From assembly GCA_015143295.1 (NCBI GenBank), contig CM026563.1, positions 2,542,001 through 2,606,000 on the forward strand: a stretch of DNA of 64,000 bases. Reading direction: 5' to 3'. This DNA is from Tetracentron sinense (Eukaryota; Streptophyta; Magnoliopsida; Trochodendrales; Trochodendraceae). Below are positions 1-64,000 of the stretch, in pieces (position 1 is the first letter of the stretch; each line of letters begins with the position of its first letter). Under the pieces are notes generated by a model that was given only the letters and a program-made list of their open reading frames with translations, was not told where the DNA came from and searched no databases. The translations under genes and the position numbers were made by a program.

Positions 1-1799
1 TACTTATTGGCTATTGAGTAGAAGTAAAGTAAAAGCCAATAATGAAGGTTGTGTACTTTCTGCATATTTTTTAAGTGTTGTGGAGGTTAGGTGAAGTTGG
101 AAGGCTAACATCTTGGGCTCTTCATGTCTCTTACGAGCATGCAAAGCTACATGATGATGCAACCACTGCCATTGCTACCATACACCACCATTTGGCATGG
201 TCATTGGTGGGAAAGGCCAACTATAAAAAATTGTCAAGTGGGCTTTCTCTCTCTCTCTCTCTCTCTCACATACATACATACATATGTATCTATACACATA
301 AGAGTAGAATGAATTCCATCTACATTCATATACATTACAGAACAGATCTTCTGCTATATCTGTGAGGGTGGATCTCAGGTCACAGTGTTTTGAATGCACC
401 AAAGCTTTCTCTTGGAATTTACTTCTGATTATCAGCTATTAATCAAATGTGTTTCTTGGTCTAGGATGTCTGGTTTGGGTCAGCTAGTTCTTGAAAACAT
501 AACCATAAGGGGGAAAATGGGATACTAATATAGCATTATACCTGTAATAACAGATTCACAATCTATTACCCTACATGGTCCCCATGCTTATTGATCTAAG
601 TCATTGGGCCCACCCTGTAGATCGATCATCGGCCAATAGGGGAAGCCGGGCTGTTTGGTGGGGATCTTGATTTCATCATTAACTGGATTGATAATTCAGC
701 ACTGCTTCACGACTATCACATCAATGTCAGATTATCAGATAGTTATGGGTTAAATCAAATTACTGGTTAAACCACTCTTATTAGTAATCACTGGTGGGAC
801 AATGTAAAATCCATGATTGTCACATTTTTAGCCCCTTCTATGATTTCCCATTACTGAAAACTAACCAACAAGAAAATACACCATGTGTAAATCTGATGAC
901 CGAGGCCATCCCATCAGGTTTCATTTTCAAATAGGCCATGAAGGGGCTTGGGTCTGAATCAGATTCTTACTGATTCAAATCTAGTTTTCATATGATGGAT
1001 AAGATTTATGGGGTTTAAGAGATAACCATCTGAAGGAAGAAGGATGCATCTGTCTGGAATACGCGTAATCTGCAATATCCCTATAATCCAGCAAGCCAAA
1101 CAGAGGATAGTTCTGATCATGATGTAGTCTGTCCATGAAAGAGCTATGCCGGCTCCCCAAGGAGCTATAACATAGTATTGATATAGAGAAGCACATTAAC
1201 TTCTTGTTTTATTCTCTGGTATTAGGATAATCACAGGAAGAAAGCTCTCTTGAATGCCAAATATATAGCTATTTTTAAAATTCAATTCAAAGTTTTTGAT
1301 TCCAATACCTTGCAAAAATCAGTCCATTCAAAGGTGGAAAAATCAGTCATTTTTAAAGCCTATATATAAAGACTCTAGTGAACTTTAAGAAGTTAATGCA
1401 TAGTTTTTGTTTCTAGATCCCTTCCACAAATCAAACGTTTATAAATCAATTAAAGGTGAAAAAAGTCGTTTTTTTTAATGAACATTAGAAGATTAATGCT
1501 AACAAACTAATTGATGTGGTACCCTCCACAAAAAAAAAAACTAATTGATGGAGTCCAAAATGTAGGGCTTAGATGATGCCATGCATTATGGTTCCACATG
1601 ATGAGGAGTATGGAATCAATAATTAAATTGGTAGTTGTGTTTAGAGAGGAGATTGATGCATCCCAAGATGTAGGGCTCACATGATGCCATGTATTACAGC
1701 TCAATATAAAAATAAAAGTACTGCGCATTGTGAAACTTAGGACTTAAGACATGTAAAGTGCCGAGCATTGTGAGTCTCAACAAAAGAATGGACCCTTTA
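1..1799. other. intergenic, no gene seen
   Basis: I see no coding region here. A (CT)n tract lies at about 246-267, followed by a short CATA repeat. A roughly 25-bp phrase (TGTAGGGCT..ATGATGCCATG) occurs twice, near 1561 and 1669, suggesting a small local duplication. Short open frames on both strands have no recognisable domain and look like chance. Confidence 0.6.
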
Positions 1800-2204
1800 G
1801 GGTGCGTTGTTTGGCAAGAAAATGAGGGAAAAATAAAAGAAAAATGAGTTTTGCATTTTTCTTGCATTTGGTGTGCAAGAATACTTTCATTTTCTTTCAC
1901 TTTTTCAATAGCGACAAACTTTCTCCAAAAATTTCCTCAATCTTTCGATTGTTGTTTTGAAAGAAAATTTAAATTTATTTTATTTTCTTTCACTCGCTTT
2001 CTCATCAAATGAAGTCATCAAATGAAGGGTGTGATTGTTTGATGAGAAAGTGCAAAGAAAAGAAAAGAAAATTAAATTTTCTTGCACAACAACCATCAAA
2101 AGATCAAGGTAGTTTGTGAGAGAAAGTTTATTACTATTGAGAAGATGAAAGAAACCTCATTTTTCTTTTACTTTTCCCCACTTTCTCATCCAGCGAATGC
2201 ACCC
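1800..2204. mobile_element. Tourist-like MITE (PIF/Harbinger type), ~405 bp
   Basis: The left end reads GGGTGCGTTGTTTGGC and the right end, reverse-complemented, reads GGGTGCATTCGCTGG. The element is flanked on both sides by TTA (1797-1799 and 2205-2207). Terminal GGG..TG..TTTGG with a TTA duplication is the usual signature of Tourist/PIF-Harbinger MITEs. The interior is A/T-rich with no coding capacity. Confidence 0.6.
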
Positions 2205-2490
2205 TTAAGCTATGTTTGATACCTTGAAAATATGTGAAAACATGAAAAAGAAAAAAAAAAATTAGATTTTTAGGTGTGTTTTGTTTAATTTTATTTTATT
2301 TTTCATGGTTATACTTATTTTCTCAGCAACCAAACGTTATAGTGATTCTTCCAAAGGAATTGAGTGATTCCTCTAGTTGAGTGAATTTTCTGTGATTTCC
2401 TGAGTTAAGGAATCCGACCTTGGTTCTTTGAAAAAATAATCTTAAACTTTAATTTAGTCAAGTTTAACCGGGGTTAAAGGGGTTTTAAAA

Positions 2491-2618
2491 GGGACACGAG
2501 GACACTGCGGTGTGTTTTGAAAACGTACCGAGGGGTGAGCTAAATCATTTGACCAATTCCAAAGGGACACGAGGACACCGCGGTACATACAATAACGTAC
2601 CAAGGGGTGCCCTAAATC
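2491..2618. repeat. two tandem units of a dispersed module
   Basis: Two ~55-bp units starting GGGACACGAGGACAC are spaced 72 bp apart (2491 and 2563). Each ends near ACGTACC.AGGGGTG. The same phrase recurs in the foldback at 23645-24095 and, as GGGACACGTGG, in many foldback elements of this window. This is probably one decayed arm of such an element. Confidence 0.5.
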
Positions 2619-3094
2619 CCTCACTGGTCCGAGTCGCGAATGTTCTGTTGTTGAGAGTTGGTCTCTTCTATTCCAGTTGCTACTAGAGGTTTCACTCCCT
2701 GCACTGCGAAACCTTATCGACCTCTACTTGGCGCAGGTTAGACCAGTGGGGAACTCTACAGAAGCTCATAGGAGCAGGTTAGTCTATTCTACGCACTGTT
2801 CGTATTTTCTCTTCACTCTGATGCATGACCTCCCAAACATTGTTTTTATTGCTATGCCTTTGTTTTATATTTTAGGGTTTCACTTATTTTTTCTCTCTTT
2901 CTCTCTATTTTTTTGAGATTAATTCAGAAAAGCTTGAGATTAAAATCTGGATGCTCAGTTCTTGATCATCATCAGCCATTTAAATCCCAATGATCCTACG
3001 ACAGCGAGAAATCCTCTCTCTCTCTGTGAAGAGCTTAAACTCGTGTTAGATTCGGATAGATTGCAAATTTTGGATCTAAAACCCTAAATGTGAT
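2619..3094. other. leader-like stretch beside LTR insertion site
   Basis: No convincing ORF is present. The stretch has CT-rich runs (near 2890-2915 and 3011-3025) and a telo-box-like AAACCCTAA at about 3079-3087, features common in plant promoters and 5' leaders. It ends at the 5-bp target duplication GTGAT (3090-3094). Across the element the sequence resumes at 13001 with another AAACCCTCGAACCC-like stretch. It may be a promoter or leader split by the insertion, but no downstream gene body is visible. Confidence 0.3.
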
Positions 3095-3982
3095 TGTGAG
3101 GGGAAAAAATACCGGACGGACACGCGTCAGCTGCAGCTTCTTCCACGTTCTGGTTTACTGGTAGAAGGTTGGAGCGGAGGGTGTGGCACCCTGACCTGTA
3201 CTCCGATGGTAAAGTCAGTAGGGGTAGAAGATGATGAATAGTAAACGCAAGAACAATCACTGAAAAATACGCAAGACACTGAAAGCCCTGAACACGTCTT
3301 CTCGGATCTGGGTTAATGAACAAGTGTTCTGTGCACTAAAAATCACGGGGTTTTTATAGGGCAAGGTTGGTATGGCCATCGATGACCATAGATGGCCATA
3401 GATGTACATACCACGTGTCTGTGCACTCATTGCCAAACATCTTAGTCACATTTGCCACCGGTTGCATCACACGTGAGAGTCTCCAAAAAGTCCAATCGGA
3501 CGGGATTGGTCGGTACGCAGAAGTGACCAGCATTAAATGCCAAGACAGTGCTTTCGGCGAGTTCGGCACACTTGTCGGAATTATGGATCGCCTCCTGATC
3601 ACTTCCTCCTACGAGCCGGTCTCGTTGTTGACTTAAGCTCGGTTACGACGTAGATGCCTTAAAACACAGCACGACATCGTTGTCAGTGAGACAACGGACT
3701 CGTTGTTCGCGTAACGGCAATCGACGTTGTCAAGAGCACAACGTTCACGTTGTGCTTCAGACAACGAGCTCGTTGTCGAGACCACAACGGAAACGTTGTT
3801 CTTCGTGAGAACAAAGATGTCGCAATGTGCACAACGGGATCGTTGTACGTCAGACAACGTGTGACCCTTATATTTTAAGCACGTGGCCCCAACTCGTGAA
3901 CACGTGTCACTTTCGTGAACAAAACGACAAAAACGAGCTCGTCCCACAACGCTGAGCTGGTACACGAATTTTATCCGTTACA
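3095..3982 (-). repeat. 3' LTR of the young Tat element (888 bp)
   Basis: Nearly identical to 12110-12995. On the minus strand it begins TGTAACGG and ends CCTCACA. A TATA-like TATAAAAA lies on the minus strand at about 3351-3358. The dyad array at 3668-3876 sits upstream of it, in the presumed U3. Confidence 0.92.
3668..3876. repeat. 23-bp-period array of palindromic units in LTR
   Basis: Five perfect dyads ACAACG-N4-CGTTGT start at 3691, 3738, 3761, 3784 and 3831 (spacings 47, 23, 23, 47). Partial units or half-sites fill the expected slots near 668-683, 711-730, 808-816 and 854-859 (add 3000). The whole is a roughly nine-unit array with a ~23-bp period. It lies about 300-500 bp upstream of the LTR TATA-like box on the minus strand. 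The N4 spacers differ between units while the arms are kept. Confidence 0.85.
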
Positions 3983-3996
3983 ATTTGCCCCTTTAT
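3983..3996 (-). other. polypurine tract of the young Tat element
   Basis: On the minus strand ATAAAGGGGCAAAT directly precedes the 3' LTR start TGTAACGG, the place and composition expected for plus-strand priming. Confidence 0.6.
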
Positions 3997-4321
3997 GATG
4001 CTTGGAACGTAGTTCGAAGCGTCATAAACGAACAAAAAGATCATACCTGGCACCACTCCGGAAGGCGAAACGTTGCGTGCTTTAAACGCTTATTGAGAAG
4101 GTCGACCGTTCACGCCAGCTGGTCACGCGTGCGAACCGTCGCGTCTCTTTAATGCGGACAGGCTGTCATCATCACCGATTTAAATTTCGAGAATGCTTTA
4201 ATGACCCTGACGGTTATCATACTCGGTGAAAAGACGATCTTGCCACTGCTCTTAATTCCGTAGATACAGGTGTACGCCTCAGATGAAGGGTAGTGGTGTA
4301 CTTTCGCAAGCCAGAGACGTC

Positions 4322-4328
4322 TATAAAA
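4322..4328 (+). promoter_or_regulatory. TATA box for the antisense unit
   Basis: TATAAAA on the plus strand lies about 280 bases upstream of the first plus-strand open frame (ATG at 4607) inside the minus-strand element. It is followed by a CT-rich leader. This suggests the antisense unit has its own promoter rather than LTR-driven expression. Confidence 0.45.
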
Positions 4329-4606
4329 TCCCATCGAATCCTCTCTCTCCCACCCTGTTTCATCAAACACTGTTACTCTGTCGAATCTTCTTCTTGCCCA
4401 AAAGTTCATCTTCCTCAAGCTCTTCAACGATCTTTCTGAGTTTGTCAGTTCGGTACGCCCTTCACCCCTATCTCTTATTCTTTCTTACTGTTTTTTCATT
4501 TCTCTCTTACTGTTTTTCCATTCCTCTCTTCTCCGGTTCCCAGTGTGGTTTTGCCCTGCGCATACCCTTTTGTTCTTGTCTCTCTTTCTGATTTCTCCTT
4601 ACCTCC

Positions 4607-5446
4607 ATGGCTGCCAATGTCCCCGTAGAACCCGCTAGGATAGAGGGGGTTAGAGGCCCTTCTGATGACGAGGCCAGTTGCACAGGTAGCGCACCTCACG
4701 GTGCCTACATCGAAAAATCCTCAGTTCTGCGCCAATTCCAGTTGGCGCATCTGAACCGTTATAGGGAACGTTTCGACTTCCCTTCCAATGTCAATCTCCA
4801 TTTCATGCGAGATGATGCCATCATAGACAGGCGCTCTGCCTGTACCGTTGTCTATCTCTCCCAGCTCGAGGCTGGCCTTCGCTTCCCTCTTCATCCTGTC
4901 TTGGATGAAGTTCTGTCCACCTTGCAACTTGCACCGGGGCAAATGCACCCGGGCTTCCACAAATACATGTCCATGATGATCAAATTCATCAAAGACGGGT
5001 ACCCCATAGAGGCTAGGCATCTATTCCACTTCTGTCATGCTGTCAGATGCCGAGGCAATGACGACGGTCTGTATTCCTATTTTTCGTGGAACAAGAAACC
5101 CTACTGTCCGGAGCTCGTCTCGGGCATCCTTGACAGAGAAAGGAAATGGAAAGCCACTCCATTCGTTGTCTCTGGCGGCTGGAAGGCAGAGAATTCCTCG
5201 GTTCCCAACGTCTTCCGAGTAGAAGCAGGTATACCACTAGTCATCCGTTGTCCGTTGTGCGCCATTGTCCTGACTACGTTCTCGTTGTGCGCTGTATCTT
5301 CTCGTCCTGCTAACTTCCTCGTTGTACTCATTTTGCTTTCTCTTGTGTGCAGTGGACCCAAAGAAATTTCCATACAAGAAGTTGACCTCAGAAGAACAAG
5401 AACTTCTTACTGGTATCCGCCGTGCTCGAGGCGGGGAATATATTAG
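4607..5446 (+). CDS. antisense ORF of Tat element, transposase_28-like (part 1)
   Basis: The open frame runs opposite to pol between integrase and the 3' LTR. Its residues from about 70 to 190 contain blocks such as FPLHPVLDEVL, LAPGQMHPG and FSWNKKPY, which I recognise as the plant 'putative gypsy type transposon' / transposase_28 family, usually found as an antisense or separate gene in Tat-type elements. The start at 4607 follows a CCTCC-rich leader, and the ATG context is CCATGG. Intron-like GT and AG signals are visible near the end of this frame and just beyond it, so the unit may be spliced. I have not joined the parts. No enzymatic motif is visible and the function in the element is unknown. 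Confidence 0.6.
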   Translation: MAANVPVEPARIEGVRGPSDDEASCTGSAPHGAYIEKSSVLRQFQLAHLNRYRERFDFPSNVNLHFMRDDAIIDRRSACTVVYLSQLEAGLRFPLHPVLDEVLSTLQLAPGQMHPGFHKYMSMMIKFIKDGYPIEARHLFHFCHAVRCRGNDDGLYSYFSWNKKPYCPELVSGILDRERKWKATPFVVSGGWKAENSSVPNVFRVEAGIPLVIRCPLCAIVLTTFSLCAVSSRPANFLVVLILLSLVCSGPKEISIQEVDLRRTRTSYWYPPCSRRGIY

Positions 5447-5585
5447 GTGAAAACCACTCGAGCTCGTCACGCGGGCCTCCTCCAGTAACCCAGCAACTAC
5501 TCAACAACAACCACAACAACAGCAACAGGGCGCCTCCCCCTCCGTACCTTCACCGTTTCCTCACCTGTCCGAAGAAGAAGAAGAA

Positions 5586-7077
5586 ATGGCCGACTCAAAC
5601 CCACCACCGCTGAGCAGGAAGCCGAGGTCTGCTCGCCCTGCAGTCCAGCCGCCTCCACCGCCACCACTGCCGAAGAAGAAGAAGAACCATTCTTCCAAGG
5701 GTACAACGCCTGCTGACCCGAAGAGAAAGATGGCCGCCCCGGCCGAGCACGAGGCCAGGAAGAAGGCCAAGGCGGACAAACGCCTGGAAAAAGAGGTCGT
5801 GGTCATTGCTGCTCCCCCTTCCGTTCCTCCAACAAGTCCAGGAGCCGAGGCGTCAACGGCAGTGCTCGAGGTTAGCTCAGCGCCTGCCCCTTCTCGAGCT
5901 GCTGCTCCCCCAGCCGGTACGAGCTCCGCTGTCGTTGCCTTGGCTGCAACGGAAACTGGCACGACAAGTCTCCCGGCCAGTATGCTGCCGACCTCCGCTC
6001 CGGACTGGTCACCCGACTTCACTCGGTTCGGAGTGCCGACCGTGATTGAATCGGCGAAGAGCTCGGGGACGGTTGCCCGAGCTCTAACTCATGCAATGAG
6101 GCTTCCCCGGGACATCGCTGAGGTTGGCCAACTCCACCTAGCCGACCTGTCCTACGCCGCCTGCCAGTCCGTGGCAACAGTAAGCTTCTCCTTCCCTCAT
6201 CTTCTACCTCAATTGTTCGAAATACTACTCCTCGTTGTGCTAACGCCCAGACATCTCTTTGCAGATGAACGCGCTCGTGCAAGAGCTCTGCGATCGCAGC
6301 CAGGAAAAATACACTCAGCTGCGAGACGGGATCAACTACTGGAAAGACAGGACGGAGACGCTGGAGAAGACTCTTGTCGAGGAGAGACTCAAGGCAGACT
6401 TCGATCTGTCTCAAGCCAAGGCTGAAACGACTCGTGCTGAAGTAAGGCTAGGCACTGCCACCAAGGTTAGGGAAAAGGCCGAAGCTGAGGCACGAGCAGC
6501 AAAGGAGGCCGAAAGGAAGGCCAAGCAAGAGACTGAGAATGCTGTTGTACGCATCAGTGAGCTGGAGCATGTCTCCCAAGCTTTGGGTAGACAACTGGAG
6601 GAAATTGAGGCAGCCAGGTCGGCACTGGCGGAGGAGCTCGAGGAGGCCAAGAAAATTCAGGAGGACACCGAGAGGTCCGTGACCCTGAGACTGCAGCAGC
6701 ACTACCAGTCTCAGCTGGACACGCTCTTGGATGACGATCGTGCTGAGACCGAGAAAGAGGTTCTCGACTCGCTTCGCCAGCAAGGCCGCCTGAAGGAAGA
6801 CAACGAAGAGGACGCCACCACGTTCTCCGAGCTCCCTAGCAAGGAACTGATCGAGCTCGACAACGAGCCCGAGGTACAAGGCGTCGAGTTGCCTCATTTT
6901 CTTGAAGGTCCTGCACTCCTCCCTACCGAGCCATACTCCGAGCCTGCTGCTCCAGAGCTTCCTCCTGCTGCCGATGAAATTACTCCGGTGGAAGCCCCTA
7001 TTGCTGAAGCCATTGCTGAAGCCTTTACTCCTGCGCCAGCTGCACCGGCAATAGAGCCTGACCTTGAGCTCGTCTGA
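5586..7077 (+). CDS. antisense unit, proline/lysine-rich and coiled-coil parts
   Basis: Two overlapping plus-strand open frames continue the antisense unit. The first (5586-6425) is proline-, alanine- and lysine-rich at its start, with basic runs such as PLPKKKKN. The second (6259-7077) encodes a long Glu/Ala/Lys-rich coiled coil (roughly residues 20-170) followed by an acidic, proline/alanine-rich tail ending at a stop at 7077. Transposase_28-type plant proteins often have this plan: N-terminal domain, basic low-complexity linker, C-terminal coiled coil. Codon use is GC-richer than flanking DNA. Confidence 0.5.
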
Positions 7078-7510
7078 CCTGCTGCCCCTCCGATCTCCTG
7101 CTCCTCTGATCCCTTGCCCCTATCTGTGCTTCTGCTTCTCTCTCTTGTCGATGTAAATTCTCTTTTTATGGGAGGTTATCACTGAAATAGGTTTTTGATT
7201 ATGAATGGACTACTCTTCTTTGCCAAGTTTGCACTTCTTTTCACCTCGTAACATAGTACAACGCATGCACACAGAATAAGAAAGAACACATCATGAGTAA
7301 TTGAATGATTTTTCACAGTTCAACGCATCGAAGTTAATACGATGCCTCGCTATGTGAATGTTTGAATACTCGTGGTAATTATACTACGAGCAGAACACTA
7401 AGAGTAAAGCGCCACGATTAAAGCACAACGAACAAGCACTGCTAGTAGAGCACTTCGATTAAGTACTTCGATCAGAGCACCACGAGTTAACACTACGGAT
7501 AGAGCACTAC
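7078..7510. other. non-coding interval with decayed repeat units
   Basis: This interval follows the antisense stop. From about 7380 it carries degenerate versions of the adjacent minisatellite (GAGCACTACGAT, AGCACTTCGAT). No coding region is seen. Confidence 0.5.
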
Positions 7511-7753
7511 GATCGTTCACTGCGAGCAAAGCACTACGATCGTTCACCATGGGCAAAGCACTATGATCGTTCACCATGGGCAAAGCACTATGATCGTTCA
7601 CTACGAGCAAAGCACTATGATCGTTCACTACGAGCAAAGCACTACGATCGTTCACCATGGGCAAAGCACTATGATCGTTCACCATGGGCAAAGCACTATG
7701 ATCGTTCACTACGAGCAAAGCACTATGATCGTTCACTACGAGCAAAGCACTAT
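7511..7753. repeat. 27-bp minisatellite, nine units, inside Tat element
   Basis: Nine tandem 27-bp units begin GATCGTTCAC and end AAAGCACTA(T/C). Two main variants differ at the middle hexanucleotide (CCATGGGC versus CTACGAGC). Units 2-5 run B-B-C-C, and units 6-9 repeat B-B-C-C, giving a 108-bp higher-order period. Minisatellites between pol and 3' LTR are typical of Tat elements. Confidence 0.9.
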
Positions 7754-8184
7754 GAGTTACTTATGAACAAGCATTGCGAGCAAGCACTGATCCAGACACA
7801 TCATTCGCGCAATTCGCTGTGAATGCAATCTGACAAATAAAATTCATGAGACGAACGCGACGTGACTCAGTTTCGAAACACATGCTCAGAGGATGTCATT
7901 AGGTTAAGCCACTAGATTTGCTCAGATGACAACCTTATATAAGCCACTCGTGTTCGTTGTGAGTACGTCGTTCAGTCAAAAAACTTTATTGGAATTACTT
8001 GCAAAACATTCACAATATTGCACTGATGAACTAGATAGTGAACAGTGTAGACAATGATCGAGCACACAACGAGCAGGCACATAATATAGCGAATCACATG
8101 TTGAAATATGAGCATTATGATTATGTAAGATCACTGAAAAAACTTGTAAGCACAACGATGCATGTAAACAGCACATCACAGATT

Positions 8185-11100
8185 CTATTGAAAGAATTGC
8201 CTCAGGTTCATGATGTTCCAAGATTTTGAGATGAGGTTACCTTGCAAGTCTTTCAAGTAGCAGACTCCAGGACTCCCCAATCGTTCTACGATATAGGGCC
8301 CTTCCCAGTTTGGTCCCAATTTGCCACTGTTAAGCTCTCTCGTATTCTGGAACACTCTTCGGAGGACGAGATCACCGACCTGTAGCACTCTCCGTTGTAC
8401 TTTCTTGTTGTAGGCTTTCCTCAATCGCTGTTGGTACCTCCTCATCTGAATGCTGGCATCTTCTCGCTTCTCTTCTAGCAGGTCTAGATGAATAGCCATG
8501 AGTACTGTGTTCTGATCTTTCTCTCCATCCTTCTTCTTGCTGTGCCAAGAACGCACTGTAGGCAAACTGATCTCTGTAGGAATGACAGCCTCCATGCCAT
8601 ACGCTAGAGAGAAAGGAGTTTCATTGGTAGGACTCCTTGGAGTCGTTCTGTACCCCCACAAAACGTTGTGCAGCTCGGTGGTCCACTTCCCCTTCGAATC
8701 TTCCAATCTTCTCTTCAAGGCATTGAGAATGTTCTTGTTGGCTGCCTCGGCCAATCCGTTCCCTTGAGGATAATAAGGGGAAGAGAAGACGTGCTTGATC
8801 TTCAGCTCGCTGCAAAAGTCGGCAATCAGCCGACCTGAGAACTGCTTCCCGTTGTCAGTAACGATAGACTGCGGTATGCCAAATCTACAGATGATGTGCT
8901 CCCACAAGAATTTCTTCACCTCTTGTTCTCTGATACGTGCAAGGGGAACAGCTTCAATCCACCGCGAGAAGTAGTCAGTTGCCACCAAAAGGAAGATCAG
9001 ATTCCCTGGAGCCCTCGGGAAAGGTCCCACGATGTCAAGTCCCCACCGCGCAAATGGCCAAGGTTGAGATACAGTGCTGAGCTCTTGAGTTGGAGCATGA
9101 ATCAAGCGAGCAAACCGCTGGCACTGGCTGCACCTCTTCACGTACTTCTGAGCATCGGCCTGCATATAAGGCCAAAAGTAGCCTTGCTCCAGAGCTCGAT
9201 GGGCAATGGTTCTCCCGCCCGAATGAATGCCACATATACCTTCATGTAGCTCAGCAAGTATCTTCTCCACGTCTACAGGATGAACACACTTCAGCAAGGG
9301 ACCACCAAAAGATTTCCTGAACAATTTTCCTTGCACCAAGGTATAACGAGATGCCTTAAACTGAATGCGTCTTGACTCCTTCACACCGATAGGGAGAACT
9401 CCGTCCTTCAGATAAGCCACCAACCCTGTCATCCAGCTCGGGACTGGATTGACAAAGAACACTTCTCGCTGTGCCTGAAGAGCTATTGAAGGATACTCTT
9501 GAAACTCCATCAGAATAGCCCTGGGCTCGCCAGCCTGCACCATGGAAGCTAGATATGCCAAAGCATCAGCATGCCTGTTCTCATCCCTCCGGGTGTGCCT
9601 AATCTCCACAACGGTGAATGTTTCACACAACGAACGAACGAGAGTAGCATACTGCTTCATCCGATCGTCCTTGCATTCATAAACACCATTCACCTGATTC
9701 ACCACGAGCTGTGAATCACAAAACACTCTCAACGTGGAGATCTGCAGCTCCCGTGCGCTCTCCAACCCAAGGAGTAAGGCTTCGTACTCAGCTTCGTTGT
9801 TGGAGGCAGTGAATCCAAGACGCGACATTTTCTGCACCTTGATGTTATCCGGACTTACAAGCACAACGCCCAATCCTGAGCCACTGAAATTGGAAGATCC
9901 GTCTACGTATAACAGCCAACCGCTCCATTCCGACGACTCGGCCCCTTCCACAACGGCATCTTCGTTGTCAACTTCAATTGGGAGCTCCCGTAGATCAACA
10001 ACCGTGTCCTCTGCCTCCTCTTCCACAGGGAAATCAGAAAGAAAACCCGCCATCGCTTGCCCCTTCTCTGAACTCCTGGCTCGATACTGGATATCGAACT
10101 CACTCAGAGCTACCGCCCACTTTGACATCCTTCCTGCCAGCTCGGGTCGTCCCAGCACGACTTTCAAAGGATACGTTGTGATGACAACGACAGAATGAGC
10201 ATGGAAGTACGGACGAAGCTTCTCTGCAGAAAAGACAAGAGCCAGACACACCTTCTCGAGCTTGCTATAGTTGCTCTCTGCTTTGAGAAAGGTCTTGCTG
10301 ATGAAGTAGACAGGCTTCTCCATGCCATCACAGCTCCTCACCAGGACGGAACCAAGGGCTTGCTCTGAAACAGACAAATAGAGATATAAGATTTCACCTG
10401 GCTCTGGCACCGAGAGGATAGGAGCTGACCCTAAATACTCTTTCAAGGCAAGGAAAGCTCGGGAACACTCTGGGGTCCACGCAAAAATGGAGTCCTTCCT
10501 CAACAGCTCGAACAGAGGCTTGCAACGATCGGATGACTTGGAGATAAATCGGTTGAGCGCAGCAATCCGGCCTGTCAGCTTCTGGATCTCCTTCTTCGAC
10601 TTAGGCTCTGGCATGTCCAGTAAAGCACGGATTTGAGCTGGATTAGCCTCAATCCCCCGCTGGCTCACAAGATAACCCAAAAATTTCCCCGAGGTGACTC
10701 CAAAGGTGCACTTCTCTGGGTTGATCTTCAGATTGAAAGATCGCAGCACAGAGAAAGGTTCAGCAAGGTCTGCCACAAGAGCACCTCGTACTCGACTCTT
10801 CACAACGATATCGTCGATGTACACTTCAACCGTCTTGCCAAGGAGTGACCCGAACATGAGATTCATCAGACGTTGATAGGTGGCACCTGCATTCTTCAAG
10901 CCAAAAGGCATCACCCGATAACAGAACAAACCTCGCTCTGTTATGAAGGTGGTCTTCTCTCGATCTGCTTCCGCCAGTAGGATCTGGTTATAGCCCGAAT
11001 AACCATCCATGAAGGATAACATCTCGTGGCCGGCAGTGGCATTGATGAGCCTGTCTATCCTTGGCATGAGAAAAAAGTCCTTGGGGCACGCCTTGTTGAC

Positions 11101-11451
11101 CCCAGTAAAGTCAATGCAGACTCTCACCTTCCCGTTCTTCTTAGGCACAGCCACAACATTGGCTATCCAATCAGGGTACTGCACTTCCTGAATGAACCCA
11201 AACTGGATCAGCTTGTCAATCTCCTCATTTACTGCATCATGATAAGCTGGAGCAAGCCTCCGAGGTTTCTGCTTCACTGGAGGGATGGCAGGATCAGCAT
11301 TGAGGTGGTGGCAGATAACACCCGGATCGATGCCAGTCATGTTTTTGTGAGACCATGCAAAGACATCAAGATTCTGCCTAAGAAAACTCAGCAACTCGAA
11401 CTCCTCCTCTGTAAGACTGGTTGATAGCATCCGTGAAAGGAGAGTTCTCAA
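8185..11451 (-). CDS. pol block: RT, RNase H, archaeal-type RNase H, integrase
   Basis: One long minus-strand frame of 1088 codons. In order: a reverse transcriptase with the KKNGKVRVCIDF, FMDGYSGYNQI and YIDDIV blocks (YIDDIV near plus-strand 10801-10821); a gypsy-type RNase H region; an archaeal-type RNase H (YVDGSSNFSGSGLG, NNEAEYEAL, DSQLVVNQVNG, RHADALAYLA); an integrase with an HHCC zinc-binding module (CSQCQRF) and catalytic-core blocks (LDIVGPF, IVTDNGKQF, GLAEAANKN); and a C-terminal NWEGPYIV block. A dual RNase H is diagnostic of Tat. No protease was recognised at its N-terminal side. Confidence 0.92.
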   Translation of the reverse strand: MRTLLSRMLSTSLTEEEFELLSFLRQNLDVFAWSHKNMTGIDPGVICHHLNADPAIPPVKQKPRRLAPAYHDAVNEEIDKLIQFGFIQEVQYPDWIANVVAVPKKNGKVRVCIDFTGVNKACPKDFFLMPRIDRLINATAGHEMLSFMDGYSGYNQILLAEADREKTTFITERGLFCYRVMPFGLKNAGATYQRLMNLMFGSLLGKTVEVYIDDIVVKSRVRGALVADLAEPFSVLRSFNLKINPEKCTFGVTSGKFLGYLVSQRGIEANPAQIRALLDMPEPKSKKEIQKLTGRIAALNRFISKSSDRCKPLFELLRKDSIFAWTPECSRAFLALKEYLGSAPILSVPEPGEILYLYLSVSEQALGSVLVRSCDGMEKPVYFISKTFLKAESNYSKLEKVCLALVFSAEKLRPYFHAHSVVVITTYPLKVVLGRPELAGRMSKWAVALSEFDIQYRARSSEKGQAMAGFLSDFPVEEEAEDTVVDLRELPIEVDNEDAVVEGAESSEWSGWLLYVDGSSNFSGSGLGVVLVSPDNIKVQKMSRLGFTASNNEAEYEALLLGLESARELQISTLRVFCDSQLVVNQVNGVYECKDDRMKQYATLVRSLCETFTVVEIRHTRRDENRHADALAYLASMVQAGEPRAILMEFQEYPSIALQAQREVFFVNPVPSWMTGLVAYLKDGVLPIGVKESRRIQFKASRYTLVQGKLFRKSFGGPLLKCVHPVDVEKILAELHEGICGIHSGGRTIAHRALEQGYFWPYMQADAQKYVKRCSQCQRFARLIHAPTQELSTVSQPWPFARWGLDIVGPFPRAPGNLIFLLVATDYFSRWIEAVPLARIREQEVKKFLWEHIICRFGIPQSIVTDNGKQFSGRLIADFCSELKIKHVFSSPYYPQGNGLAEAANKNILNALKRRLEDSKGKWTTELHNVLWGYRTTPRSPTNETPFSLAYGMEAVIPTEISLPTVRSWHSKKKDGEKDQNTVLMAIHLDLLEEKREDASIQMRRYQQRLRKAYNKKVQRRVLQVGDLVLRRVFQNTRELNSGKLGPNWEGPYIVERLGSPGVCYLKDLQGNLISKSWNIMNLRQFFQ

Positions 11452-12106
11452 CGTTCTCCTTTGCTGACTGAGCGAAGTGGTCAGGAACCCCTCCCTTCAT
11501 GCTCTTAACGCGAGCACCGATTAAAACCTCCACCTCTTTGGCTGTTACCCAAGTCTTCTGGGTGTCTGCACCTCCGGTACCCACTCTCAGGTCCTCTCTA
11601 CCTGCTCCTTCTCTGAAATCCACACGATCCGAAGGGATGCTCTGCTCTGCCCGAACCGGAGGCTGCCTTACATCCCCCTCGGTAGGAAGAAGCACAAACC
11701 TGGTCTCACGGTTCTCCGGGGCAGAAGGAGAAGAAGAGAAGTCAAACTGACGTCTCAAGGAAGGCCTCTGCAGTGGCACCTCCTCCACCTCGAGCCTGCT
11801 ATGCTCGAACGCCTCCAGCCTCGCTTGCATCAACTGTTGCTGCCTGGTGATTTGATCCAGAACAGACTGCTGCAGTTGCAGCATCGCCAAGACGCGATCT
11901 GAAACAGAGAGTTCAGCAGGGGAAGGTACGGTCCTTTCTGGTTGTCCAGGCGGAGGACTGGCTCCAGGAATGTGCACGACAGAGGGTACGAAAGAAGTGG
12001 AATGAGGGGCTTGATCTTCATGCCCGAATATTTCTGACTGATCAGCCATGATCGCAGAGAGCAAAAAAGGGGGGGTCCGTTTATTAATTCCCACAGACGG
12101 CGCCAA
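11378..12106 (-). CDS. gag block of the young Tat element (N-terminal part)
   Basis: A minus-strand frame just inside the primer-binding site. The likely start is the internal MADQSEIFGHE. It is rich in Pro, Ser, Glu and Gln, with a short coiled-coil-like stretch (LQQSVLDQITRQQQLMQARLEAFE). Its position identifies it as gag. I recognise no zinc knuckle. Confidence 0.6.
   Translation of the reverse strand: MAPSVGINKRTPPFLLSAIMADQSEIFGHEDQAPHSTSFVPSVVHIPGASPPPGQPERTVPSPAELSVSDRVLAMLQLQQSVLDQITRQQQLMQARLEAFEHSRLEVEEVPLQRPSLRRQFDFSSSPSAPENRETRFVLLPTEGDVRQPPVRAEQSIPSDRVDFREGAGREDLRVGTGGADTQKTWVTAKEVEVLIGARVKSMKGGVPDHFAQSAKENVENSPFTDAINQSYRGGVRVAEFS
12090..12105 (-). other. primer-binding site of the young Tat element
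   Basis: On the minus strand TGGCGCCGTCTGTGGG follows the 5' LTR after four bases. TGGCGCC.. primer sites are common in plant Gypsy elements, complementary to a tRNA 3' end ending GGCGCCA. I cannot fix the exact tRNA. Confidence 0.6.
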
Positions 12107-12109
12107 TTT

Positions 12110-12995
12110 TGTGAGGGGAAAAAATACCTGACGGACATGCGTCAGCAGCAGCTTCTTCCACGTTCTGGTTTACTGGTAGAAGGTTGGAGCGGAGGGTGTG
12201 GCACCCTGACCTGTACTCCGATGGTAAAGTCAGTAGGGGTAGAAGATGATGAATAGTAAACGCAAGAACAATCACTGAAAAATACGCAAGACACTGAAAG
12301 CCCTGAACACGTCTTCTCGGATCTGGGTTAATGAACAAGTGTTCTGTGCACTAAAAATCACGGGGTTTTTATAGGGCAAGGTTGGTATGGCCATCGATGA
12401 CCATAGATGGCCATAGATGTACATACCACGTGTCTGTGCACTCATTGCCAAACATCTTAGTCACATTTGCCACCGGTTGCATCACACGTGAGTCTCCAAA
12501 AAGTCCAATCGGACGGGATTGGTCGGTACGCAGAAGTGACCAGCATTAAATGCCAAGACAGTGCTTTCGGCGAGTTCGGCACACTTGTCGGAATTATGGA
12601 TCGCCTCCTGATCACTTCCTCCTACGAGCCGGTCTCGTTGTTGACTTAAGCTCGGTTACGACGTAGATGCCTTAAAACACAGCACGACATCGTTGTCAGT
12701 GAGACAACGGACTCGTTGTTCGCGTAACGGCAATCGACGTTGTCAAGAGCACAACGTTCACGTTGTGCTTCAGACAACGAGCTCGTTGTCGAGACCACAA
12801 CGGAAACGTTGTTCTTCGTGAGAACAAAGATGTCGCAATGCGCACAACGGGATCGTTGTACGTCAGACAACGTGTGACCCTTATATTTTAAGCACGTGGC
12901 CCCAACTCGTGAACACGTGTCACTTTCGTGAACAAAACGACAAAAACGAGCTCGTCCCACAACGCTGAGCTGGTACACGAATTTTATCCGTTACA
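12110..12995 (-). repeat. 5' LTR of the young Tat element (886 bp)
   Basis: Matches 3095-3982 with about four substitutions and one 2-bp length difference. It is adjacent to the primer-binding site, so it is the upstream LTR for the minus-strand element. It is flanked at 12996-13000 by the target duplication GTGAT. Confidence 0.92.
12681..12889. repeat. copy of the dyad array in the other LTR
   Basis: The same ACAACG-N4-CGTTGT array is present in the 5' LTR, with the first perfect dyad at 12704. The two arrays appear to differ by a single base. Confidence 0.85.
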
Positions 12996-14836
12996 GTGAT
13001 GTATCACAATAGCGAAACCCTCGAACCCTGTTGAAATTTGTAAACTAAGATAGAAAACTACATATAACGCTTAATGTGTATTGGTGAAGGACTTTCTGAA
13101 AAACCATCATTTGCAGAAGCATTGAAATCCTTGTAGGAGGGCTGCTTTATTTTTTTTTTTTAAAACAAAAGTCAAGAGATTCTATTTCATATGGTGAAGA
13201 GCAAATTATGATTTTTTGTGGTTGAGGTTTACTTTTGCTTCACAAGTATAATTGCATAATTGTTGATAGAAGTAGTTGGAATGCAAAGAATTGATCAGTT
13301 AGCAAGAAATGTATATTACTTTTGGTAGGAAATGCTTATGGGGGTTTGACTTTGCAGTGTTTAGTTGGTGCTATTTCTTGTTAGTGCCATCTCCTTGTTC
13401 TGGCCTTTGGACTCCTCTTTGGTTCTTCCTTTGTGAACCGAAAAAAAGTCTCTCACTCTCTCCCAAGTTATCATTGACCAATGGTCTAAAACTGATATAG
13501 AAAACATATAACTATTTTTACAACCCGGGCCAGATTGTGTGGTCAAACTGAAACCGCCTCCATTGGCAGATTGGTTTGACCCTCTGGCTGGGATATCCCC
13601 AACACCGGACTGGATTGTAGGACCTGGTTCAACTGCCATTCTGCTTGACCCGGGTGGGTTGTAGTGAACCGTCTGAGCCATTTCATTTGTATAAAAGCAG
13701 AGAGCATTTAGGGTTTACTCATATAATATTACTCAGACTAAAAAAGAGGGTAAAGCCCTAATGCTTTTCCTTTGAACTTAATCTCTAAGGTGAGTCTTTT
13801 CTTCTTCTTAGCTCTATATATATATAGAGTAAAAACGAAAAAAAAAAAAAGGTTCCAATTTAAGCAAAGAACAAAGCAAAGTTTTTATGTTCAAAGAAAT
13901 TTCAGAATGGATAGAAAAGAGCTTTATATGTTCAAGATCATAGAGCTCTTACACTGTTACACAGAATAAATAACAATGAAAAACACTTCAAATTGAACAA
14001 AAAAAAGCTTTTTATTTGAAATTTAATGATGAATAACAAATAATTAAAATGAGAAATAAAATAGAGATTAATGTTTTTCAAAATTGGATTCCGTGATAGG
14101 TATCCAATACACAATCATGGTGCTTATACCATTTTCCTCCTATTCCCCATAATTTTTCCTATTAGTCTGATAATTCTTTTATTTCTTCAATAACGTCACT
14201 AAGTTGACCAGATCAATCTGCCAACCGAGCCAGGATGGACCGGTCGCCCTTCTCTACTGTTTGATGTCCGGTCTGGGTTTAAAACATTGGTTAGAATAGT
14301 GCAGATAGTGTTTGGACAAGCTGGTACTCTATAAAGGTTTGAAGGCTAAGAGAGTTTTGGGAGAAGTGGGTGCTAGACTGCGTCTGAGTGTATATAATAT
14401 TTTGAATAGCTAGTTCTGTTTGTAAACTTTTTTGATTGGAGGTGATGTTTGTAAACAACAATTATGAATTATGATATGTGTATAATCAAAACTTAATTTA
14501 GATCAAACAAGAAAATGGCAACATTTGAATGGGCTTGGTTATTGTGCATGTTCTATACACATAGAAGAAAGTGTATTCTTCCAATTGACTTGGACTTGAT
14601 CTCCTTAGTTCCAGTTATTTAAAAAGAATCTTGGATTATATGCCTAAATTTTACATACAGCAATCGCATTATGCATGACTCATCTGTCAACTTTTTATCA
14701 AATCACATTTTCCTTATATTGTTCACTGCTTAATCATTTTAATCTTTGGTTCTCTGTTTCTTTTTTCTTTTATTGAAAAAACAATATGAACAGTTCTTTC
14801 GTATATTCTGAATTTGTGTTCAATTTGGAAAGAACT

Positions 14837-15158
14837 TAATCCTTTTTTTTTAATTAGTAACCATCAAAATTATATATATGAAGAGAAAAAGTATTAACAT
14901 AAGACATATACAGGGAGTTTTTTGAGCAGGAAATTTAAAAGGGAGGAAAGCATTTAAAGACAGGCCTATCTATTACATATGTCCCATAAAAGCTGGGTTT
15001 AATCTTTTTTTATTTCATCGGTAACCATCAAAATTATATATATGAAGAGAAAAAGTAACAACATAGGACATATACAAAATTTTATTGAGCATAAACTCAA
15101 AAGGGAGGAAAGCATATAAAGACAGGTCTATCTATTGCATATATCCCGTAAACGGAAG
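14837..15158. repeat. tandem duplication, two ~162-bp units
   Basis: Units 14837-14998 and 14999-15158 share blocks AACCATCAAAATTATATATA, GAAGAGAAAAAGTA, GGGAGGAAAGCAT and CTATCTATT, at roughly 80-85% identity by eye. Confidence 0.8.
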
Positions 15159-15239
15159 CGGGGGAAAGGTGTCGCTTTTCTCGCAATTCTTACCTAAGAA
15201 ACTCACCCAAGTACTTATTTCCTTGCGTATAGAACATCA

Positions 15240-15620
15240 TTAGGAAAGAACTTAATCTTAGGATTGGTAGCATGGAAATAAAAATCGTCGAAATCGATAT
15301 GAAACGGGCGATACATATAGGCATCGGTAGTCTCCTATACGATATTTATACTGATACGAAACGGACGATACATATCGTTTATTAGTTATTCATGTTTTCA
15401 TCATTCTGTAATTGTAATTTTGTTTGCTACTTTGTTTTTGAGTCGCTTCTCATGACTTTATATTTGGTTCTTATAACTCATTTGATATTTTAAAATTTAA
15501 TTTGATTTGATTTTTAATTTTTGCTTAAAAAAGAAAATCTTATATGTATCGCCCGAAACCGATACGTATAGGTTTTGGTTGGGATCGATACATCCCCCGA
15601 AACCGAATTTTTAATCCTTG
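15240..15620. mobile_element. foldback repeat with CGATACG motifs
   Basis: The left part (AAACGGGCGATACATATAGG) and the right part in reverse complement (TTTCGGGCGATACATATAAG) match as inverted arms around an AT-rich centre. The outermost GGATTGGTAG/CCTTGATTGG stretches are direct rather than inverted, so the ends are uncertain. Probably a non-autonomous DNA element of unknown family. Confidence 0.4.
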
Positions 15621-16622
15621 ATTGGTAGTTGGTGCTTCTCTTATTTGTTGCCAAAGGAGCACGTATAATGCGTACAATAGGAAGGAATTTGAATCTACGC
15701 TCCTGAATCTGTAAGTTTGGAGGGGACCTTCTCTTCATTGAGAGTGAAAGCATGGGATAGTCTAATATTGAATTCTACAAATTCTGAGAAAATATCCAAC
15801 CATCTTCATCCCTTGGTTTACACAATTGCATGTGCGTGAACCAATTTTGATGTTTTTATGTTATGGATTCATAAAGGCATGGTTGGATTAGGAGTGAGAA
15901 GCTTTTGAGTTTCATACACAGTACTAAGAGGCCAAGAGCAAAAAAAATTAGATGATTAAAAATAGGAAAAGTAGATATGTGTTACCCATAGAGAAATATT
16001 CCAATCAATGATGCTTTTTGTTCCTGAGCTGGAAGTTTTAGCCATAACTTTCTTGGTACATAAGTAAGCTTGCAAAAGGACTGATAGTTACTATAAGAGG
16101 ATCCGCAATTCCAGCAATTGGCTGACTTGTCATGATACAGGACTTCAAACAGAAGCATAGTAGCAGTCCTCATCCCATGGAACCATACAAAGCTACTACT
16201 AGTTTCTTATATTATTGGGAAACCCAAGTCATAAAACTTAATGCATGTATGAAATGATAAATTATAATGTTATCAGCAATAAATTTTGGTGATAAACTTT
16301 TGAATTTATAACCATCCTTTCTCAACTAATGCTTTATCAAACTGTATTAGATCTACTAGAGGGAAGAAAAAATTATAATAGAGAAAAATTGAATTTTGTT
16401 ATGTATTTACTATGGATTCAATAAGAAGAAAGAGATTTAAATCTATCCTTTTACAATATCTATGATCTCATAATCCGAAGGTGAATGTAAACCTAAGGTT
16501 AATCTGCACCTGTTCGATAACATCATTGAAAGAAATTTATTAATTGAGCCACGTTGAACTGAGCAGTGCCAAATCTGAGATGGGAAATGCTTGTCTCAGC
16601 TAGATTTTTTCCAGCCCCATGG

Positions 16623-16729
16623 GGTGCATATGCAAGGCTAGGAAACACCATTCAATTGATCTCCATCTCTGAGATAGGTGCATATGCAAGGCTAGGAAAC
16701 ACCATTCAATTGATCTCCATCTCTGAGAT
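16623..16729. repeat. exact 54-bp tandem duplication
   Basis: Copies at 16623-16676 and 16677-16729 appear identical, starting GGTGCATATGCAAGGC and ending CATCTCTGAGAT. Such identity implies a very recent event, or an assembly artefact. Confidence 0.9.
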
Positions 16730-17393
16730 TTCTTTCACTGAAAGTTGACCTGACCAGATGATTACCTGGGCAGATGATCTTAACTATCCAATCTATTGAT
16801 GGGAAACGTTGTTGAAAAATCCATGTAGTGGTGAATGAGAAATTGACTTGACAAAGAAACCTGATGGCAATCCGATTGACCCAACGAATAGGCAATGTGT
16901 GGGGGTCCGGGGTTGAAGGCCCCGACCGAAATTTGTGACCCAAATTTCGACCCAAACCGGGTCTGGGCCTGGTTTGGGTTTATCCGCTCTGATCCATTCT
17001 TTAAATGGGTTTTCATTGGTGTTTCAAACTTTCAGTAACTGTTTTTCTTTCCATTTTTGTGTCTCTTCCAAACAATCACCTATGTTGGAACAGACACAAG
17101 TCTATAAAGTAGACCTCCATTCCTGCATTCAAGTTATTGGTTTTAAAATCTCTCTCTTCTGCATTGTTATTGGTTCAAGTACAAACATTGGTCGGTTTGC
17201 TGAGTTCTGCAGATTTGCTGAGTTTTGCAGATTGAAGTGTTGCATCTCCAGAACTGAAATCCATTCTATCTTGGGAGACGATTACTCATCAACCTTGAGC
17301 ATCGAGAGGGAGTAAATTCGCCTTAAGGAAACTGTGATTCATAGGGCTCAGATTTGCTATTTCAGTTTGCTGTTAATTCTTAGTACTAATACA

Positions 17394-17730
17394 GTGAGTT
17401 CTTTTTCTGTTTCAGTTTCCTTATTCTTTTATTGGTACATCTATATTCATTAATTATTTTCTGACTAATTAGAACTACAAAATTCTGAAAAGAAAATGGC
17501 TATTGTTCTCGATATAAGTATATACATTGGTCGGTCTTGATTGTCCAATCAAATCAATTATTAGGGTCAGATGCCTCCTGGCGCGAAATGCTTCCACCCT
17601 CTTCTTGAGTGTATCTGATAGTAGAGATAGTCATTAACAAGATCTTTGCCATTTCCTGATTTATAAATCCAATTCTATTACATTATAAGATATTGGATGT
17701 GTGACAATGTCCATGACTGAATATCTGCAG
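17394..17730 (+). other. candidate 5' UTR intron of PHF5A
   Basis: A strong donor (ACA|GTGAGTTC) at 17394 and an acceptor (TATCTGCAG|GG) ending at 17730 bracket a T-rich stretch ending 46 bp before the PHF5A start codon. A 5' UTR intron upstream of an intronless coding region is common in plants. Transcript data are needed to confirm it. Confidence 0.4.
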
Positions 17731-17776
17731 GGCATAGGACATTTTGTGGAACTAAGAAAGTTGTCACTGAAAAAGC

Positions 17777-18109
17777 ATGGCCAAACATCATCCTGATTTA
17801 ATAATGTGCCGGAAGCAGCCGGGAATTGCCATTGGCCGGTTGTGTGAAAAGTGTGACGGGAAGTGTGTGATCTGCGACTCCTATGTGCGTCCTTGCACGC
17901 TTGTGCGGGTCTGCGACGAATGCAACTATGGATCCTTCCAGGGTCGGTGTGTGATTTGTGGAGGGGTGGGGATATCTGATGCCTACTACTGCAAAGAATG
18001 TACTCAGCAGGAGAAAGACAGGGATGGGTGTCCAAAAATTGTCAATTTAGGGAGTGCCAAAACAGATCTCTTTTATGAACGCAAGAAATATGGTTTTAAG
18101 AAAAGATAG
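17777..18109 (+). CDS. PHF5A: PHF5A / SF3b14b, U2 snRNP SF3b subunit
   Basis: An intact single-exon frame encoding 110 residues, the normal length of this extremely conserved eukaryotic family (yeast Rds3). It opens [16 protein letters not shown] and carries the CxxC pairs of the PHD-finger-like zinc knot ([35 protein letters not shown]), ending in the basic KKYGFKKR tail. The protein binds three zinc ions, sits in the SF3b complex of U2 snRNP beside SF3B1, and helps recognise the intron branch point. In plants it also serves as a transcription-related adaptor. The start is supported by the conserved N-terminus. Because the family is nearly invariant and this copy has no defect, it is probably a functional gene and not a retrocopy, though single-exon coding alone cannot exclude a retrocopy. 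Confidence 0.96.
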
Positions 18110-19010
18110 ATGGATATCAAGTAACTTTTACTCTTTCTGGCTTCTATCTTTCCTTAGGTACTATATATGAAGCTAGCAAAACTTTATATAGCTAACAAAA
18201 TTTTAAATAATTGAGTTTGCACTTGTAGACATTGCAAGTGCATTTATGAGGGAAATAGAGGCGTTAACTATATACTTGTGATGGGTAAACTTGGATTATC
18301 TTTGCAGTTTCTTTTTATATGTGAAATTTACCTTCCAAAAAAAAAAAAGTACATGTGAAATTTGATAGATGCAACAGGTTTGACACTTTCGGAGGCTTTA
18401 ATTACTAGAGCCGATACTGCAGTCTAATGTATGTTTTTTTTTTTCTTGGCTCACCCTCATCAGCCCATCTAGTGTTTTGTCTAGTTATTGCGTAAAACTA
18501 ATAATTTAGAAATTTGATGAAGTTCTAGGTGATGAATTTTGGAGGAGAATATTATATTCCTTAATACCTATTAGTGTTTTGACTTTGTACAATATTCTTT
18601 GCTATTTGAAGGTGTTAATCATGGCTTTTGTTTTGGCATCTTAAGTGCATTTTGTTTGTACTTCTAAGAGTCAAAGATCTCATCCCCTTGTAGATTGCCA
18701 TTAGTGCCTAACTCGGATTATATATTTTGTGAACAAGTTCTTTGTATGCTTTTTTGCTTGTGCTTTTTTAAAGCCTGTTAAAGTCATAAATCAGTCCTAA
18801 TAGTGTGCCATTAGTGGCAAATTTCAAAGAATGAGGCTAGGAAACCAATGGTGGTAATAAATATTGTTTATTTTCATTGAAAATGTATGGTTACTAGGTA
18901 AGGGACCATTTTGCATAGTCCATGATGTCTTGGTATCCTTGGATTTCGATAACTTCATTTATCGAAACCTGTCTCCAGATTATCGCACAACAGCAATGGT
19001 GGGTAACTTT
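18110..19010. other. PHF5A 3' flank and intergenic
   Basis: AT-rich sequence with poly(A)/poly(T) runs and no coding signal. The PHF5A 3' UTR must lie in its first few hundred bases, but I see no single decisive polyadenylation signal. Confidence 0.5.
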
Positions 19011-19100
19011 TCTGTAGCTCAATTGGTTGAAAGCTCAATTGGTTGAAATTCAGGATCGCAATCAATGTAGGTCATGGGTTCGACCCTATCCTACCGGTTC
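19011..19100 (+). repeat. tRNA-related SINE-like fragment
   Basis: TGTAGCTCAATTGG (19013-19026) resembles a pol III A box and GGTTCGACCCT (19077-19087) a B box, at SINE/tRNA-like spacing. The A-box phrase AGCTCAATTGGTTGAAA is doubled. It lacks a foldable acceptor stem, so it looks like a SINE head or decayed tRNA and not a working tRNA gene. Confidence 0.5.
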
Positions 19101-19433
19101 GATCCTTCATATCCTTCTTGAAATGTGAAACAATGATTTCATGAGTGGAAATTCAATAGCTATGCACCAAATGAGGTGCAAGAGTGGTGTACAGTACAGG
19201 TCATCCTTGGGTTTCAAATGGTCCAAACAATGTCAACAGTATCTAAAAGAAATCCTCATTCGTTTGTGCCAATAATTTAGTGGCCAAAAAAAAGTCTGAT
19301 GACGTTCAACTCGTATTCAAATAGATACATGCATGACCAGCACATGTCATAAATATAATGCTCATAGAATTATATCACTGTAGACTATTCTACTCATTAA
19401 AGTAAGGGCAATAACCGTCTCCTTGGGCAAGGA

Positions 19434-19937
19434 CGTGTCAATAAGCCGAGCCAGCTCGAGGCTCAGAGTAGAAAAAAAACAAGCTTGAGCATTTATTTTG
19501 GGCTTGTTAAGTCAAGCCGAGCCTTAAAAGTGAGCTCGAAAAATAAACGAGCTGAACAATAGGTGGCTCAGCTTGATTAATTTTATAATAATATCCTTTA
19601 AAAATTAAATTTATATTATATATCTAGTATACATTTTTTTGGTAAAATTTATATAGTATACATTAACATAATTATTTTTGTTTAAGTTTTAACTCAGGCT
19701 TTCACGTGAGTCACATGACATCCCAAAGAAAAAATTGTTATTTTCCTTTTTTAAAATTGAATTTAGTGGTTATCAATGTATTTATATATATATCGAGCCG
19801 AGCCGAGCCGAGCCGAGCTCGAGCTCGAGCTCATGATCTGTGGACGAGCCGAGCCGAGCTCGAGCCTCTATAAAATTCCAACGAGCCCAGCTCGAGCAGT
19901 GCCCAACTTGGCTCAGCTCGGCTCGTTGACACCCCTA
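19434..19937. mobile_element. hAT-like non-autonomous element, CGAGC-rich ends
   Basis: The right end reads GGCTCGTTGACACCCCTA, i.e. TAGGGGTGTCAACGAGCC inverted. The left end reads CGTGTCAATAAGCCGAGC. GCAAGGA flanks both sides (about 19427-19433 and 19938-19944), consistent with a roughly 8-bp hAT duplication. The subterminal parts are runs of CGAGC/GCTCG, probably transposase-binding repeats. No ORF. Confidence 0.5.
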
Positions 19938-22050
19938 GCAAGGAGCACTATTGCTCATTGCTCTCACAAATTCCCGCCCCTTTTAACTATCCTTGAACTA
20001 TGGACTATGGTTAACAAGTTTTAATGCATGTGGTTTTTTATTTTTTAAATTTCTTTCTTAAAATCAAGGTTAAATACTTTAACCCTAAGGCTTTAATGAA
20101 TTTTAATTAAAATTAAAAGAAATTAAAAGGGTACACGTGGCCCAAAAAAAGGGGAAAGAGAAGGGAGAAGATGCCTTCCTCCGCACCAGCAGGGATGAGG
20201 TGATTATTTTAAGTAAAAGCCTACTTGTATGATCTTTGGCTTTTATGGCCAAAAGTCGAGAGGAAGTGAGTATTATTTTAAAACTCGTGTTTGATCCTAA
20301 GGAACCAAAGTTAGAGAGTCATATTTCAATTTATGATACTAAGGAACCAGAGTTAGAGAATCATATTTCAATTTATGATAGGTCAAGAGTTCCATTATGG
20401 TCTTCACAAAGGGAGTCACTTTGGGTGTAAAAGTAAAAGGCGAGCGAAGAGTGTCAAATTTCAATTTAAGATAAGGATGAGAGTGTAATAGTGTCAAATT
20501 TTAATTTACGATAAGATCGAGAGTGCCTCTATCATGTCAGCATTAATCCCTTAGGATTCACTAGACCATACCTAAGTTATAGAAATGATTGATCTTCCAA
20601 TCTTTGATCGAACAATCTATATAAATGTCCAATCAAGTTGATTTTTTGCCACGTGTCTCTTGAGAGTTCCGTCTTATAATCCAATGATTAAATTCCAGAA
20701 CAACCCATTATGTGTCATGTTAGTATGGGCCGCCATTAAAGACTTTAATGAGTATGGAGCATTAAAATGTTACTCTTTCTATATAAACTTGATTGTTCTT
20801 CACATTATTTGTAGATACAAATATATAATTTTCAGTTATTTTTTAAATTATAAGAAATAATTGATAAAATTATTTATCATTCAAATTTGTAACCACAGTA
20901 AACAAAATGATTATTGAGTGCAAGTTCACAAATAATTAACAAGTTCACAAATAATTAACAAATTTTACAGAATTTTGTACCTACAAAAGAAAATGACAAA
21001 ATATTTTCCACTTAACATGCAAAAAATAAAAATTTACATAAAATCTAGCTCTCTAACCCATAAATTGCATAAACAAAAGTTAAAAAGGCGCTCCTAAGGT
21101 TATTTGACTGACAAACCAGGAGTGAGATCGGAGAGGGAGAGTGATTAATTGGCTGGATTCGTAATGCTGATGAGAGTGCAAAAGGTGGGGCCACATAGAC
21201 TCACTACCATCTGATTAGGTGGTCAAAAGAACTGGTTCTGGTGATGAGGTGCCACAACGTATCATCCCATTAAGCACCACGTGGTATGCAGCACAAAGCT
21301 CCATGCTGAGAGCATTCCTAAAAGCCTCTTCAAATTTCAAAAGTTATTTTGAAGAGCCAAAACACTAAAAATGATAAGTTGCCTCTTCAAAATTCTTCAA
21401 AATAATCATTTAGGTTTGGTTAGATAGTTACTGCACACTCACCAAACCAAATCTTTATCTCTCCTTTCTTTTTTTGTGGTTCCACACAAATAACAAAATA
21501 ATATTTTTCTCTCCCATCTTTTATTGTGGTACCACGTCACTTCCATACAAATAAATAAGGGAAATAATTAACGTACCTGAGAAATGGATTTTAAAATCCA
21601 AGGATGAACCTCAGTAGTCTATGCCCCTCTCTTAAATACCCACCAATTAATCCATTTCCCAGGGCTCAATAAATAAATAATGTTTCTTTTTTCCTTTTTT
21701 TTATTGTGGTCCCACACAATTAATAAAATAATGATTCTCTCTTCTTTTGTCTTGTTAAATTTGGTGAGACGGTTGAGAGTGTTTAAAAAACAGTGGATAG
21801 CCAAAATTGAGAGGAACAAAAAAAAAAAAAAAAAAAAGGGTTTGGTGAGTAAAATTTGGTGAGGCCGGTAGGAATGCTCTTACGAAATTATAATAAAGAA
21901 AAATGATTGCAACTCGGGAAATACGGGCAAAATAAACGACTTCAAAAGGTTGACAAAAAAAGAAGGGTCAGATGCACTCGGTAGAGAGAGTATTCATATA
22001 CGGAACGAAGCAAAGCACTCACGATTTTAGTCAACTCTTTCATCTAATCT
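19938..22050. other. intergenic with repeat debris
   Basis: No gene. Contains a foldback remnant (about 19940-20220) with the TTAACC/GTACACGTGG module, a 48-bp tandem duplication around 20289-20383 (CATATTTCAATTTATGAT shared), a short direct repeat (AAGTTCACAAATAATTAAC near 20920-20960), and a diverged relative of the MITE pair at 55939-56836 (about 21311-21880, ends GAGCATTCCT / AGGAATGCTC). Confidence 0.5.
21311..21880. mobile_element. PIF/Harbinger-like MITE, diverged copy
   Basis: Starts GAGCATTCCTAAAAGCCTC and ends GAGGCCGGTAGGAATGCTC. It shares the ATTGTGG..CACACAA and CTCACCAAA blocks with the two MITEs in the asparagine synthetase intron. It is longer than those and seems internally rearranged, with a poly(A) run. 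Confidence 0.5.
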
Positions 22051-22058
22051 GTTGATGC

Positions 22059-22064
22059 CACGTG
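22059..22064. promoter_or_regulatory. G-box upstream of the PSY gene
   Basis: CACGTG lies 23 bp upstream of the TATA box of the PSY-type gene. A TTGAC core (inverted, in AGTCAACT) sits about 30 bp further upstream. Regulation by bZIP/bHLH and WRKY factors is inference only. Confidence 0.35.
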
Positions 22065-22086
22065 TAATATGCAATAAAGCGCCTGT

Positions 22087-22094
22087 TATAAATA
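22087..22094 (+). promoter_or_regulatory. TATA box of the PSY gene
   Basis: TATAAATA lies 97 bp upstream of the ATG at 22191, leaving a short leader, as expected for a small plant gene. Confidence 0.6.
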
Positions 22095-22190
22095 GACGCA
22101 ATGGTCTCTGGTTGTCTATCCACATCGAGTGTCACGAGAGAAAACAGCGATCAGAGCTGACTTGTTTAGAGAAAGAAAGTAAAGAGAGAG

Positions 22191-22282
22191 ATGGGCATGG
22201 CTGTTGGGTTTCGGCTTTGGTGCTGCCTCTTCTTTGCCTTTGCCATAATCTGCTCCGCTCGAAACACCATTTCATTTTCAGG

Positions 22283-22343
<61 letters not shown>

Positions 22344-22949
22344 AACAGTGCTTGAGCTTGTAGACTGAGCTACTGCATGCACTACCATCTCCATGGCCCA
22401 GCTTTGTTTGAACGAGCATAAACCTGTGGTGTAATTACACTACAGACGATGAGAAGAAGGAACACCGTTGGATGCGCGTAGAACTGGGATCAAATTAACG
22501 ATAATGAAGTTTTGTATGGCAGTGCATGCAGTACGCCAGCCACTCAGGATGCATGCGCTATGTATCATGTATGCAGCGTGGTTCCTGCAGATTACCACTA
22601 CAGGAGACTTTTTTTTTAACCTACATACTGGTGGATTGGTGGGTGGGTGGGTAGGTGGAGCACCATTTCGGTCATCCATGCCGTCCATATATTCAATTGG
22701 ACGGTCTATATATAGTGGCCCCACACCAATTGGATTAGTGGGACTTGATTGGAAACTTTTGAGAGTTGTAAAATTATTGAAAAGCTCATTTTCCATGCAA
22801 TGTTTGTGACAGGAAATGAAATGATGGAGATGGTGGAGGAGAGGTTTCTGGGGGCGAGAACGGACGACTACAATGAGCCGTCTGCGAATCCAGGGCACGA
22901 ACCCAAGAAGGGCAGTGGTGGTCGGAAGACCCAAGACACTACTCCTTGA
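22191..22949 (+). CDS. PSY: PSY-family sulfated peptide hormone precursor (two exons)
   Basis: Exons 22191-22281 and 22813-22949 give a 75-codon precursor. The first ~23 residues form a secretion signal (hydrophobic core CCLFFAFAII, likely cleavage after CSA). The C-terminal third holds DDYNEPSANPGHEPKKG, which aligns with Arabidopsis PSY1 (DYGDPSANPKHDP) at the Asp-Tyr sulfation site, PSANP and the HxP positions. PSY1 precursor is also 75 residues. PSY peptides are secreted, Tyr-sulfated by TPST, and sensed by leucine-rich-repeat receptor kinases that balance growth and stress. The intron (22282-22812) keeps frame (phase 1). The donor GTTCCT is weak beyond the GT and leads into a CT/TA microsatellite, while the acceptor TTGTGACAG is good. 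Reading through the donor stops within the repeat, so splicing is required. The exact donor is the least certain point. Confidence 0.82.
22285..22339. repeat. (CT)n(TA)n microsatellite at the PSY intron start
   Basis: A CT run of roughly 25 bp passes directly into a TA run of roughly 27 bp, starting a few bases inside the intron donor of the PSY gene. Length change here could affect splicing. Confidence 0.9.
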
Positions 22950-23644
22950 CTCTTTTACATTTGGTGCACCCAATTATCATCTACTACAACTATGCTGCTG
23001 CTGCTAGGAAACCCAAATAAAGATGAGGCGTTCTATCCTTATTCTCGTGCATTTTCTACTCTCCGCCAAAAATTAACACATGTCCTAGCTGGTTTTTCGT
23101 TGTTAGTAAGAAATGTCTGAGAATATGGCTAGCACGCCTTTAATAAGGAAAGGGAGATGTCCTCTCGTATTGGATCGTAATGAGCTATTTGTTACTGTCA
23201 TAATGTGCTGACGTTTCTATATATGTGTTTTTTGTTTGTTTGTTAAGATTTGTGTTTGTAGCTGTGTGTGTGTGAGAGACTGTGAGTGAGTGGTGGTGTG
23301 TGTGTTTCCTTTCGTTGGGCTTACAGATTCGCCTTGTGGTGGTGTTGTGTTGAAAAAAAAAAAAAAAAACATATATTCTCTGGCATTGAAAATATAAGAA
23401 TTTGTGCGTAAGATTTGAGGGATGTTTTAGAAATGCTAGTGAGGGATTGCAAAAGTTAGCGCGTTTCTTGAATCAACTTAACTGGACTGGCTCTGCCGTG
23501 AGTTTTTCTTTTCTTTTTTGTTTGTTAAATAGCAAGCCGATAGGCTGCAACCCCATTTAGCTTGGTTAGTATCTTTTATCTCTGTGTGGTCTTGGAGTAT
23601 GTGGCCTTTGGGTTCGGGGACATATCCTCCCATGATTTCTTTTT
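22950..23644. other. PSY 3' flank with a retroposon-like tail
   Basis: No ORF of note. The AATAAA-like CCCAAATAAAGATG near 23010 could be the PSY polyadenylation signal. A GT-rich stretch with ATTCGCCTTGTGGTGGTG and a ~17-base A run (about 23220-23370) resembles two other copies in this window. Confidence 0.45.
23220..23370 (+). repeat. poly(A)-tailed retroposon-like repeat
   Basis: A GTGTGTGT-rich stretch is followed by TTCGCCTTGTGGTGG and a 17-base A run. Related copies lie at about 28395-28535 and, inverted with its own 20+ base tail, at about 50560-50706. A shared 3' end plus poly(A) suggests a SINE or LINE 3' fragment. The family is not identified. Confidence 0.4.
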
Positions 23645-24095
23645 GGGAAATAGTTAACGTACCCGTGGTTCTCAAAATGGCCTGTCCTGATCGGTCCATG
23701 TCCCATTTTAAATACTCACCAACTTTGGTTAAGATTCACCCGTGTTAAGCAATCTAACCATGGTTTTTCAAAAAAAAAAAACTCAAAATCTTAGTTTTAA
23801 TTTTGTTAAGCTTAACTAGGGTTAAAGTGGTGTTAAAAGGGACACGAGGACACGGGGTAACAAGAATAATAAATAGCAAGGATTAGCGTACCCCTCGGTG
23901 TGTTATCTAACGTACCGCTCTGTCCTCATGTCCCTTTAACACCCCTTTAACCCTGGTTAAGTTTAACTAAATTAAAGTTTTTTAATTTTTTCCCCAAAAA
24001 ACCAAAGTTTGATTGTTTAATCCTAGGAATGAGTGAATCTTAACCACAGTTAATGAATGTTACAAAGTGAGGTGTGGACCAATGAGATCCCTCAT
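23645..24095. mobile_element. foldback element with GGACCAATGAGATC arms
   Basis: The left arm (GATCGGTCCATGTCCCATTTT..CACCAACTTTGGTTAAGATTCACCC) pairs with the right arm in reverse complement (CTCATTGGTCCACACCTCACTTTG..TTAACTGTGGTTAAGATTCACTC) over about 220 bp, at roughly 75% identity. It has no ORF and includes the TTAACC..GGGACACGAGG module. Confidence 0.6.
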
Positions 24096-24132
24096 TTCGT
24101 TACATAGTGGCAACGGGAGCAAGTTAAACATT

Positions 24133-25473
24133 GGGTAAATTACACTCACCTCCCCTAAGGTTTGGTGAAATTTCAGAAACCTCCCCTCTTGTTTATGAAA
24201 TTACACTAACCTCCCCTTAACTTTGGTTTCTGTAACAGAAATCGCCTTCCGTTAGTTGATCGTTAATTTCATGGATGAGCTTTGATGATGTCAATCATTT
24301 AAACATTTTAAAATATCTAAATTACCATTTACAAAGTCAACTATTATTATGAAATAAATGGAATTGAGTTTAGTAAGGTTAGTAGCATCAACTTAAGGTT
24401 AATATATATTTCCAAAACCAAGGTTAATAGTATCCACTTAAGGTAAATATATATTCTTTTTATAAGAACTAATGTTAGATAGATAAACTCTAGGGGTAAA
24501 TGAATCTTAACCATAATTAGGGGGTCTTAAAAGAAACACGTGGTGGTTTATAGAGACAATTTAATTGAGGTTAAATATAATTAACCTAAGGTTAATATTT
24601 TTTATTTTTTCTTAAAACTAAGGTTAAATGGATAAATCCTAAGGGTGAGTGAATCTTAACCACAATTAGTGGGTGTTAAAGGGAACACGTGGTGGCTTAT
24701 AGAGCCCACTTTAATTGTGGTTAAGCATAATCGACTTAAGTATTTTTTTTCTTCTAAAAACCAAGCTTAGATGGATGAATCCTTGGGGTGAGTAAATCTT
24801 AACCATAGTTAGTGGGTGTTAAAGAAGACACGTGACGACTTGTAGCGCCCCCTTTAATTGTGGTTAAGCATAATCAACCTAAGTTTTTTTTTCTTTCTAA
24901 GAACCAAATGTTAGATGGATGAACCTTGGTGTGAGTGAATCTTAACCATAGTTAGTAGGTGTTAAAAAGGACAAGTGGCGGCCATTAGAGATCCTTTAAC
25001 CGTGGTTAAACATAATTAACCTATGATTAATATTTTTATTCTTATTTTCTTAAAACCAGATGAATCCTACGGGTGAGTGAGTCTTAACCACAGTTAATGG
25101 GTGTTAAAAGGGACACGTGGTGGCTTGTAGAGCCCCCTTTTATTGTGGTTAAGCATAATCAACCTAAGGTTATTTTTTCTCTAAAAAATTAAGGTTAGAT
25201 GGATAAACCTTGAGGGAGAGTTAATCTTAATCATAGTTAATAGGTGTTAAGGGGACATGTGCGGCTTGAGACGTTTATGTGTTTTTTTAGTTGAGTTTTC
25301 AAACTAAATAAGCTTACGTGTTTCTTCCAAGTAATAAGGGTAAAAATGGAAAATAATATCATTAGTTAATGGAGTTAATAGGATGAGTCTGGAGGTTAGT
25401 GTAATTTCAGAAACAAGAGGGGGAGGTTTCTGAAATTACACCAAACCTAAGGGGAGGTGAGTGTAATTTACCC
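24133..25473. mobile_element. Mutator-like TIR element, 1.34 kb, non-autonomous
   Basis: Terminal inverted repeats of about 85 bp begin GGGTAAATTACACTCACC at both ends, with only a few mismatches. A perfect 9-bp duplication TTAAACATT flanks it (24124-24132 and 25474-25482), the Mutator signature. The interior carries no transposase. It is filled by about six tandem ~140-bp copies of the GGTGAGTGAATCTTAACC..GGGACACGTGG..GTGGTTAAGCATAATC module. Confidence 0.88.
24480..25270. repeat. ~140-bp tandem array inside the MULE
   Basis: Units share GAATCTTAACCA.AGTTA.TGGGTGTTAAA, GGGACACGTGG.GGCTTGTAGAG and TTAATTGTGGTTAAGCATAAT. ACACGTGG-like phrases recur near 24534, 24683, 24829, 24974, 25117 and 25255, about every 145 bp. 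Confidence 0.8.
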
Positions 25474-25482
25474 TTAAACATT

Positions 25483-26980
25483 TTCCTTATATAAATAAAA
25501 TTAATAATATTTTTATATTATAGATATTGTTTTTTCCCACAAGTATTCCACGTGTGCGCCTCTCCCACTTGACACGTGTACCTTTAACACTCACTGATTT
25601 TGGTTAAGATTCACTGACACCTAGGGTTTATGCATCTAACCTTGGTTTTAAAAAAATTAACTCTGAGTTAATAAATCTTACCTAGGGTTAAAGATAGTTA
25701 AAAGGGACACATGATGCCTAAAGAATCAATAACTTTTTATTATACATATAAAAAAATTTAACAAATTTTAATTGGGGGGGAGCCTCACTGGTTGGGTGAC
25801 CATCTTTTTCTCCCCTCCCAGCGACGTGGTCCTCCACCTAAAGATGACAATCCCACACTCAAGTCAGTCTTCTTGCTCATTGTTATTCCTCTGTAAGGGC
25901 TGAAATTCTTACCTCCTTATCTCTGTTTCCTCCCCTTTCCATCCGGCCCATTTGTCCCTTTTCTTGTCAACGCATCACTAGTTGAGCGGTGGAGATGGTG
26001 AATTGTAGCCTCCAGGCTTTTGTTTCGTTAGTAGCTTGCGATGTTAGATTGATTGATGGGAACAAAAAAAATAAAAATAAAGTGTTTGATGCGTATTTTG
26101 ATGTGATAAATATGGCACTACGACTCCACTTTCTAGACAGGGATAACATTTCTACTCATCACACATTAGTTCCTGATATTCGGCCCAACTCGGGAAAGAA
26201 TAGCACTAAAGGAGTCTCGGCCAAGGGGATATTTAAGCACGTCAACTGGAGGGGTCATCTTACATCTTGATCAAGTGAGGGTTAACCGAGCTTAATGCCT
26301 CAGAGATTTCTTCCCCTTACATTTTCTATGCATATTTCCTATCGCTCCCCTAAAATCTCTTATTGGCCAAATGAGACTATGAACCTATGACCACTGCGTT
26401 TCTATCTTAACCTAACATCATATAAGGCATGTTAAATGCGAGTCTAAAATTTTTTATTCAATATTAATAACAATTACAATCCATATTGAAATTAACTAAA
26501 ATTCAACCCTTATATGTAGGGGCGGAGCCTTGATTTTTTAGTACTGGGGCACAAAGTGATTCATTCAAAATGATAATAATTGTTGATGTATTTGTAGAGA
26601 TTTATAAGGCTAAGTGATGAAATACTCTGGTTCTAAGGCATAGCCCCCGTCTTGTTTTTTGTTTGTTTTTTTTTGTGATGACCAAGTCCTTGGTCATTTC
26701 ATCCTTACATTTCATATATATCTTAATTATAGGTATTGTTTATCCTCGCTTACGAGACAATTGTCTCCCCTCCTTTATAACTATGCCCTATTAAATAATT
26801 TGATGACATGATAATTAAAGATGACTTCTGTTTTCAAAAGTTCAGGGACAGTTATCCTCTTGCCTCATGGCTATGTCGTTTTAAATAATTAAACGATAAA
26901 GTATAATTTGTTAGGGGCAACTAGCCCTTGTCCATGATTATGCAACATGTGTCCCTTTGAACATCATTTAATTGTAACCC
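25483..26980. other. intergenic, no gene seen
   Basis: The first 250 bp contain another TTAACC..GGGACACATG foldback remnant. A 93-residue open frame at 25989-26270 has no recognisable domain and is probably chance. GGGGCGGAGCC (26519) is a phrase seen again at 49974 and, diverged, at 57551, suggesting termini of another repeat family. Confidence 0.5.
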
Positions 26981-27065
26981 CTGCGGTGTAGCCTAGTTGC
27001 CGAAGGACAAACCTTAAACCTAGGAGTCTCGAGGTTGATTCTTGGCTCCCCACAATATTGGTTGA
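26980..27065 (+). repeat. tRNA-related SINE-like fragment
   Basis: TGTAGCCTAGTTGCCGAAGG resembles a pol III A box, and GAGGTTGATTCTTGG, about 45 bp further, resembles a B box. A second SINE-like head in the window, at 19011-19100, is related only in these boxes. Confidence 0.4.
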
Positions 27066-27930
27066 ATGGGTGGAGTATTCCCTATTCAGTACATGGGACT
27101 AGTCTGAGTCTTTAAGACTCAGTTGGTGAGTATTTAAAAGGGAGGTGCTGGACCAATGAGATCCACCCTTAGGTTTCTAAATGAATTTCATGGGTACGAC
27201 TATCACTGCTTTTTTAAATTTAACCAAAATTCAATCAACTTTTGAATCAAGGAAAAGATAGTTTTAAAATTAATGAAACTTCAATCAACATTTTGAAGAA
27301 CCCGACTACCTTTTGATCTATATAAAAGAAAAAATTACAAACGTGCACACACTACTTTAATACACATAAAAGACAAATCTTACGACACAACACGTCAATC
27401 GGTTATAGTTCAGAGATTAAAAGAAGAGTCTTCATATATGCCGGAGATCTGCTTCACCAGGTTGGAGCAGAGCTTCCTTTTCTATAAATCCCATGACAGC
27501 TATGTAATTATGAGAATACAAAAATACTCTTGTCTTTATTTATAATTACAAAATTGCTTCCTAACATTGCACGCAAATGAGGAGCTTTGCTTGATGCACT
27601 GAAGCAGAGCTCCGGCTCATATTTAAACACTTGAAAGAAAGGAGCTCCGGTGGAACAGTAACTGGAGCAACACAAATAAGGCCTTAGGAGTGATAGTTTG
27701 GTAATTACAAACACAAAGAAGATAATTTTAGCACTAATTTTTCTTATAAATTACCATTCCCAAAGCATTTAGTTTTGGGTTGTGGTTGAGACCCTGGTCA
27801 TAGTTAATCCCTGTCATGTAATGTAGGGACACCAAAATGTACTATCGGCATTAATTGGTTATTTTTATCAGATTTTTGCTTACGACTAAGGGTGATAATT
27901 TTTTTGTTGGAGCCGAGGACAGGTTGGCGA

Positions 27931-28110
27931 AGGAAAATAGTTAACATACTTGGGATCTCCATTTGCAAAGATAAGGCTAGTCCTCATTGGTCCATGCTTC
28001 ACTTTGAAATTTTCACCACAGTCGGTGAGTATTTAAGAGTGATGACGTGGACCAATGAGAACTAACCTTAACCTTGCAAATGGAGATCCCCGGTACACCT
28101 ATCACTACTC
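27931..28110. mobile_element. small foldback, GGGATCTCCATTTGCAA arms
   Basis: The left arm CTTGGGATCTCCATTTGCAA and the right arm TTGCAAATGGAGATCCCCGG pair closely and extend through a shared CTCATTGGTCCA block for about 85 bp each. The same GGAAATAGTTAACGTACC start occurs at 23644 and, diverged, at 21560 and 30475. Confidence 0.65.
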
Positions 28111-28124
28111 ATTAACGAATAAGG

Positions 28125-28690
28125 TTCTCGTGAGTGAGCAGGTCAAGCTCGGGTATTTAATACCTGAGTCAAGTTTGAGATCATATAGATAACAAGTCGA
28201 ACACTCCCATACTCGGCTCACCTAGATTATATACATACTTATAATATTTTTAAATTACAAAATATTCAAGTTAAGTACATAATTTACATTGGTGTTGTTA
28301 CCTTAACCAAAAAAATCTATCAATTCTCTTAGTCTCACATTGGTTGTGTAACCGAGCTCTCATCCCCTTATAAGTTACATCACGCCTCAAACGGTTGGTA
28401 CCCGTTTTGAGGAGTGTTTGGGTGAAACTTATTTGGGTTGAGGGTGTGTGATGTATGTGTGTTTGTGTGTGTGGTCTTCTTTCTCATGACTGTAGCTTCG
28501 CCTTGTGGTGTTGTTACCTTAACCATAAAAAGTACATAACTTACATACTTAAGGGGCAAAAAAGGAAATACAATTCTTTAAGCCTCCAAGCTTGTTGCAC
28601 TAGGTTACTTCGTGTAAAAGTTATGGACTAAGGTAGTGAATTTAAATGAATTCTGACTCATTAAAGAGTTATTTTTTAAACTAATAATAT

Positions 28691-28729
<39 letters not shown>

Positions 28730-28870
28730 TTATTTTTTAAATTAATATTTTAATTGAGCTCTCGAACTCTATTTTCCTCGTTTATAAACGAGCCAAGCGA
28801 AGGTTGAACAGATTTAAATAATTACATAACTCCATAGAACCTCAGCTCGATACTCAACCCTACTTCTAGC
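28125..28870. mobile_element. CGAGC-type repeat, probable hAT-like, nested
   Basis: AGCTCGGGTATTTAATACCTGAGTC near the left and AACCTCAGCTCGATACTCAACCC near the right resemble the CGAGC-rich ends at 19434-19937. Inside lie a GT-rich retroposon-like copy (28395-28535) and a (TA)n run (28689-28729). Boundaries are approximate. Confidence 0.35.
28395..28535 (+). repeat. retroposon-like GT-rich repeat copy
   Basis: TGAGGAGTGTTTGGGTGAA..GGTTGAGGGTGTGTGATG..GTAGCTTCGCCTTGTGGTG parallels the copies at 23220-23370 and (inverted) 50560-50706. GGTGTTGTTACCTTAACCA occurs at both 28294 and 28511, possibly a target duplication around the insertion. Confidence 0.4.
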
Positions 28871-30047
28871 CTAGTATCGACAACGTTTTTTGAGTTTGGA
28901 TCTTATCCGTTGTAATTGAACTCGAGAGAGTTCAATTGCACTCAAAGGGGCCCTTTAACTGTCCTTTTGACTATGGTTTATGATTATATATTTTTTCTAA
29001 AAATCGAAGTTAGATTGTCAAACCATAAGGGTGAATGAATCTTAACCACAATTACTAAGGGTTAAAAGGGACAAATGTTGATTGTGGGATGATCCGAACT
29101 CATATTTTCAATTGATACGGGATCATCTCCAATTGGTGTTGGCGGTCTCCCGTGCACCGCAACAAAGGTGTTGGTTTGCATGTAATATCTTGATAAGCAT
29201 GTACAAAGGATATGTGGCACCATCAAAGTGGTGTTGGCGGTCGAGACCGGATCACAACCAATTGTGATTGAACTTGGGGATAGTTTAATTGCAACCATAG
29301 GTCAACACATGTCCCTTTTAATTTCTATTAATTATGGTTAAGATTCAATTTTAGATATATTTTTAAAAATGAATCATTGGGTTAACAATTTTTTAACCCT
29401 AAGGGTAATTTAATATAATCACACTAAAACATGTAGGATAACGCTAGCAAGACTCTCTTTTATAAGGTAGTGGTTGATTAAACTTCTAAACTGAAAAGTC
29501 AAAAGGTTGGGAACACGCGTGTAGTTATTTGGTATGTTTTGACTTCTCAAAAGGCTGCCCAAGGATACTTTTGTGGGAAAGTTACTTGACCGGCGAAGGA
29601 TGTAACGAGCTCTCTCTTATTAAAATAACAAAAGTTACTTCTTAAGAAACGTATACGATTTTAAGAAATTACTTTTTACTTCTCCAAATAAAATTTCGGT
29701 GTCGTTTGGATAGACTTCCCAAACAACTTTTAATTTTTAGGAAGTCAAAAGTTGACAAATTAGTGTTTGGTTTACCATTTTTTATTTGACTTCACACGGA
29801 AGTAAAAAGTCATAAGAATGCAATTTTCTTACTTCCCCAAGAAGCTAAGGAGACTAGCTTCGGCGGGAAGTGGAATTCTCACTTCGGCGGGAAGTTGACG
29901 GAAGAGCCGGCGGAACGATATCCACAAAAATCACTATTCACTTACGTACAACAATCACTATTCACTTGTAAGCTTTTGTAGTATTAAGAAGAAAATTTTG
30001 GACCCACCCACTCAAGTATGGACCAACCACTGATTAGCTTGGATCCT
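28871..30047. other. intergenic with foldback debris
   Basis: Contains ATTGCAATTGG-type foldback pieces (28915-29310), and from about 29695 a GGTGTCGTTTGGATAGACTT stretch that finds an inverted partner (AAGTCTATCCAAACGCCACC) near 32330. If these are paired termini, the elements between are nested inside an older transposon. No gene is seen. Confidence 0.4.
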
Positions 30048-30056
30048 TATAGTATT

Positions 30057-30454
30057 GGAGCAAATCCTCTACGGTGAAAACCTGATTGGGCAAATCCAGT
30101 TATCACCCTTTGAGGTGGCCACGTGTCCCTTTTGACACCCCTTAACTGTGGTTCAGATTCACCCACTCCTAGGGTTCACTCACCCATCCTTGGTTTTTAG
30201 AAAAAAAGTAATAATTCTATTTTTTAAAAATATTTTAATATTAAAAAAAATCCTAAAAAATCATAAAAAATAGTTTTTTAATTTTAAAAAATATAATTAA
30301 TATTTATTTCTAAAAACCAAGGATGGGTGGGTGAACCCTAGGGGTGGGTGAATCTGAACCACAGTTAAGGGGTGTCAAGGGAGACACGTGGCCACCTCAA
30401 AGGGTGATAACCGGATTTGCCAAATCCGATTATCACCGTAGAGGATTTGAATCC
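30057..30454. mobile_element. Mutator-type foldback MITE, 398 bp, 9-bp TSD
   Basis: Almost the whole element is an inverted repeat. Ends GCAAATCCTCTACGGTGA and TCACCGTAGAGGATTTGA pair, and arms continue through AGGTGGCCACGTGTCCCTTTT and ACCATCCTTGG-like blocks to an AT-rich loop. A perfect 9-bp duplication TATAGTATT flanks it (30048-30056, 30455-30463). No coding capacity. Confidence 0.88.
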
Positions 30455-30469
30455 TATAGTATTATAAAG

Positions 30470-30720
30470 GGAAATGGAAAACGGACCCCTGGGTCAACTT
30501 TGAAGTGACCCCGGGATCTCATTGGTCCATGCCCACATTTTACAACCCATCAACTGTGGTTAGATTCACTAAACCCCTATATCTAACCACGGTTTAAAAA
30601 AACAAAAAAAATGAAATTATTAGTTCCAATTTAGTTAAGCTTAACCATGATTAAAGAGGTGTTAAAAGGGACACAGGGACACTTGGTCAGCTTAGAAGAG
30701 GACATTGGGTTCCTCATCTC
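30470..30720. repeat. foldback remnant, GACCAATGAGATC family
   Basis: GGGAAATGGAAAACGGACCCC, GATCTCATTGGTCCATG and GGTGTTAAAAGGGACACAGGG mark a relative of the foldback at 23645-24095. The arms are less complete here. Confidence 0.45.
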
Positions 30721-30735
30721 AGGGCTCTATTATAA

Positions 30736-31239
30736 ATGAAACGGGTTAACTCTGGCTGATGCCGAGATCTCATCTCGGGCACCACTCTTGACGCGTGGGA
30801 GGAATTTAACTAGAGAGTGATAACATGCATTGGACATCCTGTTGAGTGGTACATGCAGACCTACGAAGCTCGCCAGATGTCATCTTTGACATTCATTTAA
30901 CCATGGTTAATATTCGCTCATACTTAGGGTTAAATAATCTAACCTTTGTTATGTAAAAAATTTTTAAAAATTAACCTTGGTTATGATTTCATTTGTTCAT
31001 GTGGTTAATGATTTTAAGATATTTTTATAAAAACTAAGGTTACTCTAAGGGTGGGTGAATCTTAACCACAGTTAATGGCTGTCAAAGAGCATACATAGTG
31101 AGTTTGGGAGATGTGCGTGTACCACTCAACGGAATGTGCAATGCATGTTATCACTCTCTCGTTAAATGCCTCCCATGCGTCAACTGAAGAGTGGTGCTCG
31201 AGATGAGATCTCAAGCATCTACTAGAGGTAATCCATTGC
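30736..31239. mobile_element. Mutator-type foldback MITE, ~504 bp
   Basis: Long arms pair: AGATCTCATCTCGGGCACCACTCTT on the left with its inverse near 31193 on the right, continuing through GAGAGTGATAACATGCATTG and GAGTGGTACA blocks. A direct repeat CTATTATAA flanks it (30727-30735, 31240-31248), consistent with a 9-bp duplication. The centre holds the CTTAACCACAGTTAATGG module. Confidence 0.75.
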
Positions 31240-31258
31240 CTATTATAAAATAAGATTT

Positions 31259-31600
31259 CTAATCCTCTACCATTATAACCAGACTCGAGGGGAGTTTAGT
31301 TATGCTCTTGAGGTTGTCGCGTATCCCTTTTGAAACACCTTAACCGTAGTTAAGATTCACCCACCCCTAGGGTTCACCCACCTATCTTTAAAATATATAT
31401 TTTAAAAATTAACCCTAAGAGTTAGTGAATTTTAGTTAGGGTTAAAAAAATTATTTTTTCCCTAAAAATCAAGGATAGGTGGGTGAACCTAGTGGGGTGG
31501 GTGAATCTTAACCACAATTAAGGGGTATCAAAAGGGACACATAACAACCTCAGGGATGTAACTGGACACCCTAAGTCCGATAATAACTATGGAGGGTTAC
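31259..31600. mobile_element. foldback MITE, ~340 bp
   Basis: CCTCTACCATTATAACCAGA at the left pairs with CGATAATAACTATGGAGGG at the right. Inner blocks CCCTTTTGAAACACCTTAACC and GGGGTATCAAAAGGGACACA also pair. It is close kin of 30057-30454 and 57889-58140. I see no clear target duplication. Confidence 0.6.
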
Positions 31601-31791
31601 AAGTTTATAAATAATTTGGTTTTGGGAGGATATAGGGCTTGTACTTTTAATTCATGGTTAGACGGAGAGGGCACACTTATTTTAGAGTCTAGGTTATGAG
31701 CTATTGAGTGAAACTCAACAACAATGATCTGTGTATCCTAAGGTTACAAAGTACCAACACCAACATATTAGAAAAATCATGAATACCTATA

Positions 31792-31822
<31 letters not shown>

Positions 31823-32930
31823 ATTTTATTTTTTTTTCGGTATAACTCAACTTTGAGGTTAACTTGGGTTATCTGTTCTAGAGGTTAGTGGGTTAATTCC
31901 TAACATTTGAAGCTTGGCTAAGGGTTATGAAGCACCCCTCGAGATAGATCCCAGAACCTCCCTCCTAGTAAGGGGATGTTTTACCATTGGGTTAGGTCCA
32001 CGGTGTGTAGTAATTTCTATTTTACCTACTAGTGCATGTACATGCATAAAACATGTTTTTTTTTCTCGTCTTTTATATCTATGAGCATCACAAATTCTAT
32101 AAAAGTTTATATATGAAAATAATCATATATCAATTTGATACCATATATAAAACTTTTAAAAATTACTTTATGTAAGTGCATACCAAACACAAAATTGATT
32201 TTTGAGTTTTTAAAAGTCATTTTTAAGTTGTGCAAACCAAACATTATTTTATCCCTCGAACAACTTTGTCAAACTTCCTCAAGAATTACTTCCTACGAAG
32301 TAACTCCTAGGAAGTAATTTTCTTCTTTGAAAAGTCTATCCAAACGCCACCTTCATTTTTTTCTTATTTGACTTTTGCAAACTTCTTCCAAAGTCACTTT
32401 TTTTCAAAGTTTTATGGGGAAGTCGTCTTATAAGAGAAGTTCATCTAAACGGGCCTTAAGATTCACTCTTTTCCTTGACCTGATAAATTATTATTTAGAA
32501 GACGTGTCTTTCTTTTAAGGGAAGCAGTAAGACATCAATATCAAAGAAGTGAGTAAAAGAGAATGCAGCTAGAATATTCGTTACTAGGGGTGCTAGATAA
32601 CGCAGATGCACTAAGTCAATATTTTTTCCAAGGCGTAGTGATTGCAACACATGGTGATACTATCCTATAAGGAGATAGCTTGACACTTGTAATCTTTGAG
32701 AGAGCTATTAGGGCTAGCATTTCTGTTACCCTTACCCAAATATATAATTCACATTAATTATCCTCTTCTTCCAAGCTTTGATTAGAGCCTATTGGACCTA
32801 CGCCTGCTATTGAGAAATCCACCACCAGATCAGAAATCCAATGATTCACTCTACTTATTTTCCGAGTATGTGAACGTATTTCAACAATTCAATTGAATGA
32901 ACTGTTGAACCCTGAGTAATTGTGGAGCCA
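31601..32930. other. intergenic, no gene seen
   Basis: Contains a (TA)n/(T)n run at 31788-31837 and a stretch (31855-32010) with GATCCCAGAACCTCCCTCCTAGTAAGG that echoes SINE- or LTR-end-like phrases at 48600-48660, 48790-48860 and 49600-49660. From about 32080 to 32460 lies the probable partner of the 29695 terminus. Confidence 0.4.
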
Positions 32931-32934
32931 TTTT

Positions 32935-33130
32935 CTGATCTTCCGAGTGAAGAACCAATTGCAATTGAACTTAAGACATTTCAATCGGATATGTGTCATG
33001 ATTTGATTGGAAGGTATAAAAAAATAAAAATGAAATTTAAATTCAAAATTTTTTTTCCTCCAATCAGATCACGACACATGCAATTAAACTCTCTTAAGTT
33101 CAATTGTAATTGGTTGTGATCTGATCTCCT
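32935..33130. mobile_element. foldback MITE, CAATTGCAATTG arms
   Basis: GAACCAATTGCAATTGAACTTAAG on the left pairs with CTTAAGTTCAATTGTAATTGGTT on the right around an AT-rich loop of about 60 bp. Related to 49015-49382. Confidence 0.65.
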
Positions 33131-33494
33131 TCGAGTGCAAAGCTAGCTACAGAGATTGTGGTTTCATAGGCGAATTTTTATGCGCAGCTATCAAACGTAA
33201 CGAAGGAAGGATTAAAAGGAGGACTTTGCTATTGAGACCTCTTTAGGGTCGAGACCACCCAGACCATGCTCTAAGAGCACATGATTCAGGTGAGGCCCAC
33301 TTCACATAGTAGGCCCCACCTGAAATCCTGTGCTCTTAGAGCACGGTCTCGGTGGTCTCGGCCCCAATAGCATTTCCCATAAAGGGATTAACCCAACCTT
33401 CCGAGTGCAAAGCTAGCAAAAGAGATCGTGGTTCCATGAGCAAATTTCTATGCGCAGCTATCACACGTAACAGAGGAGGAGAAAGGAATAAACC
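33128..33494. repeat. direct repeats flanking a foldback
   Basis: A ~95-bp sequence (GAGTGCAAAGCTAGC..GAGAT.GTGGTT..ATGCGCAGCTATCA) occurs at 33128-33222 and again at 33397-33494, at roughly 84% identity. The foldback at 33226-33376 lies between. Confidence 0.75.
33226..33376. mobile_element. ~150-bp foldback MITE
   Basis: GCTATTGAGACC and GGTCTCGGCCCCAATAGC mark the ends. GACCATGCTCTAAGAGCAC and GTGCTCTTAGAGCACGGTC pair, as do TCAGGTGAGGCC and GGCCCCACCTGA. The element can fold almost entirely into a hairpin. Confidence 0.7.
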
Positions 33495-33594
33495 CAGCCT
33501 GTCAGCCTAATAAAGAGTCACAACTCACCCATCCTACTAAGGAGTCATACCTTGTTGCTTCAAGGCATCAAGTGGGACCACCATTTAAAATGTA

Positions 33595-35186
33595 GGGGTT
33601 TTTCCCAGATTGCCCCTCTAGTATGGGGTTCTTCCCCAAATAACCAAGTTTTGAAAACCCTTCTCTAAATGCCCTTATCATCTATTTTCCATAATTCAAT
33701 ATTTATGAAAAGTCTTAAATACCCCTCAATTGATTTCGAAAGAAAAAGAAGAAGAAGAAGAGGGATTTAGATTCGTGGATGAGAGTTCTTCGTTCCCACC
33801 CCATTTCCGGCGAGAGTTCTTCATTCCTACCCCATTTCCGGCGAGAGTTCTTCATTCCAAGAAGAAGAAGAATAAGATACGTACGTGGATGAGACGAATG
33901 AAGCTCACCCATTCCCTTCATCTTCCAAATACCCCTCCATTACCATTTATACTGATTTTGAAAGAAGAATAATAAAAATAAAAAATAAAAAATAAAAAGA
34001 TGAAAAAGTCGCAAAAATCTGAGTTTCTTGAAGTTTTTTGCGCGCAGGGTCGATATAGTGCATCGACCTCGTGCATTTTATGCATCGACCCCGTGCAAAA
34101 TGCATCGACCGCGTACAAAATGCATTAGGTCGATACAATGCATCGACCCCGTGCAAAATGCATCGACCCCGTACAAAATGCACTAGGTTGATGCAATGCA
34201 TCGACTTTGTGCATTTTATGCATCGACCCCGTGCATTTTATGCATCGACCCTGTGCAAAATGCATCAACTGCGTTCAAATTGGACTAGGTTGATGCAATG
34301 CATCGACCTCGTGCAAAACGTATTGACAGCGTACAAAATGCACTAGGTTGATACAATGCATTGGTCTCCTGCAAAATGCATCGACCGCATACAAAATGCA
34401 CTAGGTTGATGCAATGCATCGACCTCGTGCATTTTATGCATCGACCCCGTGCAAAATGCATCGACCGCGTACAAAATACACTAGGTTGATACAATGCATT
34501 GACCTCGTGCATTTTATGCATCGACCCCCTGCAAAATCCATCGACCGCGTACAAAATGCACTAGGTTGATGCAATGCATCGACCTCGTATATTTTATGTA
34601 TCGACCTCGTGCATTTTATGCATCGACCGCGTACAAAATGCACTAGGTCGATATAGTGCATCGACCTCGTACATTTTATGCATCGACCTCGTGCAAAATG
34701 CATCGACCGTTGTCTTCAAGCTTGCAAACATGACTGTAAATCATATAAAATGAAAAAAAAACACATGTAAACACATATATAACATGAAATTTAAGGTTTT
34801 GAACCATAAATACAATGATTATAAACATTTTTCCATGAATTAATCATACATGCAATGATTTTTTTGAATTCATTTTTTTTAAAACACAAGAAACCCGAAA
34901 ATGAGGGTTGTTCTTTGGTTAATGACGTTTTTTCACCAAAATAATATGGAAAGAACGCTCTTGGAACAAAGATCTCTCGTCGGAAATGGGGTGGGAACGA
35001 AGAACTCGTCGGAAATGAGGTAGAGATACCCAAAGTCTTTTTTTCAAATGATTGGGATAAAATGGGAAAAATTCGCTTGTGTGAATAGATGCACACATAT
35101 GTGTGGGGGCATTTAGAGAATGATTTTTAAAACTTGGTTATTTGGGGAAGAACCCCATACTAAAGGGGCAATCTGGGAAAAACCCC
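33595..35186. mobile_element. Mutator-like TIR element, 1.59 kb, non-autonomous
   Basis: Inverted ends of about 85-90 bp begin GGGGTTTTTCCCAGATTGCC on both sides. A perfect 9-bp duplication TAAAATGTA flanks it (33586-33594, 35187-35195). A second inner pair of inverted sequences (ATTTCCGGCGAGAGTTCTTC near 33800-33850 and its inverse near 34975-35020) sits around a central minisatellite. No transposase. Confidence 0.88.
34052..34712. repeat. ~20-bp/~80-bp minisatellite inside the MULE
   Basis: The basic ~20-bp phrase GCATCGACCNCGTGCAAAAT (or GCATTTTAT ending) repeats across 660 bp. About every 80 bp a CACTAGGTTGATGCAAT phrase marks a higher-order unit (spacing about 81 bp in the distal units). 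The phrase is itself partly self-complementary. Open frames across it are by-products of the repeat. Confidence 0.88.
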
Positions 35187-35195
35187 TAAAATGTA

Positions 35196-36650
35196 TTTCA
35201 AGCTGAGCGTCTTGGATTTTTGATCGGGTGGCGCTCGATGGCACTTACCAGTGAGAAGAGTTTTAAATTACGCGACAAGGACACGTAATCCGTAATGTAC
35301 TTCTGTGATGAATCGACTCACTGACACTGCCTCGACCTCGGATTGTCTCTGGCGAAGCCAGAATGGACTCTCGGGCAACCATAGAGTAAGGGAAATGTGA
35401 CGTTAAAAAGGATAAGTCATTTTATTTTCTCTCCTTGATTTTGACTTCTCCTCACTTGATATCTCTTCCCTTTTATCTCAACATCTTATCACCATGTGTC
35501 ATTAGTGTGTGGAGAAGTTAAAATCATTGAGCTCATGATTTTGACTTCTCCACCACTTGTCCCCTATTCTATAGTTGCCAGAGATAAGCCTTTTTTCACT
35601 AGAGACAATCCCAAGCCCGCTAACACGTAGAAAATACTCAAAGGTCTTGGATTGTCGCTGGCCAGAAACCCCTCTCGGGATTCTATACATTGTGCGACAG
35701 TTGGTGTAAAAATGGGGAGAAATCATTTTATTTTCTCCCCATGATTTTGACTTCTCTCCATATGATATCTCTCCCCCCTTATTCTCGCACACTTATCGCC
35801 ACATGTCTTATTATGTATGGGAAAGTCAAAATCATGGCGGGATTTGAATTTCTCTACCGCATCGCTACCGATTCAATGCACCCCCCGAGACAGCTTCGCC
35901 AAGACAATCAAAGCATATCAAAAAACGGCATAAGTGTTCCACGTTGCGACAAAAAGGGGAAACCCAGACAGATAGACCACCCGTCTCACTGATTCTATCC
36001 GGTCGGTGCTGATTCCCGACGTAACCCCTCCTCTTCTTCTTTCAAAAATTACTGTATGGAGGGGGGGGGGGGCCACAACGAAAACGGTACGAAGGCTGTC
36101 TCTTTCGACCGTCGGAGGAGGAGCCAAAGTTTTGATCTCAAATTCGTCAATACTTGCCGACGACAGCACAAACCTTGCAAAACCCCACCCCAAAGGGAGC
36201 CCCACAAAACATCAAAATTAAAAAACAAAACAAACAAAAATTCTTAGAACTCCTATAAATATGCCACTCGAGGGTCTCGCCCGATAATGGATTCTTATCT
36301 AACGAGATCTACAGAGATGCCTTCAAGGGAAATACAGCAATGTGGGGTCCTCGAGGGGCGTCGCGAGGGCCTGGTTGGTCGCAGAGCAATACCTAGACGA
36401 ACTATCCTCGGGTGCAACAAGAATTGTAGCGAAATCCCGTTGAAAGAAGACAAGAGATCTGATAAACAAGGAGCCCCACGTCATTGGAGGCTTAAAGCGA
36501 AAATTTAAATGAGGGTTTTTTTTTTTTTAAAATATTTAAAAAATTTAAACTTTAAATGGAGCTTTTACATTTCTAATAAGGATCTTCATTTTTTTAAAAT
36601 ATTTTCAAAAGAAGACGAATTGCTTATTTGGAGGTAGCTACTACCCCATC
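35196..36650. other. intergenic with duplicated segment
   Basis: Two diverged copies of a ~300-bp stretch lie at about 35340 and 35649 (GGATTGTC.CTGGC, TCATTTTATTTTCTC, CATGATTTTGACTTCTC, GATATCTCT, ATCACCATGTGTC). A run of ~13 G near 36060 and GC-rich sequence follow. Short open frames (36006-36247) have no domain. The sequence at 36250-36510 resembles nothing I recognise. Confidence 0.45.
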
Positions 36651-36659
36651 TTTGAAAAG

Positions 36660-38086
36660 CTTTAGATGTTTTCCTCAAGGCTCCACACAGTCATGATCAA
36701 GAACAACCCTACCAGGTATGAGAACAGATACCGGTATAGGGATAATAAGAATCTGCAATGGCGCAGAAAATTCTGAAGGCGAGGCCGTTCAAAAAAATAC
36801 CGTTCTTATCATTCTGAGTAAAAAACCAAGTTACAACCCAGAGCATTCGCACCCCCGCCTTTTCCCTGCCGCATCAGCGAAGTATTAACGATTGTAGAAT
36901 AATGGATTGCTATGGCGTTTGGGTACTACCCCACCATTCCAAAAGCCTACCGAAGAAGACAAACAAACAGCAATACTGTGTTATCACAAACTATACGCCA
37001 TTTCACAAAAATGTTTCGTCTTCTCTCTAAGGCGGATTTTTAATGACAACTAACCCGCTGGACCCCTAAATTCAGACTACTCCTTAAGGATCTGTCCATC
37101 AGGATCCTTTGCTTACTCATAACGTGAGATGTGGTGGCTATGTTTTGCATAGATTTCAGCATTTTACGAGAAAACGAATTAAGAGGAAATTATCCCTAAT
37201 GATACCTCAGCAATAGAAACTCTTTCACAAGTTCAAAGTTTAAAAACTTCTTTAGAAACCATATCATTTCATCAAAAGCGTCAAGAATCCTGCACCAGCG
37301 GCTTTTGGCCGACATCACAAGAAAACCATTCATACATTGCTTTCTTGCCTATTCTGCTACAAGAAAAGCAATGCCGGAAATTCAAGATGTAAGTTTCACT
37401 GCTGATGATATGAAAGCTTCATCATTAGCTCACACAAGCCTTTGTATGTTACAGCTTAATAAACTCTATTGAAGCAAAAAGAGCATTGATAGACCCTGGG
37501 TCTTCTTTAAACCTTATCCCATTATCAACAGCAGTAGCATGGGATTAGATCCTTCAAAGATTTCAAAGCAGCCAATAAGAAATATCGGGATTTGGAGGAC
37601 AGTGCCAGAACACTATTGGCTATGCTACTAATTAAGCTTCAAGTGGGGCCAATAAATTCAGCAATAAGAGTCCATGTTATTGAAGCCAATGTAAGCTATC
37701 ATATTCTTCTTGGCCGCCCTTGGATTCACAAGTTCCAGCTAATACCATCAACATTTCATCAATGTGTTAAAGGAATATACAAAGGGAAAGTCATCAGAAT
37801 ACTAGCAACTGCCACACCATTTGATAAAGCCGAAGCTCATATTTCAGAGGCATTGTTTTATGATGAGTTGGTTGAAGAAGGTGAAACCGCTTTTGAAAAG
37901 GCCAAAGGAGTTATGCCACCATCATCCACTATTTTAACGCCATCAGAGACTTCAAAGGCCTCAAAAAGACCCCGAGACGAAAGTGTGAAAACAGAAATTC
38001 CAAGGGGGAATGCTATCAAAGAATCAAGAACTGGGGGCTGTAAGAGGGAGGTACAACCAGATGAAAATGTTGTATATATCTTATGA
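36660..38086 (+). pseudogene. gag end and protease remnant of the old Tat element
   Basis: Decayed gag-like sequence is followed by an aspartic-protease-like region. IDPGSSLNLIP near 37490 and SYHILLGRPWIH near 37695 are the protease core and C-terminal blocks typical of Gypsy elements. A tail rich in Glu/Lys follows. Confidence 0.65.
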
Positions 38087-38128
38087 CAATCAAAGAAAAT
38101 TGATTCATCAAAAGAAAATCAGATTCCC

Positions 38129-39352
38129 ATGATGGATCAAGCAGAAGAAACAAATGAGATTGGGGAAGCACCAGAACAGATGCAGGACGGTGTAAAAGCG
38201 GTACAAGAAAGTCTTGAAGAAGTAAACATTGCAGAAAATCTATCAGAAAAGCGTCCAGTACTTATCAGTTCCAAGTTGGCCCCAAAAGAAAAAGAAGAAT
38301 TAGTAAATTTGCTCAAAGAATATCGAGATATTTTTGCATGGAATTATGAAGAAATGCCGGGGTTAGATCCTACATTGGTCACACATAAATTGAATATTGA
38401 GCCAGTTAATGTACCAATGAAGCAAATGCCAAGAAAATTCAGACCAGATATTGAAGATCAAATCAAAATAGAAGTTGAAAAGCTTTTGAAAGTAGGTTTT
38501 ATCAAGCCAATTCAACATCCAACTTGGTTAGCCAATATTGTACCAGTCAAAAAGAAGAATGGGCAAATCCGTTGCTGTGTTGATTTCAGGGATTTAAACA
38601 AGGCATGCCCAAAAGATGATTTTCCTCTACCCAATATGGACCTATTAGTTGATGCAACAGCAGGTCATGATGCTTTTTCCTTCATGGACGGTTACAGTGG
38701 TTACAATCAGATCAAGATGGCAGCAGAGGATGCAGAAAAAACCGCCTTTCGGACACCAATTGGAAATTTTTATTACACAGTTATGCCATTTGGGTTGAGA
38801 AATGCCGGGGCTACTTATCAAAGAGCTATGACAGCCATTTTCCATGATATGTTCCATAATACAGTGGAAGATTATGTGGATGATATTGTTATCAAGTCTC
38901 GAAAGCGTTGCAGTCATGTTGAGGATCTAAGAAGAGTTTTTCAACGGTGCCGCCATTATCAGTTAAAAATGAATCCGTTAAAATGCGCTTTCAAGTTTTC
39001 TGCAGGCAAGTTCCTGGGGTTCATTGTGAATAGACAGGGTATAGACGTTGATCCTACAAAAGCTCAAGCAATTACATCCATGACAGCCCCAAGCACAGTC
39101 AAAGAGTTGAAAAGTTTTTTAGGGAAGGTATCCTATATAAGGAGATTCATACCAGGATTAGCAGCTGTCACAGTACCTCTTATGCCACTCCTACGGAAGA
39201 ATTGTGTATTCAAATGGGAATCAGTGCATGAAAAAGCTTTCAAACAACTTCAACAAATGATGAGTTCAACAGCAACTATGATGGCACCAATCCCCAAGAA
39301 GCCTTTGGTCCTGTATCTGGCTTCAACAGAAACGCTATTGGAGCTCTTCTAG
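38129..39352 (+). pseudogene. reverse transcriptase block of the old Tat element
   Basis: Contains KKNGQIRCCVDFRDLNKACPK, FMDGYSGYNQIKM, FGLRNAGATYQRAM and DYVDDIVIKS, the standard RT blocks including the YVDD catalytic site, followed by the connection region (LKSFLGKVSYIRRFIP). Confidence 0.9.
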
Positions 39353-39512
39353 CCCAAGAAGATTTGTCTGGTTGTGAACGGCCAATATACTATCTCAGCA
39401 GAATTCTCAGAGATGCAGAATTGAGATACCTTCGGATTGAAAGAAGTTGTTTATCTCTAATCTATGCCTTACAAAAATTCCGCCATTATTTACTATCTCA
39501 TAAGATTTTCTG

Positions 39513-41828
39513 ATGACAAAATCTGATCCAATCAAATATCTCATGTCAAAACCAGTTCTTTCAGGACGAGCAGCTAAGTGGCTCCTTTCATTATCAGAAT
39601 TTGATATTACATGCCTTTGCCCTCGTGCCATCAAAGGACAAGCAGTAGCAGATCTATTGGCAAACTTCCCAGGAAATGATGATTTGAAATTAAGAGAAGA
39701 ACTACCAGGAGAATTCCCTGAAGCAATGACTATTGAAACAAAAGAGGAATGGTTCATGTATTTTGACGGATCTAAAACTGCAGATTCAGCTGGGGCAGGT
39801 ATTGTGTTAAAAGCTCCTGGGGGTGAGGTAATGTCTTTTTCTTTCAAATTGGATTTTCCTTGCTCCAACAATATAGCAGAATATGAAGCTCTTCTCATAT
39901 GTTTGTCAATTGCTAAAGAGTTAAAGGCCGAAAGAATAAATGTAATAGGAGATTCCAATCTGGTAATTAGTCAAATGGAAGGATCATTCAATGTAAAAGA
40001 TGTTGGTTTGGCTCCCTACAGAACGGCGGTTCAAAGAATAATGACTAATTTTCATAAGATAGAATTCAAATATCAAGAGCGTACAAGAAACCGCCATGCT
40101 GATGCACTTGCTACTTTGGCATCAAAGTTAATATTTGAAGGAGAATCTTCTCAGGTGGTAATTGAAAGGCGTATAATAGCTACACCGTTGATGGAAGAAT
40201 TATACGACACAGAATCAGAAGAAACAGATTGGAGAGAACCAATTTTGAAGGATGTCTTCTGCCTTCATGATTCAACAGTAGTCCCTACCACAACACTGAA
40301 AGTTTTAAAAAATTTCTTGCAGATAAATGGGGATCTGTATTTCAAAGGGCCCGAAGGAGTTTTGATGAGATGTGTTGGAGCAAAAGAAGCCAAGAAACAA
40401 ATGATGCAAATCCACACAAAAATATGTGGGTATAATCCTTCTATTAGTCTGTATAGGAGGTTACAGCGTTTTGGAATATACTGGCCAACAATGGAGAAAG
40501 ATGCTGCTATGTTACAGAAAGAATGTTCTGATTGTCAAATATTGCCAGATAAAGAAGAAAGTCACTTTACAAACTCTTGGGAAGATTGGAAGAAACCGTA
40601 CAATGACTACTTCACAAATGGAATAATGCCCACTGATCAAAAAGAATCCTTCAAGTTTAAGAAGAAAGTTGCTAAATTCTACTTTGACAAAAGAGAATTA
40701 TTCAGGAAAGGATACAACGGTATTGCTCTCAAATGCTTGTCTGGGAAGGAGATCGATATAGCACTACATGAAGCTCATAGTGGAGATTGTGGTGTTCATC
40801 AAGGAAAAAGAAAGCTGTTTCAACACATTTTGGGGTTGGGATATTATTGGCCTACTATGGAGGCAGACTCACACCTATATGTTCAAAGCTGTCATCAGTG
40901 TCAGATAAGAGGAAATGTCATTCATGCACCTGCACAATCTCTACGGTATGTCTCTACGCCCTGGCCCTTTCATACTTGGGGGCTAGATTTAATTGGACCT
41001 GTTAATCCTCCTGCTGAAGGATATGTTTGGATACTTGTGGCTACTGAATATTTCACCAAGTGGGTAGAAGCTATACCATTAAGAAAGGCTACAGGTATCA
41101 TGGTGGCTAAATTTATTAAAGAAAATATCATCTGCCGCTTTGGGATACCAAAGGAGGTCATCACTGATAACGGAACTCCTTTCATAAATTCTAATGTGAG
41201 AGAGTTACTGGAGAAATATGATATCAAACACAAGAAATCAACCCCCTATTATCCTAAAGGGAATGGGCAAGCAGAGGCTACTAACAAGACTATCCTGAAA
41301 ATAATTGGAAAAATGATAGAAGAAGCTCATAAAAAATGGTGTGAAAAACTTCCAACAGCGCTCTGGGCTTACAGAACTTCAGCAAGGACTGCAACAGGTG
41401 TTACCCCTTTCTCTTTAGTATATGGGACAGAAGCTGTTGTACCTCTGGAAATCAAGATACCATCTACAAGAATTGAAGTATTTGATGGAGAGGAGGCATG
41501 CCTCCAAACTGCTAGATTAGCTCAGCTAGAAGTTATGGATGAAAAGCGTGAAGCTGTGGCTATAAAGATAAAAGCGTATCAAAAGAGAGTTGCTAAAGCG
41601 TATGACAAGGCAGTACAACATAGAATTCTGAAAGAAGGTGACTTGGTCCTTCGAACAGCTATTCATATCAGGAATGGTACAAAAGTAGCAAAGTTTACTC
41701 CTAATTGGGAAGGGCCATTTTTGATAAGGCAAAGTTTTGACAGCGGTTATTGTCTTTTGTCTACGCCATCTGGTGAAATATTACATGATCCTATCAATGT
41801 AAAATGGTTAAAAAAGTACTATGCTTAA
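39513..41828 (+). pseudogene. archaeal-type RNase H and integrase block
   Basis: MYFDGSKTADSAGAG, NIAEYEALL, GDSNLVISQMEG and RHADALATLASK mark the extra (archaeal-type) RNase H at about 39757-40130. Then come two consecutive H2C2 zinc-binding modules, the first at about 40310-40545 (ending CSDCQ) and the second at about 40640-40910 (ending CHQCQ). The integrase core follows (WGLDLIGP, EVITDNGTPF, GQAEATNKT) and a C-terminal NWEGPFLI block. Confidence 0.88.
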
Positions 41829-41906
41829 TAAAAAAGGTAACAAAATTTTTTCTTTTGTATTCATATAAAATTTGACAAGAGTTACAAAGGAGTAAAGGAA
41901 AAGCTT

Positions 41907-44440
41907 TTACAAAATATCAGAAGTAAAACCTTTCTCATTTAGATATACAAGCCTTTCAGCAGAAGCCTTTAGACGAATATATTCTTCATGATCTGCTTTG
42001 ATTTCTTCTTGTAGAACTGAAAGACTATCTTGAGCAGCTTTTATTCCTTTTTCTTTTTCTTCCAGCATGGCCTGATGGCGGGCAATCTCTTGACGAATAA
42101 TATGAATATTATCTTGATCACTTGATATTGCTTTCTTAATTTCTTCCGCTTTAACAATCTTGCTTGAATAAGAACTTTTCAGCTTAGCAAAATTCTTGGC
42201 CTGGAAGAAAGTGATGGACAAAATATTCAAAAAATCCACCAACCACTTCACATCAACATTAATGTTCTCTAGTTCTTTTAGCTCTTGTATCCAATCCTCG
42301 AAGGTCTTCATCCTCAAGGGCGTAAGATGAGGCTTAATATCTCTAATGTTCCGAATAATAGAACACACTGTTTCTATACAGCCCGCCCTGATGATAGGGT
42401 TCTTCAAAAAACAAGAGGAAGTTATGTCCTTGTAACGCTTTGCTATTTCTGACCATAAAGGGAGAGAGCTTTCAGATACAAGATAACGCCTTAAGATCTC
42501 ATCCGAAGAATCAGTTGGTGTCAGCGCAGTTGAAGTAGAAGGAGTAGCAGCATCTTCACTCACAAAAATCCCCACAAAGGCGGACAATTCTGATGAAGCA
42601 GTCTCCATACTGGAACCAATGACTGGAATATCTTCATGAATACTTCTTGGAGCGACTTCAGTTTCAGCATTAATATTCTCCTCCTCAATAATCTGTTCTG
42701 AAGAGCCAATGATAACGCTTTCAGTAGAAGCAATTATTTGAACACTGATGTTCTCAGTTGAAGATATCGGTGTATGAGCGCTTTTGTCAATAGAAGAAGC
42801 GTTGTCAAGGGGAGTAGAAGTCTCTGATATAATTGCAGGAAGATCTTCAAAAGGCTGCTGCTCAGAGTTCTGAACCACAGAAGAGAAAAACGCTATCTCA
42901 CTGACCGAAGGAGGTTCTACTTCCACTTCCATAAGCTGTTCTGAAAATTCAGCTTCAATTGGAGCACGAGTAATATTAACTGCAAAAGTGCTTGTTCTTG
43001 GAGCTGTTGTGACATCTCCTTCAACAGAAACAAGTCCTGGTATTTCAGCCTGAACGCTTTCAGAAGGGCCTTCAAGATAATACATACTGTTAGAGCACTA
43101 TAATGATTGTAATGATAAGCATATGAGCATGTATATTGATAAAACATTTTTTAACTGCTACTAACCTACACCCTCAGAATCATCAATAGCGTCAATCATA
43201 AGAGGTGATGAAGATTGCGCTGTCCTTTGCAGAAGAAGTGACTTTGCCTTGATAGCTTGCGATCTCATTCTCTTCAGAGATGTTAACGCCTTGGCTATGT
43301 CAATAGTTCTGGCAGGATTTGCAGTTCTCCGAACACCAGAAGCTTTAGAAGATTGATCTTTCTTTTGGGAAAGCGGAGAGGAACTGAGTTCACTCTCAGG
43401 CCAAACATTGGCCAAGTTCTCAATTTGTACTCTTGCTTCCGCCGATGGAGGGAAAGGAATATCGGCAACATCATCTTCAGGGATGCTGAGTCCCACTGGA
43501 GTAGCTGGGGTTCCAGAGCTTCCTACACCAACATCTGAAAGCGGTGCTGTGTTTTTCTCTTGAGTGACAGAAGCTTCAGTCCTTCCTAACTCATGTTGAG
43601 TCTGTAGATTCTGCTTGCGCACAATCAAAAGCTCGTTATCTTCACTATCAGAAGAAGGATCCTGTGACAAATTTAAGCAAAAAGAAATATAAGTAATGGA
43701 AAACTATACAAATGAGAAATTGAAAAGCGTATGAATAAGAATTTTTTTAATTATAAAAGCTTTACTTACTGATTGGCTCTTTCGCTTCTTAGAGGGAGGA
43801 GCCTTCTTCTTTATTGCTATCTTTTTGATCCTAGGCGCTCTTGGAGTAGCCGCCTTTGGAGCAGTAATAATTACAGGCTGAGGAGTAATGTTTTCCTCTC
43901 GGATCTCTGAGGATCTTCCATCAATGGATTTTGATTTAGACTTCTTGCGTGGAGAAGCTACCGCTTTCCTTTTCGTGCCTGCACCAGGGGGCTCTTTCAG
44001 ACATTTTTCTTTGTCCATAGCCAAATTGACCGTTTGACTGAGCATTGGCGGACCCTGAACAAAGGTTTTGAAGGTAGCAATGCAAGCTTTCCAGAAAAGC
44101 TGGTAGTTCTTCGTACATCTGCCTATCCTATGCTCCCCAGCCAAGTAGAAACCGGCAACAGATGGCCTTAAGTTTAAAGACCAACTCTCCAGAATAAAAG
44201 CTTTCATGGTTCTCTTTAGAGAAAAGGATTCAGCTATACCATCTGGAACGCCTTGATCAAGCCCAAACTGCCTCAGACACCGATCGGGATTGTAAGATTC
44301 AAGGCAGAAACTGTTGGTCTTACCGCCATCAACGCTGTATAAACCGATCAAATGACACTTGGACAAAATGGCAAAACAGTGAAGATCGGTTGGAGTAGCG
44401 GCATCATCCTCGGCCTAAGGAAGCAGCACTTCAAAGCCTG
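41907..44440 (-). pseudogene. antisense unit of the old Tat element, C-terminal part
   Basis: Minus-strand open frames at 41907-43085, 43161-43670 and 43704-44366 are rich in Ser, Thr, Glu and Ile, with a basic KRKSQS/KKSKSKS segment and a final coiled coil (about 41910-42250). With the domain at 45241-46368 they form a multi-part unit opposite to pol. GT/AG-type junctions are visible between parts. I have not joined them. Confidence 0.6.
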
Positions 44441-44945
44441 CATTTCGTGAATAAGAGGAGAAGAAAGAGAAAGAGATAAGCAATGACCGGACTAGACCGT
44501 TTTTTGGCTGGAACGGGTCCAATTCGATCTGCATCATTGAAGAGGTTCCCCTTCTTCTATGTGAGGTGATAAGTCAAGTCAAGAATAATAATCGAACTGC
44601 GGGAAAGCCGACCAAAAGACTATTCCATAACCGACTCAAATTCTGAGTGAAGGTAATTGGTTGGGGAGAAAATAGACTTCCCGCCATAGCTTGCTCTCTG
44701 ATTCGGTCACCGAGCAGTCGGACGACTCTTCAGTAACCCAGGATGACCCGTTCCCAGCTTGCCTCGCTCTCAGGTTGGCCCTTGTTCTAGGATCTCTTAT
44801 TAAAAGGCAAGTCCCCTAACACCTTCCCGGGCAGGGAAGAGAACGAAAATAGGCCAAGTTGTTGCGGAACCGGAAAAAAGAAGCGGTTTTTCAGGTCGGT
44901 CGGGCACAAGTCAATATATAAACTCCGGTTTTGGCTTAAGGCACA
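44440..44945. other. candidate mitochondrial-DNA insertion (NUMT)
   Basis: This ~500-bp stretch differs from both flanks in style: balanced GC with phrases such as CTGGAACGGGTCC, AGCCGACCAAAAGAC and CAGGTCGGTCGGGCAC, typical in my experience of plant mitochondrial intergenic DNA. It interrupts the antisense coding blocks and has no ORF. Identification rests on composition and phrase style only. Confidence 0.4.
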
Positions 44946-44949
44946 ATTA

Positions 44950-46368
44950 TCAGATCAGATCCCTGCGTCTGAAGAAACCTTCGAGCCTGAGCACTTTCAA
45001 AGAAACTTCTGCTCTTTCCTCAGTACTCATGCCTATAAAAGATAAAGGCTCCTCAGAATGATAAAAGAATCTTTCAACACCTTTTAAAAGCTCAATGTAA
45101 GGTCTGAAGCAGAAACATTTCTCCTTGTCAATGAAGTCAAAGATCAACGCATCCTTCTTTCTGGCAATGCTACTCCACCGCCATGCCCTTGGACTTGGGA
45201 GATCTTCAACAGTGGTATCATCAGCTTGCAAAGGAGAAAATTACCTAGCTGAAGGCGCATAACCGGGAAAGCGTTCCCATAACCACATTTGAAGGAAAGC
45301 AGTATGAACAAATGATTCTATGTGAAAAGAACCTGCTGACCAGGCCTGACACTTATGAATTTGATCTAAATTCTTGTATAAAGTTCCCAAAAAATAAATT
45401 CCTAGAGGGAAACTCTGACCGTCAGCAAGGCGGAAAGCCAATGGAAACAGTCTATCCAAAACCTTGTCAGTAGGAGCGCCTTCAAAGACATATCTCGACA
45501 GCCACATGCAGATGAACGCTGTCAACTCTAAATGAGACTTGTACTCTTTTCCATATTGATAGTCTCTGACTCCTGTCTCCTTGTTCACAGGGCCTTTTTT
45601 CCTGAAGAAATAGCGTACCCAGCCGTAGAAATTTGGCCGCCTTGCATGGGACTTCTTTGAAGCCCCCCAAACAGGATTTACTCTCGATTCCCAAACCAGA
45701 GCATGCAAAAGTCTTGACGCTTTTATCTCTTCTCTACTCAAAACAATGTCTTGTATGTCACTATTCCCGAAAACAGGTAATCTCCATAACGCCATTACAT
45801 CTTCCAAGGTAGGGGTGATTTCTCCCCACGAAGTAATAAAAGTGTGAGTTTGACTGTTCCACCTAGTAACTAACTGAGACAGACTATCTGTATCTTTCCT
45901 AATCTCAAAATCCTTCGAAAGCTCTATAGTCTTAAAAATTTCAGCTGCATGAAGTTTTGGCCCATACTCTGGATGAGTGAGTATATAATCACACCAAGCT
46001 GTCCATTCCTTAGTACAACCGCTATGAGAACTAAAATTTACCTGAGAAAGCGTGAAATCTTTTCTTTCTATTCTGAACATAGTAGTAGCAAAGGGAGGTG
46101 GACAAAATCCTTTAGTTCCATCAATGTCACCATAGGGCAATGACCATCCATCCGGAGGAACAGCGGTATCCCAGGAATGATGCATAGCTGAATCCCAAAA
46201 TTCGTTACTCAAAATATTTTTTTGAGAAGAAGATGCCATAGCTGAAAGCGTAAAAGTTACAGAAATAAAAATAAATAAATTACAGTGTGTTCTTCTAAAA
46301 AAAAAAATGAAAATGAATGATGAAACAAATAACAATAACATACATATAATAACAACAAAAGTAGACAA
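44950..46368 (-). pseudogene. antisense plant mobile domain (PMD) unit of the old Tat element
   Basis: The minus-strand frame 45241-46368 contains a plant mobile domain (aminotransferase-like): WNSQTHTFITSWGEITPTLEDVMALWRLPVFG is diagnostic (residues given here span two short blocks), with YFFRKKGP and AFICMWLSRYVF following. The likely start is MASSSQKN at about 46240, and the hydrophobic run upstream of it is probably leader sequence. A further short block lies at 44950-45231. PMD proteins (MAIN/MAIL family) exist as host genes needed for silencing and genome stability, and as transposon-borne versions. This one belongs to the element by position. Confidence 0.75.
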
Positions 46369-46964
46369 AATGACATAGTATACAGATAATCAAAACTTCT
46401 ACAATGACGAAACAAATAAAAAATAATAATAATAAAACAGCAAGCATAAATATGAACAGTCAAATAGAAATGGTAAACAAAGAAATAAGAAAGCAAAGAC
46501 TCACCAGAATTCTAAAAAGATGTTCTGGAATTCCAAATAAAAGATTGAGATCCTTGAAAACCACAATAAGATCAATGAAAAACCCGAGCACAGAAGAAAG
46601 ATAAGATTCAGAGTATACTTGCACGAAGAAGAAGATGAACAGTAAAGCAATAAGGAACTGATTATTTGTTTTTATAATGATTAAACATTTATGACGAGCG
46701 GTTTTCAAGAAGCACGTTTTGATTTGAAATTCGAAAAAATGGTACGATCATAATGACTTTGACAGGCTGGCTGCATGATCTTATTGGCTATAAATGTGGC
46801 AAAATTGTTTTAAGCGGGATCCGAAAAGACGTTTCTTTTAGACGCCAAATTTATGATAGCATATTATTTAATGAACTCCTTTTGTCATGATGATTTGTCT
46901 GCTCAGACGCTTTTAGAGTAAGATTAAGCCTAAAAGCGCCTTCACAGACAGGGGGCTAAAATGT

Positions 46965-48697
46965 TGATGATGGTTATTGAAAAGCTTGATTTGTGAAATT
47001 TTGAATTTAAGGACGTTGTTCATGATTCAATAAAATAATGACACGTGGCTCAAAAGATGTTCTAACATATCACGTATATTAAAATCATTTTTGAGAGTTG
47101 GTTAACAGAATTCCATGTTTATCTGATAATGATGATTCTAGTCATTAATGATCAATGATGATTTTAAGCTCTTATGCTTTTAGTTCATAAAAAAAGATTT
47201 TTTGTTCATTAATGACAAATTTATCCTTATATCAGTGATGAAAGTTGAAACTATTGCACTTTTAACGCTATTAACACAGATTCAAGTCCTAACGCCTTCG
47301 GATATCATTTTAAGCTCTAACGCCTTTGGATATTGTTTCAGGCTTTAAATGCTTTTGATGCTAATTCAGACTTCAACGCCTTCGGATATTCTATATGGCT
47401 TCAGTGCCTCGCTCTGGCTTTCAACGCCTTTCTCATGATGATGGGTGTGGTATGGATTTGTACCCTCCTTGTATGCTTTTCTGATGACTTCTGCCAGAAA
47501 GGAGATTTGTTTTGTCAGGGGTAAACGGTATGGATTGGTACCTCCTCATGGGAATGAGTGTGGCTGTTTCCCCTCATTACCTATTCCAGTGAAGCATGGA
47601 TTACTTCCTGGGCTGACAGTCAGGGAGAAAGCATTGAGGATGTATTTTTCCTCAGTTTCTCTTAAGGCCTGACGGGAAGGGTGTCTTCGTCCAACACCTA
47701 CGATTTCCCTATTTGGACCTGAGTTACGGGAAGGGTGTCTTCGTCCAACACCTACGATTTCCCTATTGAACTTAAGATGATTATTAGATGATTATTATCA
47801 TCGCTATTATTATTATTAATATCATGATTATTACTTTACAGGAGTGTTGCTGTCTGAACACTAATATATTACCTCAGTAGGACAGTACACCATGAAAGCG
47901 TATGACCCGCTTTCACGATGTAGTTACCAATTACTGTTGGGGGAGGACGATGAGTTGTGGTTTGGAGGGCTTAGATAGAATTTGTTAAAAGATGGATATT
48001 GTGAATACCGCTTTTAACATTTGAAGAAAATATCTGAAAGCTTTGGTCATAAAAGCTTAAAGGAGGTATAGTGACAAAACGCATTTATCTTGATGAAATC
48101 CAATATTTTCTCTCTAAAAGTTGGTTACAAAAACGGTTATGACAGCTGTACAAGTTGGTTACAATTTTTGATAATCACCTATAAATAGAGGTGACCCCTC
48201 CTTGTTGAAAGAGAGACTTTCCTCGAGTTCCCAGAAGATTTTCCAAAAACAACCAGATTTTCCAAACAGAATTTACAGAGAGAGAAAGTAAAGGATTCAT
48301 CAAGAAAAAAAAACATTCTGTCACTACTTTTCTTCATCGTTCTTTCTTCTCTCCCTCTGAATCATTTCCTTCTTTTTCTCCTTTTTCTTTCTTGTGTTCT
48401 CTGAATCATTTCCTTCTTTTTCCCCTTTTCTTTCTTGTGTTCTCTGAATCATTTCTCTCAAAAATAACTCAATTTAGAACGGTCTGGATATCAGATTTAG
48501 GCTAGATTGAGGTTGCATTAAACCCCATTTCTTCAAAGATCAAAACACCCCCCTACAAGGGGTTAGAACTCAAGGGTGGCGATCAACAGCCACAAAGGAC
48601 TCGAACACGAGTCACCACTCCCAAAGGAGATACACTACCACTGGGATAAACCCAGGTGTACCATTTGATAATCGAATGGCTGTGCCAACGAGCATCA
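46965..48697 (+). repeat. 3' LTR of the old Tat element (~1.73 kb)
   Basis: Begins TGATGATGG after a purine-rich AGACAGGGGGC tract and ends GAGCATCA, so TGATG/CATCA form short inverted ends. A TATA-like CTATAAATAG lies at 48179-48188. Internal tandem repeats include about four ~28-bp units around AACGCCTT.GGATAT (47280-47430), a duplicated ~60-bp ACGGGAAGGGTGTCTTCG phrase (47671, 47727), and ~47-bp TCTCTGAATCATTTCCTTC units (48355-48452). Confidence 0.7.
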
Positions 48698-49014
48698 GTG
48701 GTTTTTTTTTGGTAGTCCTAAATTATTTACCTATTTATGTGTCAGAGGTTAAGAGGTTAAGGGTGGTTAGGGGTTAGAACTCAAGAGTGGGCGCTCAACG
48801 GCCACACTAGGACTCACACGAGTCTCTCCTCCCGAAAGGGAGATACACTACCACTGGGATTGTGCAATACTATCTCATAATCCCTCATTAATCATATAAC
48901 TGTTTTGGACAAAATTGGAGCATTGGTATAGGAAAGGAATCAAGACTCTTGTGTGTAGAAGTAAGAAGCACTGCGGGTAAATGCAGAGAAAAAGCTACGA
49001 AAGTGAGGCACAAA
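48698..49014. other. flank with copy of an LTR-end phrase
   Basis: AACTCAAGAGTGGGCGCTCAACGGCCACA..GGAGATACACTACCACTGGGAT (about 48777-48861) nearly repeats the last 130 bp of the adjacent LTR (from about 48565). It may be a separate repeat family that the LTR end resembles. No gene. Confidence 0.45.
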
Positions 49015-49382
49015 GAGATCGAATCACAGCCAATTGCAATTGGATTCAAGGAGAGTTCAATTACACCCACAAGTCATCACATGTCCCTATTGATCCTGGT
49101 AAACCGTGGTTAAGATTCATTAACCCTTAGGGTTCAATAATCTAATTTTGGTTTTTAGAAAAAAAATCTTTAGAAAAACCTTTAACTCTAGTTAAGAATT
49201 TGTAACTCTTAGGGTTAATATTTTTTTAAATATTTTTGTCTAGAAAATAAGGTTAGATTGTTGAACCCTAAAAGTTAGTAAATCTTAACCAAAGTTAATC
49301 AAGATTAACAGAGACACATGATGACTTGTGGGTGCGATTGAATTCTCCCCGGCTCCAATCGCAATTGGCTGTGATTCGATCG
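49015..49382. mobile_element. Mutator-type foldback MITE, 368 bp, 9-bp TSD
   Basis: The left end GATCGAATCACAGCCAATTGC and the right end GCAATTGGCTGTGATTCGATC pair perfectly. Arms continue through ACATGTCCCTATTGATCC and its partner. A perfect 9-bp duplication AGGCACAAA flanks it (49006-49014, 49383-49391). Confidence 0.9.
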
Positions 49383-49391
49383 CAGGCACAA

Positions 49392-50933
49392 ATGGTAGAC
49401 TTCTCATGTTTGCATTAACGTAGATAATGCACTCCTCCCTCATGCTCTACTCCCCCTAATGCTCTAGGGTAGGATGTTACCCTTCTAGGGTCGACTGCTT
49501 TTTGTTTTTTGGTATTGAGACACGCGGTTAGGCCGCAACCCCGGTTATAAGTTAATATCTGTGCTAAGTTAAGGGCGGGTAGAGAGTACAACACTCTCAC
49601 CCTCTCAAGAATGGATCCCGGAATCTCCTTCGTAAGGAAGGGATACACCTACCACCGGGCTATTCCCATGGTGATCTAGGGTCTACTCGAGTTCGACTCT
49701 TACACCCTAACGCGCTCATTGGGCACATTCATATATTCAGAACATGCTTGTGCCCAGCCCTATTTGGTGTGCAACCCATGTCGCTCCTTAATTTAGATGT
49801 CGATTCCAAAAACTGGTTCTGGCAGTGGTCCAAATCAAACCCTACTATCTAACCATGAACCTATGCCCTATGGGCAGAGCCACATGGGACCCGGGGGGGT
49901 TTCAATCCCCTCAACTTTTGAAAAAAACATGTATGTAGTATTATATCATATAGGGGGCGTAGCTTGGGAGCAGGGGCGGAGCCTGGGCTATTGCTCCCCC
50001 TGAACTATTTGGAGAAAAAAACCAAATTTATATTATTTAATTTAAGAAGGTACAGGTATGGGAAAATGACGAAGTTGCCACAAACATTTTCTTTAAAAAC
50101 TAAAACAAAAAACTATGTTTATATTTATATTTTAATTGAGATGACATAAAATATATATTCCTTACAAATTGATATATATTGGTGAGATGACTCACGAACT
50201 TGGACCTCAAAAAGATTTTGAGGACTACGACCCTAAACCCCAATGTTAGCAACCTACAAGAAAATCCTAGCTTTGTAACGAGGGTCTATGGATAAACGCT
50301 AATGGTAAAGATTTGACTGAGAGTTACTTTGTCTTTTCTAATGCACTCTAATTTTAACCTTTGATTTGATTATTGAGTTAAATGATTACACTTTCGGGCA
50401 ATCCAGGCCAACAATTGCCTCACATCTCCTAGCAGACTAGCTTGAAGTAAATGGTACACCCTATTTTCTGTTTTGTGGTGATTAAGGGACTATATTATAA
50501 CCTTCAAATGGATTAGTCTGAACCTTTTAAGGCTCAGATATCCACGTTGATCTAATGAACCGTTTTTTTTTTTTTTTTTTTTTGTGAACTCAACTACATC
50601 ATAAGGCGATAGCAGAAGGAAACACACACCCCCCCCCCCCCCCCCCCCCCACACAACCACACTTCAACCCAACATAAGCTTCACACAAACACTCCTCAAC
50701 ATGGACCACATGGTTAGGAGAAAATTGAATACTCTTATAGTTAGTTATCTTTTACGTACAAATTTCATTATTACATCTCATTGAATGCCAAAGGCCAAAG
50801 ATTTGCAAAATGTTATTGTCACTTGTGTAAAATTCTAAATTTTTTTTTTTTGGTGATAGAAATTCTTAGTAGAAATAGACTGTCAGTAGGGTTAGCTTGG
50901 GCAGGGGAGCTCTTGCTTACTTTTACTCGGGAT
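49392..50933. other. intergenic with repeat debris
   Basis: No gene. Contains a GGCCGCAACCCCGGTTATAAG..CCACCGGGCTAT repeat (49495-49675; relatives at 23525-23640 and 51860), GGGGGCGTAGC/GGGGCGGAGCC phrases (49950-49990), poly(T) and poly(C) runs (50559-50583, 50629-50650) and the inverted retroposon-like copy 50560-50706. Confidence 0.5.
50560..50706 (-). repeat. retroposon-like repeat with poly(A) tail (inverted)
   Basis: Read on the minus strand it has TTGAGGAGTGTTTGTGTGAAG, a G-rich/GTGT stretch, CGCCTTATGATGTAGTTGAG, then an A run of more than 20 bases. Related to 23220-23370 and 28395-28535. Confidence 0.45.
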
Positions 50934-51482
50934 TAGGGGTGATTATTGAAAAAAATATTTGTGAACTACTCGGGCTCGGCTCGTTAAAAACTCGAGTATT
51001 GTTTGTTTGTTTAGTAAACGAGCCGAGCTTGAACACCGTTTTCGAACTTTTTTAGTAAACGAGCCGAACTTGAACACAAACCTGCTCGGCTCGATAAAAA
51101 CTCGATTCGATTATATATACATATTAATCTACTAAAACATTTAAAATATATGTATTTTGATTTAAATATTAAAATTAAGTATTTATATTATATATTAGTA
51201 AAGATTAATAGTATATAATGTATTTTATATGATTAGAATATCCTTTATATAATTATAATCTTATACTAAAATTTTAGTTAACACCGTGACTTCTATGCCT
51301 AGGATATTAAAGTGAATTTTTTACCTAATATGAATAACAATATCCAATAAAATAAATTGCTCGTGAACTACTCGAGCTTAGTTATTCAATAAACGAGTCA
51401 AGTTTGAACATGATTCCGAGCTAACGAACAAGCTTGAACACACCACTACTCGGCTCAACTCGGCTCGATATCACTTATATCA
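50934..51482. mobile_element. hAT-like non-autonomous element, CGAGC repeats
   Basis: The left end TAGGGGTGATTATTG and subterminal GGCTCGGCTCGTT, AACGAGCCGAGCTTG repeats match the style of 19434-19937. The right part is ACTCGGCTCAACTCGGCTCG followed by GATATCACTTAT. GGATTA occurs on both flanks, a possible imperfect target duplication. AT-rich interior, no ORF. Confidence 0.45.
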
Positions 51483-54400
51483 GGATTAGATCCCTAGACC
51501 TCCAACATGGGAAGGCCGCAACCCTACCACTCACGCAAGAGGTGGGGGTGTTGCAAAATTCCAATTAACAAGTTTTTCATTTTCCTTTCTCGTTTCCATG
51601 TCGGTGATTTGGTTGGCATTTCACACGTATTGAAGCAGTCTCGTTGAGCACATTATTATCTTTTTAAAATGCTTTCTAATCTCTTTTAGAGCTTGTGAAT
51701 CATGTTTCAAAATTTAAACTACTTGGGTAACCAATACAGAATCAAGCATAGTCTTCGTGCATGTCACATTTCTTCATCATCATCAATAATGGATGTCTCG
51801 TTGATGCCGTGTTTCTATGGAAGAGGTGAACCACCAAATTTTTTGTGGAATATCTTAAGGCCGCAACCTCATTAATTAATAGTGATTGATGGGTTAGAGA
51901 GTTGAGTGCTTGGCCTAAAAGTGGGATGTAACACTCTTTTGAGCTCAACTTCAAATATATGTAGACATCCAATTAACTTTCTAGTTAAGGATTTAAAGTC
52001 CAACTAAACACAATTTTGAAATAAGCTCTCTCTATGTAGGTTAGTGTTACCAAACGTCCACTTTATTAAGATTGATTTTTTGCCATATGTCTTTCAATGA
52101 ACCCACCATAATATCTAACCGTCTAAATCGAAAATAATCTACATGTGTTGAGTTTAAAGTTGAGATTACATCCAATTATTTATACTCCACATAAGGGGTG
52201 GATTGGGTGTGCTACATTACCCTGGTACCAAAAATATCGAATCAAAACTGATATCAGTTGGACCCACATTTGATTTTACCCGGGTTTATATCCATATACC
52301 ATATTCATAGGATCATTTTTAAAGCAATGGCCATTACCGAGTGGCATGTTGGATGTACATCCGATACGGATCTTAATCATATGTTTCTAAAGTATGTACC
52401 AAAGTGGATCCGACCCAGACACTACCAGTTACATCATTCACGGTCTATTATTATAAGTGGTGCAACATAACCTCACTTTAATTAGTTAATCAACTACCCC
52501 TTCTGATGGCGAGGTTTGCCCTTTTCAAGAGGTACTTAATTAACAATATGATTCCAATTTGACATATGTTTATTTATTGAGTTTAATTATGAGGTGGAGC
52601 TTTGCTTAGAAACAACATCTTGGCCAAACTCTCCCTTAAGGCCTAAATAGAGTACTAGACTTGTAATTATTAGGAAATAATGGAACAGTTTTGTAAATCA
52701 TTTCTATAATTATAAACTTAAAATGAGAAATTCCTCAAACATTTCCAAGTGAAGCTTTGTCTCATATTTAAACTATTGAGAAATGGTATAAGAGTCTTTG
52801 CCACCATGTTGCACGAAAGCAAAATAATGAAAATGACAGTTTACCTTTATTACCCAACTTTGTTTTTTCTTTCCTTTTTCATCTCAGCCAAATGACCTTG
52901 CTTTTAGCCAACGACACTTGTCCCCGCTTTTAACATGAGTTGGTTTTTGGTTAAGAGTAGGACTATTGTGTCTTGTCTCTCTAAACTTGTATCAATTTTT
53001 AGTTGAACATTTATTTGAGATTTTGCTAAGGTTATTACTGTGTCTGGTCTGGGGTCCATCGTCATCAATGGACATACTCCTATATAATAGCCCGGGTTTA
53101 CAAACTTGTTGACAGTGATCGCTCAATTTGATTGATTAGGGGAGAAAAATCAAACATGAAACAACTGCACTTTGAAGACGCTAACCTGTTAATCTAAACC
53201 GAAAGTAAAAGTCTATTTATCATAAAAAGTCAACAAATCAGACATTTCTAAGTGCGCGATCAAGGGGCAAGACAAGGTTCACACATTTGGTGTACAAGAT
53301 TGTGTATGGAACTCACAAATTCACCTAAAATTTGGACAGTCTAGATTCCAGACCGATAAATAGTTATTAGAAGTGTAAGTAACATAATCAGGAAGAGTTG
53401 CGCTCATATTCAATGACAATTGAGCTCTCTCTGATTTCAATCACACCCACATGTCAACATGTTTCCCTTTTAATCCTCAATTAATTGTGATTAAGATTCA
53501 TTAATCCTTAAGGTTCACCAATTTAATCTTGAGTTGTTTTTTTTAAAATTTAATTCTAAGAGTTAAAACTTCTTGACTAGGGTAAAAAAGGGCTGTGTGA
53601 GCGTGATTGAACTCGGGCTCAACAATTGGACAAGATCCAGACTAATTCAGGAACGAACAATAGTCCTTTAGAAAAAGCAATAGTCCCTCTTAGGCTGAGC
53701 AAGGACTATTTCTCATCGCCCTCACAAAACCCCTTTGAACTATAATTAGCAAGTTATAACTCTTGTAATTATTATTATTTTTTCTAAAATTTAAGATTAG
53801 ATGCTTAAAGCTTAAAGATTAGTGAATCTCAACTACAATTAAAAGAGATTAAAAAAGAAGGAAGCATGTCTTGGAGCCAAGGAGGTGATTATTTTCCTTA
53901 AGAAAATGACACATGCATGCTTGTACGGGGCGATCTCCGTTTGGCATAAGGTTTACTCTTGTGCTCACAAAAGTATCCCGCTTGTGAGCACAAGATCAAT
54001 GGACAAAAAATATTTAAATGAGAAAAGCCAAAAAATGGGTGAAAAAAAAAATGACTTATGATGAGGTGACGCTTTTTGTCCCTTGATCTTATGACCTTTT
54101 ACCTCACCGTTTGGGATCCATCATCTTATCATATACCAATAATAATAATATTTATAAATTTAGAAAAATGAAAAAATAAGAAAACTCCGTTCGTTCATTG
54201 CACGTGCTTTACCAAGCACCTACTTAATAATTTATTTTTTTCCTCACATAAAAAATTTATATCGATATCGTACCTACATGTAAGGCCATGTGATTAATCT
54301 TGAAGGGCATATTAAATAATCAGAAAAGGAAGCCCCATTCGCATTCTTCTTAGGATGCAACGTGCTGGATCTTTGGGAAAAATTTGCATTTGCCTTGGGC

Positions 54401-54520
54401 AGTTGGGATAACACTCCTTTTAATAAAATAATAGAACCGCTACTATTTCCACAGTTCTTATCCGCATCAATAACCAATCGTTAGAGGTCTACATCAATAC
54501 CGAGTCAAAATTCTAAAATC
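51483..54520. other. intergenic, no gene seen
   Basis: AT-rich with no domain-bearing ORF. Foldback remnants of the TTAACC/CATGT-CCC family lie at about 53395-53640 and 53690-53915. The second has AAGGAGGTGATTATTTTCC, shared with 55520-55775 and 19940-20220. Confidence 0.5.
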
Positions 54521-54531
54521 CTAGTAACTGA

Positions 54532-54537
54532 CACGTG
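54532..54537. promoter_or_regulatory. G-box upstream of asparagine synthetase
   Basis: CACGTG (in ACACGTGG) about 295 bp upstream of the TATA box. In Arabidopsis, ASN1 is induced in darkness and sugar starvation by bZIP factors acting on G-box/ACGT sites. Whether this site works likewise is inference. Confidence 0.4.
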
Positions 54538-54828
54538 GAAGGAAGAAAAAGGCGTACCCCATAATTTTGACTTCATATGCATGGTCGATGCTGCGTCAGT
54601 ACGAACGGACAAAAGGGTGAAATATCTTGTGAAGATCATAGAATATTAGGAAATTTGGAGATTGGGAAGAAAGTAAGGAGATCGAACGAACGATATGAAG
54701 ACAGGTGGTGAAGAATGAGCTAAGGGAACGGCGTTGGTCCCGGGTCTAGGATTAAAGCGGTGGACGGTAGAGACGCGATTTAAGGTCGCCGCTTAAGGTG
54801 GTTAGGTTCACAGGTCACTAGCTTTTCC

Positions 54829-54836
54829 TATAAATT
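54829..54836 (+). promoter_or_regulatory. TATA box of asparagine synthetase
   Basis: TATAAATT lies 138 bp upstream of the start codon, followed by a CT-rich leader (TTCTCTCTCC) as in many plant 5' UTRs. Confidence 0.6.
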
Positions 54837-54966
54837 GAGGAGTTGAGTGGTGTTGTAATCTTATGGGTTTGAAAACGTTTTGCCACACCACAACCTAACC
54901 TTCTCTCTCCTTTGTTCTGTCTAATATTGAGCTCTCATTCTCTTCCATTTCTTAGATAATACAATT

Positions 54967-57900
54967 ATGTGTGGAATACTTGCAGTTCTTGGTTGCTCTG
55001 ATGATTCGCAGGCCAAACGGGTTCGCGTGTTAGAGCTTTCCCGCAGGCAATTTCATCATTTCCTTCTATATTTTCATATTCCCTTTATATATACATATAT
55101 ATCATAATTTCTGGGGTTGATTTATATTTCTTCTCGGTTAGATCCAATTGTTGAATTTTGTTTCTTTCGAGTTTCTCCCCTATTTTTTATTTATTTATTT
55201 CATGTGTTTATTTCCCCGGGAAGCTGTCTATATACGGGAATGGATAATGTCCCACGCTGATTTATTTAAAAATAAAGACAAAAAAGGAAAAAGAAACTTT
55301 GTGCCTGAAGATATGTCAAACACCTACAATCATTCCTTGGAATTATTTATTATTATTATTATTGTCAATTAACAGACAATGGGATCTTTGCGTCTTTGTT
55401 TGAGGCGTCCAAACCCACTTCACGTGACACTTAACTTATTCGTGTGATACCATCCCCTACATGCGCACACACATATATAATTTTAATTGACTTTCTTGTT
55501 TTACATTTTTTTTTTTTAAAGGCCAGTCATCGACCGAGGAGGAAACTATTCCTCCTCGTTCTCACAAACACTTGGAACTATGGTTAAAAAATTAATTATC
55601 TCTTGCGGTTAATTTTTTTTAAATATTTTTTCTAAAACCCAATGATAGATGTATGAACCTTAGGGGTGATTGAATCTTAACCATATTTAATAGGAGAAAA
55701 AGGGGGACACGTGGTCCCAAAAAGAGAGGACGAGACGGTAAGTCACCTTCTTGCCTGAGGAGGTGACTATTTTCCTTTCTTAAAATTCTTGTACATGAGC
55801 CACGCTGGCCCTACTTTCAAGTACTGTCTACTGTTAGCCAAAGTGAACAAGTGGCCTAGCTTTTAGCCAAAAGTTAACACATGTCCTTGCTATGTCCTTG
55901 CTTTATTCGGTTGTTGGGTTTTGGCTTTAAGACTCTTAGAGCATTCCTAGCAGCCTCACCAAAATAACTTTTTGGTTATTTTGGTGAGCCAAAAGACTAA
56001 AAAGGTGCTAAAATGACTCCCAGTAGCCTCAACAGAATGAAAAAATCTCTTTGGTGAATCTACAGTACTCACCAAACTTGGTGAGTACTGTAGACTCACC
56101 AAAGTTAAATCTTCTCACCCTTGGGCCCACACAAATAATAAAATAAGGTTTCTCTCTTTCCTTTTCTTTTTTGTGGTCTCACACAAACAATAAAATAATA
56201 TTTTTCTCTTTCTTCCTTTTTCGTTTTCCCACACAAATGATAAAATATTGCTTCTCTCTCCTTTTGTTTTGGTTAAAATGGTGAGGCTGTTGGGAGTGTT
56301 TTAAAAAAGTGGCTCATCAAAACCACTTTTTGTGGGTTTTGGCTATTTTGGTGAGTGAAATTTGGTGAGGCTGCTAAGAATGCTCTTAGAGCATTCCTAG
56401 CAGCCTCACCAAAATAACTTTTTGGTTATTTTGGTGAGCCAAAAGACTAAAAAGGTGTTAAAATGACTCCCAGCAACCTCAACATAATGAAGAAATCCAT
56501 TTGGTGAGTCTACAGTACTCACTAAGTTTGGTGAGTACTGTAGACTCACCAAAGTTAAATCTTCTCACCCTTGGGCCTACACAAATAATAAAATAAGGTT
56601 TCTCTCTCTCCCTTTCTTTTTTATGGTCCCACACAAATAATAAAATAATATTTTTCTCTCTCTTCCTTTTTCATTTTCCTACACAAATGATAAAATATTG
56701 TCTCTCTCCTCTTTTTTTTTTGGTTAAAATGGTGAGGCTGTTGGGAATGTTTTAAAAAAGTGGCTCACCAAAACCACTTTTTGTGGGTTTTGACTATTTT
56801 GGTAAGTGAAATTTGGTGAGGCTGCTAGGAATGCTCTTAGAGTAGGGCTAATTTGCCTCTTCTTTCTATATTTGTTTGTGATTCAAAAGAGAAATGGTTC
56901 TTAAATGGAGAAATCAGTGTGAAAGATGCCCATGGCAATTTGATTCTGATCACGTGGTGGATGTAAGATTACAAAACTCTATTATTGGTGGTAGTAGATT
57001 AAAAAATGTCATGATTTACATGTAATCAAGAAAACCACTAAATAACCTCTCCATAAACATCCGAACCTGACCATACAGTTATAAGTTATAGGATGTGGAG
57101 CCGAAGTTAGGGTATTAATTTTAACGGTAAAAGTAAAAACCAAGAGTGTTAGAAATGTTGATAAAAGGGTAGTTATGTTCGTTAGTTAACTTAGTTCTCT
57201 TAGAAGCTTCAATGTGTTTTGATATGAAAAAATTCATGTTGTATAGATTGAAGCATCGAGGGCCTGACTGGAGTGGGCTTTACCAGCATGGAGACTGCTT
57301 TTTGTCTCATCAACGACTAGCAATCGTCGATCCCGCTTCTGGAGACCAACCTCTCTTTAACGAAGACAAGGCCATTGTTGTCACGGTAATACTGCATACT
57401 TTTGTCATTTTGTTGTGTGTAGCAGTAAAGTTTGATGGTCTTCAGTACAGAATTGCAGTCTCAATCTTCCAAAGAGGTAAGGTGGTCGTAACAAGTGTCA
57501 AACCATCTCCATGTTGCAAGCTAGTAACACCACGTGTTGCACCGACCTTTAGGGGCTGAGCCAGGATTTTTTCAAGTGGAGGAGGGCTGAAATACAAATT
57601 TTTTGTTTTTGAAAAGTGATAAAAAAAAAAAAAAACTCTCGATGACTGTTGGATTAAAAATCCAATGGTTGCCTTTGCACACATGCTTTAAAAGATGGGG
57701 CCCATCTAGTGCTTGCACCCTTAGATTTTTAATCCAAAGGTCAGCTCTGAATAGTAGTTATTATCGAGTTTTAAATCACTTCCCCAAAAAAAATTAATGG
57801 ATTTGAGGGTACGAAGCTTGGGGGTTTGGGAGGCGTAGCCCCCAAGGAAATTTATTTTTTTGGGTAATTTCTTTTTTTGAGAAATTTTTGTCCCGGTTAT

Positions 57901-58583
57901 GCCCTTGAGGTCGCCACGTGTCCCTATTGATACCCATTAACGGTGATTAAGATTCATCACCTATTTATGATTTTTAAAAAAGATATCAATTTCTTTTTCA
58001 AACCCTAATTAAAATTCACTAACTCCTAAGCTTAAAAAAATTTTAATATTTAAAAAAAAAACCAAGGATAAATAGGTGAATCCTAAGAGTGGTTAAGGGG
58101 TGTCAACAGGGACATGTGACGACCTCAGGGGCACCGGACTCCATTGAGGGGCCCACTACATATATAATTGGGGGGGGGGGGGGGTGGAATATTGAGGCCC
58201 CACTTTTTGATACTACTACAATTAGGAATTACAAAAAATTTGGGGGATTATAAAATAAAATAAAAATTGGGGAGCGGGGAGGGGGTTCGTTTTGCGAACA
58301 ACTATTTCTCAAGAAATTGATTTTTTCCAAAATATTCATTTCTTAAAAAATTCAATTTCTCACATGTACGGGGTTGAGAATTTAAGAACTGATTACCTAG
58401 AAAGTGGCCATTGTATTATATAATGGGATTATATTTATTCAATCATCAATATGAGATTTATACTGTAGGTTCTGGATCTCTAGTCTTTTAAAAGAAAAGA
58501 TATTGTTTGGTTGTTTTCTAAAAGACTGGATTAAGTAGGACATGAGTTCAAACCCAAAAAAAAAAGTTGGACAAAGAGTATGG

Positions 58584-58628
<45 letters not shown>

Positions 58629-61600
58629 TAACACAAGACTCACGCACACAGAGCCCTTCAATCTCAACTCAAGCCTTTAAAGATTGGATTGTTTAGTGTT
58701 TTCATAATCGGACCGATTGTCGAATCGGTTGGGTGGCCGATTCCCGGTTTGACCAGTTCGATCATGTCCTTTTTTGTAATTAAAAAAATAATATTTTCTT
58801 ATTTTTACTTGGTTTTGACTGATTTTTAAAGATTTCTAATTTTGGTGGTTTTGGAAATCAGTGAGGGGACCGGTTCCCCAATTTTTTGGTTCGACCGCCC
58901 AATCCATTTTGATAACGCTTGGTTTTTTTTAGCTGATATCATTTACCTACCTAGTAATAACATTAGCATTGATTAGTGGTTAGCATTTTTGGAGTGGAAC
59001 TCTTGCTAGTTATCACCTGGTGGGAATGGATCCCTATTTCTCTCCCCGAGAGAGGCCACACCTTACAATTAGAGCATGTGGTTGGGTGTACAATTTTTTT
59101 TTATATTTTAATTATCGTTTTGTGAAGCTCAAAATAATAATAATAAAATATTGTTTCCTACTGTCTTTTAAAATTTTGATAAAAAATTGAGTCTCAAGAT
59201 TAAGGCTAAGACATGAATTCTCCAAGGGGTGGTAAATAATTTTTTCATGTTAATCTCATTTCTCAGGCACTTAGCAATTAGCATTAGCAATTTCCTAGGA
59301 ATTGGTATTTTTCAGCGAAACAAACACACCCTAAACATTGTTTCCTACTGTCTATTAAAAATTTGATAAAAAATTCATGTCTCAATATTAAGGGGCAAAA
59401 ACATGAATTTTCCAAGGGGTGGTGAATTATTTTTTCCATGTTAATCTCATTTCTCAGAAAATTGGCACTGAACATTAGCAATTTCATAGGAATTGGTATT
59501 TTTGAGCGAAACAAACACACCCTAAATAGTCCCCCCATTGAATTGATGAGAAAGATTATATGTGTAATAGGTGAACGGAGAAATTTACAACCACGAAGAA
59601 CTGAGGAAGCGCTTGCCTAATCACAAGTTCCGAACTGGTAGCGATTGCGATGTCATTGCCCATCTGGTCAGTATTCTTAGTATTTCTTTGATAATTCTTT
59701 TCTTTCTCCATACCAACTAGAACCATGAATTCAAGAACTCAAGACCTTAATTAAGTTGCTGCCCTATTACTTACGATTATCTGTGGTTCTAGTCTTATAC
59801 AGTATAATAGTCTAGAAATGTCAGAATAATGAACGCGGTTCACTTGAAACACTGTAATGATCAACCTGAGCGAATGATTTTTTTTTTTGAGATTGTTTTA
59901 TTATTTTTCGTGAAGAATAAGAAGTAGGACGTTGTTTTATAATATTAGGACATTGGAATTTCCCCAAGATTTCTACTACCAGTGGCAAGTTAACACCCAA
60001 ATTCTCAGATTTATTAAATTCCATTTTTCTTTCTAATTTAAAGTATTTTCCTTTTGATCTGTTTAAGAAATCAGAAGGGTTCTTGATTTAAAAAAAAAAA
60101 AAATTATTTTGATTGGGATTCTAATTCTAGTTCTTGTTCCTGTAATTAATTGAACTAAGTTATCCTTTATGATCTTGCTATAATAGTATGAGGAGTATGG
60201 AGAAGATTTCGTGGACATGTTGGATGGAATGTTTTCATTTGTGTTACTGGACACCCGTGATAATAGCTTCATTGTTGGCCGAGATGCCATCGGTATCACC
60301 TCCCTCTATATCGGCTGGGGACTTGATGGTAAAATCTCTTTAAGTCATGTTCAATGTATAATTTTTTTTCGTTTACAAACTCAAATATATTTTGAGTCAA
60401 TTACTCCCCCTGTTTCTCTTCAGGCTCAATTTGGATTTCATCCGAAATGAAAGGACTAAATGACGATTGCGAACATTTTGAGAGCTTTCCACCTGGTCAC
60501 TTGTACTCAAGCAAAGAAGGAGAACTTCGCCGATGGTATAATCCCCCTTGGTTTTCAGAGGCTATCCCATCCACTCCTTATGATCCACTTGTTCTGCGAC
60601 GTGCTTTTGAAAATGTGAGATTAATTAACTGTGCCTCATTACTGAATTTCATTGTATGAATTGAATCATGATTTGGTAAAAGTAAATAATAATAAAAAAA
60701 TCTCCTTTTGAGATTCACTCACTTTCTAATAATAATTTCTTGCAAACATTAAATTAAAACAGCATCCTAATGTTTTCCAACCTCTGCAAATATTTAGAGA
60801 TGTATGTTGTTCAGACCCATTTGCATACTATATAGACTCAGTTCTTACTGAATTCCATAGCTGAACTTCCATTTTGATTAGATACATAAGTCGTGTTCTT
60901 CCCACCAAGTAGTAAATTCTTGCAAGAAATTAGTACTTACATATTGATATTTAATTTTTGCAGGCCGTTATAAAGAGGCTAATGACTGATGTACCTTTTG
61001 GAGTTTTGCTATCCGGGGGCCTAGATTCATCATTAGTCGCTTCCATCACTGCTCGCCACTTGACTGGTACAAAGGCTGCCAAGCAATGGGGAGCACAACT
61101 CCATTCTTTCTGTGTCGGCCTAGAGGTGATCCCAATTTTCTTGATGATATGATGAACTATATTGTTACAGAGGTGCTTGTGCCTCAAACCAGTATTCCCA
61201 TTTTTGTGCAGGGCTCACCCGATTTGAAGGCTGCAAAAGAAGTCGCGGACTATTTGGGCACTGTTCACCACGAGTTTCACTTTACGGTTCAGGTATTGAA
61301 AGAGAACAGTCTTTTCAAATTAAAGGAGAAGGTCAAATTAAAGGAAAAGGAAGTTTGCTTTGTTTTCTTGTGATCAACCAAAATTTTTGAATATGTGTTT
61401 GGGTGTGACAGGATGGTATTGATGCCATTGAAGATGTTATCTACCATATTGAAACATATGACGTGACAACCATCCGGGCAAGCACCCCCATGTTTCTCAT
61501 GTCACGTAAAATTAAATCACTAGGAGTGAAGATGGTGATCTCTGGAGAAGGCTCCGATGAGATCTTTGGTGGATACTTGTACTTTCACAAGGCACCCAAC

Positions 61601-63034
61601 AAAGAAGAGTTACACCGCGAGACATGTCACAAGGTAATTGATTTTATTCAGCATTGTAGGATAGAAGCAGAGTGACAGAGTCGGGGTTTGGGAATTATAC
61701 GTCAAGGGTTAAGTTCGGAAAAAATTGGGGAAAAATAAAAAATAAATTAATAAATATAAAAAATATCGAACAATTTGATTAAAAATATACAAAATAAGTA
61801 GCAATTTTGTCAAATTTGATAAACTAATTCGGAAAATTTTGGAATAATTCGGAAAATTGCGAATAATTCGGGATTCTAATAATTCGCGAATAATTTAGTA
61901 ACCCAAAAATGCGCAAATTTTTGAAAAAAATACGGAGTTTTTTTTATTACAGAGGATAGAAGCAAGAAGAGATGACAACAAATGGTTTTGTTCTTTCCAA
62001 ATTTGCAGATAAAGGCCCTCCACCAGTACGATTGTTTGAGAGCTAACAAATCAACATCTGCTTGGGGTTTGGAAGCTCGGGTTCCATTTTTAGATAAGGA
62101 ATTCATCAACGTCGCAATGGATATTGATCCTGAGTGGAAGATGGTAATGGGAAAATGCTCAAATTAACCATCTTTCAATATTTGTACTCAAATTTTTTGA
62201 AAACTTCTCGAGGAGGTTTTCTGAAATGTCTTAAACTTGTATCAGATAAAACCAGACCAGGGACGTATTGAGAAGTGGGTCCTTAGGAATGCATTCGATG
62301 ATGAGGAAAATCCCTATCTGCCAAAGGTGTAGCATAATTTTCAGCCTTCTTGAATCTTTTCTTGCTCACATTGATTACTTGACTGATATTGTGTTTTCTT
62401 TGTTCTGCAGCATATTCTCTATAGACAGAAGGAACAATTCAGTGATGGTGTTGGCTACAGTTGGATTGATGGGCTCAAGTCACATGCTGCTGGACATGTA
62501 ATCACTCTAAATATCGATCTTTTTCATATACCTATTCGTCAATCTATGTCTAAATGCTCATCCTATCCATTCAGGTGACGGATAAAATGATGCTTAATGC
62601 AACACACATTTTTCCACATAACACACCTACCACTAAAGAAGCGTACTACTACAGAATGATCTTTGAGAGGTTTTTTCCTCAGGTAACCCTGTCAAGCTAG
62701 TAATATAGCAGTAAGCAAAATCATTCCTGTTAATACCATCGTATTTACTTGATAGGCACTAATATAGATTTATCTGGTTCTACAGAACTCAGCTAGATCG
62801 ACTGTCCCAGGGGGGGCAAGTGTGGCGTGCAGCACAGCCAAGGCTATCGAGTGGGACTCTACTTGGTCAAATAATCTCGACCCTTCGGGCAGGGCAGCAT
62901 TGGGCGTCCATGTTTCAGCTTATGACCCTCAGTTACCCACATCTGTTGCCACTGGAAAGGTCCCAACTAATATCATTAACAAGATGCCAAGGATGGTAGA
63001 AGTAAGTGCTCCAGGTCTCACAATCCAGAGCTAA
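54967..63034 (+). CDS. ASN: asparagine synthetase (glutamine-hydrolysing), 13 exons
   Basis: Exons: 54967-55046, 57247-57385, 59571-59666, 60187-60328, 60424-60614, 60964-61125, 61212-61292, 61412-61633, 62009-62143, 62246-62326, 62411-62497, 62575-62682, 62786-63034. They total 1773 nt, 590 residues, the usual plant length, with no stop or frame break. Residues 1-~200 are the glutaminase domain: Cys2 (MCGILAVLG) is the nucleophile that releases ammonia from glutamine, with [14 protein letters not shown] and [10 protein letters not shown]. The synthetase domain carries the ATP-binding [13 protein letters not shown] (SGGLDSS about residues 233-239) and [12 protein letters not shown], and makes asparagine from aspartate with ATP in the cytosol. 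N- and C-termini resemble dicot ASN1-type enzymes. All introns are GT-AG except intron 1, which must use a GC donor (CGCAG|GCAATT) to give the conserved [11 protein letters not shown]. Introns 1 and 2 (2.2 kb each) are swollen by repeats. Confidence 0.96.
55520..55775. mobile_element. foldback remnant in ASN intron 1
   Basis: GAGGAAACTATTCCTCCTCGTTCTCAC at the left (two blocks) and GAGGAGGTGACTATTTTCC at the right pair inversely. Inside are TGAATCTTAACCATATTTAAT and GGGGGACACGTGGTCCC, the window's shared module. Confidence 0.55.
55939..56385. mobile_element. PIF/Harbinger-like MITE, copy A (447 bp)
   Basis: Ends GAGCATTCCTAGCAGCCTCACC and its inverse, flanked by TTA (55936-55938 and 56386-56388). 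The interior has a perfect hairpin around ACAGTACTCACCAA/TTGGTGAGTACTGT and CT-rich stretches. Non-coding. Confidence 0.85.
56389..56836. mobile_element. PIF/Harbinger-like MITE, copy B (448 bp), tandem
   Basis: About 93-95% identical to copy A in the same orientation, separated from it only by the shared TTA (56386-56388), with another TTA at 56837-56839. It lies wholly inside ASN intron 1. Confidence 0.85.
57549..57845. repeat. GGGGCTGAGCC repeat fragment in ASN intron 2
   Basis: AGGGGCTGAGCCAGGATTTTTTC on the left and GGGGGTTTGGGAGGCGTAGCCCCC on the right are phrases of a dispersed family also seen at 26519 and 49950-49990. Inside, a smaller foldback TGGATTAAAAATCCA..TTAGATTTTTAATCCAA is visible. 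Confidence 0.4.
57889..58140. mobile_element. foldback MITE in ASN intron 2
   Basis: CTTGAGGTCGCCACGTGTCCCTATTGA on the left (two blocks) pairs with TCAACAGGGACATGTGACGACCTCAG on the right. The inner CACCTATTTATGATTTTT and ACCAAGGATAAATAGGTGAA also pair. Close kin of 30057-30454 and 31259-31600. Confidence 0.65.
58690..58922. mobile_element. CGGTTTGACC-type foldback in ASN intron 2
   Basis: TTTTCATAATCGGACCG..GGTTGGGTGGCCGATTCCCGG on the left and GGGGACCGGTTCCCCAA..TTCGACCGCCCAATCC on the right pair loosely. Similar CCGGTTTGACC debris lies at 13525-13680 and 14195-14290. Confidence 0.45.
59151..59529. repeat. tandem duplication (~190 bp x2) in ASN intron 2
   Basis: Copies 59151-59338 and 59339-59529 share TTTCCTACTGTCT, TTGATAAAAAATT, CCAAGGGGTGGT, CATGTTAATCTCATTTCTCA and GCGAAACAAACACACCCTAAA. 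Roughly 85% identical. Confidence 0.8.
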
Positions 63035-63236
63035 TATCTCTTCTGGACGAATAAATTATATAATACTTTGAAGGTAAAAGTTGCAGTATGTAGTAAAGTT
63101 TAGCTGCTTTTCTGTATAAATCAATTATAGCCTATATATGGAATAAAGTCTATATAGCAGGACTGAAAATCTATGTATAATTGAGATATTGTAGTTGTTG
63201 AAACTCGAAACACAAGGTTTTGTGCTTTCTTTTTAG
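63035..63236. other. 202-bp gap between convergent ASN and TBL stop codons
   Basis: The only non-coding sequence between two convergent genes. AATAAA at 63142-63147 on the plus strand is a plausible ASN polyadenylation signal. The TBL 3' UTR must also lie here or run into ASN. Confidence 0.7.
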
Positions 63237-64000
63237 TTACAAGTATGCGTAAAACAGCTGATTCCATGTATCTGGTACTCCTGGCAAACACCAATGTATG
63301 CAGTCTGCATAGCTTTGTGGGTCTGCTTTTTGCTCATCAGTTAAAACCTCGCCTTGGTATTCAGTGTAAACTGATGTGTGACCGTCAATTCGGTGCTCTG
63401 ATATTTGTGTTATATTGATGAAGGATACTGGAATCTTCATTCTCTCCACTACACTAGCCACCACATTCATTATCCATTTATCGGAACCACTTCCCCAGTA
63501 CCCCTTCTTCGTAACTGGACTTGTTTCATTGTAGCATCGGATCCCCTCCTCATTGTGCCAATCTTTACTTCTGAAATGAGAATTCTGATCATTATGGCTG
63601 TTCTCAGTGAAGTTTTAAGGAAAAACAAGCTGAGTGTTCTAGAACAGTTATTATCTGCCTGTGGCCTAATAGGAAGTTTTTCTAAGTGAGACTACTCATT
63701 GCATAGTTTTTATGAGAAAGGAGAGTGACCTCATGTGTGTGGGAGACATAGTAGTGAAGAAGACTCTGGTTTTGTTAGGATCAACAGTAGAATCGACCCA
63801 ATTGGCCCACGTCTTCAAACCTAGCCGATAAGCAATTGGTGCATCCAATTCTTCGAACCCTTCTTCCATGTTTGCAAATGAACCCCATCTGTGCTCAACC
63901 ATATACGATAACTCAGGAACACAATTTAACTTTTCAGTTACTGAAATCTGTCAGAATTCGAATTATTTTCATCTGGGTTCAGAGAAAACTTACAGGGACT
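63237..64000 (-). CDS. TBL: trichome birefringence-like (TBL) acetyltransferase, 3' part
   Basis: Only the last two exons are clearly in the window (minus strand: 63730-63888 and 63237-63570). The gene continues past 64000, so it is partial. The first of these encodes MEEGFEELDAPIAYRLGLKTW and VDPNKTRVFFTTMSPTHM. The second continues WHNEEGIRCYNETSPV and ends YADCIHWCLPGVPDTWNQLFY. DCIHWCLPG is the DxxH motif of PC-esterase/TBL enzymes and supplies catalytic Asp and His. The GDS motif would lie upstream, off the window. TBL proteins are Golgi enzymes that O-acetylate xylan or other wall polysaccharides. The VPDTWN ending suggests the xylan-acetylating TBL28-33 group, but this is uncertain. 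The donor ATGAG|GTCACT and acceptor TTTCAG|AAGT keep phase. The upstream acceptor GAGCACAG|ATGG is less sure. Confidence 0.85.

Follow-up and report, generated by a model that had tools for sequence, protein, structure and literature searches.

A two-exon locus of Tetracentron sinense that very probably encodes a PSY-type peptide precursor

A first-pass annotation of a 64-kb stretch of Tetracentron sinense DNA (the window) placed a small two-exon gene of the PSY type at positions 22191 to 22949. The question that this locus raises is whether it is a plant gene that codes for the precursor of a PSY peptide (plant peptide containing sulfated tyrosine), and from its sequence we have high confidence that it is. 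The coordinates and, in essence, the interpretation of the first-pass annotation held on analysis, and the case is built on two exons that recur at four places in the genome, their common splice position and phase, a TATA box kept at three loci, a maintained reading frame, and the core motif of the family. Positions are those of the window, and negative numbers lie upstream of its start. We refer to the locus as the C13 gene, to a second copy on C13 as its twin, and to two diverged relatives by C7 and C18. The features of the C13 gene are as follows.

22059 to 22064, plus strand: G-box CACGTG, its first base 132 bp upstream of the ATG; read by eye, identical in the C13 twin
22087 to 22094, plus strand: TATA box TATAAATA; read by eye, conserved in C7; the C18 form is TATAAATG
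22191 to 22281, plus strand: exon 1, coding; 91 nt, 30 codons plus one base, ATG at 22191, phase 1 end
22282 to 22812, plus strand: intron, phase 1, GT-AG, 531 bp, donor GTTCCT
22286 to 22339, plus strand: microsatellite, CT followed by TA, close to where the intron begins; that of the twin has 8 bases fewer
22813 to 22949, plus strand: exon 2, coding plus stop; pro-region, PSY core and tail
22842 to 22853, plus strand: RFLG, which fits the RXLX pattern for subtilase SBT6.1; RSLK in C7 and C18
22866 to 22904, plus strand: PSY core DYNEPSANPGHEP, from the motif scan; Asp-Asp before Tyr, the expected sulfation site
23016 to 23021, plus strand: AATAAA, possible poly(A) signal, beginning 67 bp past the stop; read by eye

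Joining the donor GT at 22282 to the acceptor AG at 22811-22812 gives a coding sequence of 228 nt, which is the 75 codons originally proposed plus a stop, and a spliced product of 75 residues, MGMAVGFRLWCCLFFAFAIICSARNTISFSGNEMMEMVEERFLGARTDDYNEPSANPGHEPKKGSGGRKTQDTTP. When donors up to 150 nt past the ATG were paired with acceptors from 22600 to 22900, of the 13 in-frame pairs listed only 22282/22812 retained the hydrophobic start together with the entire exon 2. The open frames around the single exons are short (61 aa for exon 1 and 66 aa for exon 2), in agreement with the first description that neither exon alone forms a long ORF, and the gene is easily overlooked because it becomes visible only once the two short exons are joined. 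The intron had also been described as beginning in a microsatellite. A microsatellite lies near its 5' end, with (CT)14 at 22286-22313 and then TA to 22339, and the intron begins four bases before the (CT)14. Downstream of the C7 gene there is a similar CCCAAATAAAG, comparable to the AATAAA of the C13 gene.

The PSY core DYNEPSANPGHEP occupies residues 49-61 of the C13 protein, towards its C terminus, and exactly matches the family motif DYXXXX[AP]NXXHXP (PMC7913133, section 4.1). The motif was found once across the six frames of the window, where the chance expectation per 64 kb is 0.0004 by analytic calculation or 0.003 by simulation (1 match in 24 Mb). Over the whole genome (1.16 Gb), about 8 to 48 chance matches of the motif alone are expected. 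The motif by itself is therefore weak proof genome-wide, and for this reason its context was tested.

Exon 2, searched against the whole genome (E up to 10), gave four matches. The separate search with exon 1 (E up to 1) also gave four, and these coincided with the four exon 2 places: the C13 gene, the C13 copy 56,851 bp downstream, and the diverged paralogs on C7 and C18. Exon 1 lies upstream of exon 2 on the same strand in all four, and the intron has the same place and phase and GT-AG ends, with lengths across the four copies of 531, 531, 1625, and 289 bp. All differences in exon length between loci are multiples of three, and the PSY core is kept in C7, in C18, and in the second C13 copy. 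Orthologous loci without the core would have spoken against the first-pass annotation; the paralogous loci compared here, all of this genome, have it. This two-exon context, conserved at four places, is the decisive sequence evidence for the gene. The C7 and C18 paralogs, which are older relatives of the C13 pair, are new beyond the first-pass annotation. A search with exon 2 of C18 otherwise returned the same four places; its one additional match, on C8 (46%, E 7.97), was rejected, being without the motif and overlapping a frame that is copia-like by eye. A DNA search with the promoter and exon 1 matched both C13 copies and C7 and missed C18, and a genome search with a 19-residue AtPSY1 query, too short to mean much, gave no match. 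More distant family members may exist, since the genome search scores only the best candidates.

The opposite strand carries the sole ORF of at least 120 aa between 18036 and 37591, which overlaps the gene (22440-22973, 177 aa). If this antisense ORF were the coding signal, the PSY match would be due to chance. However, the corresponding stop-to-stop frame of the twin has 121 residues and a different end, the ORF had no Pfam match at E 0.001, and it is the sense reading that is conserved at three loci. The twin frame, the three-locus conservation, and the exon 1 search all contradict the antisense ORF; we rejected it and give this explanation almost no credence.

The protein predicted from the sense strand has the general layout of a PSY precursor, and it is short and probably disordered. 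Its N terminus, LWCCLFFAFAIICSA, is hydrophobic and by inspection alike in all four copies, and exon 1, already described as a signal-peptide exon, probably does encode a signal peptide, with a putative cut that perhaps falls after CSA (residue 23); both predictions were made by inspection. The pro-region between this signal-like start and the core is acidic and contains the RFLG sequence; RXLX is given as the SBT6.1 pattern in PMC7913133 (section 4.2). The acidic residue that precedes the Tyr, for TPST, is part of DDY in C13 and C18 and of EDY in C7. The precursors of 75 residues (C13) and 76 residues (C7 and C18 each) lie within the 60-200 residues applied as the precursor range to wheat PSY in an excerpt of PMC11641228. 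At the three loci the core is conserved and the pro-region variable, as expected for the family, and the exon of the signal peptide is conserved too. For the C13 protein, a Pfam search returned no families and a PDB sequence search no match; a weak Pfam match of the C18 paralog to Curtovirus V3 (E 0.25, below the cut-off of that family) was taken as chance. Rfam and tRNA scans of the whole window found nothing.

Two upstream elements had been proposed, a TATA box and a G-box. C13, C7, and C18 have the TATA box and portions of the sequence 3' of it in common. The G-box is present at C13 but is not conserved in position: in C7 a CACGTG stands at the start of the aligned stretch, 158 bp before the ATG of that gene, and the G-box is absent from the 138 bp of aligned upstream sequence of C18. 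PMC12642490, examined for such control of PSY promoters, contains none of the terms G-box, bHLH, and bZIP.

A duplication scan of C13:2502001-2666000 (164 kb), which listed matches of at least 500 bp, showed that the C13 gene lies in a duplicated segment, in which blocks between -27640 and 36605 (copy 1) match blocks between 48560 and 91378. At the gene the two copies are offset by the 56,851 bp given above, and the twin proteins are identical. In the detailed alignment (12996-29697), 1-2% of sites differ over much of the length, and several large insertions also set the copies apart. Substituted sites number 104/5884 (1.8%) in the left flank (12996-18995) and 76/6322 (1.2%) in the right flank (23341-29697), or 180/12,206 for both flanks pooled, compared with 4/1453 (0.28%) in the block that contains the gene (21880-23340). 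The Fisher test of the gene block versus the left and right flanks gave p = 1.8e-5, a value that is too favourable because the bounds of the gene block were picked after the profile had been seen; this test excluded a stretch directly upstream of the gene (18996-21879), where 254/2710 sites differ (9.4%) and the alignment is partly doubtful. Two of the four substitutions in the gene block are intronic (22505 and 22543), a third is 304 bp upstream of the ATG, and the fourth is past the stop, at the twin-distinguishing position 23064. The exons and the 300 bp that precede the ATG contain none. The low twin divergence across the gene could reflect gene conversion, mixed haplotypes, or selection acting on the transcription unit. 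The segmental duplication and this low divergence were likewise not part of the first-pass annotation.

Substitution levels of 1.2-1.8% are usual between haplotypes of outcrossing plants. The second C13 copy could thus be the other haplotype, misplaced in tandem by the assembler, which would leave one PSY gene at this place and is compatible with the PSY reading; the two flanks, at 1.2% and 1.8% substitutions, fit such an origin. Several large insertions separate the copies, however, two of them LTR bounded and present in copy 1 alone, no N occurs within the 164 kb examined, and the divergence is uneven, from 0.28 to 9.4%. None of these points against it is decisive, and we regard a misplaced haplotype as possible though rather unlikely.

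The two insertions in copy 1 alone that are bounded by LTR pairs run from -25535 to -14564 (LTRs 97.96% alike) and from 3094 to 12995. The latter is an LTR retrotransposon with the Ty3-type order of domains and LTRs that are 99.3% alike; because it is absent from the twin segment, its insertion probably postdates the separation of the two copies. A second Ty3-type element at 37592-46368 has reverse transcriptase, RNase H, and integrase frames, and near it are minus-strand frames that match families often carried by plant transposons, PEARLI-4 and plant mobile domain. A diverged repeat, about 500-700 bp long and in direct orientation, lies at 24421-25268; its shifts are 147 and 291 bp, and it is present in the twin segment as well.

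Residue identity is 67% between C13 and C7, 68% between C13 and C18, and 75% between C7 and C18. The dN/dS values by NG86 were 0.41 (C13-C7), 0.22 (C13-C18), and 0.32 (C7-C18), and those by YN00 were 0.52 (C13-C7) and 0.23 (C7-C18). All values obtained are below 1 (range, 0.22-0.52), although the ratios are rough because the sequences are short (71-75 codons).

These comparisons bear on whether the C13 locus is a decaying pseudogene, a true relative of the family that is losing its donor beside the microsatellite and is out of use. The C13 donor is weaker than those of its paralogs, an observation that is also new. Pairing with U1 is poorer for GTTCCT than for the GTATAA and GTATAT of the paralogs: the duplex of CAG/GTTCCT has an energy of -5.6 kcal/mol, versus -7.2 kcal/mol for the CAG/GTATA of C7 and C18, and among the 3251 GT sites in the window, 8.5% pair with U1 as well as or better than the C13 donor and 2.8% as well as or better than the C7 and C18 donors. 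Given the weak donor and the adjoining microsatellite, inefficient splicing of the C13 intron is a real possibility. The C13 core also departs from both paralogs at sites that look conserved, with PG in place of RG or RK and HEP in place of HDP. Nevertheless, both C13 copies have an open frame and intact splice dinucleotides, the 300-bp promoter and both exons are free of substitutions between the copies, and dN/dS to the paralogs was estimated at less than 1. We therefore consider a pseudogene very unlikely and prefer the reading of the C13 locus as a protein-coding PSY gene.

Close known relatives of the C13 gene are AtPSY1 (At5g58650) and the PSY family of land plants. The AtPSY1 precursor is listed with 75 aa in an excerpt of PMC11534595, as the first-pass annotation had stated, and the two share this length, the core pattern DY..PSANP.H.P, and an Asp before the sulfated Tyr, for which sulfation is expected in C13; the probable signal peptide of C13 would be a further likeness. 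The RFLG of the C13 protein may be compared with the SBT6.1-type site reported for PSY1-5 in part of PMC7913133. Nine of the 13 core residues are equal, and the other four are N, E, G, and E in C13. The C13 tail is KKGSGGRK in place of GVPPS and is not Pro rich, which leaves no clear C13 counterpart for the modified prolines in the tail of AtPSY1. AtPSY4, for which an excerpt of PMC11534595 lists the peptide DYGEPSANAKHNP and a precursor of 87 aa, shares with C13 a core in which position 4 is Glu and PSAN comes next (-EPSAN-), and its listed peptide is also without a Pro-rich tail; it differs at core positions 3, 9, 10, and 12 and in its precursor length, 87 aa versus 75.

The pattern DY followed by NXXHXP is also common to the MigPSY peptides of root-knot nematodes and the bacterial RaxX mimics, according to parts of PMC10629525 and PMC7913133, whereas the C13 gene lies on a plant chromosome and has paralogs in the same genome; this likeness is one of pattern. 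Reported gene structures in the family vary, with two exons in some PSY genes of wheat (excerpt of PMC11641228), one intron in the nematode mimics (excerpt of PMC10629525), and two or three introns in tobacco PSY genes (excerpt of PMC12153210). The strings PSANPGHEP, PSANPGHDP, DYNDPSAN, and DYNEPSAN were absent from the literature searched, in which the AtPSY1 string or its part PSANPKHDP is present.

If the C13 gene works as known members of the family do, the 75-residue preproprotein would enter the secretory pathway, TPST would sulfate the Tyr in DDY, and subtilases would cut at the DY end and in the pro-region, which has an RXLX site. A peptide starting DYNEPSANPGHEP would then be released to the cell wall, and the candidate sulfated peptide is DYNEPSANPGHEPKKG. 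The predicted receptors of the released peptide are LRR receptor kinases of the PSYR type; by analogy, the peptide might hold down PSYR stress signalling and so tip the balance from stress response to growth (processing and PSYR action as described in excerpts of PMC7913133, PMC10629525, and PMC11534595). A more specific role is conceivable, in which a young tandem PSY pair, its core altered to PG and HEP and its members held similar through selection on the whole transcription unit or gene conversion, would double the dose of a receptor-selective variant; we hold this to be doubtful.

The C13 gene is a real but ordinary further member of the PSY family, and knowledge of the family is unchanged by it. 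Short two-exon hormone precursors of this kind are readily overlooked by gene finders, and a separate search with each exon against its own genome is a cheap and strong test for them. Since PSY peptides govern how growth is balanced against stress response, a correct list of their genes in each species aids comparative work.
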